DNA of 64,000 bases from Thuidium tamariscinum (Eukaryota > Streptophyta > Bryopsida > Hypnales > Thuidiaceae). A model generated the notes under the pieces. That model saw only the letters and a list, made by a program, of their open reading frames with translations, was not told the DNA's origin and did not search any database. The stretch is from the NCBI GenBank assembly GCA_947034885.2, contig OX344749.2:16259501-16323500 (forward strand). Direction: 5' to 3'. Positions 1-64,000 of the stretch are shown here, in pieces. Each line of letters opens with the position of its first letter. Positions within the stretch are counted from its first letter, which is position 1. Made by a program: the position numbers and the translations under genes.

Positions 1-392
1 GGAGGTACGCTTAGTACACGCTTTCTTGAACCCTCTGATAATTTGTGCTCCGCAATCCGCACCGCCTACATGCTTCAATTTTCTGGTGCTTGAGGTTTTG
101 AAATCTTCCGCTTCCTTCTGGGGAAAACTTCTTTCTGAGGTGGATCAGCCTATTAGCACCCGGATCTGCTGTCTTGGTAACTTAGAGATTGAGAAGTTTG
201 AGGAAAGCCACTTGCAAGTAGCATGAAGATATTATAACAAGCATGAATTTTTTTTGGTTGTTGGGGCTAAATTGGTAAAGCATGGGTAGCTCCATGCTAA
301 AGTCCACATTGACATTTACCATCCCATGTACATTGTCATGATGTTGAAAGGTATCTAAGATTGTGGTGGGGTGGGGATGGGGTTTGATTTCG
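1..392. other. Edge region with a possible terminal exon
   Basis: The first ~226 bases are richer in G and C than the next several kilobases. Positions 26-226 are open on the + strand and end in a stop after a mixed-composition, unrecognised peptide. There is no ATG start, and another frame is open from base 1 to about 111. It could be the last exon of a gene lying to the left or a chance open frame. Nothing recognisable lies between 227 and 392. Confidence 0.15.
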
Positions 393-1000
393 GGTGATTG
401 TAAGAAACATTTGTATTATTTTGCATCACATTTTTCATGTTGATTTGTTTTTTGGCTATAATTTTTGCATCGTGATTTTAATCCCTAAAGGATTGTTTAT
501 CTCTTTGGGGAACAATTTGGATCTAAGAAGGTTCCTATTGTCTTAATTTTTTTGAATTTTTTTGAAATTCTTTGAGGTTGTGTATTTTTGCAAGAGCTTT
601 ATAGATATATAAGTTTTATTCCAATTGGTGCCATGGAGCAAAAGTTATAGTACAATAAGCAGAAATGGAGTTGCGTAGACAATACAAAAAGAATCACAAA
701 ATTCAAATTTTTTTTTAAAATTCCTCAAATATTATGTTTTTGTTTACATGTAAAGCTTTGATTCATTCTATTTGGACTAATAATGAGAATGTTATGGACA
801 CTCCTAGTTTTTTGGGCAATCTTAGCATCTTCTTGAAAAAATAATATCATAGAATTCATTTTTTAATGCAATTTTCAAAATTTCTCAAAAGAAAATTGTT
901 AGAGAGGGCTGGGTTTGTTTGTTAGAACAATACCTCTATTGAGATTATTCTAATTCAATTCCATCTTAAAGCTATTAACATTTTAGTTTTCACTTCAATC
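393..1000. mobile_element. Decayed copy of the 0.73-kb inverted-repeat element (left part)
   Basis: The segment starts with GGTGATTGTAAGAAACATTTG. This is a mutated form of the terminus GGTGATTGCAAGAAACACTTG seen at 18709 and 28759. The similarity continues into a TTTTTTGGCTATAATTTTTGCAT-like stretch that matches the subterminal sequence of those copies. No matching right terminus is visible, so the copy is truncated or too diverged, and the right limit given is a guess. Most differences are C-to-T, as expected for an old methylated repeat. Confidence 0.5.
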
Positions 1001-4000
1001 TTGAAACTATTTCTATTTAACAATTTCTTAATGAGTGAAAATTAAGTGTTTTTTTCCTAATTTTTTTTGTAGATTGTCAACTCAAATATTTAATATAAAT
1101 AAGTAAAAAATCAAAATCATTAGTGCAAAATTCTTGAACTAAAAGGATTCAAAGTCAAATTTTCTCATTTGGCCAAGAGCAAAAAAATTTGCTTTTTTAA
1201 AGTTTGAATGCAAATATCTTACAATCTACATAGCGAAAGCTTTGAAGTTTCTTTTACATATTCATATTCTAGTCAAGTATAAGATCTTGCAGTTTGATAT
1301 GTAAAAATAGTTTTCAAAGTTCTTTTCTTTTTGCAATAGAAATGACAATTTTGAGTGGTTATTGAAAAGAAAATCACTTTGGTTCTTTAGAGGTTAAATG
1401 TTTTATTGTTCAAAAGTAGCCTTTGATTCTATACCATACTTGGCTATTTGGAGGGTTTTAGTAATATTTAGTATCCAAATAAATGAATTTGAGGTGAAAT
1501 TTTGAAGGGATGGTCTTTTGATATATCTATAGTTGTTATTTGAGGAATTCAATAAATAGTTAATTATGTGTTGTATAGAAGTCTACAAAGTGAGGTTCTT
1601 ATCCGGGGAAATCACTCTTTTTAATTTTAAGCATACACCTGAGTTAAGAGGGTATTTAACATAGGGCTATTTACCTTCATTTTAGTAATTAAAATGACCG
1701 TATTTTTACATATAAATTCAATCATTTGGTTTTTATAGTTAGGCTATTTTATATACAAAATTTATGTGTCCTATTTTTTCATATCCATTTACAACACACT
1801 ATAAAAGTAGTGTCTTACATATACACTATTTTTTTTTAATATAAACACTACTTGTATTGTAGTACAATTTCAAATGACAAATAAAAATGTGAAATGCAAC
1901 AATAGTTTTAAATATTCTAAATTCTATGCCATGTATTCTAAACAACCTAATATGGTGAATAACAAACATCATAGAAACATTAAATATAGTTATGATACTA
2001 AAACTAAGAAAAACACCAATACTAGCAATATAACATGAATAACATGAGAAATTGACACTCTAAAAATATTGTAGATTAACCCAAGAATATGACCTCTACT
2101 GTAATATAGAGACTATATATTTTATTTTTACATATGCATTTACAATGGTTTTGAATTTAGAATCAAAAAATAAAAGAGTATTTATTAAACACTAGTAAAA
2201 AGAAGATGATTCTAAACATTTACCAGTATATGTTCAAATAGTTGAGGCAAATCTAGAGTTTGTAGTGTCAAAATATAGAAAAGATTCCATGCAAATGTTG
2301 CACACTCTACACCAATTTCTTAAAGGGTACTTTGTGTGAACACAAATCTCTATAGTACAATCTCATTATAAATTTACAGCTCAATTCTTTTGTCTTGGAA
2401 CAGTAGTTTTTTACATGTTACATAATTTGTATACTTAAGGAAAGATTTGTATGTACAGGCTAGAGTTATTTGATGATAACAACAAATCTCCTTAAAAACA
2501 TCCTTAGATTTACTAAATTGTGTAAGTTTTATCATTCAATTAAAAAAGTTTGTTTACATCTATATTCACTATACTACAAACTTTTTATATGAACCCTATT
2601 TGTAAGGCTAATTTATTAATAAAAATTCCTACTAAATGATGTTTATACATAGCCTAATTTATATATAATAGGATATGTGACATTTCGAGAACCCTATAGT
2701 AGTTCTACATATATATAAAATTTATCCCCTTTGAATTAAATAGACCCTATCTTTTAACTCACGTAGTTTTCTAAAAATCGCGAGTAATCTCCCTGGGGGT
2801 TCTTATTAGCTTGCATTTTGAAACATATAAAATGGTGTTTTGGTGAATGTCCATCCCTATAGAATTTTTGTAAATGACCCATTTTTTCAAAGTTTTTTCA
2901 TATTTTTTATTGTTTAAAACATCAAAGTATCTATTTTTTTGAGATTTGAAACTTTTTTAGTATTCCTACTTAGAGAATTTTTCTACTATTTTCTTGTAGT
3001 GGTTACATACCTTTTAAAATTTTTCCTTTTGTTGTGGTAAAGAGGTGTATACATTGGCATTATATTTTTTAAAGTTAAAATGATTTTTCTAATTTTAAAG
3101 TACTACAAAACTAAAGCTAAGAGTATTGACCACAACAAAAGTGATAGGTGTGTAGACTTGTAATCAACCATTGACACAAATGGAAGAATCCAATAGATGT
3201 TGGAATTGAGTGATTGATGACATTGGAATGTTCAACCTTATTCTACATGAAGATCAACTAATTTTAATGTACTTTGATTTATGTGTGTAACAATAATGTA
3301 CAAAAGTAACGCAATTTATAAAATAAATAATTTAAGGTAAGGCTAAAGTTATTCTTGTATTGTAATGACTTCCCCCAAAATAAAATTTAATGACACCAAT
3401 GTTGAAGATTGCTAAATTTAGTGTTTAAGTTTACCCCAATTCTACACTCTATTAAACTTAAGTAAGAAGGTGCTAAAATATACTTTCTAGGGGGGTAGAG
3501 TTGCATATGTGTAGTAGAGATCTATGATGAGGATTATCATTGTAAAATAAGGTGAAATGATAAAGATGACACTTTTAACTACATAACTTTTAGAGCTACA
3601 TAGAATTAGTTGTGATTATTTGAAGTGAGAGTTGACCACGTAGATTCTTATTTATGTTCTTTAGAAGGGTCAAATAAAAGCATGTATGTGCTTAGAATAG
3701 CCCTAGATCCCTTTGTTAAATTTGTTGAAGATTATCCATCTAATATTTTTGAATAAAAACTTCACACCAATTAGAAGATCATGATCATTGAATTTCAAAG
3801 AGAAGGATTTTTCAAGCCATTCAATCAAAGGTAAAGTTTCATTTTTCAAAAACTTTATCAACAAATGTCTATCTTTCAACCTTAAGAAACATTCTAATGA
3901 TATAGAAATTAATTGAAAATAATGGAGTCTAATTTAGCATATATTTTGGATGGCCCAAGGATATTCATTTGTAAGCCATGGTCAAATAGTCTTTGATTAT

Positions 4001-5028
4001 ATATGGATTTTTTTGAGATGCTCATAGCCCTTACCTATTTGTTGTTTTGAAGTTTTGACTTTGAAAATTCATAAAAATACAATTTTCAATATGAAAACAA
4101 GTTTCCTTTTGCAATTTCTATACACTAAGAATTGTTTCTATATGAAATATACGTTATCCTTGCCTTATTGTCCAAGATACTTTAATTAGTTAAATGAATC
4201 ATGACAAGTAATTTCACCTCATAGTTATTTTACATTTCTATTAGCACTACACCTTCAAGCTCCAAAAATGATTAGTATTGTTATTTTAGTGATATTGTTG
4301 TGATTTTGCAATTGTGACAACCAAGTGTTAGAGCTTTAAAATAGTAAACTTGTATCACAATTGGAAATTGAATTCATGAGTTTGAGTGTGTGAATTGTCT
4401 TTGTAAAGTTTTACATTGCTTCCACTTCCACTTCCATATGAATAGAAGGTGAAAGTACATTTTAGGAGTAGCTTTGCCTTATTGCCCAACTAAAAGTAAT
4501 AAACAAGGTTAAGTCCAATGTCAAAAACAGGTTTCCAGAAGTAGAAAATTTGCCTCCCTTGCTGTTCATGAGCCTCCCGGCCAAATGTAGATTCCCTTCT
4601 TGCAACCATTGCACACTTTTATGTAAAATTTGGCACTTTTTAAGGCATACGACTTGAAATGGATACCACTCCTAGTTTTGGAACCTTGTATAGATGTTTG
4701 CCGTAATTATTGTAATTTAAATGAAATTGAAAATTTCAATTTTAAGACAAGGACTGGGCTGATGTAGATCCAAGGTTTCAGAAGGGCATCTGGAAAAGTG
4801 CTGCCTCTTTGGGTTGTTGTGCCATTTCGACTAGTATAACTATCTATTAGTGTTCCTTCTTCAATTGTCCTTGTCAACCAGTGTTCCTTCTCATTTTTTT
4901 TTGACACATTTGAAACGGAAATTCATTGCAAAAGATAAAACAGTTCCTTCTCTATTTTGAGAGTCGTGAGACTGCATATGTGGTTTTTGTTGTCATATCT
5001 TCTTACAATCTAATGGTGACTGATTGCA
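1001..5028. other. AT-rich intergenic DNA without recognisable genes
   Basis: Long poly-T and poly-A tracts and dense stops in all frames. No open frame has coding character, and I saw no RNA gene, terminal repeat or tandem array. It is probably old repeat-derived DNA. Confidence 0.5.
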
Positions 5029-5151
5029 ATTTCCAGGAACGTGCAAGGATGTTGATGAAATTGTAGGTAAGAAGCTCACGGAAACAATGAAACAAATGTG
5101 GCATGGCAAAGGATGTATTCAAGCCTCATTGATCTGAGCTTGTCTTGGTTA
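5029..5151 (+). other. Possible coding exon, unrecognised
   Basis: A short open stretch (peptide beginning GTCKDVDEIVGKKLTE) follows a TTCCAG acceptor-like site and ends in TGA after about 36 codons. An internal GTAGGTAAGAAG could instead be a splice donor. Local composition is less AT-rich than the surroundings. I do not recognise the peptide and there is no supporting neighbour. It could be a pseudogene fragment or chance. Confidence 0.15.
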
Positions 5152-6276
5152 ATTTTTTCTATAATTTTGAAGAACAACTTCAAAGATTTTAGTTTAACAA
5201 TCAGTTTGTATTGCCCAAACAAACTAGTGGTAGGAAAACAACTATGCATGACAATCAGAGAGCCACTTGAGAAGAAATTGCCCCTCCATCAGTGCAGAAG
5301 TGGTGGCTGTCATTTCTTGAGCAGCTGAAATTTAGCTTCAGTTGATTGTACTCACCACACGTTCAGTAAATCCGTATCTTGGATATCATTTTTGTCTTGA
5401 TGCTGTGATTTTCAATATTAGAATAAAATACAGGCAGGTGACTGGTGTCAAGTTTGGGCGTGAGATGCTCCGGTGCAGTCTTGGCTTCTGCTGAGGCACA
5501 TTGAAGCAGCGATCCCAGAACTGTTTTTGGCAATTAGCTGGGAATGCTATCTTCGTGGTAAAGGGTGGCTATTTTCGCAATTGGCTCCTGAGGGGGTGAA
5601 ATATGTTCATTATCTTATGAATAAAGAAGGGGCAATTTGACTCCCCATTTTTTTTCTAGTACTGCAAAATTTGCTAAGTCACATGGAAATTGATACAGCA
5701 CTTGTGGCTATACTGTGACTTTGTGTATATGGGAATTTGATAAGGCATATAATTAGAAGTGTATAATTGCCTATATTGAAGTTGTTTTAGAGTGTTTTTC
5801 CTCCATTTGAGAAGAATGAACATTTTTAGGGTTTATTTTCAAATTTGTCACTAACAAGGGAGTTGAATCCTTCTTGCGGTGTGTGCAAGATTGCCCATTT
5901 GCAATGTTAGCGTTCTGCACGCACACAAATAAGTTACTTAGGCACCATAGTCGCCCAACTATTGAAACTCCACATAGTTGCAATCGCCCCCTTCTACCGT
6001 TAAACACTATTGTTTGTTCCTTGTGCAGCCACCTTCACCTCCAATACCCCAATCTCGAAAAAGCCTCCGCCACCCACACATCCACCAGACCACCACAAGC
6101 TGGTCAAGGAAATATAAGCATTGAGTAGCTAGGCTTGCTAATTCTCATAAAAACTAAGGGCTCTAATGGAACTAGAAAGACTCAACACTGGCAATGATAA
6201 AAATCCTAATAAAAGGATACTCCTTTGCTCATCATGGTTCACTTCTCACTTCTCAGCTCCCGTTAGACATCTCCCT
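5152..6276. other. Non-coding or unassigned sequence left of the LTR cluster
   Basis: Mixed AT-rich DNA. Overlapping short frames on both strands around 5771-6128 look like chance, because they oppose each other and start without context. No repeats or RNA genes were recognised. Confidence 0.4.
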
Positions 6277-6281
6277 GCTAG

Positions 6282-6408
6282 TGTGAGCTCCCAATTTGTC
6301 ACTTGGGACTCATGTGTTTCTTTTTTTTCGAAGTTTTGCAATTTATACTACAAATATTGACAAAAAAACCTAAAAAGACCGTAGTACCAAAATAGGTATG
6401 TTGCATGC
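6282..6408 (+). repeat. 5' end of a family-3 LTR, split by solo LTR A
   Basis: The segment begins TGTGAGCTCCCAATTTGTCA and continues with TTGGGACTCA. This corresponds to the starts of the LTRs at 39325 and (reverse) 44565, which begin TGTGAGTCCCCGATTCGTCA. Its continuation is at 10474-11303, after the inserted solo LTR A. The five bases before it are GCTAG, but the matching duplication was not found because the LTR is truncated at 11303. Confidence 0.6.
6404..6408. repeat. Target-site duplication CATGC, left of solo LTR A
   Basis: CATGC occurs directly before the LTR start TGTGAG at 6409 and again at 10469-10473 directly after the LTR end CCCACA. A 5-bp duplication is the normal signature of Ty3-type integration and fixes both LTR ends. 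Confidence 0.9.
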
Positions 6409-7462
6409 TGTGAGCCCCGTCATTGTCACTCAGGCCTCAGATTTTTCTTTTTTTCGCTTATTGCTCATATTTAGGGTTATTATGGTTTAAAATCAACTAA
6501 AAAGAATGCTCACAGTAGGATTGATGCAATTCTTGCCAATGATGGAGAATTGGGTCTAATTGTTTCGGAGTACCTTAAAAGACTCCTTAGAGCCAATTTC
6601 TACAACTTATCATGAGACCAGACACGATATTACGCGATTCACAGGAGATTGCACTAGCCCCACGGAAGTCCGACAGTCTCCTACGGGCGTCACGGCAAAG
6701 CCAACTGGGGAAGATTCCCTTGTACGGGAATGATTCCTCCCCGGAGGAATTAATTCCGCCACATTGCAATTTCTGCTTTGATTAGACAGTGTAGGTTTTT
6801 AGCGAAACTTTGCACTTGTCATTGGGGGGCTTCCTAGAAGATCCCCTAAAAGTTTCGTAATTTTCTGGATTACGGAAATGACTCCATGGGAAGTCAACCG
6901 CTTTTACCGGCAATTGGAAATTCATAGAAAATTCCACGGTGATGGTAAAATCCCACTAAAAATTAGGATAGTATGTTTTAGCCTAAATAAGCGTCTCGCC
7001 AAATTTCAAGATATTCTGACATCAACAAGTACCAGAACCGGCAGCGTAGGCAAGTTTTGATGGTTTTACCAAAACTCTTGCAAGTTGACCGGTGCACGGG
7101 GAGCATACGGAATCCAATTCAGGTCAACTTAGACTCTTTTCCAACATTCTTGGACCTTCCCGACAACCCGGGCTAGTCAAAACCTTTGGGAAAAATCAAT
7201 TCCAAAAGATAGATTTTCCACCCTTTTTATCGGTTCGTAAATGTTAGCTTTGGGGCGCATTTGGGCTCCGAGAGTAAGGGGTAGGGATTCCTTTAGACTA
7301 ATTTGGGTCTTCTGGAGCTAATGGCGCTGTCCGTTTGGCGATCGGACCATTTCTCCAAAAGTTAGAATTGCTACAGCAGTAGGGTAGATTTTTAGTTCGT
7401 TAATTGGTTTTTTCTTAGTTAGTTTTATTCGTAACTTGAGGGGGGAGGAGGCCTTGGAAATG

Positions 7463-7470
7463 TATAAAAG
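7463..7470 (+). promoter_or_regulatory. LTR A TATA box
   Basis: TATAAAAG lies in a GC-rich setting (GGAAATGTATAAAAGGCC), about 1.05 kb into the LTR, followed by a C-rich, pyrimidine-rich stretch typical of a plant transcription start. The same element is at 14313 and 51079 in LTRs B and C. Confidence 0.75.
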
Positions 7471-8694
7471 GCCTCCCCCTCCCCTCATTTCACAACCCTC
7501 TATTTCATTTCTCGAAACCTCTTTTGAAAATCTCTTATTTCACTTCTAGAAAACTCTTTTTATCAAACCTCTTTCGAAAACTCTCTCATACCACTTGCAT
7601 CTATTCTATCATCTCTATCATTTTCTCAAGTGATTACCTTGCAAAGTTTGGGGTCTTCTACTCTTGTTCTTTGACACACTTGAGTTTCCACTAGTATTCT
7701 ATTTTGAAGATTGATATCGAGACCATTCGATTTAAGTCTTTTGACAAGGGATTCACAGCCTGGATTGGCTTATCGAGGATCCCCCTAAGCTTAAACGGGT
7801 GATTTGGGTCCTTTTTTGTGACAAGGAAGTTGGGTAGGATCCATACTTCTTTTTGGCTCTTAGAGTAAGCGGAGTTCTGGCAGAACCATCCTAGGATTTG
7901 AGGTCCACACCTTGAAACGGCGAAGCTATCGCCAAATTTCTAGGGGCTTTTTGTCTTTTTTATTAGATTTACTCCAAAATTCGGGCTTGAAACACCCAGA
8001 CGACGGAGCTTTGAACTTACTTATACCGAAATTCCAATTTGGTATTTTGTAAAAGGGTCCCTTTAAAAGACCCCAAAGTTTGTGATACCCGCGGCTAGCA
8101 ACTGCCGGGTTTTAGAAAGGCCAAAATTTCACCGCGGACCAACAGCCAGGGGAAGCAGCCAGACCAGCCCAGCCAGGAAGAGCAGCCAGTACCGGCCCGG
8201 CCAGATCGGCCCAGCCGCCCACCGGCCCCGGTCACCAGCCAACAGTCGGCACTGTATCCGCAGCGGCACTGTCCAGCCAGCCGGCACTACCAGCAGTCGG
8301 CACTGAGTACAGATGGTTGGTTAACAACTAGCACGTACAGACTGGTTATGTTAACTTGACATCACATACATTGGTTTTATACAAAACCAAATGGGGTGAT
8401 ACCCCAAGGGGTCCCAATTTGCATTTTTTTTGGGAAAATTATACCACCTGGTGTGACTTTTAGGAGAAAATCTGAGGACTAAGTCTGAGCTTGAGTGTAG
8501 GAATTAATTTAGATTAGTTTCTCAAACTAGAAGGAAGTCAGAGAGTGTGAGAATTAGAGAGAAAAAACCCAAAACTCCCAAACTGAGTGAGAATTCCAAG
8601 TCCAGAGCAAATTAAGCAAGCCCAGAACTAGGTGAGGAGAGGGGAGCAAGGAAGGGCAGGTCTGATCTGGTCAACCAGAGTTGACCAGCCTCCC

Positions 8695-8830
8695 AACCAT
8701 ACTCCACCTAGATCAGAGCCCCCCAAACACACTCATCCAGATCAGAGTCCCCCCAACCACACTCCATCCAGATCAGAGCCTCCCAACACACTCCATCCAG
8801 ATCAAAAGACCTCCCAACCTTGGGAGGCAT
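8695..8830 (+). repeat. ~33-bp tandem repeats in the transcribed part of LTR A
   Basis: Four to five degenerate copies of a unit containing CCACACTCCATCCAGATCAG. They create open frames on both strands, which I treat as artefacts. LTRs B and C have different tandem repeats at the corresponding place (15431-15640), so this leader segment evolves by local amplification. Confidence 0.7.
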
Positions 8831-9397
8831 ATTAGCAGCCTCCAAAGTCAACCTAGAAGGGGTCTGGCTCACCAGAACTTCAAGAAATTCCCGTTGTTGA
8901 GATCCAGCACAAGCCATTCTCCAAAGATCTTCACCAAAATTGCAAGTATAAGCTCCAAGATCAAGCGCACAAGTGTGTGAAGAAGTGTGAGTGAAGGTTT
9001 AAGCATTAGCAATAGGGGAGGAAGAAGAAGGGAATTGGGTGGTGCGGAAAACCAAATAGAATAACTTGACTTTCTTAACCATGGATGTTTTAGATTAGAG
9101 ACAAATAGAGAAAAAACAAATAAAAGAATAGTTTGACTTTGAGAAGTTAGAGGTTTGCCAATTTGGAGAAAAGTTGGAAAACCTTAGTTGTAGTGGAATT
9201 GACTTTCAAAACCAATTAGTGGCTAATTTCAAAAATTAGATTTTATTAGGATATTGTATAAGTTGACTTTGGGGACTATTTAAAAGAAAAAGAAGGAGCT
9301 CGAAGGATAAAGAAAAATACAAAACAAAGGTAAGGAAAGGAGGGAGGTTTTGAAGGGAAATACCCCATTCAACGATATTCAAACAAAAAGCACCAAG

Positions 9398-9469
9398 ATG
9401 GAGGTGGAACGGGCGCAAATTGGAGGATTTATCGAATCACATGAAGACCTCGAAAACGCCATGATGGAG
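9398..9469 (+). CDS. Conserved 24-codon LTR start exon (copy in solo LTR A)
   Basis: The segment runs from ATG to GAG and is followed at once by GTTAGTCTTTGA, a plausible splice donor that also closes the frame after three more codons. The peptide begins MEVERAQIGG and ends with HEDLENAMME. Compared with the copy in LTR B (16256-16327), I count seven base differences, five synonymous and two replacing. That pattern suggests protein-level constraint in an LTR that is otherwise non-coding. In this solo LTR there is nothing left to splice to. Confidence 0.6.
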
Positions 9470-10344
9470 GTTAGTCTTTGAAATTTCTTTGTTGCCATTT
9501 CTTTCCATAATTTCCTTTTAGTCATAGAATTTAGCCAATAGCCTAGAAGCAATACGAATCTAGAATCATCCAAAAGACCAACGCCATAAGAAATTAGACA
9601 AAGTTAGAGTCAATCGGGGATTTAAACTTTTAGATTTAGAAAGTAAAAGTAGGAAGTGGAAAGCCATAAGCAATTCCGAGGAAAAGTAATTGACCGGTAA
9701 ATTTTGGTGAACCGGACAACGGTCAAAATTTACTTACGATCGATTTATCTAAGGAATACATAGTGGAAATTAACTTAGTAACTAGTAAGGATAGAAGGAT
9801 AAATCCAAAAGAATTAAACCCTTAGATAAAAAGGAGTTCAACAAGGTAAAAGTTGGATGAACCAGTCAACGGTCCAAATTTACCGTGAAAATTCACAATT
9901 ATCCAAAGTCAAAGATTAGGGATTTACCGTGGAAGGATAAAATCATTCCTATCAAGGTAAAACTCAAATCAACTATTTAGATATCCAAAGTTAAAGTAGT
10001 AAAAGAATAGTTAAACCAATACGCTAATTAGACTAAAAGATAATTAAGGAATAAGTTAGGGATAGAATCCTCTAGAGGTATCTTAGAACATAAAAAACCC
10101 GAGATTACTTAGAACTCTATCAACAAGCAATACGCTGGAAAGGAGTGAAACCTTAGCTAGAACCTTTGCTTATTTTTTAAATGTCAAACAAGATTGACTA
10201 AAGCAAGTAAAACCTTAGACTTCCACCAGTATTACAAAGTAGAAAACAACTGAAAAGACTTATCAAAAATTCAAAAACCTTAGAGTGAAAGTTATTCCCG
10301 CCTAGCAAGTGCAAGCGAGTTGATTAGGAGTAGGAAGTTAGGAA

Positions 10345-10363
10345 GATCCATTGCTTGGAAGGC
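10345..10363 (+). other. tRNA-Gly(UCC) anticodon-arm antisense motif, LTR A
   Basis: GATCCATTGCTTGGAAGGC is the reverse complement of a tRNA-Gly(UCC) anticodon arm as I recall it (core TGCCTTCCAAGCA). The motif is kept in every LTR of this window that reaches this region (11408, 17140, 37914, 42670, 53906). Confidence 0.6.
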
Positions 10364-10433
10364 GTAACTGGATTGCACGTAGGCTAGACACCCACTAAAA
10401 ATCACTCACCAAATAGTAGAACCTGGTTGTGTA

Positions 10434-10462
10434 CACTTTATTCCAAAGGTGGGAATAAAGCG
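10434..10462 (+). promoter_or_regulatory. LTR-end hairpin containing AATAAA, LTR A
   Basis: CACTTTATTCC and GGAATAAAGCG flank a 7-base loop, with one weakened pair near the base. The right arm carries the plant polyadenylation-type signal AATAAA six bases before the LTR end. Confidence 0.6.
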
Positions 10463-10473
10463 CCCACACATGC

Positions 10474-11303
10474 CGATATAGTATTTGATCACAATTGTAC
10501 TTTTATCCATAGAACAATCCTAAAATCCACTTGAAAATAGGTTAGAACCAACAAATAGTGGAATTTGACAGGTTTGAGGGTTCTTACCCGAAATAGCCTG
10601 GAACTTCATATGCTGGTGACCTTGCTAGTTAAATTAGGTTTAAGAAGAGTCCGGGCCAAGCCCCCAGAGAGATTCCTTAGAGAGGTTTCAATTTCCCCAT
10701 TCCATCGATAAAATAGTAGAACCCCCAATTGCTAACGTGCAGGTGTTATTTCCTCAAGATTAGTTGCAGAAGAATCTACAGCCACTCGATTGTGATCTCG
10801 GGTTGGAACTATGTCAGGGGATCAGAAGCGAAATCGGTTCGCAAAGATTCCTTCACATGTGGAAGATTCCCTAACTGCCGGTGAATTAATGGAGCAAGTG
10901 TTGTTGCCATCCATGCTTAGACTTTGCAAGGGCCACTACGGACTTGCAGGTCTCTTGGGGGATTCCATAAGAGGTTCCCTAGAAAGTCTCAGTTTTTTCT
11001 AATCATTCCAAGATCTTTTTCCAAGTAGTCAATTCCCAAATTCAATATGGAAAATTCACGGTAATTACCCAGGTGGCGGTAAAATCTCACTAAAAATTAA
11101 AATAGCATATTTTATGTTAATAACGCGCCTCGACAAGTTTCATGGGATTCCAATAGCATGAAATCGCCAAATTGACAACGTCCATCCCAAATTATCCACG
11201 TGACGAAAATTACGTGGCGTTGACTGACATCCTAGGAGCATACGAAATCGGAATGAAGTCAACCAAGAAGCTTTTCTCACTCCCAAGAACCTTCTGGACA
11301 ACC
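10474..11303 (+). repeat. Continuation of the family-3 LTR, truncated
   Basis: After the CATGC duplication the family-3 LTR resumes. Positions 11081-11098 hold GGTAAAATCTCACTAAAAAT, the block conserved in all LTR families here, and 11215-11250 match the GTTGAC...GCATACG motif of families 1 and 2. No promoter or LTR end of its own is present, because the reverse LTR begins at 11304. The 63-codon frame at 10811-11002 is not preserved in the other LTRs and is not called as a gene. Confidence 0.6.
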
Positions 11304-11407
11304 TGTGGGTGCTTTGTTCCCACCCTTGGAATAAAGTATACACAACCAGGTTCAATTCTGTGAAGTCTAACTCCTAATGGGTGTCTATCTACGTTTTGTC
11401 TAGTTCT

Positions 11408-11426
11408 GCCTTCCAAGCAATGGATC
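11408..11426 (-). other. tRNA-Gly(UCC) anticodon-arm antisense motif, reverse LTR
   Basis: The + strand reads GCCTTCCAAGCAATGGATC, so the LTR sense strand is antisense to the tRNA. The motif is kept although the surrounding LTR is strongly diverged from copies A and B. Confidence 0.6.
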
Positions 11427-11856
11427 TTCTAACTGCTACTCCTACTTCTTTCTTTGAAATAATTGTTCAAGGGATTTTACCAATTTATCTAAGTGATTTG
11501 GATAATGATTGTTAAACTTCCTACGGACTTTTGAGCTATAATTTCTTTGGATGTTTCTACTTAGTCTAATTATTCTACCCTCTATTTTCTATTCTTAATT
11601 GATTGATTTACAGAAAGGATAACCAACCAATACATATCTTTTAATTGGTGGTGTCTCGAAATCAAACTCCTAATTCCTAGTTGATTGGTAATATTTTCTA
11701 ATCTTGCTTAAACTTCTATTTTTGCTTAGAATTCACCATCTATCTACTTTTACTTAGCTTTGACTTCCTATAGTTTAATCCTAATTGTAAAGCAAATTCT
11801 CGACTTTTAAAACCTAGTTGTGTGGTAATTTTGGAAAAGGGTGTTTACAGACTTAC

Positions 11857-11928
11857 TGTGATCATATTGACTTCAAAATCCTCGTGCCCACCGAACAATT
11901 CCTCCCGGTGTATAAGCTCTACTTCCAT
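11857..11928 (-). CDS. Conserved 24-codon LTR start exon (diverged copy)
   Basis: On the minus strand an ATG opens a 72-nt frame beginning MEVE and containing HEDFE, followed directly by GTAAGTCTGTAA. That is a strong donor (GTAAGT), and the frame closes three codons later. Length, start motif MEVE, central HED[LF]E, a Met near the end and the donor position all match the copies in LTRs A, B and C, although the remaining codons and the flanking DNA are heavily diverged. This is the best evidence that the exon is real. Confidence 0.6.
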
Positions 11929-13491
11929 TCTGTTGATTTTGCACATAAAAGTGGTATTTGGTGTACCCTTTTGAAGCTCTCGTAATTTCTTTCTTGACCC
12001 TTCCTTCTTTCTTCGAGTGTCTTCTTTATCTTTTGAATTTCCTTCCTTTTCTTTTGGTGAGGTTCCAAAGTCAACCTATAAAAAATCCTAATAAAATCTA
12101 AACTCTTATTACTAACTAAATGGCTTATAAAGTCAAACCTTCCTACAACTAAGCTTTTCTAAACTTTTCCTTAAATTGGCAACTTCTAAATGGTCCCTAA
12201 GTCAAACTATTCTTTTTCTTGTCTTTTCTATTTGTTTTTTGTCAAACTAAAATATGGTTTCCAAAGTCAAAATGGCTCAAAGATTCCATCATCTCTCTCT
12301 CTCTTCCTTCTAAACAACAATTGAGTTTCCACTCTCTATTATTCTAGAGTTTGAGATTTGTGGAGAGAACTTGAGTTGAGTTGCAATTGGAATCAGATTG
12401 TGTTTGTAGGTTCAGAACTTCAAAAAATGAGGAGCCTTGCTCGGTTGCTAGAGGTCCAGCATGGGCTGATTTTGGGGTCCTGTACGTGAAACTGAGTGCT
12501 GGATACTGGTGGGTTGGGGGTAGGTGGCTTCCCAAAGGGTAGGAGTTGGTCAACTCAATATGACTTCAGATTTTGAGCCTGTTCGGCCAAGTTGAGCCCT
12601 CCTGGGTGAGCCCAAACCTTGGATTCAAAAACTCAATCTTTTCTGAATGATAGAAGGCCTTGTACCCCTGGAATTCAAGCATGCAGCTCTGGGTAAGAGG
12701 GAAGGCTGGACAACTCAGTTTGACTAACCCACCTTTGTATTTGGACTGCCTAACAGGCTTCCATTCTTTGAAATCAAAAACTATAATTTGCACTCTTAAG
12801 GTTTGCAATGATTGGGTGGTGTGAGAGACCTAATTGGTTTTCCCAATAGTACTATAGGTATTATGAGGGTTGGTCAACTCAGTTTGAACGCTAATGGCTA
12901 TTTTCTGTGGTCTTCCTTCTAACTAGTGACTTGGATCTAAGACTCCTTGGCTTCTCTCTTTGTTTTTATATCTAAAATAATTCTAATTTTTTCCTCTGGA
13001 GCCTAGAAATCGCCTCACTCTTCTTTGTTTAAAATCCAAAAGGAAAAAATAGTTTCCCAAAAATCTTACCCAAAATTCAAATGGTGAGGCATGTATGGTC
13101 CTTCATTTTTTCCCTTGGGTCCAGAACCCAATTTGAGTCTGGCCTTCTTGGACTATAATTGCAATAAGTACGCTGACCTCGAACTGACAAGGCCTGGGCT
13201 GCTGTGAGCCCCGTCATTGTCACTCAGGCCTCGGATTTTTCTTTTTTTCGCTTATTGCTCGTATTTAGGGTTATTATGGTTAAAAATCAAGTAAAAAGAG
13301 TGCTCACAGTAGGATTGATGCAATTCCTGCCAATGATGGAGAATTGGGTCTAATTATTTTGGAGTACCTTAAAAGACTCCTTAGAGCCAATTTCTACAAC
13401 TTATCAGGAGATTAGACATGATATTACGCGATTCACAGGAGATTGCACTAGCACCACGGGAGTCCGACAGTCTCCTACGAGCGTCACGGCG

Positions 13492-13599
13492 AAGCCAACT
13501 GGTAGAGATTCCCTTGTATGGGAATGATTCCTCCCCGGAGGAATTAAGCCAACTGGTGGAGATTCCCTTGTACGGGAATGATTCCTCCCCGGAGGAATT
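13492..13599 (+). repeat. 54-bp tandem duplication of a double hairpin
   Basis: Two copies of a 54-bp unit. Each contains ATTCCC...GGGAAT and the palindrome ATTCCTCCCCGGAGGAAT. LTR A has one copy (around 6700-6750) and LTR C has two (50259-50366). The duplication is therefore shared by B and C only. It lies in the U3 part, upstream of the TATA box. Confidence 0.8.
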
Positions 13600-14312
13600 A
13601 ATTCCGCCATAGTGCAATTTCTACTGCATTTAGACAGTGTGTGTTTCTAGCAAAACTTTGCACTTGTCATTAGGGGGCTTCCTAGAAGATCCCCTAAAAG
13701 TTTCGTAATTTTTTGGATTACGAAAATGACTCCATGGGAAGTCAACCGCTGTTACCGGCAATTCGAAATTCATAGAAAATTCCACGGTGATGGTAAAATC
13801 CCACTAAAAATTAAGATAGTATGTTTTAGCATAAATAAGCGTCCCGCCAAATTTCAAAACATTCTGACATCAACAAGTACCAGAACCGGCAGCGTAGACA
13901 AGTTTTGATGGTTTTACCAAAACTCTTGCAAGTTGACCGGCGCACGGGGAGCATACGGAGTCCGATTCTAGTCAACTTAGACTCTTTTCCAACATTCTTG
14001 GACCTTCCCGACAACCCTGGCTTGTCAAAACCTTTGGGAAAAATCAATTCCAAAAGATGGACTTTCCACCCTTTTTACCGATTCGTGAATGTTAGCTTTG
14101 GAGTGCATTTGGGCTCCATGAGTAAGGGGTAGGGGTTCCTTTAGACTAATTTGGGTCTTTTGGAGCTAATGGCGCTGTCCGTTTGGCGATCGGACCATTC
14201 CTCCAAAAGTTAGGATAGCTACAGTAGTAGGGTAGATTTTTAGATCGTTAATTTGGTTTTTTCTTAAGTTTGTTTTGTTCGTAACTTGAGGGGGGAGGAG
14301 GCCTTGGAAATG

Positions 14313-14320
14313 TATAAAAG
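14313..14320 (+). promoter_or_regulatory. LTR B TATA box
   Basis: TATAAAAG is embedded in GGAAATGTATAAAAGGCC and followed by a CCCCTCCCCTCATTCC pyrimidine stretch. It sits about 1.1 kb inside the LTR and should start the genomic RNA of the giant element. Confidence 0.75.
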
Positions 14321-15430
14321 GCCTCCCCCTCCCCTCATTCCACACTTCATACCTCTATTTCATTGACAACTCTTTTATCAAACCTTCAATTCCATTTCAA
14401 AAAGACTCTTTTCATTACCAAATCTCTCTTCAAAACCTTTCTTATACTACTTGCCTCCATTCCATCATCTCTATCATTGTCTCAAATCTCCATGACAAGT
14501 GATTCTCTTGCAAGGTTGGTATCCACCACTCTTGTCTTTTGACACACTTGATTTTCCATTAGCATTTTATGTTGAAGATTGATACCTACACCATTCGATT
14601 TAAGTCTTTTGACAAGGGATTCACAGCCTGGATTGGCTTATCGAGGATCCCCCTAAGCTTAAACGGGTGATTTGGGTCCCCATTGCACCAAGGAAGTTGG
14701 GAAGGATCCACACTTCTTTTTGGCTCTTAGAGTAGCGGAGCCCTGGCGGAGTCATCCTAGAATTTGAGGTCCACACTTCTAGTACGGCGAAGCTTCGCAC
14801 CTCCACAGAATATTTCCTTAGAAAATAGAGTCCTTTTGTTTCCCTTTAGTTTAGCCCCCCAGGTTATGTTAAGAATTATAGACAACTCCGGTTTAGTTTT
14901 GATTGAAAGGGTCCCCATTAAAGAGACCCAATAGTAGCTTGAGAATACCAAGTTTGAGGTTAACCAATTTTTAGTACGAGACCAGTAGTCCAGGCAGTAG
15001 CCAGCAGCCTGAATACAGACCAACGAGGCTAGCAATCCGGCGGTAGCCGGCCCGAACAGCAACTTAGCCGGCAGGCAGGCAGGCAGTCCGGCCACAACCG
15101 CTGGCAGTCAGAGGCCACGTGTCCGCTCGGTAGGTCACCCCACTCCCTTTCCGACCCCCCAGCTCACTCAGTCGGTTGCTTGATTGAGGGGGGTCGGCCA
15201 ATTTTCTCACATACATCACCATCATGAAGACTGATTTGGGAAAAACAAAGGGTCCAGGGCCAATTAATTAGACAATCAATTGGTGAGTGGGAAAGGGCTA
15301 GAAATCAAGGAAGAAGGGGCTCCCAATTTGCACCCAGTTTGAGGAAAAGGATAAATTAGCTTGGGAAAGTCTGAGGGTGAACCAGTGTGAGAATTCAGTG
15401 TGAGAATTCCAAGTCAGAGTGGGGGAGGTG

Positions 15431-15640
15431 AGAGTTCCAAAAATCAAACATCAGAGAAGAAGCCTCAGTCCAGCAACCAGGCAACCCAAATCAACATACT
15501 AGAGTAGGAAGGTGAGAGTTCCAAAAATCAAACATCAGAGGGGAGCCCCAGTCCAGTACACCAGGCAATCCCAAATCAGCATACCAGAGGGGGAGCCCAG
15601 TCCAGCATACCAGCAACCCAAATCAGCATACCAGGGGAAG
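15431..15640 (+). repeat. Imperfect tandem repeats in LTR B leader
   Basis: The phrase GGTGAGAGTTCCAAAAATCA occurs twice about 80 bp apart. Several CAGTCCAGCAxACCAGGCAA and CAAATCAGCATACCAG units follow. The ORFs crossing this stretch follow the repeat and are not called. Confidence 0.6.
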
Positions 15641-16255
15641 CCTGAGCCAGACCTCAGAAGGCTAGTGGTTGGGTCAACGCTCGTTGACCAGGCCTCACCC
15701 ACCATCTCCAACTCCATCTGGCCACCTTCCAGCTTACAGAGCCTTCAGACAATCTAAGCTCACTTGATGCATCAGATACAGAAGACACAATTTGATCTCA
15801 CTCAAATTCGAAGTCACAAGTATACAAGGGCAAGTTTGGAATGAGAGATTAGTAGTATAGAGAGAGTTAGACATAGTATCCCGTATTTGACCATTAAACT
15901 ATAGTTGAACTTTGACTTTGGAACCATAGTTTAGAATTGTTAGGAAGTCGAACAATAAAAAACGAAAACAAAAGAATCAATTGACTTAGAGACACTCTAG
16001 AATAGTTCCAAATTAGAGGAAAGTTAGAAAAAACTTAGTTGTCTTGAAGTTGACTTTTAAGACCATTAGCAATTAATTTCAAAAGTTAGATTATACTAGG
16101 ATATTTTATGAAGTTGACCTTGGAACCATTTTAAAGAGAAGGAAGGAGCTCAAAAGATAAAGAAAGCTACAAAACAAAGTTGGAGGAAGGAAGGAGATTT
16201 TTAAAGGAAAAAAACCCCAGTCAAAGGTATTCAACCAAAACACGAAAACACCAAG

Positions 16256-16327
16256 ATGGAGGTGGAGCGAGCACAAAATGGAGGATTTATCGAATCACAC
16301 GAAGACCTTGAAAGCGCCATGATGGAG
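16256..16327 (+). CDS. LTR-encoded start exon predicted to splice to ORF1
   Basis: Twenty-four codons from ATG (16256) to GAG, beginning MEVERAQNGG and ending HEDLESAMME, followed directly by GTTAGTC. ORF1 of the same element (17357 onward) has no ATG. Its open frame begins immediately after TTATAG, which works as a splice acceptor. Joining 16327 to 17357 is phase 0 to phase 0 and removes a 1,029-nt intron that contains the LTR end and the primer site. Exon length and position are conserved in LTR A, LTR C and the reverse LTR at 11857. The join is inference; the open frames and the splice-like sites are seen. Without splicing the frame stops after three more codons. Confidence 0.55.
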
Positions 16328-17139
16328 GTTAGTCTTTGAAATTCTTTTGTTTCCATTTTTTCCGTAATTTCCTTTTAGTCATAGAATTTAGCCATTAAGT
16401 AACACAAATCTAGAATTACCCAAAGTCCAACACCATAAAAAATTAGACAAAGTTAGAGTCAATAGGGAATTTAGACTTTTAGACTTAGAAAGTACAAGTT
16501 GAAAGTTGAAAGCCATAAGCAATTCCAAGGAAAAGTAATTGACAAGTAAATTTTGAACCAGTCAACGGTCAAAATTTACTTATGATCAATTTTATTTGAG
16601 GAATACAGAACGGAAATTAACTTAGTAAACTAGGAAAGGTAAAAGGATAAATCCAAAAGAATTAAACCCCTTAGATAAAAAAAGGAGTCAACAAGGTAAA
16701 AGTTGGGTGAACCGGCCAACGGTCCAAATTTACCGTGGAAGGATAAAATTATTCCTATTAAGGTAAAACTCAATTTAACTATTTAGGTATCCAAAGTTAA
16801 AGTAGTGAAAGAATAGTACGCCAATTAGGCTAAAAGATAATTAGAGAACAAGTTAGGGATAAAATCCTTTAGAGATATCTTTGAACATAAAAAACCCGAG
16901 AATACCTGGAATTATATCAATAAGCAAGACGTCGGGATTAAGTGAAGTCTTAGCTAGAACCTTTGCTTATTTGGAAAGGTCAAATAGGATTGACCAAAGC
17001 AAGTAAAACCTTAGAGCCTCACCGATAATTCAAAATCGAAAACAACTAAAAGACTTATCCTAAATTCAGAAACCTTAGAGTGGAAGTTATTTTCGCCTAG
17101 CAAATGCAAGCGGGTTGATTAGGAGTAGGAAGTTAGAAA

Positions 17140-17158
17140 GATCCATTGCTTGGAAGGC
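17140..17158 (+). other. tRNA-Gly(UCC) anticodon-arm antisense motif, LTR B
   Basis: GATCCATTGCTTGGAAGGC, located 108 bases before the primer-binding site that matches the 3' end of the same tRNA. It could pair with the anticodon arm of the primer tRNA. Confidence 0.6.
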
Positions 17159-17228
17159 GCAACTGGATTACACATAGGTTAGACACCCATTAGAGATCAC
17201 TCACAAAACAGTAGAACCTGGTTGTATA

Positions 17229-17257
17229 CACTTTATTCCAAGGGTGGGAATAAAGTG
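17229..17257 (+). promoter_or_regulatory. Perfect LTR-end hairpin with AATAAA, LTR B
   Basis: CACTTTATTCC and GGAATAAAGTG are perfect reverse complements (11 bp) around an AAGGGTG loop. AATAAA in the right arm is a candidate polyadenylation signal held in a stem. The hairpin ends six bases before the LTR end. Confidence 0.65.
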
Positions 17258-17266
17258 TCCAGATAA

Positions 17267-17283
17267 TGGTGCATCTGCGGGAG
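17267..17283 (+). other. Primer-binding site, tRNA-Gly type
   Basis: TGGTGCATCTGCGGGAG starts three bases after the LTR. It fits the complement of a plant tRNA-Gly(UCC) 3' end including CCA, as I recall it (TGGTGCGTCTGCCGGGAG), with one substitution and one missing C. This identifies 13203-17263 as the 5' LTR. Confidence 0.65.
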
Positions 17284-17356
17284 ACTAAGATAATCGGTAG
17301 AGATTAGTTTGACAAGTTTATTCAAAAAGATATTCAAAAGCATTTGTGGGTTATAG

Positions 17357-17909
17357 GAAGGAGAGATTGGCTCACCTATTAACCTCACTCCACTTGAGGT
17401 TTGGGAAAATCACCGCAAGGATTGGCCAAGGAAGTACTATAACGAGGAAGAGGACGGCTCTAGCGAGGATGAGGACAACAAGGTCTTGAATCTCCGGGAC
17501 TTGTTGCTTGGCCCTGCTCAACTTGGACTCACCTATAAATATTGGGAGTCATTAGCAAGACAATACTTACGAGACCCCAACCGGCACACTCCTTCGATTG
17601 CATACACCCGGGCTACCGGAGCATTTGGAGTGTCCGAGGAAGAAGTTACTAAGTCCCTCATATTCTATTGGGAGGTGGTGCTAACGACGTGGAAGTACGA
17701 AAACGAATTGGTGAAAGCTTGCTTCGAAGCCAGATTTCCATCTTACAACACCCACGAGGCATTGAACACACTCCCACGCATTGATATTTGATATTACCCC
17801 CCCGTGGCAGTTAGTGACGGCTCCCTTTATCAATTTGGTGCAACCAACATCGAGGCATTTCGCTTCATCGAGAATCCTTACACCGAGCCGGCCAACTTCC
17901 GGACGTGGC
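17357..17909 (+). pseudogene. ORF1 of the giant element, 5' part, before the nested insertion
   Basis: An open frame from the acceptor-like TTATAG at 17351-17356, rich in acidic residues at first (EEEDGSSEDED), then a folded-looking segment (KYWESLARQYLRDPNRHTP). One in-frame TGA lies at 17789-17791, and the frame continues to 17909, where the Athila-like element is inserted in the sequence CGGACGTGGC. It resumes at 36425 without a shift. There is no ATG near its start, which fits a start supplied by the LTR exon at 16256. I do not recognise the protein family. Its place between primer site and gag is that of the extra ORF of Ogre-type elements. Confidence 0.6.
17905..17909. repeat. Target-site duplication GTGGC, left
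   Basis: GTGGC precedes TGTAGATGG at 17910 and follows CAGACTACA at 36420-36424. Removing the element plus one GTGGC restores the ORF1 reading frame. Confidence 0.95.
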
Positions 17910-19857
17910 TGTAGATGGATAATTTAATAGTATGGAAACTATTGAAAAATATCTATAGTAGAGTTCGTTCACAGGGAGGAAGGAATCGGCCAATAGATAA
18001 ACCTAAGGATGACTATTTGTCGTTAATTCCTAAGGATTGCACAATAGAAAATGAGGAAAACACTCAATCCCACTCTCACCATAGACATAACCCATAGCCA
18101 TATTATAATTGAGTTAGATGAAACTTATCCATGGTTTTGATCTTTATTCCATAGCCCTAGCTTTCTCCAATTCCAACCACCAAGTGATCTCCAATTGATT
18201 TTTTTAAAGGCTTGACTGCATCATCCATTGCTCCATTCTTCCCAGCATGGCTTCTAACTCCAATTGATTCACCAAATCTCCTTTTCTTTAATTCACCAAT
18301 TGGTCTCTCTCAAATAACCTCACAGTTATAATAGAACTCTCAATGGTATACAACAATTCAAAACTATAGGATGTTCTCTCTTTCACTGATTCTATCGATT
18401 TACTTCACTACAGCCATCTCATCACACACACACAATTGCAAAATAAAATCTATAGACCTAAATACAGCCAACAACCATATCCACTATGGCTTCAAGCACC
18501 AACCAACACATCCATTACAATACACTCTCACATGTCATAGCATACATGCATACAATAGAAAAATCAGCAATCTACATGTAACACACAATTGACCCCACTC
18601 ATTCAAATTAATAAATTCAGCCCATAGACTCCATCAAACACAGACATGCACACATTGCAATTTGCAATTGAATTTCCACTTTGTATTCATCTCCGAAAAG
18701 TATTATAGGGTGATTGCAAGAAACACTTGTCCTATTTTTTGTCCCCTTGACCTCCAACAGGTAGTTTTTTGCTCATAACTTTTGCATTTTTTGCGCTATC
18801 AACTTGAAATTTTGACTAAAGGTGCACAAAAAAGTTTTATATGTTGTGTAATTTTTTCAATTTTTTTAAAATTATTTTACTATTTTTAAACTGCCCCCGA
18901 TTGGCTGTCTACCTTGGCCATTTTGGGGGTTTTTAGTCCTATTTTTGACCCAAAAATGCAAATTTTGAGCTGAAAATTGGCATGCTTATATCTATAGTAT
19001 ATTTACACAATCCCTAAAAAGGATTTTTGAAAATATGAAACTATCCAACTTCCACATGTCGTCAAAGTGGCTGACTTTGCGCAAGTGTAGAGAATAGAAT
19101 TTATCTTTCCAAAGATGAAATTTATTGGAAAAGAAAGACCTTTACTTGAAGAAAAAATGGATTTTTTATTTTCATTTTTTGAATTTTTTTACTATTTTTA
19201 ACAAATTAGTGAAAAAAGAGCTATTTTCATTGTATTTTCCATTGTCTATAACATTTAGAGAAAAAATTTCTTAGGTCTGAATTTCAAGAGACATAATATT
19301 CTCATTGCTCTTCAAATTATCCATATTTTTTTCAATTTAAAAAAAATTTATTTCAAAGGGTCATAGGACTCACAGGACTCATTGATTTTGAGCCATTTTG
19401 AGCCAAAATCGGTAAGTGTTTCTTGCAACGACCCTACAATTAATCCGCATAGTATTTCACAGCCACCGTGCTCTGTAAAAACTATTGACTCACATCCACA
19501 GACACTAACACCGCAACTATAGACTCGCTCCTGCACACACTGATTGTACTAAAACTATTGCTCACACCTACTGCCGGCCTCCACTGCCGCAGGAGCTCTG
19601 GTCTCTCTACCAGACTGACTTCCCCTCCGCTGACAATAGCTTTAACTACCAATTCAACCTCCAATAGTAACCGCCTTCAATTGACAATGGCCATTCATCC
19701 CATAGATTGAAAACTACAGTTGATAATACTACCATAGCTGAAATAGACTACCAACAATGGAAAGTTAACCCAAAAATACTCTCACACTATAGAAAATGTG
19801 TGAAGTTACCATAACAAAAAGAAATTAAACAAAATTTACTATAGCTCTCAGACTACA
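17910..19857 (-). repeat. Left (3') LTR of the Athila-like element
   Basis: It matches 35203-36419 throughout but is 731 bp longer, because an inverted-repeat element sits in it at 18707-19434. It is rich in CTATAG, CAATAG and CAATTG hexamers. Confidence 0.9.
18707..19434. mobile_element. 0.73-kb inverted-repeat element, copy 1 (in LTR)
   Basis: Ends: GGGTGATTGCAAGAAACACTTG on the left and, read inward from the right, GGGTCGTTGCAAGAAACACTTA. That gives terminal inverted repeats of about 22 bp with two or three mismatches. The other LTR supplies the empty site (AGTATTACAATT). The filled site reads AGTATTAT then the element then TACAATT, compatible with a 2-3 bp duplication (TA, or TAC/TAT). 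No coding capacity. It is a non-autonomous DNA transposon of uncertain superfamily. Confidence 0.75.
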
Positions 19858-19870
19858 TAGCCCTCTTCCC
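19858..19870 (-). other. Polypurine tract of the Athila-like element
   Basis: On the minus strand GGGAAGAGGGCTA directly precedes the 3' LTR start TGTAG. This is the expected position and composition for plus-strand priming. Confidence 0.7.
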
Positions 19871-19976
19871 AGCTAGTTGCGCCCCCGCAACTACAAACTA
19901 TAGACCTGGAACCACCTGCAACCAACAACAACTATGGATTGAAAAAACTGAAAGCACCCACGATCTGGCTCTACCA

Positions 19977-22391
19977 TCACTTATGCTTCAATAGACCCTT
20001 GGCTGCCTTCGGTGTTGAACTTGAAGCTCCCCCGAGGATACGCTCCACCTGGCAAGAACTATTGTTGTTGTGCCACTCCAGCGGCATCCTCAATAGTTCT
20101 CCCCGGCCCCTGCTTAAAGTCAATACGTTGTGAGCATCCATCTGCTTGTGGAGCTTTTGGTACCCCTCCCTGCACCTTTCAAACTCCTTAGAGCTCTGCA
20201 TCTGTGTGAAGGTATCCATAGCTGCAAATCGGCTTCCCTTGTACTCATTCATGATGACATTGTGAGCACCTTGGAGAAAGTGCATGGTGCACATGAGCTC
20301 AAACAATCGTAGCCGCCTTGCCGATAGATATTTGATCTTGATGTAGATCTGCCCATCCTGTCCTTGGCGTCCTCCAATGCGGGGATCCAGTATCAATTGA
20401 TACTCTTGACACCAAGCAGCCAAGGCGTTGCAAAACACCGCTTGTCTATAGCATATGGGATTTGTGTGGTCTCTATGGCTGAGATAAAACTGTTGAAAAC
20501 CTGCCACACAATTGTCTACTGTATCCCACGTTCCGTCCATAAGGCACCAATTGTACTAGGGTGTATCCAGTCTATCGGTAACTCGCCATTGATACCTCCT
20601 CGGTGTAGAACACAATCGAGGGTCTTGAGCGATCAATGGTGGCACCCCTGGTTGGCGCATTCCCTGCTCTTGGTGAATGAGAACTTCTATTGGATGCAAT
20701 AGAATCTCCGCTTGGCTCCCGAAATCCTTCCCCATCCATAGTAAAGCCTCCCACGATAGTGAATCCGGTTGATGCTCCCTCCTGACAAACAAGTTGGCGT
20801 ACCTCCCCAGGAATCTATTGTCTTCCATCGTTGTCTCGTACAATGGGCTCCAATCGTCCAAATCCGGCCCCACACCATAGAGAATCGGCGGCCTCACCAC
20901 CAATTGATGCGCTGCCTTCATCCGACTATCGCTCTCCACGTTGAAAGGCAATAGTGCCCTCGACCCCACCGTTGAGGCTAACTGCTTCAAGCGGCCCTCG
21001 TGAAACCTATAGGTGTAGAAGTAAATGGAAGGGTGGATATCCACCTGATTCGCCCGAACCACCCTATCCTTGCACAATTGGATCATCCTCGTGGGCCATT
21101 CGGTATCCTTAAACCGCTCCACCAATTGATCCAGACGCTCCTTCCACTCCACTATGGTTCCCCAATTCCATAGTCCATCATACCTATCGAAGCCTTGGAG
21201 AATTGGCCTAGTCCAGCTCTCGCATACTATGACACGGCTGTCAGCACCCATAGATTTCTCCAGCGCTCGCCTTATGTCTTGCTGCCGCTCCACCTTTGCA
21301 CTATAGAGAAAGGTTCTGGCCGCCACATCCCCCATCAATAGATAGGCCTTGAAGGGATCCTCCACCATGAACGCCCTCCTCACCAGCATTTCCGCAAATA
21401 GATTCTCCAATCCATAGCTCTGGCTCTTCACCCATAGTCGCTCAAATTGATCCACGTTCAAACAATCGCCACACTGCACATTCATCAATAGAAAGAAGAC
21501 CTCGCAATCCCACCTATAGGCCTGCTCCACTCGCTGCACAGGAGGTAGATGCTCCATTAGGCTCAATAGATCCTCCGCCTGCAAGACTTTGCCCCGTCGG
21601 GTATCTATAGATACCACCTGCGAATCAGGTTGAGGGCTACCATTGCCTTGAAGAATTTTCTTCAATTGCTCCACCTCTGCCTCCAATACAGACTTGTCAC
21701 ACACCAATTGCTCGTTTGACCCTCTCTCCTGTCGGAGTTCTTCCTCCAATTGCGCCACATTGTTCTGCACCTCCCACCACGATTGATGCATGCCCTTCCT
21801 CTGCTCCTCCAGTTTGTTGTGCTCCTCTCGCTGGGCCGCCCTCACCTCGTCCAATTGTCGTTGAAACCATAGCTCTCGCGTCGCAGCATCCTCCTGCGCT
21901 TTCTTCAATTGTCCCTCCAATGCCGCAATCTTGTTCTCCTCCTCTCCTCGCGCCTTGATTTCTTTGTCCAATTGCGCCAGCTCCTCTTACATCTTCAATT
22001 TCTTTGCCAATAGCTCCGGCTGAGATGCCTTCTTCTTCTGAATTGGCGCGGCACCCTCTTCTTCCTTCACCTGCATCAATGGAGTCACCACCGAGCTCGA
22101 TTGTCCTCCAGGGCTTGCTATAGTCATAGGAGAAGTCCCAATTGATGTCAGCCCCGGCTCTAGCTTCACTTTCTTCACCTGGCTCTATTGAATCGTCCCC
22201 TCACGCACCCCCATCATCAAACAATCGTCATCTCCTTCCGAATCCATAGTCTCCTTCAATGCTGCTCGCTCCAATTGCGCATCCTTCCCTGCCTCCGTCA
22301 TCTTGTCTTCAGCTCGTTCCATCTTAACCCTAACAATTGCACTTTGAAAATCTCTCACAATTTCGCTCACAATTGTTGCAACTTTCTCTCG
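19977..22391 (-). pseudogene. Third ORF (envelope position) with coiled coil, broken by three stops
   Basis: A single reading frame of nearly 800 codons on the minus strand, between integrase and the 3' LTR. It is interrupted by in-frame TAG near 22182, TAA near 21974 and TAG near 20553, with no frameshifts. N-terminal part: charged, with KKVKLEP and KKKA basic patches. Then comes a long heptad-type coiled coil (roughly 21990-21650), followed by a Trp- and Arg-rich globular region with motifs such as WNWGTIVEWKERL and FYTYRFHEGRL. No signal peptide or membrane segment is evident, so envelope function is not supported. Frame retention over ~2.4 kb suggests it was coding until recently. The start is uncertain (GTG at 22370 or a later ATG). 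Family not recognised. Confidence 0.6.
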
Positions 22392-22630
22392 CTACACTCG
22401 CAATGGCTCCGCACTCCCAAGATTATGGATTTTTTTCCCCTCGCGCGCACAAATGCCACAATGTTGCACTCACAATTGCTTCCCTCCTCTTGTACTATAG
22501 TTTCAGCCCTCCTCCCAAGATGAAGGCTCGGTTGTTGGCAACAAACTCCCAACTATCATTTCTCTCGGCGGCTACTCATGATTCCATTGATGTCCACTAT
22601 CGCTTCATTCCCCCTCTCATTCCCTCATGA

Positions 22631-23681
22631 TTCTATTTCTACCCACCTTTTGCATCTATTGAATTTGAAATTTTATACTTGCATTTACTCCCAAATCCTA
22701 AGTACTATAGGTATCTCCCATAAATGGCCCTTAATTAAATACCCCTATTGATATTATACCTTATCCCATTCCTATTACATCCTATTATTATCATGTTGTT
22801 GTTTTTTGATTGTTTTTTAAAAATTATTATGCATTAATTGTTCCCATAATTTTGCAATATTTTTATCATGTTTTATTTTGCTTACATTTTGTTTCTTTTT
22901 CTTCTTTCAATTATAATTCGAATTACTATAATTATGTTAATTTCTAATTTATTTTTTTATCATGTTTTCAATTTTTTTTTTTTAATTTAAATTTATCATT
23001 TTGTTTATTTATATTTTCTTCTCATTTTTTTCTTATATTTTTTCTTTTTCTTTTTATATTCCTGTTATCATGTTTTGTCTTTACGTTTTTTTTTCATTTT
23101 CATTTTTTTTTCTTTAATTTAATGTAATTTAATTTATTATCATTATCATAATTTTTTCTCTCCTTCTATAGTCGTTATCGATACTGACTATAGCTTCAAC
23201 TATCGTATCCCTCACTATAGCTATACTGAACTATCGATTACATCTATAGTCACTGTCTCTCTTTCTATCCGACTATTGATATCATTTTTTCTAAATTCTA
23301 ATTTTAATTTTTTAATTTTTTTTAATTTTTAATTTTAGTTTTAATAACTCTATGGCTCACCACCCTCATAATTTTCTCTCTTATTAGTCCATCCCATACG
23401 TTCTTTTCTCGCCACTCTTAATTATATATTTTTATTTTTATTTTCATGCTATATTATTTTTTTCTTTTTACTGTCTTTTTTTAAAAAAATATCCCAAATA
23501 TTATTTAAATATTGCGTATATTATAATTAACCCTTTTTCTAACCACTATAGCACTTAATAATGCCAAATTAAAATAAACCAACCACTACACTCAAAAAAT
23601 AAAAATTTCCCACCAACCACTAACCACCTAACAAAGTATTAAATACTCCTTCTCCCCTATTTAACATAAGCCGACCCCGGC
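22631..23681. other. AT-rich spacer between integrase and third ORF
   Basis: Mostly poly-T-rich on the + strand and without coding frames. A cluster at 23160-23280 holds four CTATAG and one CTATTG in 120 bp, plus several CTATCG. It may hold a promoter or splice sites for the third ORF, but I see no clear TATA box. Confidence 0.5.
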
Positions 23682-26600
23682 TTAATGATAATAAAGCTTG
23701 AGTCTATATCCATTGATTCGAGTAGGGAGAAATTTACCCTCAAAATCCTTCAATTGTGTAGATCCATTGGGATTAATATCGGTGACTTCATACGGACCCA
23801 ACCAATGCATTTGTAACTTCCCCGGAAACTTAAAAAATCTACTATCATACAATAGGACTAAATCGCCAACTTTAAAACTTTTTGCACCCAATTTACTATC
23901 ATAAAAAGATTTACGACGCTTTTGCATTGCATAGGTATGTAAATAAGCCTCCCTTCTCTTTTCATCTAATGCTTCCAATTGAGCCAACCTTATTTTTAAA
24001 CTATTGTCTTCATCTAATCTATTTTCAATAGCTATTCTTAATGAAGGAATTTCATACTCTATAGGCAAGATGGCCTCCTGACCATATACCAATTGAAATG
24101 GAGTAAATTTTGTGGTGACCTTATATGCAACTCTATAGGCCCATAATGCTCCCCATAACTTATCATCCCAATCTGTAACTGACTCAACTATAGTTTTAGT
24201 TAAAATCTTGCACAATATACCATTGGTTTTCTCTGTCTGGCCATTGGCCCTAGGGTGATACGGTGATGTTTTTCGATGTTTAATAAGAAATGTATTAGTT
24301 AGTTGTTCTATAGTCTCATTGAGAAAATGTGTACCACGATCACTTATAAGCTCTCGTGGACATCCAAAACGAGAAACAATATTCTCATATAAAAATCGAG
24401 CAACTGTCTGAGCATCATCATGCCTAGTAGCCAATGCTTCTGCCCACTTTGTGGCATAATCGGTGGCTACTAAGATGTACCGTTTACGACCCTGTTTAGT
24501 GGCCGGCGCTATAGGTCCTACGAAATCAATCCCCCACTTTTCAAAGGGGGCTAAAGCTAAAATGGGTACTAATGGCATTGCGGTGGTTGGGGTAGGTCTA
24601 CCCACCCATTGACATGGGTCACATTTACGGACATATTGGTGTGCATCATAAAACATTTTTGGCCACCAATACCCGGATGTCAAGGCTTTTCTTGCGGTAA
24701 CATCCCCCGCAAAATGCCCACCACATGCATCAACATGACACCCCTCTAACACTAAAGGTATTTCATTCATATATAGACAACGCCTCAGTAAACCATCTTT
24801 CCCTTTTTTATACAATACATCCCCTAATAAAGTGTAAGGACCACATTTATAAATAAAAGCTTTCAACTGTGAAGGACTTAATCCATTTGGTGTAATAGTA
24901 GATTTTAAATAATTTAAAATTTCAGCATATTCTGGTTGTATAATATCAACCTCAAATATATGTGCATCTGGTAATTGATCATCAATAGGTTTTAAAACTT
25001 CAACTGCCAATGGTGCCAGACGGGAAATTTGATCGGCATTTCCATGGCTTTTCCCCGGTCTCACTACTATAGAAAAATCAAATTCTTGCAACAATAGAAC
25101 CCACCGGGCCAAGCGGCCACTTAAATCTGGTTTATTCACTAAATATTTAAGGGCGTCATGGTCCACATAGAAAATAAAAGGATAGTCTAATAAATAATGA
25201 CAAAATTTTTGCACGGCAAAAATCATGCTCAATGCCTCACGATCGGTTGTTGTGTAATTTTTCTCAGCGGCTATTAGTTGTCTGCTAGCAAAATAAATAG
25301 GATGGTCTAAATTTTTATTATCTTTTTGACTCAAGACACACCCTAAGGCTATGTTAGAAGCATCAACATATACATGAAATGGCTTAGACCAATCCGGTGG
25401 AATTAACACCGGGGCACTACATAACTTTTCTTTTAATTTATCAAAAGCTTCCTCACATTCCCCATCCCAAATGGGTCGAGATCCTATTTCCAATTTTTTT
25501 AATAATTTAGTTAAGGGAGAAGCTATAGAGGCATATGAACCAATAGCTCTCCTACAATAACCAGTTAACCCAAGGAATCCCCTAACCTCTTTTACCGTTC
25601 TAGGCCTAGGAAAATCTTTAATCAATTGTACTTTATCCGGATCTAACTCAATTCCTTTTTGACTCACAATATGACCCAATAGTTTACCCGAGGGAACCAC
25701 AAATTGACATTTACTAGCATTAAGAGAAATGCCAAATTTATGGCATTGATCAAAACATTGCATCAAGTGATCTGCATGGTCTATTTTTTTTCCATAAACA
25801 CAAAAATCATCAAGGAAGATTTCCATGAATTTTTGCAAAAATGGAAGAAAAGCAACCATCATCAATCGTTGAAATGTGGCGGGTGCATTGCACAACCCAA
25901 ACAACATTACTGCTGCAGCATATGTACCCCAGTCTGTAGTAAAAGTAGTTTTCAATTGATCGGCTAAAGCTAATCCAATTTGGTTATAGCCAGAGAAGCC
26001 ATCTAAAAAAGAATAAACTTCATGGCCCGCCACAGCATCTAAAATAGAATCTGTGAAGGACAATGGAAAATAATCCTTTTTGGTTGCCTCATTTAGTTTC
26101 CTAAAATCCTGACATATTCTAATTTTACCGTTCTTTTTAGGGACAATTACAATAGCACTAACCCACTCACTATAGGGAACTAGGTAAATAAATCCCATTT
26201 CAAGCAATTTCTCAATCTCCTCTTTGACTAACAAAGAATATTTTGAATTTAATCGACGTTGTTTTTGCCTAACTGGCTTAGCATCTTCCTTCAAATTAAT
26301 ATGATGTTCACAGATATCGGATGGGACTCCCCTAAGATCCTTATAGGTCCATGCAAATGCAGACATATGTTTCTTAAAATTTTTTCCCCAATAGTCCCTT
26401 TCATGTGATAGTAAAGATTTACTAATTTTTATAATTTTAGGCTCACCTTCACCCTCACTTAGCAATAGATCACAACATTGATCTGGTGGCACATGCTTAG
26501 CTATAGGAACTGAATTCATAAAGTCAGAATGAGTAGACAAATCCTCATCTGTACTATAGGTTGGTTCTTCCTCAGATTGACTAACTCCATAGACTGTTTT

Positions 26601-27869
26601 ATCATTTAGCCAAGCCCCTATTGCTTTATCTGAATCATCATCAATAGAACAAGGGATCATATATTCCCCTGGCCCAACATTTTTATACTTCAATTGTTTA
26701 ATTTTATTAAAAGGCCCTTGCTGGTCCTTGGCATGGACTCTATTGGCTTCTAATTCATCCATATCTGTACTATAGCCAATATCACTAGTGACGTCAGGTG
26801 AATGCCATTGTGTTTCCCCTTGATAACGAGAAGGATACATATTTATTTTAATTTTATTAAGACCTTCTCCTATTGTTAAAATTCCCTTACCCCAGTCATC
26901 TTTGGCATGGGCCTGGTATAACCAAGGCCGGCCTAATAATATAGGATAAGACACATGCGGTGTACTTGGTTGAAAAATCAGAAAATCTATAGGATAAACA
27001 AGGCCTGCTATTGAAGTTAGAATTTTAGGCAATATTCCCAATGGCTTGACCCTACTTTGGTCAGCCATTCGCAATATTAATTTAGTCTCTTTCAATCCAC
27101 TCAATTGTAAACTTGCCATTGTATCAAAATTCATTAAATTTACGCTTGAACCACCATCTACTTGTACCCCTTGTATAACCATCCCATCAATTTGGACATC
27201 AATTGTTGGAGCACCTGGATCAGGGCTCAAATAAACTTCATTTACTATAGGTTTCGTTCTCCTCCTAATCAAAGTTGATTGGAGAAGAGAACGATAATGA
27301 GGTGCTACTCCTAACAATTGTCTTATAGAAATATCAGCTTTAATTTTACCCAAATCTCCCAATAAATCATAAGGATCCATTCCTTGCATTATACCTATTG
27401 GTTTTAATTTCCTCATTTTACGGCTTTTAGGATTTATCCTTGATATACCCACATCACCTCCTATAGGATTTGGAGGCTCTATTTGTGATTTCCAATTATT
27501 ATTTCCTTCATTTAATTGTAATAAAGTTCCACTCCTAATAGGAATTCTTCTCACAGGTTCTATGGATGCTGTGGGTACATTCAATTGTTTTAAATTATGA
27601 TCCAAATTTATTCTATTGGGACTGGGATCTATAGCAACTTGTTTCAATTTTTGGGCCTCATCCACTGGAGTTTCTATAGGCCATAATTCTCTGGGCATCC
27701 CAGCAGACAATTGATTCTCACTCCCTATATCTATAGGTACTGACTGTGGATTCCACTCAATTGTTTTCAAACCATCTATAGTTCCCGAGGGGGTTGATCC
27801 TCCATGTTTGGAATTATAGATGGGACTTGTTCTATAGTCACAGTTTTCCTCTTTATAGGTTCTATAGTC
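23682..27869 (-). CDS. pol: Pol polyprotein: protease, RT, RNase H, integrase
   Basis: Open for almost 1,400 codons without a stop. Using residue 1 at 27770: protease with VDGGSSVNLM (about 204); reverse transcriptase about 510-690 with RICQDFRKLNEAT, MLFGLCNAPATFQR and FLDDF in place of the usual YxDD; RNase H with VYVDASNIALG (about 790); integrase HHCC finger (CGGHFAGD...CDPCQ, about 1010-1060), catalytic core with WGIDFVGP, LISDRGTHF and HPRANGQTEKTNG, and a GPY-type end (LGPYEVTDINPNGS). No chromodomain is seen. These give copying of the RNA and insertion of the DNA copy. The frame lies at -1 relative to gag and overlaps its end by about 94 nt; no ATG is needed if it is made by frameshifting. 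It is the best-preserved protein frame in the window, although the element's gag is broken. Confidence 0.9.
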   Translation of the reverse strand, partial: DYRTYKEENCDYRTSPIYNSKHGGSTPSGTIDGLKTIEWNPQSVPIDIGSENQLSAGMPRELWPIETPVDEAQKLKQVAIDPSPNRINLDHNLKQLNVPTASIEPVRRIPIRSGTLLQLNEGNNNWKSQIEPPNPIGGDVGISRINPKSRKMRKLKPIGIMQGMDPYDLLGDLGKIKADISIRQLLGVAPHYRSLLQSTLIRRRTKPIVNEVYLSPDPGAPTIDVQIDGMVIQGVQVDGGSSVNLMNFDTMASLQLSGLKETKLILRMADQSRVKPLGILPKILTSIAGLVYPIDFLIFQPSTPHVSYPILLGRPWLYQAHAKDDWGKGILTIGEGLNKIKINMYPSRYQGETQWHSPDVTSDIGYSTDMDELEANRVHAKDQQGPFNKIKQLKYKNVGPGEYMIPCSIDDDSDKAIGAWLNDKTVYGVSQSEEEPTYSTDEDLSTHSDFMNSVPIAKHVPPDQCCDLLLSEGEGEPKIIKISKSLLSHERDYWGKNFKKHMSAFAWTYKDLRGVPSDICEHHINLKEDAKPVRQKQRRLNSKYSLLVKEEIEKLLEMGFIYLVPYSEWVSAIVIVPKKNGKIRICQDFRKLNEATKKDYFPLSFTDSILDAVAGHEVYSFLDGFSGYNQIGLALADQLKTTFTTDWGTYAAAVMLFGLCNAPATFQRLMMVAFLPFLQKFMEIFLDDFCVYGKKIDHADHLMQCFDQCHKFGISLNASKCQFVVPSGKLLGHIVSQKGIELDPDKVQLIKDFPRPRTVKEVRGFLGLTGYCRRAIGSYASIASPLTKLLKKLEIGSRPIWDGECEEAFDKLKEKLCSAPVLIPPDWSKPFHVYVDASNIALGCVLSQKDNKNLDHPIYFASRQLIAAEKNYTTTDREALSMIFAVQKFCHYLLDYPFIFYVDHDALKYLVNKPDLSGRLARWVLLLQEFDFSIVVRPGKSHGNADQISRLAPLAVEVLKPIDDQLPDAHIFEVDIIQPEYAEILNYLKSTITPNGLSPSQLKAFIYKCGPYTLLGDVLYKKGKDGLLRRCLYMNEIPLVLEGCHVDACGGHFAGDVTARKALTSGYWWPKMFYDAHQYVRKCDPCQWVGRPTPTTAMPLVPILALAPFEKWGIDFVGPIAPATKQGRKRYILVATDYATKWAEALATRHDDAQTVARFLYENIVSRFGCPRELISDRGTHFLNETIEQLTNTFLIKHRKTSPYHPRANGQTEKTNGILCKILTKTIVESVTDWDDKLWGALWAYRVAYKVTTKFTPFQLVYGQEAILPIEYEIPSLRIAIENRLDEDNSLKIRLAQLEALDEKRREAYLHTYAMQKRRKSFYDSKLGAKSFKVGDLVLLYDSRFFKFPGKLQMHWLGPYEVTDINPNGSTQLKDFEGKFLPTRINGYRLKLYYH

Positions 27870-28758
27870 TCACTCCCATCAGTAGAATTACTATTGTCTA
27901 TATCTATAGAATGTGGGTCCAGCAAGTCTTGCTTGGCCGGCATCCCACGAGTACGAACTCCATGGACACTCTTAGCATTTAAACAATTGGTTTTAACATT
28001 CCCATTTCCCTTAACTACATCGATTCACCCAACATTTCTATTTTGATTAGAATTATTATTATTATTATCCATAGGATAATCATCAGGTAATAAGACCAAT
28101 TTTGCACTATTGTCTTTTGTATAATTATTATTATCTCTAGGGCCATCTCTTCTAGGACCGTTGCATTCTTCTGTAGTGTGGCCATTTTGTTTACAATTGC
28201 CACACATGGGTACATATGGAATATCTGCCTTGGCATTTGGACAATTGACTCTAATATGCCCCCGTTGATTACAATGGAAACAAATTATATTATCCCAACT
28301 AGGATTTCTACCCCTATAGGTTGGATTTCCCTGACTAGGGTTGCCATAAGGCATTTGGTTCCATCCTTGATTTTGATTTGTTGGATTTCTCGGTATGAAT
28401 TGATTTGGATTATTGTTATAACCACCACCATTAAAATTATTGGAGTTAAAATTAGGGGCTACATTCCCAGATTGAGCAACATTATTAGAATTTGGATTAC
28501 CATTGTAATTGGGATTGCTATTGAAATTAAAATTAGGATTATAATTAGGATTGTTATTAAATCTTGAGAATCTAGGTCTCCTTTTCCAACCTCCCCCATT
28601 GTTATTATTCCAATTAGCATTACTATTGTTATTATTTCCCCAATTGCTATTATTGGGATTAGAATCATTTTCTACTTGATAGACCGTTTGGTTTCGTTGA
28701 TTTTGGGGATATCCATTGTCCCCTACACGATTACATGTATTACTATCATGGTCACCAA

Positions 28759-29482
28759 GGTGATTGCAAGAAACACTTGTCCTGTTTGGGTGTCCCCTTG
28801 CCCTTGGACAGGTGGTTTTTTGCTCATAACTTTTGCATCCTTTGTTTGTTTGTCATGAAACTTAGAATGAAGGTACATACAATAGTTATAGAAATTGTGT
28901 GATTTTTTCAAAATTATTAAAATTATTAAACTATTTTTAAACTGCCCCCGATTGGATGTCTACCTTGGCCATTTTGGGGGGTTTTAGTCCTATTTTTGAC
29001 CCAAAAAAGACAATTTGAAGCTGAAAATTGGTATATGAGGACATATACTAAAGTTACAAAAATCTACCAAATATTTTTTTTAAATATTATACTGTCCGCC
29101 TTCCACATGTGCTCAAAGTGCACTCTCTTTGCACAGGTCTAGAGAACTAAATTAATTTTTCCCCATCATGAAATTTATAGAGATGGAGAACCTTTATGTC
29201 AGGAAAAATGGAATTTTTTTTTTTTTTTTTAATTTTTTTAAATTTTTTAAGAATTAATTTCCAAAGTACCTATTTTCTTGCATTTTTCAACACTCTTTGA
29301 CTAAAGCATAACTTTTAGAGATAAGTTTTTTGAGGTCTGAATTTTTGAAGGCTTAAGTTTTTCAATTCTTTCTAAATTATCCACATTTTATTTCATTTAA
29401 AAAAATTTATTTCAAAAGTCACAGGACTCCTCAATTTTGGCCATTTTGAGCCAAAACCGGTAAGTGTTTCTTGCAACGACCC
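28759..29482. mobile_element. 0.73-kb inverted-repeat element, copy 2 (inside gag)
   Basis: Same termini and interior as copy 1 (GGTGATTGCAAGAAACACTTG ... GTAAGTGTTTCTTGCAACGACCC). The flanks read GTCACCA on the left and ACCACCACA on the right, consistent with a short duplication (ACCA). It splits a zinc knuckle: the left part is CHHCGG and the remainder DHDSNTC, which together have CX2CX3HX4C spacing. Confidence 0.75.
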
Positions 29483-31347
29483 ACCACCACAATGGTGGCA
29501 TTTATAAATTACCCCTTGAGGAGAAGGACAATCTATATTGACATGTCCCTGACCCTTGCAATTAGTGCACCACATATTAGCCCGCTCATTAACCGGTTGC
29601 CCCTTTTGATTTCCCGCTTTTGCTAAATTCACTTTTAAATCATTCATAAGACTTGTTAACTCTTGTATAACTTCACTAGGATTTGTATTAACCACCCTAT
29701 TTGGTACTACTATTGGATTGACCGGTACGGCCGGTGGACCTTGTGTATAATTAGATGGTAAAGACAATGGAATATATTGAACCATTTGGGGTGGAATCAC
29801 CGGAGCTGTAACATATGGTGTCACATACGGTGTAGGTGTTTGAGGCACCTTTGCATAAAGCTCAGGATTACTCCAAATATTCTCATATAATTTTGCTCTA
29901 TTGTAAGCTTCTACCAATGTAGTGGGAGAAATTTCTTTTACATATCCTTTTAATTTAAAAGGAACTAATCCTCTAATAAATATTCCCAATTTCATGGCAT
30001 CGTTAAAACCATGACCTACTGGTAACCGGAGGACAAGATCCTCCATCCTCCCATAATAATTATCTATAGTTTCATTTGTGTTCATTTGTAATTCATGTAA
30101 TGATTCACTCACACGTTCATCATACCCTATAGGTCTAAAATGGGCAATAAATGCATCCCGTAAGGCTGCCCAATCGGCAAAATGGCCCCTAGGTTGCCTA
30201 TGGAACCATTGTTTTGCATGATCTTCCAAAGTAGTTGGAAAAATCGCATACCAATGAACATCGGTTCTAGCATTATTTGCATTGCATGAAGTTAAAAATT
30301 CACTTACATGTTTATCTGGGTCATTTCCTATATGACCATAGAATTTTGGCAATGGCACTAAAGAAATGGGGCGGTCATCTGGTTGACCCTCCCTCATATT
30401 AACCGGCAATAACGGATTAGCCATATATGCTATAGATGAATTTAATATCTTTGTTGACAAAGGCTTATATAAAACTATTTGCAAATTATTAACTATAGGC
30501 GAGACACTTCCCTCACTTGAGGGATAATTATCTAAGGATTCAATAGAAGAACTATAACTTTGGTGCTCAAAATCTTCCAAATCACTTTCTAAATTATCTC
30601 TAGAACTAATAGATGTATGAGAAACTCTATTACCTCCTTCCCAAGAAATTAAAGTTTGATGATGTTTAGCATCTGTATGTAATTGATTTATACAACCCCA
30701 AATAGTGGCTGTAGTAAAAATATTGCCTCTATCTAAGGCTGGCTTATCCTCACGACTATGGTAACTTGGTGCTTCACTCTCTCTACTCTCATCAATTTCT
30801 CCAGATGTCAAATCATCTAATTGTACATCTTCTCCATGTCTAAAATCCTCATTCAAATATCCCCCAAGAGTATTAAGTTTTGACAAACAAATTCCTTCAC
30901 ACAAAGTATGAGAAAGTCCAAATCCTTGGGAAGATCCACTAGAAAATGCTCTGTGCTCTTTGTCACAGTCCGAAAAATATCATGTAAATAAAATAGGAAG
31001 ATAGTGTGTAGAATAGTTCAATTTTTCAAAATTTTAGGGTTAGAAATGAAGAGAAGAAGACAATTAGAGTCTTTTTCCCTTGGGATCCGTCCAAACCGGA
31101 TTGACCAAGGAAAGTTTCCGGATTATGAGTGTAAGTTTCCGGATCCGGATTCCTCAGTACTCGGAACGGAACTTTCCGGAAGACGGAATTTGCCAAGGAC
31201 GGATCCAATACACTCAAGGACGGATCCGGGCTAGTTCCGGATGGTCGGCACCTACGGGTCTACGCCGCCGACCTACGGAAACTAGCGTAACGGCCGGGGA
31301 ACGTCGCGCCGTTCCGATGAGAACCGGGAACACAGGGTACCGATTGG

Positions 31348-31355
31348 TATATAAA
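31348..31355 (+). promoter_or_regulatory. TATA box of the 3.7-kb insertion
   Basis: TATATAAA lies in GGTATATAAACCCC, about 180 bp upstream of the first ATG of the long ORF (31527), with a C-rich stretch just downstream. The spacing is plausible for a plant promoter. Confidence 0.6.
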
Positions 31356-31526
31356 CCCCACCCCACTTCATTTTCCCTTTTCGATTTGGCAAATCGAGAT
31401 ACGGCTTGTGTGCAGGTTTTGGAGCGCGTGTAGAGAGAGAAAGAATGGTGAGCAGTAGAGATCGGTTTCGGGTTTAGTTCAGGGTCGGTGCCGACCGCAC
31501 CGACAAGTTCCGACTCGGGCGAAGAG

Positions 31527-33492
31527 ATGGCGAGTTCCTCCAATCCGAAACGGATGGTAGTGAATGCCAAGGCAATTTCGCCACTCATCCCTTCCGATCC
31601 GTAGCATCGGAAGGAGTTAGAGGATGATTTAGTCTTCCTAGGGTGTCATGGGTTGATCCGGCGCCCGTGGAGTGTGAAGAGTGACGAGATGGTGCAGGAA
31701 CTCCGTACGGGAGTTTCGAATCAGTACCAACTCACGGTGAGGGGTAGACCGCCTGCCTGGTCGTCGGAAGTCTGGGCGGAAGTATACGGGTTTGAGAAAA
31801 CCGGATTAGGTATGGCTCCCCGGACGGACAAGTTTCGTGTCAACAAGTTCCGGGATCCGCCCCACCCTAAGGACGGATATTCAGTTCCGGAATGTACAAA
31901 CGACCGGCATAGACGGATGTTGGAATTCCTGATTCCCATCCTCTACCCGTGTCACTGTAACTGTGGCAAATACCATCTTCGGGTGTTTTGAGAAGCGGAT
32001 AGTCAACTGGAGCCTAGTCCTCCACTATGTAGTTAGTCGGTTAGCCGATCATGTGGGACGGGAGAAGACCAGCCCTATCAGTGCCTACCTGTTCCACTTG
32101 TACCATCACAATGACGTACTAAGTGGGCCGGAAATCCTCTACTATGAGACCGGAATTCAGATCCTCAAGTACGGCTTGATGGATGAGGTGGAGAAGGATA
32201 CGGAGGAACCAGAGGACGAGCGGATGGAAGAAGATCCCCAGGAGCAGAAGCCGGCTAGCCAGTCGGAACGGAAGGCGGAACGGATGAAATCCACAACGTC
32301 GGATAAGAGGGGCAATCTAGACCCAGATCCACCTGGATCCACCCTGGATAAGAAGAAGCGGAACCACTTCGACACCATCATCTGACACGCCATGTTGGCA
32401 CATGCGGACAGCAACAACTACGAGGCCATACTCGAGCAGATTTCCGCCAAGCTAGGCGGAGTGAAGATCGAGGAAATTCCAGAGATCCTCGATCATCTTC
32501 CGACTCAAGAGGTGTTGCGGAAGAAAGACGAGGAGATCCGGAAGTGGGAGGACGAAGCCCGGATCTAGGCGGAAGATCTGACCCGGGTAGTTGAAGAGGG
32601 ACGGCAGAAGGCGGAAGAGGAGCGGAATGGGCTCCGTAGTACGGTGAGCTACCTGGAGAGTGACCTTAGCATTGCCAACGGGAAGATTAGCGAGGCTACC
32701 ACCTTGGTTCACAACCTACAAGGGTTGGTGGCCCAATCGGCGGAAGCAGTGGTGAGGGCTCAGCTCTTTTCCGCCCGATTGATCAAAGAAGGGCACGTCA
32801 GTGGATCGAAGCTCCTCACCATCTTGGTAGATTACCAGGCCAAGATGGAGGGGGTGTTGAAGGAGATGAGGGACTTGGTTGGGATCCTCAATCCGGAAAT
32901 GGGAGAGGGCCTTTCGAGCTTGCTCAACCAACAGGTTTACACTGACTTCAGCCTCGGAGCGCAAGGACGGATGTCGACGGATCGGAAGCTGCTCGGGAAC
33001 TCGCCGATCATGAAGAACCTCGGCGAGCTCGGATCCGATCTGAATGCGGCCGGACCGTCAAACACACCAACGGAGCCGCAAGAGAAGAGGGCAGCACCGC
33101 GACTCGACTTGGAGATCCGGATGAAGGTCCTACCGAATCCGGCCAGGGAGAATCCGGAGAAGTTCGTCCACATGAACAAGCCAGATAAGGTACCGAGCAA
33201 GGATCCGCGCAACACGATAGTCATCCTGGACGACTCGGACAAGGAAGACAATCCACCCATCAACATCCGTGATGGAGTTGGGGAGTAGGGCGGATTCCAG
33301 GAAGTGGAGCGGTTGGAAAGCTCAGAGGCGGACTCGGATGAGACCTCGACGGAAGACAGCGGAACGCCACCGGTTCCGATTCAGAAGAGACAGACCCGAT
33401 CCGCCACCAAGAAGGCTCCACCTCCCAAGGTAGTGACGCGTAGGAGTTCAGTTCCGCCCGTGGGTACTACATCAAAGCGGGCGCGTAAGTAG
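31527..33492 (+). pseudogene. ~650-codon coiled-coil ORF of the 3.7-kb insertion, broken
   Basis: ATG at 31527 (MASSSNPKRMVV). The frame is interrupted by TAG near 31602, a frameshift near 31965, TGA at 32383-32385, TAG near 32566 and TAG near 33286, and ends at 33492 with a basic tail (TSKRARK). N-terminal globular part: VRGRPPAWSSEVWAEVYGF, then TIFGCFEKRIVNWSLVLH and ISAYLFHLYHHNDVL. It resembles, from memory, the plant-transposon ORF type annotated as putative plant transposon protein. A long acidic coiled coil follows (about 32400-32720), then a Pro/Ser-rich, acidic then basic C-terminus. Function unknown. Breaks are mostly of the kind made by C-to-T change. Confidence 0.55.
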
Positions 33493-35180
33493 GACAGAGT
33501 TGAGTAGTTAGGTAGGATTTTGAGATTTTGGGACGGAAGTTTCCTGGACGGATTTCCCGGGTGTGGGCCCCGATCTGGAACTTTAGGAACAACTGGCCGG
33601 ACCTTTCCGAATAATCCGGTTGGGCTCCGATTGGTTGTTTCGGATTTTCTTTTGCCTTGTTGGCATTCCGTTTCTGTTTTTAGGCTTTGACTTTCGTTTT
33701 GTTTTGGGCTTTTAAGGGGCAGGCAAGTTAGTTGGCCTGTCATTCCCTCCTAGCGCATATTCATGTATTTCCATTCCTTTCTTTAATCTGAGCCGGCAGA
33801 TGAACATTCCAGCTCTCACTTTTGTGTTTGGGATTCTCTTGGTTTGTTTGTTTGAAGTGTTGAGAGTTAGGAGAGACGAGTGAGGAGGAATCCGGATTCT
33901 TAGGCAATTGGGATCTGAACTGAGTGATTAACTTCCGAGAACTAGGGTCTTGATTCGTGAGTTTGAGCGTGGAGCCTTTAAATTGCCGGAACGGTGATCC
34001 GGTGTGAGTCCAGGAGTGACGCGAAGGAGGTTCCGGAATCGCAGGGGCGGATCCGTGCGGAGTTAAGCAGCCGCCATAGGAAAATTCCGTCCGCCAGAAG
34101 GTCTGCCAGCCACTGAGTCTATCCGTGGAACTAGGGAAGTACGTCCTTTCAAGTTTGGGGGTCTTTTGATCTGTCGTTGTAGTAAGGGCAAGTGAAGTAG
34201 TCCTGAGTGACCTGCTAACCGGATTGGCTCACAGCTATCCAGAAAGTTGTGAGGACTCGGATCCGCCTCTACTGCAAAAATCAGATACATTTGGGTGTCT
34301 TTGTGTGTTTTGTGTGTTTTGTTTGAGAAGAGAGAGTGTGGAGTTTATGAGTGGTAAGTCCCTACCCCTCGGAAAGATCAAGAGAGGACCCCCTGAGGAT
34401 AAAACAGGGGTATCAAAAACCAATAAATGAAAGTGACGGTACCAGAATCCGGTTTGGGACGGATCCGGGTGGAAGTGAAATCCGGATCCGAGAAAGGAAT
34501 CCGGTCATAGTTGAGAGACGGATTCGGAAAGAAACGACGGATCCTGAAAAAGAGTTCCGGAAAACAAGTTGGTATTCCGGATTAAGAGTAGTAACTTGGG
34601 TGTTTTGAGCTGGGAAACCTAGAAACCGAAAAATACAACTATTAGTAACGTCTGGAATCTCCTGGGACGATATTCCGTGTCATATTATCACGTTTGAGTG
34701 TGATAAAGGTGCTTTCTGCTAGATTGCGCGTATGACACTCTTTATAGGATATATCTATTGATTTTAATAATTCAGTTTGATCTATAGCATCTGGTTCCAA
34801 TTCTGTAATATCAGAAGAGGCACTCAATTGCTCTAAGCTCTCGGTTGCAACTATAGGTAGATCATTAAAATTATTTTCTTCTATCGATTGACCTTCATTT
34901 AAAAGACTATCGTTAATATCTATTGACAACTCGCTTTCTTCAGCCACAGACTGTGAGACAATAGGACTCCCACTTTTTACTCTCAATTCTTCTTCCTGTT
35001 TTTCCCTTAATGCTCTCACTCTTATACGTTCATCCCTAGAAGCCCTTTCCCTTTCTATTTTTACTAGATTTCGAGGGCTCAAACTCCATCTATGGCTCAT
35101 TTGGATTCCATCAAAAATTATTATTTCCCCTTCCTATTGATACAATTAATTAAATTACCTATTGGCTTTTAATTCGCTAC

Positions 35181-35199
35181 CTCCCCGGCAGCGGCGCCA
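35181..35199 (-). other. Primer-binding site, tRNA-Asp type
   Basis: On the minus strand TGGCGCCGCTGCCGGGGAG lies three bases inside the 5' LTR end. It matches the complement of the tRNA-Asp 3' end used by many Athila-type elements (TGGCGCCGTTGCCGGGGA) with one difference. Confidence 0.85.
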
Positions 35200-35202
35200 A
35201 AA

Positions 35203-36419
35203 TGTAGATGGATATTTTAATAGTATGGAAACTATTGAAAAATATCTATAGTAGAGTTCGTTCACAGGGAGGAAGGAATCAGCCAATAGATAAACCTAAG
35301 GATGACTATTTGTCGTTAATTCCTAAGGATTGCACAATAGAAAATGAGGAAAACACTCAATCCCACTCTCACCATAGACATAACCCATAGCCATATTATA
35401 ATTGAGTTAGATGAAACTTATCCATGGTTTTGATCTTTATTCCATAGCCCTAGCTTTCTCCAATTCCAACCACCAGGTGATCTCCAATTGATTCTTTTAA
35501 AGGCTTGACTGCATCATCCATTGCTCCATTCTTCCCAGCATGGCTTCTAACTCCAATTGATTCATCAAATCTCCTTTTCTTTAATTCACCAATTGGTCTC
35601 TCTCAAATAACCTCACAGTTATAATAGGACTCTCAATGGTATACAACAATTCAAAACTATAGGATGCTCTCTCTTTCACTGATTCTATTGATTTACTTCA
35701 CTACAGCCATCTCATCACACACACACAATTGCAAAATAAAATCTATAGACCTAAACACAGCCAACAACCATATCCACTATGGCTTCAAGCACCAACCAAC
35801 ACATCCATTACAATAGACTCTCACATGTCATAGCATACATGCATACAATAGAAAAATCAGCAATCTACATGTAACACACAATTGACCCCACTCATTCAAA
35901 GTAATAAATTCAACCTATAGACTCCATCAAACACACACATGCACACACTGCAATTTGCAATTGAATTTCCACTTTGTATTCATCTCCGAAAAGTATTACA
36001 ATTAATCCGCATAGTATTTCACAGCCACTGTGCTCTGTAAAAACTATTGACTCACATCCACAGACACTAATACCACAACTATAGACTCGCTCCTGCACAC
36101 ACTGATTGTACTAAAACTATTGCTCACACCTACTGCCAGCCTCCACTGCCGTAGGAGCTCTGGTCTCTCTACCAGACTTACTTCCCCTCCGCTGACAATA
36201 GCTTTAACTACCAATTCAACCTCCAATAGTAACCGCCTTCAACTGACAATGGCCATTCATCCCATAGATTGAAAACTACAGATGATAATACTACCATAGC
36301 TGAAATAGACTACCAACAATGGAAAGTTAACCCAAAAATACTCTTACACTATAGAAAATGTGTGAGGTTACCATAACAAAAAGAAATTAAACAAAATTTA
36401 CTATAGCTCTCAGACTACA
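35203..36419 (-). repeat. Right (5') LTR of the Athila-like element
   Basis: 1,217 bp from TGTAGATGG to CAGACTACA. It lacks the 0.73-kb insertion found in its partner and so provides the empty site for it. About 27 differences from the left LTR, including several transversions. No convincing TATA box was identified on the minus strand. Confidence 0.9.
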
Positions 36420-36424
36420 GTGGC
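36420..36424. repeat. Target-site duplication GTGGC, right
   Basis: Second copy of the 5-bp duplication, directly after LTR end CTACA. Confidence 0.95.
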
Positions 36425-36879
36425 ATAGCGGGGTCAGTCATCTTACTATTGAGTGCTGCCGTGGCATCCCTATCCAGCTGGTGTCACCCGATCCAGATCA
36501 CAAGCACCAGTTGCAGTACATCGCCGACTATAGTGCGGCTTGTGAGCCGTGCCAGGACGTGGAAGGTTACCGCGTGTCGCTTTACACTATATTTGAAGGC
36601 AAAGGAGTCCATCATCCACGCTACCACCCTCTATTCTATGAATACCCAAGCCGTAGTAAGAGGTCCCGCGCAACGCGACTAGAGAATGCAACCTTCTTTA
36701 ACGACAAGATCTCTTGGTCGGCACGACTTTCCGATATCGAGCGTATTGAAGACTACCAGGCACCATACTTCTTTGAGTATAGGCCTCCATTTCTAGAGAT
36801 AGCTAGTACTCTGATCTGCGTAGAACCGACTGAGCTTCCAACAGTGGTGGAAGTCACTCAAGTCAGTGCTAATAATTAG
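36425..36879 (+). pseudogene. ORF1 of the giant element, 3' part
   Basis: The frame left at 17909 resumes here in phase and runs to TAG at 36877-36879. It contains a Cys/His cluster (IECCRG, ACEPCQDVEG) and a Tyr/Pro-rich stretch (YHPLFYEYPSRS). There are no stops in this half. Gag begins about 50-90 nt downstream. The protein is unrecognised, and its preservation compared with gag is notable. Confidence 0.55.
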
Positions 36880-37813
36880 CCTTCTATACTAGAATATAGT
36901 GTTGCATGGAATTTTATTATCTATATATGAGTGGATTGGATTTGTGTGAGATTGGCTCAAGTGAATACTTCAATGCCCCCAAAGCCTCCGCTTACACCCA
37001 GATCCACCCGAGTTACTAGATCAAAGGCGACTACCGAATCTAGCCAATCTGATCAACCCTCATTGGCAGTAGAGCTAGAAGAAGATTTTCCACCACCACC
37101 AACTATAGGGGAGCAAGCCATTTCCATGGATCCTCGACGACCCGAAGTAGCCCCGGCCGTGGAAGAAGTACGACTTGCAGGACCCTTCATCCCGGACCTT
37201 GATCCAATGATTTTATCCAGACGACTGCCCATAGCAGTCCCTCTAGGCTTAAGAGAGGTTCCAATCCCTCATAACCTTCCTACGTTTTCCGGATCCCGTG
37301 ATGATGACCCAACAGCCCATGTCGAGAGATTTGAAGAAATTCTCATCTCTAGTTTGGTATTTGATCCAGGGTATTACTTAATCTGGTTCCCTAACACACT
37401 GGAAAAGGCGGCCTATGCATGGTATAGGTCCCATGAAGCTAATTTCTTTACAACTTGGGCCCAATTACAAGCCGTATTCTTACAATATTTCCGCCCTGAG
37501 ACTAGACAACAACAAGCATTGACGGCGCTCACCAACATACGACGCGGAACCATCGAAGACATTACTCCCTACGTACGACGATTCCAAATGGTATGTACTC
37601 GTTTTGTTGGGAATCTACTCAATGATTCCACTATATGACATTATTTTATTCAAGGGATTGACACATCATCTACAATAAGAGATATTTTATCCTGACGACC
37701 AGCTACGCTTGCCAATGCTATTGAAGCAGCCTTTGAGATAGAATTAATCGATAAAGAAAATGACAGGATGGTGAGGAGAGTAGAAGAACCAATTCCAGCC
37801 TTCATTCCGGTAT

Positions 37814-37818
37814 ATCAT
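37814..37818. repeat. Target-site duplication ATCAT, left (copy at 44566-44570)
   Basis: ATCAT lies directly before TGTGGGCGC at 37819 and directly after GGACTCACA at 44565. Removing LTR plus one copy restores the gag frame of the giant element. Confidence 0.95.
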
Positions 37819-37913
37819 TGTGGGCGCTTCATTCCCACCCTTGGAATTAAGTGATCACAACCAGGCTCTGGTCCTAACAATTCTACTACCTACGGGTGTC
37901 TAAGCGTCAATCC

Positions 37914-37932
37914 ATTGTGCCTTCCAAGCAAT
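37914..37932 (-). other. tRNA-Gly(UCC) antisense motif in the reverse solo LTR
   Basis: The + strand reads TGCCTTCCAAGCAATGGATC around this position. It is the same conserved motif as in family 1, in an LTR family that is otherwise hard to align. Confidence 0.6.
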
Positions 37933-38395
37933 GGATCTTTTTTACTATCCTACCTATCCTACCAAGGGTCTTTTTCGTTCTCTTGTCCTACTTTTATGCT
38001 TTGTTCTTGTTTATCCTACTTCTACGTGTTTGTCTTGGTTTTAATCTACTCTATGTATTTGTGTTCCTTTGTCCTATTCTACGTATTTGTCTTGGTTTTA
38101 ATCTACTCTACGTATTTGTGTTGGTTTTAGTCTAATCTACGTCTTCTTCTACTATACGTACTGGTATTTGGCTTAGTCTAATCTACGTCTTCTTCTACTC
38201 TATGTATTCTTCTACTATACGTATTCTTTTACTCCTACGTTTGGGTATTCATTATTTTCCTTCTCTTTATGGTTGTCTTCCTATTCGTGATTGCTAATCA
38301 CCGGACCTTAATCCTACTTGGGATGTAGACTTTTCCACTAACTAACTCCCTATTACGTCAATTAATTCAAATCAAAAGAAGGGTTAGAGGCCCAC

Positions 38396-38449
38396 CTCCG
38401 TTCCGTGGATCCGGTCCTCTTCACTCCACGCCACGTCCATCATTGCCAT
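38396..38449 (-). other. Exon-like 54-nt block in the reverse family-2 LTR
   Basis: ATG to GAG on the minus strand (peptide with MDVAWSEEDRIH), followed directly by GTGGGCCTCTAA. The same block of identical length is in the inner LTR at 41951-42004. By position and form it is the counterpart of the 72-nt start exon of family 1. The sequence is not clearly homologous. Confidence 0.45.
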
Positions 38450-39030
38450 GTCTTGGCCCCGGCTCTTTTAATTATTCCCTTCCGGGTGCTTCTTACAATT
38501 AGGTCATTTTTTGCAATGACTTCCTAGCTCAACTAATTTCTATACTACCTCCTAAACGAACTAATTCCTATACTACCCCTAATCCCAACTAATTTCTATA
38601 CTACCCCTAGTCCCAACTAATTTTTATTTATTTTGTGTAAGAACCCCTGGCTCCCCGAACCCCTAGCTCCCCAAACCCTGGCCCCTCCCCGGCTGCGGGA
38701 CCCGGCTGGCTGGGCTGCGGGCTCTGGCTGGCTGGCTGGGGCTGGTCCAGCACTTGGAGACTTGCAATTTTTGGCTTTTTGAGTGGAACTAGGAACCTCC
38801 TAACAAAAGAACAATTGACGTGACCCAAGGGTTTTAACCCAATGGATGTTGGATGCTAAACGTTGATTTAGTGCCAACCATGTTGGAGACTAAACGTTGA
38901 TTCTAACTCAAGGGGAAGGTTATTTGACACCCCGCTAAGACTTAGGGGGTTCAAAGCTTCGCCGTGAGAGTGAGGCGTTTTGACACGTGGCTAAGACTTT
39001 GTTTTCTTAGGAAGGGTGGGGGTTCATAGC

Positions 39031-39324
39031 TTCGCCGTCCCCTATGGGACTAAATTAACCCCGTGACTAAGAGGAGAGGGAGAAGAGAGTGTCCACACAA
39101 CCTATCTAATACTATAGTTCAAAGCTTCGCCGTCCCCTATGGGACTAAATTAACCCCGTGACTAAGAGAAGAGGGAGAAGAGAGTGTCCACATAACCTAT
39201 CTAATACTATAGTTCAAAGCTTCGCCGTCCCCTATGGGACTAAATTAACCCCGTGACTAAGAGAAGAGGGAGAAGAGAGTGTCCACACAACCTATCTAAT
39301 ACTATAGTTCAAAGCTTCGCCGTC
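39031..39324 (-). repeat. 95-bp tandem repeats in the family-2 LTR leader
   Basis: TTCGCCGTCCCCTATGGGAC recurs at 39031, 39126, 39221 and 39316, exactly 95 bp apart. The array is cut by the inner LTR and continues at 42784. Each unit carries the motif GTTCAAAGCTTCGCCG. Its reverse, CGGCGAAGCTTTGAAC, also occurs singly in other LTRs (41107, 41212, 41284). Confidence 0.85.
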
Positions 39325-40720
39325 TGTGAGTCCCCGATTCGTCACCGAGGACTCACGGGTTCTTTTTTCGAATTTATACATAAACTAAGGCGTATTTAGG
39401 CTCATAACACCCACAAAAGGGCATTAAACCTATATTGGCATTACACATATCAATGTGCCATTTGGTCATTAGGTGGGATTTATGATAGTTTACATCCAAA
39501 ATGGGCCTAGTCTTAGCTAAATAGACGCCAAATTGATAGAGACATGCAGGATTAGGGTAAGAAGCCTAAAAAGGCCCTGTCTAGGCTAGGAAGTCCTCAT
39601 AGGGGGATCTAGGAGGAATCCTCCACTCCCCATAGCATCGAAGAGAATACGGACAAAATACTAACCTTGAAATGCAGGTACCGGGCAATTTCCTAATTCT
39701 AGGAGCACACGGTGGGGATGCAGATTTGCATCCAAGTGGGGGGATCCCATGGGTGGTCCCCTCTAAAGTTTGGGAATTTCCCGACATTGTTTGGACATTT
39801 TCCCAGACGGTCAACCGCGGTGGACTTTGGGTGGGAATTCGAAAGAATATCCCAAAGTGCGGTAAAATCCCACTAAAAATCCGGCGAGGCGGTCTCACAC
39901 CAACGGAGCGCTTCCCCAAGTTTCAAGACAAACCGATAGTCAGAAGATCCCGAATCGGCGACATTCCTCCCCAACTGACAAATTAAATGGTGGAAGCTGT
40001 AGTTGACCGGCGTACCGGGGCCATACGACATCGGAACGGAGCCTATCTTGGTTCTATTCCTACCCCCTTGCATCTACTTGGAAGATTGGTGAAGGTTTGG
40101 GGTCCAAAATTGCTAAACTCCAAAAGTTGGGAATTTATCCCAACTTTGATCCCAGCTTACACTAAGATTCCTCGAGAATTTGGACATAGTTTAAGGGGTA
40201 AGGGGTTTTGCTTAGGCTATTTATGGCCTTCCGAAGCCAATGGCGCAATCCGTTTGCCATTTGGAGCTAAACTCCAAAAGTTAGCCTTTTGGGGACAGCA
40301 CATGGAGAAGAAATGGGGGTTTTAGGCCCCCCAAGGCATTTTTGGGGAGTTTGGGCCCCATTAGCCGTGGGGAACGCATAGGGAACGTGTGGAGAACTTC
40401 GGGCACATGTGGGAGCAAGTACCACCTCAAAAAGTTAGTGGAGGTGATTCATGTACTTTGGTATAAGTAATTTCAAATTAAGTAGGTGGGAACACATGGG
40501 AACTTCTCCCATGTGAGAACTTGTAGATTTTGGGGAAGGTAAATTAGACGGTTTTGCAAGTTCTTGTAAGGTTAGGTACGATTTGAATTCCCCAATTCAA
40601 ATTGTGTAGATTTTAGGTGGATAATTAGATTTGGGAGGGGTAAACATGTACGGACCTCCTAAATTCCTTCATCTAGTTATTCTTAGTAGATTAAGGGGGG
40701 GTGTTGCTCCCTTTCGGGTA

Positions 40721-40728
40721 TAAAAGGG
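40721..40728 (+). promoter_or_regulatory. TATA box of the inner family-2 LTR
   Basis: TATAAAAG within TTCGGGTATAAAAGGGGCGG, followed about 30 bp downstream by a CTCTCTCTCTCTC initiator-like tract. The mirrored copy in the reverse LTR is near 43165-43172. Confidence 0.7.
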
Positions 40729-41950
40729 GCGGCGTTGTCCTCTCATTCTCTCTCTCTCTCAACTCCTACCTATTTAAGGGAGGAGGACTATTGGGCCCGG
40801 GTTATGCCGGATTTCCTTTGGCTTTTGATGCCAAGGGAGCCTTTGATGGTCTTTTGGGGTTTTTACACCCTTTGGTAAGTATTGTTTGCACTTGGGGACT
40901 TGAGACCCCTCCAAGTTGTTGAAACTTCTTGCAATCCAAGCTTAGTTTACTCATTGTGTTGTGTTACTATTGAAAGTTGTTGTGGGAGAGACTAGTAAGG
41001 AACCGAGGGGTGACTTGGGAGGTGACTTAGAGAGTATGCTTGCAATTTGTGCCTACCTCCTCCCCCCTTCTTCTTGTATGTAATGCTAAGCTAGTCCCAT
41101 GAGGGACGGCGGAGCTTTGACCGTCCTCTAAATACTTAGCTTTGATGCATAGGAAGTCCCTCTCTTCTCCCCCTTCTCTTGTCCACGGTAATAGATTAGT
41201 CCCATGAGGGACGGCGGAGCTATGGCCCTCCCAAGTCTCTAGGCCATTAGAAGTCTTAGTCAAGTGTCAAAAATACATCCTTACGGCGAAGCTTTGAACC
41301 CCCTAAGTCTTAGCGGGGTGTCAAATGCAAGTCCCTTCACAATAGCAACAACGTTTAGTTTCCAACACCTTGGAAATTAACCCAACGTTTAGCTTCCAAC
41401 AACTTAGTAAGTAAGTCCTCACCTAAACTAGGAGCAATTAGTGCCCACTCAACCAATTAGCATTGTATGAGGAGTCAAAAACCAAGGTCCAGCCCAAGTC
41501 CAGAGTCAGCCCCAGACCAGAGCCACCCCCAGTTCAGGCCAGCCCCGGAGTCAGCCCCACCGGAGCCAGCCCACCGGAGCCAGGCCCGCAGAGCCAGCCC
41601 CGTCGGAGCAGCCCCGCAAAGCCAACCCCGCGTGGGTATTGGGGGCCGGGTATTGGGGGGGCCGAGTATTTGGGAGGGGGGGCCGGGTACCAGGGGGGGA
41701 AGGGCCGCAGCAAGGGAGGAAGGACCGCAGCAGTTAGGGAAAAAATATAGAAAATAGGGGGTTTAGGGGAAAATATAGAAATTAGATAGCGTAAGGGGAA
41801 ATATAGAAATTAGATAGCTTAGGGGGAAATATAGAAACTAGGTAGTTAAGGGGATAGACCAGAAATTAGTGGAACTAGGGGCTATCGCAAAAAAGATTTA
41901 ATTGTAAAAAGCACCCGGGAAGGGATAACTAAAAGAGCCAGGTCCAAGAC

Positions 41951-42004
41951 ATGGCAACGATGGACGTGGCGTGGAGTGAAGAGGACCGGATCCACAGAAC
42001 GGAG
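41951..42004 (+). other. Exon-like 54-nt block in the inner family-2 LTR
   Basis: ATG to GAG followed by GTGGGCC. It encodes MATMDVAWSEEDRIHRTE, against M-A-M-M-D with G for the last R in the reverse LTR copy. The surrounding sequence is non-coding. Confidence 0.45.
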
Positions 42005-42179
42005 GTGGGCCTTTACAACTCTCCTTTGATTTAATTTGTTAATGCAATTAGGAATTAATTAGTAGGAAAAGGTTACCATCCCAAGTGGGATTAAGGTCCG
42101 GCAATTAGCAAACACAAATAGGAAGATAACCACCACTAGAATAGAAAGAGGAAGAAGGAATACACAAACATAGAGAAGA

Positions 42180-42480
42180 AAACGTAGATTAGACTAAGAC
42201 AAATACGTAGAGTAGAGGTACTCCATTAAAATACGTAAAGTAGATGTAGAGCAAGACAAATATGTAGAGTAGAGGTACTCCATTAAAATACGTAAAGTAG
42301 AGGTAGAGCAAGACAAATACATAGAGTAGAGGTACTCAAGTAAAATACGTAAAGTAGAAGTAGAACGATACCAATACGTAGAGTAGAGGTATTCAATTAG
42401 AGTACGTAGAGTAGACTAAACCAAGACAATTACGTAGAGTAGAGGAAAACCAAGACAAATATATAGAATAGGATAACAGT
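42180..42480 (+). repeat. Degenerate tandem repeats around TACGTAGAGTAGA
   Basis: More than eight near-copies of AATACGTAGAGTAGAGGTA or AATACGTAAAGTAGA in about 300 bp. The reverse LTR has the mirrored field at 38010-38240 (TCTACTCTACGTATTTG). The open frames here are products of the repeat. Confidence 0.75.
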
Positions 42481-42669
42481 ACAAAGACGTAGAAACGGGG
42501 TGGGAAATACCATAAGAAAAGCGGGCCAAACAAACCCAAACACGTATAAGTAGGATAAAACGAGAACAAAGCATAAAAGTAGGACAAGAGAACGAAACAC
42601 ATAAGAAGTAAGCAGCAACTAGAAGTAGGACAAAGGAATGAAACAAACCTTAGTTAGGATAGTAAAAAA

Positions 42670-42688
42670 GATCCATTGCTTGGAAGGC
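42670..42688 (+). other. tRNA-Gly(UCC) antisense motif in the inner family-2 LTR
   Basis: GATCCATTGCTTGGAAGGC, identical to the family-1 motif. Confidence 0.6.
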
Positions 42689-42748
42689 ACAATGGATTGA
42701 CGCTTAGACACCCGTAGGTAGTAGAATTGTTAAGAGCCTGATTGTGAT

Positions 42749-42777
42749 CGCTTAATTCCAAGGGTGGGAATGAAGCG
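42749..42777 (+). promoter_or_regulatory. LTR-end hairpin, inner family-2 LTR
   Basis: CGCTTAATTCC and GGAATGAAGCG flank AAGGGTG. One internal mismatch. The second base pair is G-C where LTR B has A-T. Ends six bases before the LTR end. Confidence 0.6.
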
Positions 42778-45700
42778 CCCACACCGTCCCCTATGAGACT
42801 AAATTAACCCCGTGACTAAGAGAAGAGGGAGAAGAGAGTAGTACAAGGTGCAAACATACGCTCTAAGTCACCTTCCAAGTTACCCCTCGGTTCCTCACAA
42901 GACTCTCATACAACAACTCTCAATAGTGCACAATACAATGAGTAATCAAGCTTAGATTGCAACAAGTTTCACCACTTGGGGGGGTCTCAAGTCCCCAAGT
43001 AAAAATCACACTTACTAAAGGGTGTAAAAAACCCAAAAGACCATCAAAGGCTCCCTTGGCATCAAAAGCCAAAGGAAATCCGGCATAACCCGGGCCCAAT
43101 AGTCCTCCTCCCTTAAATAGGTAGGAGTGAGAAAAGAGAGAGAATGAGAGGAGAATGCCGCCCCTTTTATACCCAAAAGGGAGCAACACCCCCCCCTTAA
43201 TCTACTAAGAATAACTAGATGAGGGAATTTAGGAGGTCCGTACATGTTTACCCCTCCCAAATCTAATTATCCACCTAAAATCTACACAATTTGAATTGGG
43301 GAATTCAAATCGTACCTAACCTTACAAGAACTTGCAAAACCGTCTAATTTACCTTCCCCAAAATCTACAAGTTCTCACATGGGAGAAATTCCCATGTGTT
43401 CCCACCTACTTAATTTGAAATTACTTACACCAAAGCACATGAGCCACCTCCACTAACTTTTTGAGGTGGTACTTGCTCCCACATGTGCCCGGAGTTCCCC
43501 ACACGTTCCCTACGCGTTCCCCACGGCCATTGGGGCCAAAACTCCCCAAAAAAGCATTGGGGGGCCTTAAACCCCCATTTCTTCTCCATGTGCTGTCCCC
43601 AAAAGGCTAACTTTTGGAGTTTAGCTCCAAATGGTAAATGGATTGCGTCATTGGGTCCGGAAGGCCATATATAGTCTGAAAGGAACCCTTTACTCATTAA
43701 ACTATGTCCAAATTCTCGAGGAATCTTAGCGTAAGCTGGGATCAAAGTTGGGATAAATTCCCAACTTTTGGAATTTAGCAATTTTGGACCCCAAACCTTC
43801 ACCAATCTTCCAAGTAGATGGAAGGGGTAGGAATAGACCCAAGATAGGCTCCGTTTCGATGTCGTATGGCCCCGGTACGCCAGTCAACTGCAGCTTCCGC
43901 CATTTAATTTGTCAGTTGGGGAGGAATGTCGCCGATTCGGGATGTTCCAACTATCAATTCGTCTTGAAACTTGGGGAAGCGCTCCGTTGGTGTGAGACCG
44001 CCTCGCCGGATTTTTAGTGGGATTTTACCGCACTTTGGGATATTCTTTCGAATTCCCATCCAAAGTCCACTGCGGTTGACCGTCTGGGAAAATATCCAAA
44101 CCATGTCGGAAAATTCCCAAACTTTAGAGGGGACCACCCATGGGATCCCCCCACTTAGATGCAAATCTGCATCCCCACCGTGTGCTCCAAGAATTAGGAA
44201 ATTGCTCGGTACCTGCATTTCAAGGTTAGTATTTTGTCCGTATTCTCTTCGATGCTATGGGGAGTGGGGGATTCCTCCTAGATCCCCCTATAAGGACTTT
44301 CTAGCCTAGACAGGGCCTTTTTAGGCTTCTTACCCTAATCCTGCATATCTCTATCAATTTGGCGTCTATCTAGCTGAGACAAAGGCGTTCTGGATGCAAA
44401 CTATCCTAAATCCCACCTAATGACTAAATGGCGCATTGGTATGTGTAATGCCAATACCGGTTTAATGCCCTTTTGTGGGTGTTATGAGCCTAAATACGCC
44501 TTAGTCTATGTAGGAATTGCAAAAAAAGAACCCATGAGTCCCCGGTGACGAATCGGGGACTCACAATCATCAAGCATCTTCACCATTACCATACCAGAGA
44601 GCTCCAATGTTGGATACGACAGTTCGTCCATTAGCAAGTCTCGAACTCTCGATGTTGAGATTGTCAGACCCTGAGTTGGATCAATTTCGATCAGAAATGA
44701 GACAAGTATCGAATGAAATGACAAAAAGTATAAGGGAATTGGCTGAGCAGATGGCATGCTTAGTAAGGGATCAGGGCAAGCATGGGCCTCCTTTACACCA
44801 TGAATCAGGGTCTTATACGACAGGAGTCTAGAGCAACCATTGTGGCCAACCAAACCACACCCCTCCGTTTTGCCCCTTATTAAAGGATAATCCGCCACAA
44901 CAACAAAATCGATCTAACCTGCCGCAACAACCACAGCCGTATCAGCACCCGAATGCACCAAACCGAAGGTCCAACAATACAAATAACCGATCACCAGACC
45001 CAGTATGTGATACATGCAACAAGATACACATGATAGGGAGATGTTGGATAAAAAACAATATAATTTGTGAGCGATGCGGAGAACACCACCCAACCACCCG
45101 TTGTCGGTTTCCTGATAAGGTAATTCCGTTAGAAGCTCCTCGAGGAAATTATCAGCAACAAGCGCAAGACAATTTAGTGGGTGCCAGGTTAACAGAAATT
45201 GGACAAGATACCGGGCCACCAGACATGTATTTCGATCGCGTCACCGATAGACAGACACAACACCCTCCATCAGCTTTACAGACCAATTAAGGAACTATCC
45301 CCTTACAAAATACACAAAGTATTCAGGATGTGAGGTTTGTAGAATGAGGGGTTCACGGATACTTGCAATCAACACTACATGTGGAAGTGGCCTTTCCAGA
45401 AGACGAGGTCCCCCAAGCAGCATTACTAGCACTAGTGGTCACCAGAGGGGGGGCTAAAACTATTCCGCCACCATTGCCCAATGACACTATGTCATCAGAA
45501 TCAAGCACACCTAGTAGCGCCAAGTCACATTCTTCCGAGGGATCACCACACTTTTCCGACTTATAAGCAGCTTTAGGAGATGCAGCAAAGGAAGTTAGAC
45601 TGGACCAAGAACTTCCAGCCCATGTAGGATTGGACGAGGATGAATATCAGTTTATTCCAGTAAACAACACCTACCCATCACTAACACCCAAAAATAAACG

Positions 45701-47402
45701 CAAGGTAGAAAAATCTACCAATCCATCAGACCCCTATGACTTATGGGCAGATTTGGCACGAGCCAAAGCTGATATTTCTTTTGGACAATTGATCCAATTA
45801 GCTCCTCAATTACGGAAACAAATGCGAGAAGGAGCTATGGTTTGGAGAGCGCCAAAGATTTTGGGAGAAGTCAACAAGTTGGAGGTCATTCCGGATTTGA
45901 GGGAATCCAAGGAGATGTTTGATGCAGTAGAGATTGAAGTGGGAATAGTAGACAAAATGATTACAAGAGTTTTGGTGGATGATGGGAGCAGTGTCAATAT
46001 CATGCCTGCTTTCACCATGAAGAAATTAGGATTAGAAGTAACACATCCGTCACATGTGACTCTGAAGTGTGCCGATCAAAGCTCGGTACAAACTATAGGT
46101 CGAATTAAAGACCTGCGTATTCAAACAGGCGGGGTAGACTACTTAGTTACTTTTGAAGTGCTTCGATTAAAAGAGGAAGCTGCATGAGGTTACCCTTTAC
46201 TACTAGGTCGAGGGTTTCTACGTCAATGCGGTGGCGTAGTAGACTAGTCAACCAAACGACCTTCCTTCACCTATAGTCCACAAAATTCCAGGACAAAAGT
46301 GGCCATCGTGTCTAAAGGACCCATAATGGGAAAAGATGGGAAACACGAATTACCAATGATCTAGTCAAGTCGAGCAGAGGCTATTACAGACTTGGGACCA
46401 ATAAAATGCATTGGCCCAGGATTATATGACTATGAGGATGATGGGACATTTGCCCAATGGCTTAAGGAATTTCCTTGCTCGGATAACGAGACCTTCGTCA
46501 TCAAGGAAGCGGAAGAGAGCCCTCTGCGCGATGAACCAAGCCAAGACATGGAAGAAGAACCAACTGATTGTGTTAAAAATCTCGCTCAACGATTTGATGA
46601 GGTATATTTGGATGACTTCTCTCCAAACCCAAACCCAACCTCATTGATGGACACTCTGCCTGGAAGCGTCATTTGCCAAAGGGAGATGGACCAGATTATG
46701 GAAGTACCAAATGAGGAGATAGACACCTCGACAACAGAGTTACCTGCACCGATAGAGGAAGCACGGTATCATCCTTTAATGGAAGACAAGTTAGTAGCCC
46801 CGAAGGCTATACCTCTGTATTTACAACATCTCAACGAATCACTATCGGATACTATGTGCAGGTATTGTTTAAGACCTTATACGCCGGAACTACCTTTTGA
46901 AAGGGGATCACCTAGTCCACTATCTTTGCTCATGTCGCCAAGCCCAGCTCCAGACGTCGAGGAACAACAACAATTTTTAGAACTATTAACAGCCCTAATG
47001 GAGGGATCCACATCTACAACAATTAGGAAGAAAAAAGGGAAAGACATCGAGCCAACCGTTTTTGCATTTACACCTATTCCTATCAAATTCCCCGAAAAGA
47101 AGCTACCATTGCCGCGATGGATGGAGGGAATCCTAGAGGATGTTGGTATAGAACAGAAAGGAGCAGAACCATTGGTCCAATTAAAGGACGACACTCGATC
47201 ATCTACACCGCTTAGGGAAAGACCAGTTGCTGTAATTCCATATGGAATTCAAAACGCCCCGACATCATTCCAACAAAAGTATGGGAAAAAATACTTGGGA
47301 AGCAGCTACAAATTGACAAAGATACAAACACCGGCTATTAAGAAGTTAAGTGCAACTGTGACCTTTTTGTCTTATCTTTTACAATGGTACAATAATACTT
47401 GA

Positions 47403-48719
47403 GGTTACGATGGACAAAATTATTTTTGCTCTTGAATGAACTTATTAAGGGTTGTGTACTTCTGGAATAGTATGGAAATAAGTTGAATACAATAATTTCC
47501 ATGGAAGACATGTAAAAGTAAAGGCTATAGGTTATAACCTATATGCCAACCCATTGTTAAATGATTTGATTGTCATCCTATTAGCATTTTCCAAATATGG
47601 ACGGCTAAAGGGGCAATTAAACATTTAAGCTTCAGCCACAAGCATCAGTGAAATTACTTTCTTAAAATTGAAATCAACATCTTACGATTTCACAGATGTA
47701 GTGGATCTAAAAACTATTCAAACATCTTAAGGTCAATTTTAGACTTCTTATTCGTACAAAGCATACTAATATAGTTCACCCAAAATAATGGGATTATACC
47801 ATCACACATGGGACAATTATTATTAGATGTCTTGGGATTCGTGGGTCTACATCGAGCTTATTCTTCCCACATTTATGACTTTAATTTTCAAAAAAGGGAT
47901 CTTCTAAATTTACGTCAGATACCGGTGACTTATTGGGGGTTTGAGACTTCACAAAGAAGCTACTTAAATCTGGCTCACCACTGACAGAGCTTAGCATCAT
48001 GAAGAAGATTTCCACTCTCATTATAAAAGGTATGAACACCATGCCTACATCATTTGTATTACACAATTAATACTTATGGATTTTGGAGGACACCAACCTC
48101 CTTCAGTATGGCCATCCGGAGCATTCACTATGCGTATGTTATGTGTTGAGAAACACAACTTCATCCACTACTTGATGTTCCGATTTGATCCTAGATTTCT
48201 TAGGCCGATTTTACAGGACCCCATGCCTGTATTTTTTCCCGTAGTTACGTATGGAGACACTTGGGATTTAGTTATCTATGTCTTGTTTTAGGCAATACTT
48301 GCAAACTATTCCCTCAAAACGATTATTGATTAGAGTAGGACTTCACATCTGACCTACCTTGAACCTGCAAGACTATGCAAGGATGGAGGATGACAATGTT
48401 ATCATGAATTAGAATAGGAATCCACATTCGACCTACCCTAAACCTGCAAGATTATGTAGGGATGGAGGATGGCAATGTTATTTTAGCTTGAACGCCTACA
48501 AAGATCGGGAACGTGAGCCAATTTAGATTAGGATATCCCATTAGTTTAGGAATTATGAGTTAGCCTAGTAATGCCTGGGAAACATTACTGCTAACATTGA
48601 CGAGAGAACCCAAGATAACTAGATGAATCCAACGTCTATATTGCCCCTGGAAGAGCGAACTCGAGCCAACGAATAGGCCGGCAACTGAGCCCTCGGAAGA
48701 GCAAACATACGAGCCAACG
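47403..48719. other. Decayed internal sequence of the giant element
   Basis: No frame can be followed with confidence. The region probably holds remnants of the lost polymerase part. It includes a 79-bp tandem duplication (48329-48486, around GGATGGAGGATGxCAATGTTAT) and the start of a field of repeats encoding P-E-E-R-T-N-type units (48640-48890). Confidence 0.5.
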
Positions 48720-49078
48720 ATGGAGCCATTTACACAACCTATTGAAGATTATGCGATTATGTCCCCGGAAGAGCGAACAAACGAGCCCACGGAGGACCCG
48801 ATTATGATGATGCCCCCGGAAGAGCGAACAAACAAGCCAACGGATAAGCCGGCAAACTTGCCCACGGAGGAGCAAAGACAACAGTCCACGGAGGAGCCTA
48901 TGAATGAAGAACCAGTACCCTTATCACAGTTACCTAATTCTCGAAGAAGACCACGTGATGAGGAAACACAACCCGGGCGTGAAGTTCCTTTGGAGAGAAG
49001 GCCTCCTACACCGGAGAACCAAGAACCGTGGCCACCAAGGGCCAGATCGTTACTGATTTATTTGGAGAACTATGAGCT

Positions 49079-49081
49079 CTT
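49079..49081. repeat. 3-bp duplication CTT (copy at 49246-49248)
   Basis: CTT lies directly before CACTAGAAG and directly after CTTCTAGTG. Three-base duplications are the rule for CACTA transposons. Confidence 0.85.
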
Positions 49082-49245
49082 CACTAGAAGAAATTTGCGT
49101 TCCATTCAACACAATCTACTTGACTACTTTGTTGAGGCAAACGCAAAAACTGCGTTTTTTTGTGTTTTTCAACGCAGTTTTTATGTTTGCCTCAACAAAG
49201 TAGTCAAGTAGATTGTGTTGAATGGAATACAGATTTCTTCTAGTG
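49082..49245. mobile_element. CACTA-type foldback MITE, 164 bp
   Basis: Begins CACTAGAAGAAAT and ends ATTTCTTCTAGTG. The two arms (about 74 bp) are nearly perfect reverse complements through CAATCTACTTGACTACTTTG, with about five mismatches and a short T-rich loop. CACTA/TAGTG ends and a 3-bp duplication place it with En/Spm elements. It encodes nothing. All arm mismatches are G-T or C-A type, as C-to-T change in one arm would give. Confidence 0.9.
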
Positions 49246-49453
49246 CTTACAACCTGGCGTCCATGTAATGATGGAAGGCCAGTTTGCTAATCTCGATGAG
49301 ATGGTCAACATAACACATGAAACCGTAGACGAAAGGCAGGTTTTTACCACCCGCGGCAATCTTCAACCGCTTCCAAGAGATAGATGGCCTCTCTACATGT
49401 TAGAAGTAATGGGGCAACTCGCTACTTTTTTCGGGATAGGCCTACCCATGTGA

Positions 49454-49969
49454 CTTCCGGTTTTCGATGAAAGCGGCGGCTACGGTATATATACCGCCCG
49501 GCCGAGTCATCGGACGTCTCTAGTCAATGGATTCGGTGGCCCGACAGTTAACAGTCAATACGATACGATACCGGCGACGAGGGTTCAAAACTTGGACCGT
49601 TGCTGAGGCACCGCCCACCCCTGAGCTAGTGACAAAAGCAGGAAGCCACCGATACCACGCGACTAGAGACACTTTTCTAAGTGAGCTCCTGAGCATTGAG
49701 GTCCCAGACCACTTACCTTTTGTTCCATCTATTCTTTTTGTTTTCTTTTTTTATCTCTCTTTTTAGTCCAAGTTGGCTCCGACCGAGGCGGAAGGATGGG
49801 TTTCTATTTTTATTTCTCTATAGGTCCAAGTCAGCTCCGACTGAGGCGGACAAAATATTCAAAATTGAGTTGATTGAGTAAGAAAAGATTTGACCGTGTG
49901 CCCAGAATTCGACTGGCAAGAGATTTGGGTTCTCACAATTAGGCAATTGTACCACAGATGGCTGCCATA
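49454..49969. other. Region between the last ORF and the right LTR
   Basis: An open stretch at 49527-49766 (MDSVARQLTVNTIRYRRRG) may continue the previous reading but is unrecognised. GTCCAAGT(T/C)(G/A)GCTCCGAC occurs twice (49768 and 49828), each followed by TGAGGCGGA or CGAGGCGGA. No purine tract directly precedes the LTR, contrary to expectation for a 3' LTR. Confidence 0.4.
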
Positions 49970-52900
49970 TGTGAGCCCTGTCATTGTCACTCAGGCCTCG
50001 GATTTTTCTTTTTTTCGCTTATTGCTCGTATTTAGGGTTATTATGGTTAAAAATCAAGTAAAAAGAGTGCTCACAGTAGGATTGATGCAATTCCTGCCAA
50101 TGATGGAGAATTGGGTCTAATTATTTTGGAGTACCTTAAAAGACTCCTTAGAGCCAATTTCTACAACTTATCAGGAGATTAGACATGATATTACGCGATT
50201 CACAGGAGATTGCACTAGCACCACGGGAGTCCGACAATCTCCTACGAGCGTCACGGCGAAGCCAACTGGTAGAGATTCCCTTGTATGGGAATGATTCCTC
50301 CCCGGAGGAATTAAGCCAACTGGTGGAGATTCCCTTGTACGGGAATGATTCCTCCCCGGAGGAATTAATTTCGCCATAGTGCAATTTCTACTGCATTTAG
50401 ACAGTGTGTGTTTCTAGCAAAACTTTGCACTTGTCATTAGGGGGCTTCCTAGAAGATCCCCTAAAAGTTTCGTAATTTTTTGGATTACGAAAATGACTCC
50501 ATGGGAAGTCAACCGCTGTTACCGGCAATTCGAAATTCATAGAAAATTCCACGGTGATGGTAAAATCCCACTAAAAATTAAGATAGTATGTTTTAGCATA
50601 AATAAGCGTCCCGCCAAATTTCAAAACATTCTGACATCAACAAGTACCAGAACCGGCAGCGTAGACAAGTTTTGATGGTTTTACCAAAACTCTTGCAAGT
50701 TGACCGGCGCACGGGGAGCATACGGAGTCCGATTCTAGTCAACTTAGACTCTTTTCCAACATTCTTGGACCTTCCCGACAACCCTGGCTTGTCAAAACCT
50801 TTGGGAAAATCAATTCCAAAAGATGGACTTTCCACCCTTTTTACCGATTCGTGAATGTTAGCTTTGGAGTGCATTTGGGCTCCATGAGTAAGGGGTAGGG
50901 GTTCCTTTAGACTAATTTGGGTCTTTTGGAGCTAATGGCGCTGTCCGTTTGGCGATCGGACCATTCCTCCAAAAGTTAGGATAGCTACAGTAGTAGGGTA
51001 GATTTTTAGATCGTTAATTTGGTTTTTTCTTAAGTTTGTTTTGTTCGTAACTTGAGGGGGGAGGAGGCCTTGGAAATGTATAAAAGGCCTCCCCCTCCCC
51101 TCATTCCACACTTCATACCTCTATTTCATTGACAACTCTTTTATCAAACCTTCAATTCCATTTCAAAAAGACTCTTTTCATTACCAAATCTCTCTTCAAA
51201 ACCTTTCTTATACTACTTGCCTCCATTCCATCATCTCTATCATTGTCTCAAATCTCCATGACAAGTGATTCTCTTGCAAGGTTGGTATCCACCACTCTTG
51301 TCTTTTGACACACTTGATTTTCCATTAGCATTTTATGTTGAAGATTGATACCTACACCATTCGATTTAAGTCTTTTGACAAGGGATTCACAGCCTGGATT
51401 GGCTTATCGAGGATCCCCCTAAGCTTAAACGGGTGATTTGGGTCCCCATTGCACCAAGGAAGTTGGGAAGGATCCACACTTCTTTTTGGCTCTTAGAGTA
51501 GCGGAGCCCTGGCGGAGTCATCCTAGAATTTGAGGTCCACACTTCTAGTACGGCGAAGCTTCGCACCTCCACAGAATATTTCCTTAGAAAATAGAGTCCT
51601 TTTGTTTCCCTTTAGTTTAGCCCCCCAGGTTATGTTAAGAATTATAGACAACTCCGGTTTAGTTTTGATTGAAAGGGTCCCCATTAAAGAGACCCAATAG
51701 TAGCTTGAGAATACCAAGTTTGAGGTTAACCAATTTTTAGTACGAGACCAGTAGTCCAGGCAGTAGCCAGCAGCCTGAATACAGACCAACGAGGCTAGCA
51801 ATCCGGCGGTAGCCGGCCCGAACAGCAACTTAGCCGGCAGGCAGGCAGGCAGTCCGGCCACAACCGCTGGCAGTCAGAGGCCACGTGTCCGCTCGGTAGG
51901 TCACCCCACTCCCTTTCCGACCCCCCAGCTCACTCAGTCGGTTGCTTGATTGAGGGGGGTCGGCCAATTTTCTCACATACATCACCATCATGAAGACTGA
52001 TTTGGGAAAAACAAAGGGTCCAGGGCCAATTAATTAGACAATCAATTGGTGAGTGGGAAAGGGCTAGAAATCAAGGAAGAAGGGGCTCCCAATTTGCACC
52101 CAGTTTGAGGAAAAGGATAAATTAGCTTGGGAAAGTCTGAGGGTGAACCAGTGTGAGAATTCAGTGTGAGAATTCCAAGTCAGAGTGGGGGAGGTGAGAG
52201 TTCCAAAAATCAAACATCAGAGAAGAAGCCTCAGTCCAGCAACCAGGCAACCCAAATCAACATACTAGAGTAGGAAGGTGAGAGTTCCAAAAATCAAACA
52301 TCAGAGGGGAGCCCCAGTCCAGTACACCAGGCAATCCCAAATCAGCATACCAGAGGGGGAGCCCAATCCAGCATACCAGCAACCCAAATCAGCATACCAG
52401 GGGAAGCCTGAGCTAGACCTCAGAAGGCTAGTGGTTGGGTCAACGCTCGTTGACCAGGCCTCACCCACCATCTCCAACTCCATCTGGCCACCTTCCAGCT
52501 TACAGAGCCTTCAGACAATCTAAGCTCACTTGATGCATCAGATACAGAAGACACAATTTGATCTCACTCAAATTCGAAGTCACAAGTATACAAGGGCAAG
52601 TTTGGAATGAGAGATTAGTAGTATAGAGAGAGTTAGACATAGTATCCCGTATTTGACCATTAAACTATAGTTGAACTTTGACTTTGGAACCATAGTTTAG
52701 AATTGTTAGGAAGTCGAACAATAAAAAACGAAAACAAAAGAATCAATTGACTTAGAGACACTCTAGAATAGTTCCAAATTAGAGGAAAGTTAGAAAAAAC
52801 TTAGTTGTCTTGAAGTTGACTTTTAAGACCATTAGCAATTAATTTCAAAAGTTAGATTATACTAGGATATTTTATGAAGTTGACCTTGGAACCATTTTAA

Positions 52901-53996
52901 AGAGAAGGAAGGAGCTCAAAAGATAAAGAAAGCTACAAAACAAAGTTGGAGGAAGGAAGGAGATTTTTAAAGGAAAAAAACCCCAGTCAAAGGTATTCAA
53001 CCAAAACACGAAAACACCAAGATGGAGGTGGAGCGAGCACAAAATGGAGGATTTATCGAATCACACGAAGACCTTGAAAGCGCCATGATGGAGGTTAGTC
53101 TTTGAAATTCTTTTGTTTCCATTTTTTCCATAATTTCCTTTTAGTCATAGAATTTAGCCATTAAGTAACATAAATCTAGAATTACCCAAAGTCCAACACC
53201 ATAAAAAATTAGACAAAGTTAGAGTCAATAGGGAATTTAGACTTTTAGACTTAGAAAGTACAAGTTGAAAGTTGAAAGCCATAAGCAATTCCAAGGAAAA
53301 GTAATTGACAAGTAAATTTTGAACCAGTCAACGGTCAAAATTTACTTATGATCAATTTTATTTGAGGAATACAGAACGGAAATTAACTTAGTAAACTAGG
53401 AAAGGTAAAAGGATAAATCCAAAAGAATTAAACCCCTTAGATAAAAAAAGGAGTCAACAAGGTAAAAGTTGGGTGAACCGGCCAACGGTCCAAATTTACC
53501 GTGGAAGGATAAAATTATTCCTATTAAGGTAAAACTCAATTTAACTATTTAGGTATCCAAAGTTAAAGTAGTGAAAGAATAGTACGCCAATTAGGCTAAA
53601 AGATAATTAGAGAACAAGTTAGGGATAAAATCCTTTAGAGATATCTTTGAACATAAAAAACCCGAGAATACCTGGAATTATATCAATAAGCAAGACGTCG
53701 GGATTAAGTGAAGTCTTAGCTAGAACCTTTGCTTATTTGGAAAGGTCAAATAGGATTGACCAAAGCAAGTAAAACCTTAGAGCCTCACCGATAATTCAAA
53801 ATCGAAAACAACTAAAAGACTTATCCTAAATTCAGAAACCTTAGAGTGGAAGTTATTTTCGCCTAGCAAATGCAAGCGGGTTGATTAGGAGTAGGAAGTT
53901 AGAAAGATCCATTGCTTGGAAGGCGCAACTGGATTACACATAGGTTAGACACCCATTAGAGATCACTCACAAAACAGTAGAACCTGGTTGTGTACA
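49970..53996 (+). repeat. LTR C: right LTR of the giant element, end missing
   Basis: Nearly identical to LTR B, including the 54-bp tandem duplication. Against B I count about seven positions where B has C or G and C has T or A, one reverse case at the very end, and one indel. It stops at GGTTGTGTACA, so the AATAAA hairpin and terminal CCCACA are absent, and GC-rich minisatellite follows directly. TATA box at 51079-51086; start exon at 53022-53093; tRNA-Gly antisense motif at 53906-53924. Confidence 0.85.
53022..53093 (+). CDS. Conserved 24-codon LTR start exon (copy in LTR C)
   Basis: Identical to the exon in LTR B and followed by GTTAGTC. In a 3' LTR it would not be used. Confidence 0.55.
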
Positions 53997-54300
53997 ACCG
54001 CTTGTCCGCCCCGACCGCCCGTCCGCCCCGACCGCTGGCGTCGGAGGTCTCGTTTGACCGCGTGTCCGCCCCGACCGCCGCCGTCGGAGGTCCCGTCCGA
54101 CCGCCCGTCCGCCCCGACCGCTGGCGTCGGAGGTCCCGTTCGACCGCGTGTCCGCCTCGACCGCCGGCGTTGGAGGTCCCGTCCACTTCGACTGGCGGCG
54201 TCCGCCACGACCGCGATCCCGTCCGCCGCGACTGCATCTCGCCATCCGCTCCGACCGACCACGTCCGCCACGCGTCCGTGATGGCGTCCACATCGACCCT
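53997..54300. repeat. GC-rich 43-bp minisatellite
   Basis: About four to five units containing TCCGCCCCGACCGC and GTCGGAGGTCCCGT at 43-bp spacing, decaying to the right. Because 43 is not a multiple of three and the DNA is stop-poor, it gives long open frames on both strands (Arg/Pro/Ala-rich). These are artefacts. It abuts the broken end of LTR C. TCCGCC-rich DNA also occurs at 58420-58720. Confidence 0.85.
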
Positions 54301-56753
54301 GATGAGAATGTGTGAAAGAAAATTTAAAACTTTGCACCATATAAGGTAACTAGTCAATAAATTGACCATATAAGAGCTGAAACTGAATTTGGGGGAGTAG
54401 AAACGTCTTAAAATTTTTTTCCAGTAAATTGCCTTTGAAAGACAAATGGAATTGAAATCTAACCGAAATTGTTTTATAATTTTTGAAGTTTTGTGGAATT
54501 AGTTATGAATTTTTGAAGTTGAAAGGGCATAGGGCTTTGAAAACGCCCACCCCCTGCAATGTACATCCTTTGTACATTGCTGAAGGCTACAAAAAGCAAC
54601 ATGTACAAGTAGTGAAAGTAGGCGGTTTTAGGCACATTGAACTTGCAATTGGTGGGGAAATTCATAATTAATTTTTGGAACAATGTACTTGATTACTTGA
54701 ACAAGTTAACAAGAAGATCAACAAGTTGGTTTTCTAAAAAAAAAATTAATGATGAAGATTTTGATTTTTGACATTCCTTTAGGCGTTAATAGTCAGTAGT
54801 CATCAATGATGGCAAATGACCCTATTAAACTAATACTAAAAAAATTAATAATTTTGTTTCTAAATTCAAGAAATTTAAATTTTACTAGTAAAAACATTGA
54901 ATATTAAATAGTATTAAAATAATTCTAAAATAATGATGAAAATAATAAAATAATAAAAATCTTGAAAACAACATCTTTATGTGGTTACATTGATTCCACA
55001 TTAACCCCTAAAATTTAGGCATAAAAAAAGTGGATGTGCCTTGTTCAACTTTGATTCTAACTTTCAATATAGCCATTTTGGTATTTGACTTAAAATAAGA
55101 AAATGAAGCTTGAAAACTTTTCTTTTTATTTCAACTTAAAATTTTGAAAAATTCCAAAAATTGAAAATTTTATTGCAATTGCAAGTTCTATGTGTTGAAA
55201 TTTATCAAACACGATGCATTGTCTTTTTCATTCATATTTTTTTGTTTTAAGATCAATCTTTAATTTCAATTGCAATATTCAGTTTTCCATTTAACATTCA
55301 TTAATGGTGAAAATTTCAAACTATTCCAATATATAGTATAATTGATATAATTTTCTTAACGTTTTACTTTAAAATTATTACAATAAAATGTAGTTTTCAT
55401 CAAGCAATTTGTAGAAAAATAGAATATGTAGAAAGTAGAATTTTACAATAGAATTTTTCTTGATAATGTATTAAATCAAAATTTTAATTTTCTTTAATAG
55501 CCAAATTTGACTTTGAAGTCTTTGTTATTGTAGTTTTTGGTTCAAAATTTTTTAAAGGCAAATTGAAAATTTTATATAGTGATCTCCATTTATACTTGTA
55601 CCTCTGGAAGAAATTGAAAGTATTTCGGATTTTTTCTGCTAGTTTTCTGTATTTATTTTTAATTTTTGTAAAAAAATGATAACAATTAGAATTTTTCTCA
55701 AAATCAATTGAAATTTTTGGTTCAATTGATAATCAACTATTGTTTCAATCAAATTTTTGTTTCAATTGATTTTGTTATTTTTGTTTCAATTAAAAATCTT
55801 CACAAAATCAATTGAAACCAAAATATAAATTTTATATCGATAAAATTCATAGTTTCTATTCCATTTGGTCAAATATCATCCTTAAGCTAAAATAAGCATA
55901 TCTTATTTTGTTCAAACATCAATCTTATATTTTTATTACTTGAAACTATGAATTTTATATCACTATGAGGAAATTCAAATGATTTTGAGAGAAATTTTAG
56001 TTATCTTTTTAGTTGCAAATATTAATTGGTGGGAAAATTCACAAGAAAATTTTGGAACAATGTACCCTATTACTTGAACAAGTTAACAAAAAGATCGACA
56101 AGTTGGTTTTCTTAAAAAAAATTTAATGATGAAGATTTTGATTTTTTACATTCCTTTCGGGACAAGTTTTTAGTATTTTGAAGTGCAGTTGGGGCACGGG
56201 TCCTTTTGGGGTTAATGGCATTTTTGAATCATGATTTGTCCATGTCATGATCTTATTTAAAATGGCCATGAATTTCTCAGAGCTCCACAAAAGGAATTTT
56301 GTCATTTGAATTTCATTTGTGAAACACTTGTACACCTCTGAAAAATATATAACTCTCTTGAAGTTCACCCTAACATACTCAGATTGCAAATCAGGGTGCT
56401 AATAGGTACTTCTACCTTACTTACTACTTAAACCTTATACATCATGCAAATTGTTACACAACCTTATCAAGTATCTACGTACACAACAACATCTACCAAC
56501 AATAAATACTATTGATCTCATTCCCCCCCCATGAATACGTTTGCCTATCAAGTATCAAAGATCATAAACATTAATAGCTGAAATTTTCAAATGCTTTCAG
56601 TAATTCAAAAAATATATTAGATTTCATTTGGGTTGCCATACATTGGTGCTCCATATATATACTACGTACTATATATGCTGCACGTGTACATTCTCTCTAT
56701 AACATAGACTATATATCATTCTATACTTACGTATGCTACTATACTATGCCGAT
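54301..56753. other. AT-rich DNA with a 134-bp direct repeat and weak exon-like stretches
   Basis: Two 134-bp copies at 54647-54780 and 56024-56157 (AATTGGTGGG ... ACATTCCTTT) share long blocks such as ACTTGAACAAGTTAACAA, separated by 1.24 kb of very AT-rich DNA. 54540-54671 (+) and 56123-56389 (-) have less AT-rich, protein-like open stretches that overlap or abut the repeats. I recognise neither. A perfect 10-bp dyad (GCAATGTACA...TGTACATTGC) lies at 54557-54581. Confidence 0.5.
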
Positions 56754-58277
56754 CTATTCATACGAACGTCGAAAGTGTTCATTGAGAATAGGCCAGTTGA
56801 AAGTACTAGTCCAACGATTGATGATGCGTGCCAAACCGCCCGCGTTCTCCGGGCCGTCTTTGCAAGGGCGCTCCAAATACACACGAAATGACATTGCCAA
56901 CGCTTGGTGATCAAATTTGCTCATGCTTGTCGTTTCTATGTTCAACTTGTGGTACTCCTCTGACATGCAATCCTTGTTCATTGCCATGGCTATTTTGCAC
57001 ACCGCGTACTCCTCCGTTGCAATGGATAAACTTGGAATTATATGCACATCTTTGTCTTTTTCGTGCAAATATGCAATCTTCCTTGTCACCCATCAACGGT
57101 TTTGCAAAGCAACGTCCATCTCTTGTTTGGATGTGAACACGTACAATGACTTCGGTGGTTCTGTAACGTACGAAGTCATGCCCCAATTGCACACTCCAAT
57201 ATACACGCGCGACTCGTCTGTGGGAAAGTGCAACATAATGTTGTCTAGTGAGATATCATTGTGCAAATATCCTGTATCGTGCACTGCATGCTAGATATGC
57301 AGCAACACCCATGCTAGCTCCGTGCGTTTCTTCCGAAATCGTGCAAGATGGTCCGCGGCAATGACATCCGCATCTGTTGGCGAGCTATATTGCAAGTGCA
57401 TACGTATATTGTCTGGATAAATTCTATCCAAATGCATCATCTTTTGCAAGGTCCCGCCATTCCACCAATATGCATATCCTTCATTCCTCCTTGCATGAAC
57501 TGCAGAAAACCGTATCACTCCGGGATGGCCAATCCGCACCGCCATGGACTTGTTTTGGTGTTCCATGACTTCCATCTTTGCAAGATGAGGTAGCGTCTGC
57601 TGTACATTAGATAGCTTTGCTGCAAACTCCCAATACTCAGGTATTTCATGGCATCCCCGAATTTGCACCCTCCGGATTGTTGCGTACTCGCCTTTGGTCA
57701 CGACATCATCACAAGAAATCACGGTCGCCGTGTCTGGAAGTGCTATTAGATGCTTGCTGCCTTCCATAAATTCAACCATTCCATCACTAGTTTTCCACCA
57801 ACCCATAGATCCTCGTCTGTTCTTGGCAAACGCGAATGGAGCACATCGGCCGACAAACAATTCAGCCCTTAGAATGACTTGCTCAAATGCGGCATCATGT
57901 TCACGGTGATGCTTCCCATACTTCGTTAAGATGTCCTTCGCATTCCACAACGCGTCATGCACCTTATTTTTCAATAACTGCTCAAAGCCACTCTTATCCA
58001 TCTCACTGTGCCATTGTGGAACAGAAATCGCATCCATAAACCGTCGCCACATGTCGTCCTTGAATTTTTTAGGACACTCCTCATTGTAACGAACATACTT
58101 CATCTGCAAGGACATCATGCTCTCCGATTCGTAGAAGTCCACGATCAATTTAATCATCATATTCTTCAATACTTCAGAGGGCTTGTTTGCATGTGCCTCC
58201 TCTTTAGATGGACCTGCCACCTCCTCTAGTTTCCTTTTACCCGCCTTCTTTGTTCGCGCCATCATGATAAAAATCAC
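56754..58277 (-). pseudogene. Protein-kinase-like gene with two in-frame stops
   Basis: One frame of about 507 codons on the minus strand. The likely start is ATG 58262 (MARTKKAGKRKLEE, basic and nuclear-signal-like). N-terminal ~170 residues: unrecognised helical domain (MWRRFMDAISVPQWHSE). Then kinase-like features: reduced Gly loop (TKGEYATIRRV), EFAAK for the ATP-binding Lys, KMEVMEH for the helix-C Glu, and catalytic loop YLHNDISLDNIML. The DFG site reads CNWG, so the metal-binding Asp is lost or changed. Stops: TAG after LLHI (57291) and TGA after LQNR (57093); both could come from CAG and CGA by C-to-T change. The frame resumes cleanly each time. A TATA box lies upstream at 58447. It could be a host pseudogene or a transposon-borne kinase. 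Confidence 0.6.
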
Positions 58278-58726
58278 ATCAAAACTTCAAAAAAAGGCAA
58301 CAAGGGGGCCCCAATAATGTCACCCCTGCTTTCCCTAGGAGGGGAACCAATGGAGACTTAAGAACTTAAGTCACCAAGCTTTCCACTCCGCGCTTGCAAA
58401 ATGCAAGGGAGAAAACAAGAGTGAGGGCGGACGGCCTAAACCGCCCCTCTTATACCCTGGCGGACGCCCTAAACCTGTGCGGACAACCCTGACGAGGTGC
58501 TGTCCGCCGTCCGATCGATAGGACGGCGCGCACGCGTCAGCGCGATCGGACGGCCTCGGACGGGCGGACGGATATGCGTCCACCTCGTCGGACGGCAGCA
58601 GTCCATCCGCCGACGCCCTGCACGTCGGAAACGTGTCCGCCCGATCAGGTGGACGGGAAGTCCGCCGTCCGATCGATCCGACGGACGACCATGATCGGGC
58701 AGGTGCTGTCCGCCTAATCCAACGGT
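58278..58726. other. Upstream region of the kinase-like gene, GC-rich
   Basis: 58278-58446 should be its 5' untranslated leader. 58400-58720 is packed with GTCCGCC, GGCGGACG and CCGATCGAT words but has no exact tandem period. Open frames here are composition artefacts. Confidence 0.5.
58447..58454 (-). promoter_or_regulatory. TATA box of the kinase-like gene
   Basis: On the minus strand TATAAGAG occurs within CAGGGTATAAGAGGGGCGG, about 185 bp before the ATG. The setting closely resembles the family-2 LTR promoter (GGGTATAAAAGGGGCGG), hinting that the gene may ride on an LTR-type or other repeat promoter. Confidence 0.5.
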
Positions 58727-61700
58727 CTACTTTGTAAAGGGCCTATTCATTTCAAAATTCACATGAAGAGGGGCCAAAAAAATATGGAGAGGTTGGAATG
58801 TCATAGAAAATTTGTGTTCTATGACAAATTTCCATTTCGAAATTGAAATTGCCTACTTTTTGTGAGAATAAAAAAAATAGGCTACATTGCGATATTTGGA
58901 GTTTTTTGCTAAGTGCCCTATTCATTTGAAAACTGAAGTGAAAAGGGGCCGACAAAAATATGCAGAAGTTGGAATGTCATAGGACATTTATTTTCTATGA
59001 CAAATTTCCATTACACATTTGAAATTGTCTAGTTTTGATTTTATTTCAAAAAATACGCCACGTAGCCATTTTTGAGTCTACGTTGTAAATAGCCTATTCA
59101 TTTGAAATTTTAGGTGAAGAGGGGCCAAAAAGAATATGGAGAGGTTGGAATGTCATAGAACATTTGTGTTCTATGACCAATTTCCATTTCGAAATTGAAA
59201 TTGCCTACTTTTTGTTAGATTCCAAAAAATAGGCTACACTGTGATATTTGGAATTCTTTGCTAAGTGCCCTATTCATTTGAAAATTGAAGTAGAAAGGGG
59301 TCACAACAAATATGAAGAAGTTCGAATGTCATAGGACATTTATGTTCTATAACAAATTTCCATTTGACGACTGAAATTGCCTACTTTTTGTGGGATTCCA
59401 AGAAATAGCCTACACTGTGATATTTGGAGTTTTTTGCTAAGTGCCCTATTCATTTGAAAATGGAAGTGGAAAGGGGCCGACAAAAATATGCAGCAGTTTG
59501 AATGACATAGGACATTTATTTTCTATGACAAATTTCCATTCCACATTTGAAATTGTCTAGTTTTGATTTTATTTCAAAATATACGCCAAGTAGCCATTTT
59601 TAGGTCTACTTTGTAAATGGCCTATTCATTTGAAATTTCACATGAAGAGGGGCCAAAAAAAATATAGAGAGGTTGGAATGTCATAGAACATTTGTGTTCT
59701 ATGACAAATTTCTATTTGGAAATTGAAATTGCCTACTTTTTGTGAGAATCAAATAAAATAGGCTACAGTGCGATATTTGGAGTTTTTTCCTAAGTCCCCT
59801 ATTCATTTGAAAATTGAAGTGAAAAGGGCCCGACAAAAATATGGAGAAGTTGGAATGTCATAGGACATTTATTTTCTATGACAAATTTCCATTCCACATT
59901 TGAAATTGTCTAGTTTTGATTTTATTTCAAAAAATACGCCACGTAGCCATTTTTGGGTCTACTTTGTAAATGGCCTATTCATTTGAAATTTCACGTGAAG
60001 CAGGGCCAACAAAAATATGGAGAGGTTGGAATGTCATAGAACATTTGTAATCTATGACCAACTTCCATTTGGAAATTGAAATTGCCTACTTTTTGTGAGA
60101 TTCCAAAAAATAGCCTACATTGCGATATTTGGAGTTTTTTGCTAAGTGCCCTATTCATTTGAAAATTGAAGTAGAAAGGGGGCGACAAAAATATGGAGAA
60201 GTTGGAAGGTCATTGGAGATTTTTTTATTTCTATGACAAATTTCCATTCCACATTTGAAATTGTCTAGTTTTGATTTTATTTCAAAATATACGCCATGTA
60301 GCCATTTTTGGGTCCACTTTGTAAATTGCCTGCTCATTTGAAATTTCACGTGAAGCGGGGCCAAGAAAAATATGGGGAGGTTGGAATGTCATAGAACATT
60401 TGTGTTCTATGACAAATTTCTATTTGGAAATTGAAATTGCCTACTTTTTGTGAGAATAAAAAAAAATAGGCTACATTGCGATATTTGGAGTTTTTTGCTA
60501 AGTGCCCTATTCATTTGAAAAATGAAGTGAAAAGGGGCCGACAAAAATATGGAGAAGTTGGAATGTCATAGGACATTTATTTTCTATGACAAATTTCCAT
60601 TCTACATTTGAAATTGTCTAGTTTTGATTTTATTTCAAAATAAACGCCACGTAGCCATTTTTAAGCCTACTTTGTAAATGGCCTGTTCATTTGAAATTTC
60701 ACGTGAAGTGGGGCCAAAAAAATTATGGAGAGTTTGGAATGTCATAGAACATTTGTCTTTTATGACCAATTTCCATTTGGAAATTGAAATTGCCTACTTT
60801 TTGTGAGATTCCAAAATATAGGCTACATTGCGATATTTGGAGTTTTTTGCTAAGTGCCCTATTCATTTGAAAATTGAAGTCGAAAGGGGGCGACAAAAAT
60901 ATGGAGAAGTTGGAAGGTCATTGGAGATTTTTTTATTTCTATGACAAATTTCCATTCCACATTTGAAATTGTCGAGTTTTGATTTTATTTCAAAATAAAC
61001 GCCACATAGCCATTTTTAAGCCTACTTTGTAAATGACCTGTTCATTTGAAATTTCACGTGAAGCGGGGCCAAAAAAATTATGGAGAGGTTGGAATGTCAT
61101 AGAACATTTGTCTTTTATGACCAATTTCCATTTGGAAATTGAAATTGCCTACTTTTTGTGAGATTCCAAAATATAGGCTACATTGCGATATTTGGAGTTT
61201 TTTGCTAAGTGCCCTATTCATTTGAAAATTGAAGTGGAAAGGGGGGGACAAAAATATGGAGAAGTTGGAAGAACATTAGACATTTCTTTTATTTCTATGA
61301 CAAATTTCCATTCCACATTTAAAATAGTCTAGTTTTGATTTTATTTCAAAATATACGCCATGTAGCCATTTTTCGGACTACTTTGTAAATTGCCTGTTCA
61401 TTTGAAATTTCACGTGAAGCGGGGCCAAAAAAAATATGGAGAGGTTGGAATGTCATAGAACATTTGTCTTTTATGACCAATTTCCATTTGGAAATTGAAA
61501 TTGCCTACTTTTTGTGAGATTCCAAAAAATAGGCTACACTGCGATATTTGGAATTTTTTGCTAAGTGCCCAATTCATTTGAAAATTGAAGTAGAAAGGGG
61601 CGAAAAAAAATATGGAGAAGTTTGAATGTCATAGGACATTTATGTTCTATGTCAAATTTCTATCTGGAGATTGAAATTGCCTACTTTTTGTGAGATTCCA

Positions 61701-61904
61701 AAAAATAGGCTACATTGCGATATTTGGAGATTTTTGCTAATTGCCCTACTCATTTGAAAATTGAAGTGAAAAGGGGCCGAGAAAAATATGGAGAAGCTGG
61801 AATGTCATAGGACATTTATGTTCTATGACAAATTTCCATTCTACATTTGAAATTGTCTAGTTTTGATTTTATTTAAAAAAATACGCCACGTAGCCATTTT
61901 TGGG
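58727..61904. repeat. Satellite array, 354-bp dimers of ~177-bp monomers
   Basis: The phrase CTACTTTGTAAATGGCCT recurs at about 58728, 59082, 59603, 59957, 60312, 60667, 61020 and 61376, mostly 353-356 bp apart. Two gaps of about 520-527 bp each hold one extra monomer. Each dimer has monomer a (CACGTGAAGCGGGGCC, GAACATTTGTGTTCTATGAC) and monomer b (GAAAAGGGGCCGACAAAAAT, CGCCACGTAGCC), sharing TATTCATTTGAAA, TATGGAGA and TGTCATAG. Monomers are 175-180 bp. No coding capacity. Confidence 0.92.
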
Positions 61905-61909
61905 TCTAC

Positions 61910-63634
61910 TGTAGAAGGTTGTTGGAACCAAATTCGGAATTACCCAACTAGTATAAGTTCGTTCCGAGGAGGCTAGTTAAATAGGATTTGACTCTAAATT
62001 TATGCCTAATAGGTCATTGCAACCAAGATTTATAAAAGAAATTCATTAACCACAAGCAAATTGTTATCCTCACGGTAATTCTAATTGCCAAATTTTTCAC
62101 TCCCCTCTTAAAGGCCACAAGGGTTAAGAATATCTCCCAAGCTATTTATTATTCTTTAATCTTCATCTTTTCTTTTTATATTCTTTTTTCTTTCAATTCG
62201 GGATCAATGCTTTCTTTCCAAATCGGATTGTACTGCTGCTGCTGCCGCAGTGTTTGTTTCAACTTTGTTGCTTCCAAATTGGACTTAAACTGGAACTACC
62301 AACTGCATCTTTGCTCCTCCGAATTGGATTAGATCTTATTGAATAGACTTCAATTGCTTCCAAATAGGGAACCACAACTTCAAGTTTCTGAACTACTTGC
62401 CTAGTTGGTAAACACTTATACATTCACAGAACTATCCAACTCGGTTGACAAGACAACATTCAGGCTTTATTCAACACTCCAAATTGATTTATACATACAT
62501 TCTCACTTTGCCTTAACATATCAACTTACACACATGGCATATTAGCCATCGGACTGATCTACAATTTGGATATTATAAAATTGCTACAATGACATCCAAA
62601 CACAAGAAGACAACTTGGAAAAATATTTCATTAAATTCTTCTTGCTAAACTGGCGATTAAAATCACCATTTACAAATTGGTTCACTAAAGTTCCATGTTC
62701 ATCAACTGCTTACAATCACCCAAAATAGATCTTAATTTCTCTACTGTGATCAATCAGAAAGATATTCCGATTAGGCTCATATCACTGCAACAAAATATTA
62801 CAATTTAGTTCTGATCTAAATTCTACAGTTCGCACTAACTGCCTGATTCAATCATCACCGCGCCATAATCCGAATAGGATTCCATTCTATCTAGCACTGC
62901 TACTCCAAATTCAACTCTAACTCAGATCTTCATACCAACTCGGAATTTTCTGCATTCACTACATCCCACTTCACACATCACATCATTCTCTCAATTTCCT
63001 CAACAACTCCTCAAACAATTTCCGAATTGGAATCACTCCAACTTCTCCTTTGCACATCAGACCACCGCCATACACTGGCACAACTCCATCCCAACTAGGA
63101 AATCACACAATCACATTCAAACACTTCGACTGATTAGGACCGACACAGACATGACTCCCAACTAGAAATCACACACACGCATACACATCAAAAACAAGAA
63201 AACAAAAAATACGCAGCACAACTTGGCTGGGACGCGCTGGACTTTCACTCAATAGACGGTAAGAAAAAAAAGAAAGAGAAACGACCCCAAATAGGAGCCA
63301 GGAAGATGAAGCCAACCACCCCAACTGACCCTGCAGATTCAACTGAACCAACTGACTTTCCCACTTGGCAATTAACTCACACTTGACCTGCCAATTTGGA
63401 CTGACCAAATCAACATCCCAATTGGACAGTCACTCACCAGCTAACTACCCAGACTTCCGACTAGGATAATCAGACACACCCAACTAAGACGTTCTACCCA
63501 ATTTGGACACACTTCCACATTCCAAAACAACCTACTAGGACTTCAAATTCACTAACTGCTTGCCTTTTACTACAATTTATACTCCGATTTGTACAAAAAT
63601 AACCCAAAAATTACATCCGACTAGGTCTTCTACA
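61910..63634. mobile_element. 1.7-kb LTR (probably solo) inserted in the satellite
   Basis: Begins TGTAGAAGG and ends CTTCTACA (8-bp inverted ends), with TCTAC duplicated at 61905-61909 and 63635-63639. The satellite resumes in register. No primer site, polypurine tract or coding frame is inside, so it is a solo LTR. TTTATAAAAG near 62028 is a candidate TATA box if the LTR is read on the + strand. It is rich in AATTGG and CCAATT words. It differs from the other LTR families in the window. Confidence 0.88.
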
Positions 63635-64000
63635 TCTACTTTGTAAATGGCCTATTCATTTGAAATTTCACGTGAAGCAGGGCCAAAAAAATATGGAGAG
63701 GTTGGAATGTCATAAAACATTTGTGTTCTATGACCAACTTCCATTTGGAAATTGAAATTGCCTACTTTTAGTGAGACTCCAAAAAATAGGCTACATTGCG
63801 ATATTTGGAGTTTTTTTCTAAGTGCCCTATTCATTTGAAAGTTGAAGTGGAAAGGGGCCGACAAAAATATGGTGAAGTTGGAAGGTCATTGGACATTTTT
63901 TTATTTCTATGACAAATTTCCATTCCACATTTGAAATTGTTTAGTTTTGATTTTATTTCAAAAAACTCGCCATGTAGCCATTTTTGGGTCTACTTTGTAA
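63635..64000. repeat. Satellite array, continuation
   Basis: One full 354-bp dimer after the LTR and the start of the next (CTACTTTGTAA at about 63990). The array runs off the window edge. Confidence 0.9.

What the first reader, a model, noticed from the sequence alone, without database searches (positions are those of the whole stretch)
16256..17420. LTR-encoded start exon spliced to an ATG-less ORF1
Seen: a 72-nt ATG frame in the LTR ends exactly at GTTAGT. ORF1 inside the element opens exactly after TTATAG and has no ATG. Both junctions are phase 0, and the 1,029-nt intron would remove the primer site. The exon is kept at exactly 24 codons in LTR A (five synonymous and two replacing differences) and, strongly diverged but with MEVE and HED[LF]E, in the reverse LTR at 11857, where the donor is GTAAGT. 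Known: Ogre-type plant elements use introns. Inference: the LTR supplies the start codon of a spliced subgenomic mRNA.
Basis: partly seen in the sequence, partly recalled or inferred. Interest (0 to 1): 0.88.

Follow-up and report, generated by a model that had tools for sequence, protein, structure and literature searches.

The report
Start codon carried in retrotransposon LTR
A jumping gene in this plant-like genome appears to keep the start of its first protein inside its repeated end and to join it to the rest by splicing, while the same start makes a tiny peptide if the RNA is left unspliced.

Summary
LTR 13203-17261 carries a 72-nt ATG frame (16256-16327) ending at GTTAGT; ORF1, without ATG, opens after TTATAG at 17357. 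Copies in the window's own genome strengthen the case and complicate it. In 40 scored LTR copies of this type the block is exactly 72 nt in 40, has ATG in 39 and donor GT in 39, with no gap pattern while 13 flanking 72-nt windows have 5-15. In the reverse-LTR type, diversity by codon position is 0.054/0.065/0.278. Of 31 ORF1 loci examined, 24 have a recognisable in-phase LTR start exon, of several types. But the frame ends in a conserved stop just after the donor: Leu and stop codons vary only synonymously while the donor's third positions are invariant. ATG is also depleted in all frames from TATA box to gag, so an ATG-less ORF1 does not prove splicing. Best reading: one AUG with two uses, ORF1 start exon when spliced, short upstream ORF when not. 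No RNA was available and no intronless junction was seen; a non-AUG start of ORF1 remains the main rival.

The parts
13203..17261 (+). 5' LTR (LTR B), TG...CA, of the Ty3/gypsy-like element
   Evidence: 99.8% identical to 49970-53996; ends read
14313..14318 (+). TATA box (TATAAA), same motif in LTR A (7463) and 3' LTR (51079); presumed promoter
   Evidence: ATG depletion starts after it
16256..16327 (+). LTR-borne start exon / first 24 codons of the upstream ORF (MEVERAQNGGFIESHEDLESAMME)
16328..16339 (+). splice donor GTTAGT and in-frame tail Val-Ser-Leu-stop
   Evidence: GTTAGT in 39 of 40 copies, following CTTTGA in 40 of 40
16328..17356 (+). predicted intron (1,029 nt) that would remove LTR end and primer site
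   Evidence: ATG-depleted: 3 seen, 9.9 expected
17267..17285 (+). primer binding site for tRNA-Gly(UCC); this copy differs slightly from most relatives
   Evidence: pattern match in 17 of 30 ORF1 loci; tRNA-Gly(TCC) genes with the complementary end in the same genome
17351..17356 (+). splice acceptor TTATAG
   Evidence: TATAG kept in L086, L087, L089, L090; TATAA in L088
17357..17909 (+). ORF1, first part (no ATG in frame; one in-frame stop)
   Evidence: 66 protein matches in the genome, some being two pieces of one locus
17910..36419 (.). nested LTR element inserted in ORF1, target duplication GTGGC
36425..36879 (+). ORF1, second part, to its stop (no ATG in frame)
36973..37635 (+). gag, with its own ATG
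   Evidence: Pfam PF03732, E 6.3e-9
45567..46184 (+). aspartic protease region
   Evidence: weak Pfam PF13650, E 7.7e-4, below the curated cut-off
49970..53996 (+). 3' LTR, cut short at its end
53022..53093 (+). identical exon copy in the 3' LTR
6406..10469 (+). LTR A, related LTR copy
9398..9469 (+). exon copy in LTR A
11857..11928 (-). exon copy of the second type (MEVELIHREELFGGHEDFEVNMIT) in the reverse LTR, donor GTAAGT
38396..38449 (-). third-type exon (MAMMDVAWSEEDRIHGTE, donor GTGGGC) in an inverted LTR arm
   Evidence: same type in front of ORF1 elsewhere
41951..42004 (+). third-type exon (MATMDVAWSEEDRIHRTE) in the opposite LTR arm

Best explanation
The LTR carries a bifunctional leader ORF. 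Transcription starts at the LTR TATA box near 14313 (inferred). Ribosomes meet the AUG at 16256. If the RNA is spliced at 16327/17357, the 24 codons become the N-terminus of ORF1, a roughly 360-residue protein of unknown function that has no start codon of its own; this mRNA has lost the primer site and cannot be copied. If the RNA is not spliced, the same frame ends three codons later, and ribosomes can resume scanning through the ATG-poor intron and ORF1 to the gag AUG at 36973, while the RNA keeps its primer site. Splicing would thus separate ORF1 messenger from genomic/gag RNA. Shown by sequence: coding nature of the block, conserved donor, conserved stop, phase match, Met-poor ORF1. Inferred: splicing, resumed scanning, promoter use.
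For: Block without gaps in 40 copies, open in 38. A crude neutral simulation along the copies' tree expects 20.5 copies with stops (2 seen, P 0.02) and 22.5 without ATG (1 seen, P 0.005). Second-type block: pi by codon position 0.054/0.065/0.278 in 21 sequences, none with a stop; L105, frameshifted, was left out of the 21. Donor codons have third positions invariant in 21 of 21, whereas the next Leu (CTG, CTA, TTG, CTC) and stop (TAA, TGA, TAG) change only synonymously. In-phase start exon recognised for 24 of 31 ORF1 loci, GT in 22 of the 24, no stop in 21. Among 30 cut ORF1 loci, 15 have frames of 200 or more codons; 10 of these have no Met and none has one in its first 16 residues. In the B family (5 sequences) third-position excess starts at the acceptor. 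ATG depleted on the sense strand only, from TATA to gag.
Against: No RNA evidence. No intronless copy: two junction probes gave only half matches among 40 scored of 984 and 40 scored of 161 candidates; weak evidence, since spliced RNA lacks the primer site. In the first LTR type codon bias is weak (shared variants 6 synonymous, 14 replacing, like the controls; segregating sites 13/9/15, P 0.22). In F2 the frame after the donor also looks coding (17 synonymous, 9 replacing variants). In F4 the third-position excess lies before the acceptor and is absent in the 45 nt after it; F2 is ambiguous. Donors of types F2 and L090 lack G at +5. Acceptor AG is lost in L088 and, read by eye, in 3 of 12 F2 loci; the F4 acceptor (GAAG) is poor. 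Seven of 31 loci showed no usable exon in the DNA held. In the B family an ATT in good context near the ORF1 start is kept in six loci, as a non-AUG start would be.
Confidence: 0.65

Rival explanations
1. The block is only an upstream ORF: a 27-codon regulatory peptide (56 codons in most F2 copies). ORF1 is started at a non-AUG codon by ribosomes that resume scanning, as in rice tungro bacilliform virus ORF I, and leaky scanning through the ATG-poor ORF1 reaches gag.
For: Stop after the donor conserved at codon level; ATG depleted in all frames of intron and ORF1; F2 frame stays coding-like past the donor; an ATT codon followed by GG near the ORF1 start is kept in wB, L086, L087, L088, L089 and L090; precedent for an AUU start and leaky scanning through AUG-less ORFs in RTBV (PMC5902531, passages).
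Against: Third positions of the donor hexamer are invariant while most neighbouring codons vary synonymously; frames differ in length and sequence between types, yet the representative of each type reaches a Val codon that reads as a donor; by eye no near-cognate start is shared by the ORF1 N-termini across families.
Confidence: 0.25
2. The splice exists, but the LTR donor mainly serves other acceptors (gag or downstream sequence) and the match to ORF1 phase is a by-product.
For: Gag lies in the same frame as ORF1, separated by stops; other acceptors were not tested.
Against: ORF1 is Met-poor and lacks any other AUG start; gag has its own ATG, with the start MPPK in 19 of 30 loci.
Confidence: 0.06
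3. Chance: an unremarkable ATG frame in a long LTR and an ORF that happens to follow TAG.
For: ORF opening after TAG has a one-in-three chance; codon bias within the first LTR type is weak.
Against: No gap pattern in 40 copies against 5-15 in each of 13 flanking windows; codon bias in the second type, P 0.0016 by a simple binomial on distinct alleles that ignores relatedness; recurrence in several LTR types.
Confidence: 0.02

Closest known systems
Rice tungro bacilliform virus leader uORF spliced to ORF IV (Caulimoviridae)
   Same: A short ORF in the leader is fused by splicing to a distal ORF, and on unspliced RNA it is a short uORF; ORFs without internal AUG are leaky-scanned (PMC5902531, passages).
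   Different: RTBV has no LTR (recalled) and its spliced target is a distal ORF, not one in front of gag; its first ORF starts at AUU. Here the exon lies in an LTR, is copied at both ends and survives in LTRs that have lost their internal region.
Ogre and other Tat/Athila (OTA) Ty3/gypsy elements of plants
   Same: Long LTRs (up to about 5 kb), extra ORFs, partial splicing in Ogre (PMC6317226, passages).
   Different: The Ogre intron lies between gag-protease and RT ORFs; no start exon in the LTR was described in the passages seen. ORF1 here matches no Pfam domain. PBS is tRNA-Gly; recalled, not looked up: Ogre uses tRNA-Arg.
HTLV-1 HBZ-SP1 antisense transcript
   Same: Transcript starts in an LTR and its first exon is spliced to the main exon (PMC6731619, passages; that its start codon lies in the LTR is recalled).
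   Different: Antisense, 3' LTR, animal retrovirus; not in front of gag and not removing the primer site (recalled).
Retrosat2 / RIRE3 / RIRE8 of grasses
   Same: LTRs of about 3 kb or more and an ORF0 of unknown function in front of gag-pol (PMC3485330, passages).
   Different: No splicing or LTR start exon in the passages seen ('intron' and 'start codon' occur 0 times in the text, 'spliced' once); ORF0 was found in grasses only.
BARE1 and Bagy2 spliced plant retrotransposon RNAs
   Same: Plant LTR elements with unspliced and spliced RNAs (PMC3735527, passages).
   Different: In the passages seen, BARE1 splicing frameshifts pol and Bagy2 splicing makes an env subgenomic RNA; the LTR is not said to give the start codon.

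Membership tests
LTR retrotransposon (Ty3/gypsy type) | paired near-identical LTRs TG..CA, tRNA primer site, gag | tested here: met
   LTRs 99.8% identical, the 3' one cut short; PBS complementary to tRNA-Gly(TCC) genes of the genome; gag PF03732
LTR retrotransposon (Ty3/gypsy type) | reverse transcriptase and integrase in this copy | tested here: inconclusive
   no RVT_1 or rve domain in the frames scanned (44832-45287, 45567-46184, 46365-47399); 47400-49969 was not scanned for domains; the nested minus-strand element has both
Ogre / Tat (OTA) lineage | archaeal-type RNase H and RT/INT phylogeny | not testable with these tools
   the domains were not found in this copy; too few letters could be fetched from relatives
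Ogre / Tat (OTA) lineage | intron between gag-protease and RT ORFs | not tested
   no RT ORF found in this copy
Spliced leader-uORF system (RTBV-like) | short leader ORF with donor in frame, in phase with a start-less ORF | tested here: met
Spliced leader-uORF system (RTBV-like) | spliced RNA observed | not testable with these tools
   no RNA data held
Spliced leader-uORF system (RTBV-like) | strong hairpin directly after the uORF (shunt) | tested here: inconclusive
   fold of 16240-17420: -252.5 kcal/mol over 1181 nt, 94 long-range pairs, no shuffled control run

The most novel reading that the evidence does not exclude
A whole superfamily of LTR retrotransposons in this genome uses a bifunctional leader ORF carried in the LTR as an RNA-fate switch: spliced, it is the start exon of an AUG-less ORF1 and destroys the primer site; unspliced, it is a short peptide ORF that lets ribosomes go on to gag. 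Because LTRs are duplicated and survive without their internal region (a probe of F2 exon plus ORF1 start had 984 first-look candidates, and 39 of the 40 scored matched the exon side), the genome is sown with ready start-codon exons with donors that neighbouring host genes could capture.
Probability: 0.5. Interest if true: 0.75.

Novelty: new variant of a known kind. Interest (0 to 1): 0.62.

Why it matters
How one retroelement transcript serves both as messenger and as genome is a standing question. Here a single AUG placed in the LTR would tie that choice to splicing: the ORF1 mRNA cannot be reverse-transcribed, and the copyable RNA cannot make ORF1. It would explain why ORF1 is easily missed by annotation (no start codon), and it predicts that LTRs without internal regions can donate start exons to host genes. 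It is directly testable with long-read cDNA.

Tried and rejected
Shunt hairpin: folding 16240-17420 gave no structure that I could call convincing, and no control was run. Relatives outside the genome: ORF1 second half had no significant protein match; the first half had no relative in IMG/VR, and three pattern matches there were not used; an F2 ORF1 found two unnamed proteins covering 61-64% of it, neither carrying the exon. Pfam: no domain in the ORF1 pieces or in four relatives. Structure of ORF1: mean pLDDT 38.6, unusable, no fold search made. Spliced retrocopies: none among the scored hits. Codon tests in the first LTR type: weak, reported as such. Host identity: 363 Mb in 19 contigs and named pol relatives of highest identity in Riccia, Marchantia and Adiantum suggest a bryophyte, perhaps Sphagnum; a guess, not tested.

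Full report
What was claimed.

The sequence. The claim about the letters is right. The element has LTRs at 13203-17261 and 49970-53996 (99.8% identical), a primer site just after the 5' LTR, ORF1 (17357-17909 and 36425-36879, split by an LTR element with target duplication GTGGC), and gag from 36973 (PF03732). A pattern for the primer site matched 17 of 30 ORF1 loci; the genome holds five places with the complementary tRNA end, and the two I fetched are tRNA-Gly(TCC) genes. ORF1 has no in-frame ATG in 336 codons; at the Met rate of four other frames of the element (21 of 924) that has a chance of about 0.0004.

First complication. ATG is scarce on the sense strand from the TATA box to gag. In LTR B, seen/expected: U3 18/14.4; leader 4/9.1 and 3/9.6; intron 3/9.9; ORF1 1/7.7 and 2/6.0 (the last P 0.066); gag 16/13.7. 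The reverse triplet CAT is near expectation. LTR A repeats it (5/19.6 and 2/8.4); the reverse LTR shows only a trend (8/12.9 and 2/5.7, P 0.10 and 0.07). In ORF1 the counts by frame are 0/3/0 against about 4.7 each. In the 11 frames of 150 or more codons among the 20 loci where an acceptor pattern was found, ATG counts by frame are 7/9/7 against CAT 27/52/74. Scanning from the leader to gag would select for this, so a Met-free ORF1 is not by itself proof of splicing, and unspliced RNA is probably translated. For the other families the 1,500 nt upstream were counted but not tested against an expectation.

Copies of the block. The genome search scored 40 of 263 candidates. I used all 40: 37 fetched plus B, C and A from the window. 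The block is 72 nt in 40 of 40, ATG in 39, stop-free in 38, donor GT in 39. No gap pattern falls in it, against 5-15 in each of 13 flanking 72-nt windows, and its diversity is the lowest (0.090; others 0.113-0.273). Parsimony changes by codon position are 22/20/34, and a crude neutral simulation expects more broken copies (20.5 with stops, 22.5 without ATG; P 0.02 and 0.005). Against this, diversity by codon position is 0.059/0.099/0.112 and shared codon variants are 6 synonymous and 14 replacing, no better than control windows. None of the 37 fetched copies matched the B primer-site/ORF1 sequence by BLAST in the DNA fetched. In 32 of them, by my reading, the LTR end is followed by unrelated sequence; in the other 5 (L013, L017, L029, L030, L041) it was not located. 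They are therefore probably solo or 3' LTRs.

The reverse-LTR type. 19 of 20 blocks are exactly 72 nt; L105 is 71, with a stop, and was dropped from the counts that follow. With the window copy and L059, 20 of 21 start with ATG and 21 of 21 are stop-free; diversity by codon position is 0.054/0.065/0.278. In the codon table the two codons that make the donor, GTA and AGT, have invariant third positions in 21 of 21 (in four sequences a first-base change removes the GT). The next codon varies as CTG, CTA, TTG, CTC, all leucine, and the next as TAA, TGA, TAG, all stops; after that non-coding variation begins. So the hexamer is held as nucleotides and the frame as codons up to the stop. One other degenerate codon of the block (GTC, codon 20) is also invariant at its third position, so the donor signal is suggestive and not beyond chance.

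Other families. ORF1 protein search gave 66 matches from 70 candidates, all scored, several being two pieces of one locus; 30 loci were cut. Of these, 15 have stop-free frames of 200 or more codons; 10 have no Met, and in none does one occur in the first 16 residues. Looking upstream of 31 loci (five replaced by longer stretches of the same places, L089 added, L091 left out), I recognised a start exon in 24: first type in wB, L086, L087; second type in L059, L088; third type (MAMMDVAWSEEDRIHGTE, donor GTGGGC or GTGGGT) in six loci; F2 type (MESRDDFDGEVVGEYLHMMMFDDGTMEIYAEE, donor GTAAAC or a variant) in eleven; and single types in L080 and L090. The templates for F2, L080 and L090 came by eye, so finding them there again is not independent. 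At the aligned start 21 of 24 have ATG (L069 and L081 have an in-frame ATG elsewhere, L088 none at the start), 21 of 24 are stop-free and 22 of 24 have GT. Exon lengths 45, 54, 66, 72 and 96 are multiples of three (L069 aligned over 42 nt), matching phase-0 acceptors (TATAG, ACAG, TGTAG, GAAG). Seven failed: L066, L067, L068, L072, L076, L082 without a recognisable exon and L078 with a frameshift. Acceptor AG is lost in L088 and, by eye, in 3 of 12 F2 loci. In the B family (5 sequences) third-position excess begins at the acceptor and is absent just before it; F2 (12) is ambiguous, and F4 (8) shows the opposite near the acceptor.

Second complication. In F2 (11 copies) the frame after the donor still looks coding for about 24 codons (17 synonymous, 9 replacing variants; distinct alleles by codon position 6/3/17), with 8 of 11 copies sharing a stop at codon 56 and a hydrophobic tail. 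Unspliced translation therefore seems selected there too. In third-type exons the stop after the donor is not always kept: L061, L075, L081 and L089 read on.

Interpretation. The simplest account of invariant donor letters plus a codon-level conserved stop is double use of one AUG: start exon of ORF1 when spliced, short upstream ORF when not. The unspliced RNA keeps the primer site and reaches gag through ATG-poor sequence. A close parallel is rice tungro bacilliform virus, whose leader uORF is fused by splicing to ORF IV and whose AUG-less ORFs are leaky-scanned (PMC5902531, passages). The same virus also supports the rival, since its ORF I starts at AUU; in the B family an ATT followed by GG near the ORF1 start is kept in wB, L086, L087, L088, L089 and L090. 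Ogre elements are spliced elsewhere (PMC6317226, passages). Searches for a described LTR start exon in plant retrotransposons found none in their listings; these cover only the open papers held.

What is not shown. No transcript was seen. Junction probes found no spliced retrocopy among the 40 hits scored for each. ORF1 function is unknown: no Pfam match and an unusable structure model.

Noticed in passing
37819-42784: Two LTR arms of a third type stand in inverted orientation inside gag and are split by a 1.75-kb element whose inverted copy (93%) lies at 42821-44565.
   Followed up: partly
23682-27869 (minus): Nested Ty3/gypsy pol frame of 1,395 aa, stop-free, with RT, RNase H and integrase; highest identity among listed named proteins is to Riccia and Marchantia, while unnamed metagenome proteins reach 76%.
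   Followed up: partly
58725-61910 and 63635-64000: Tandem satellite array: copies match at offsets of about 175 bp (74%) and better at about 351 bp (87%), as if the unit were a dimer.
   Followed up: no
57291-58286 (minus): 331-aa open frame with no Pfam match, not clearly part of a transposon.
   Followed up: no
49100-49235: Long inverted repeat around a short T-rich loop, seen by eye, close to the 3' end of the element; could be a miniature insertion.
   Followed up: no
L071:920-1100: F2-type leader ORF runs past its donor into a hydrophobic tail (LIFILIVLLLSFF) with a coding-like substitution pattern: possible 56-residue membrane peptide.
   Followed up: partly
F4 loci, e.g. L074 just after the acceptor: A short out-of-frame ORF (MSGGFPT, once MFGGFPT) overlaps the start of ORF1 in 7 of 8 F4 loci listed.
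   Followed up: no
37 own-genome LTR copies (L012-L048): 32 of 37 copies end in unrelated sequence after the LTR, so most look like solo or 3' LTRs; among the 40 best hits only the window holds a copy followed by ORF1.
   Followed up: partly
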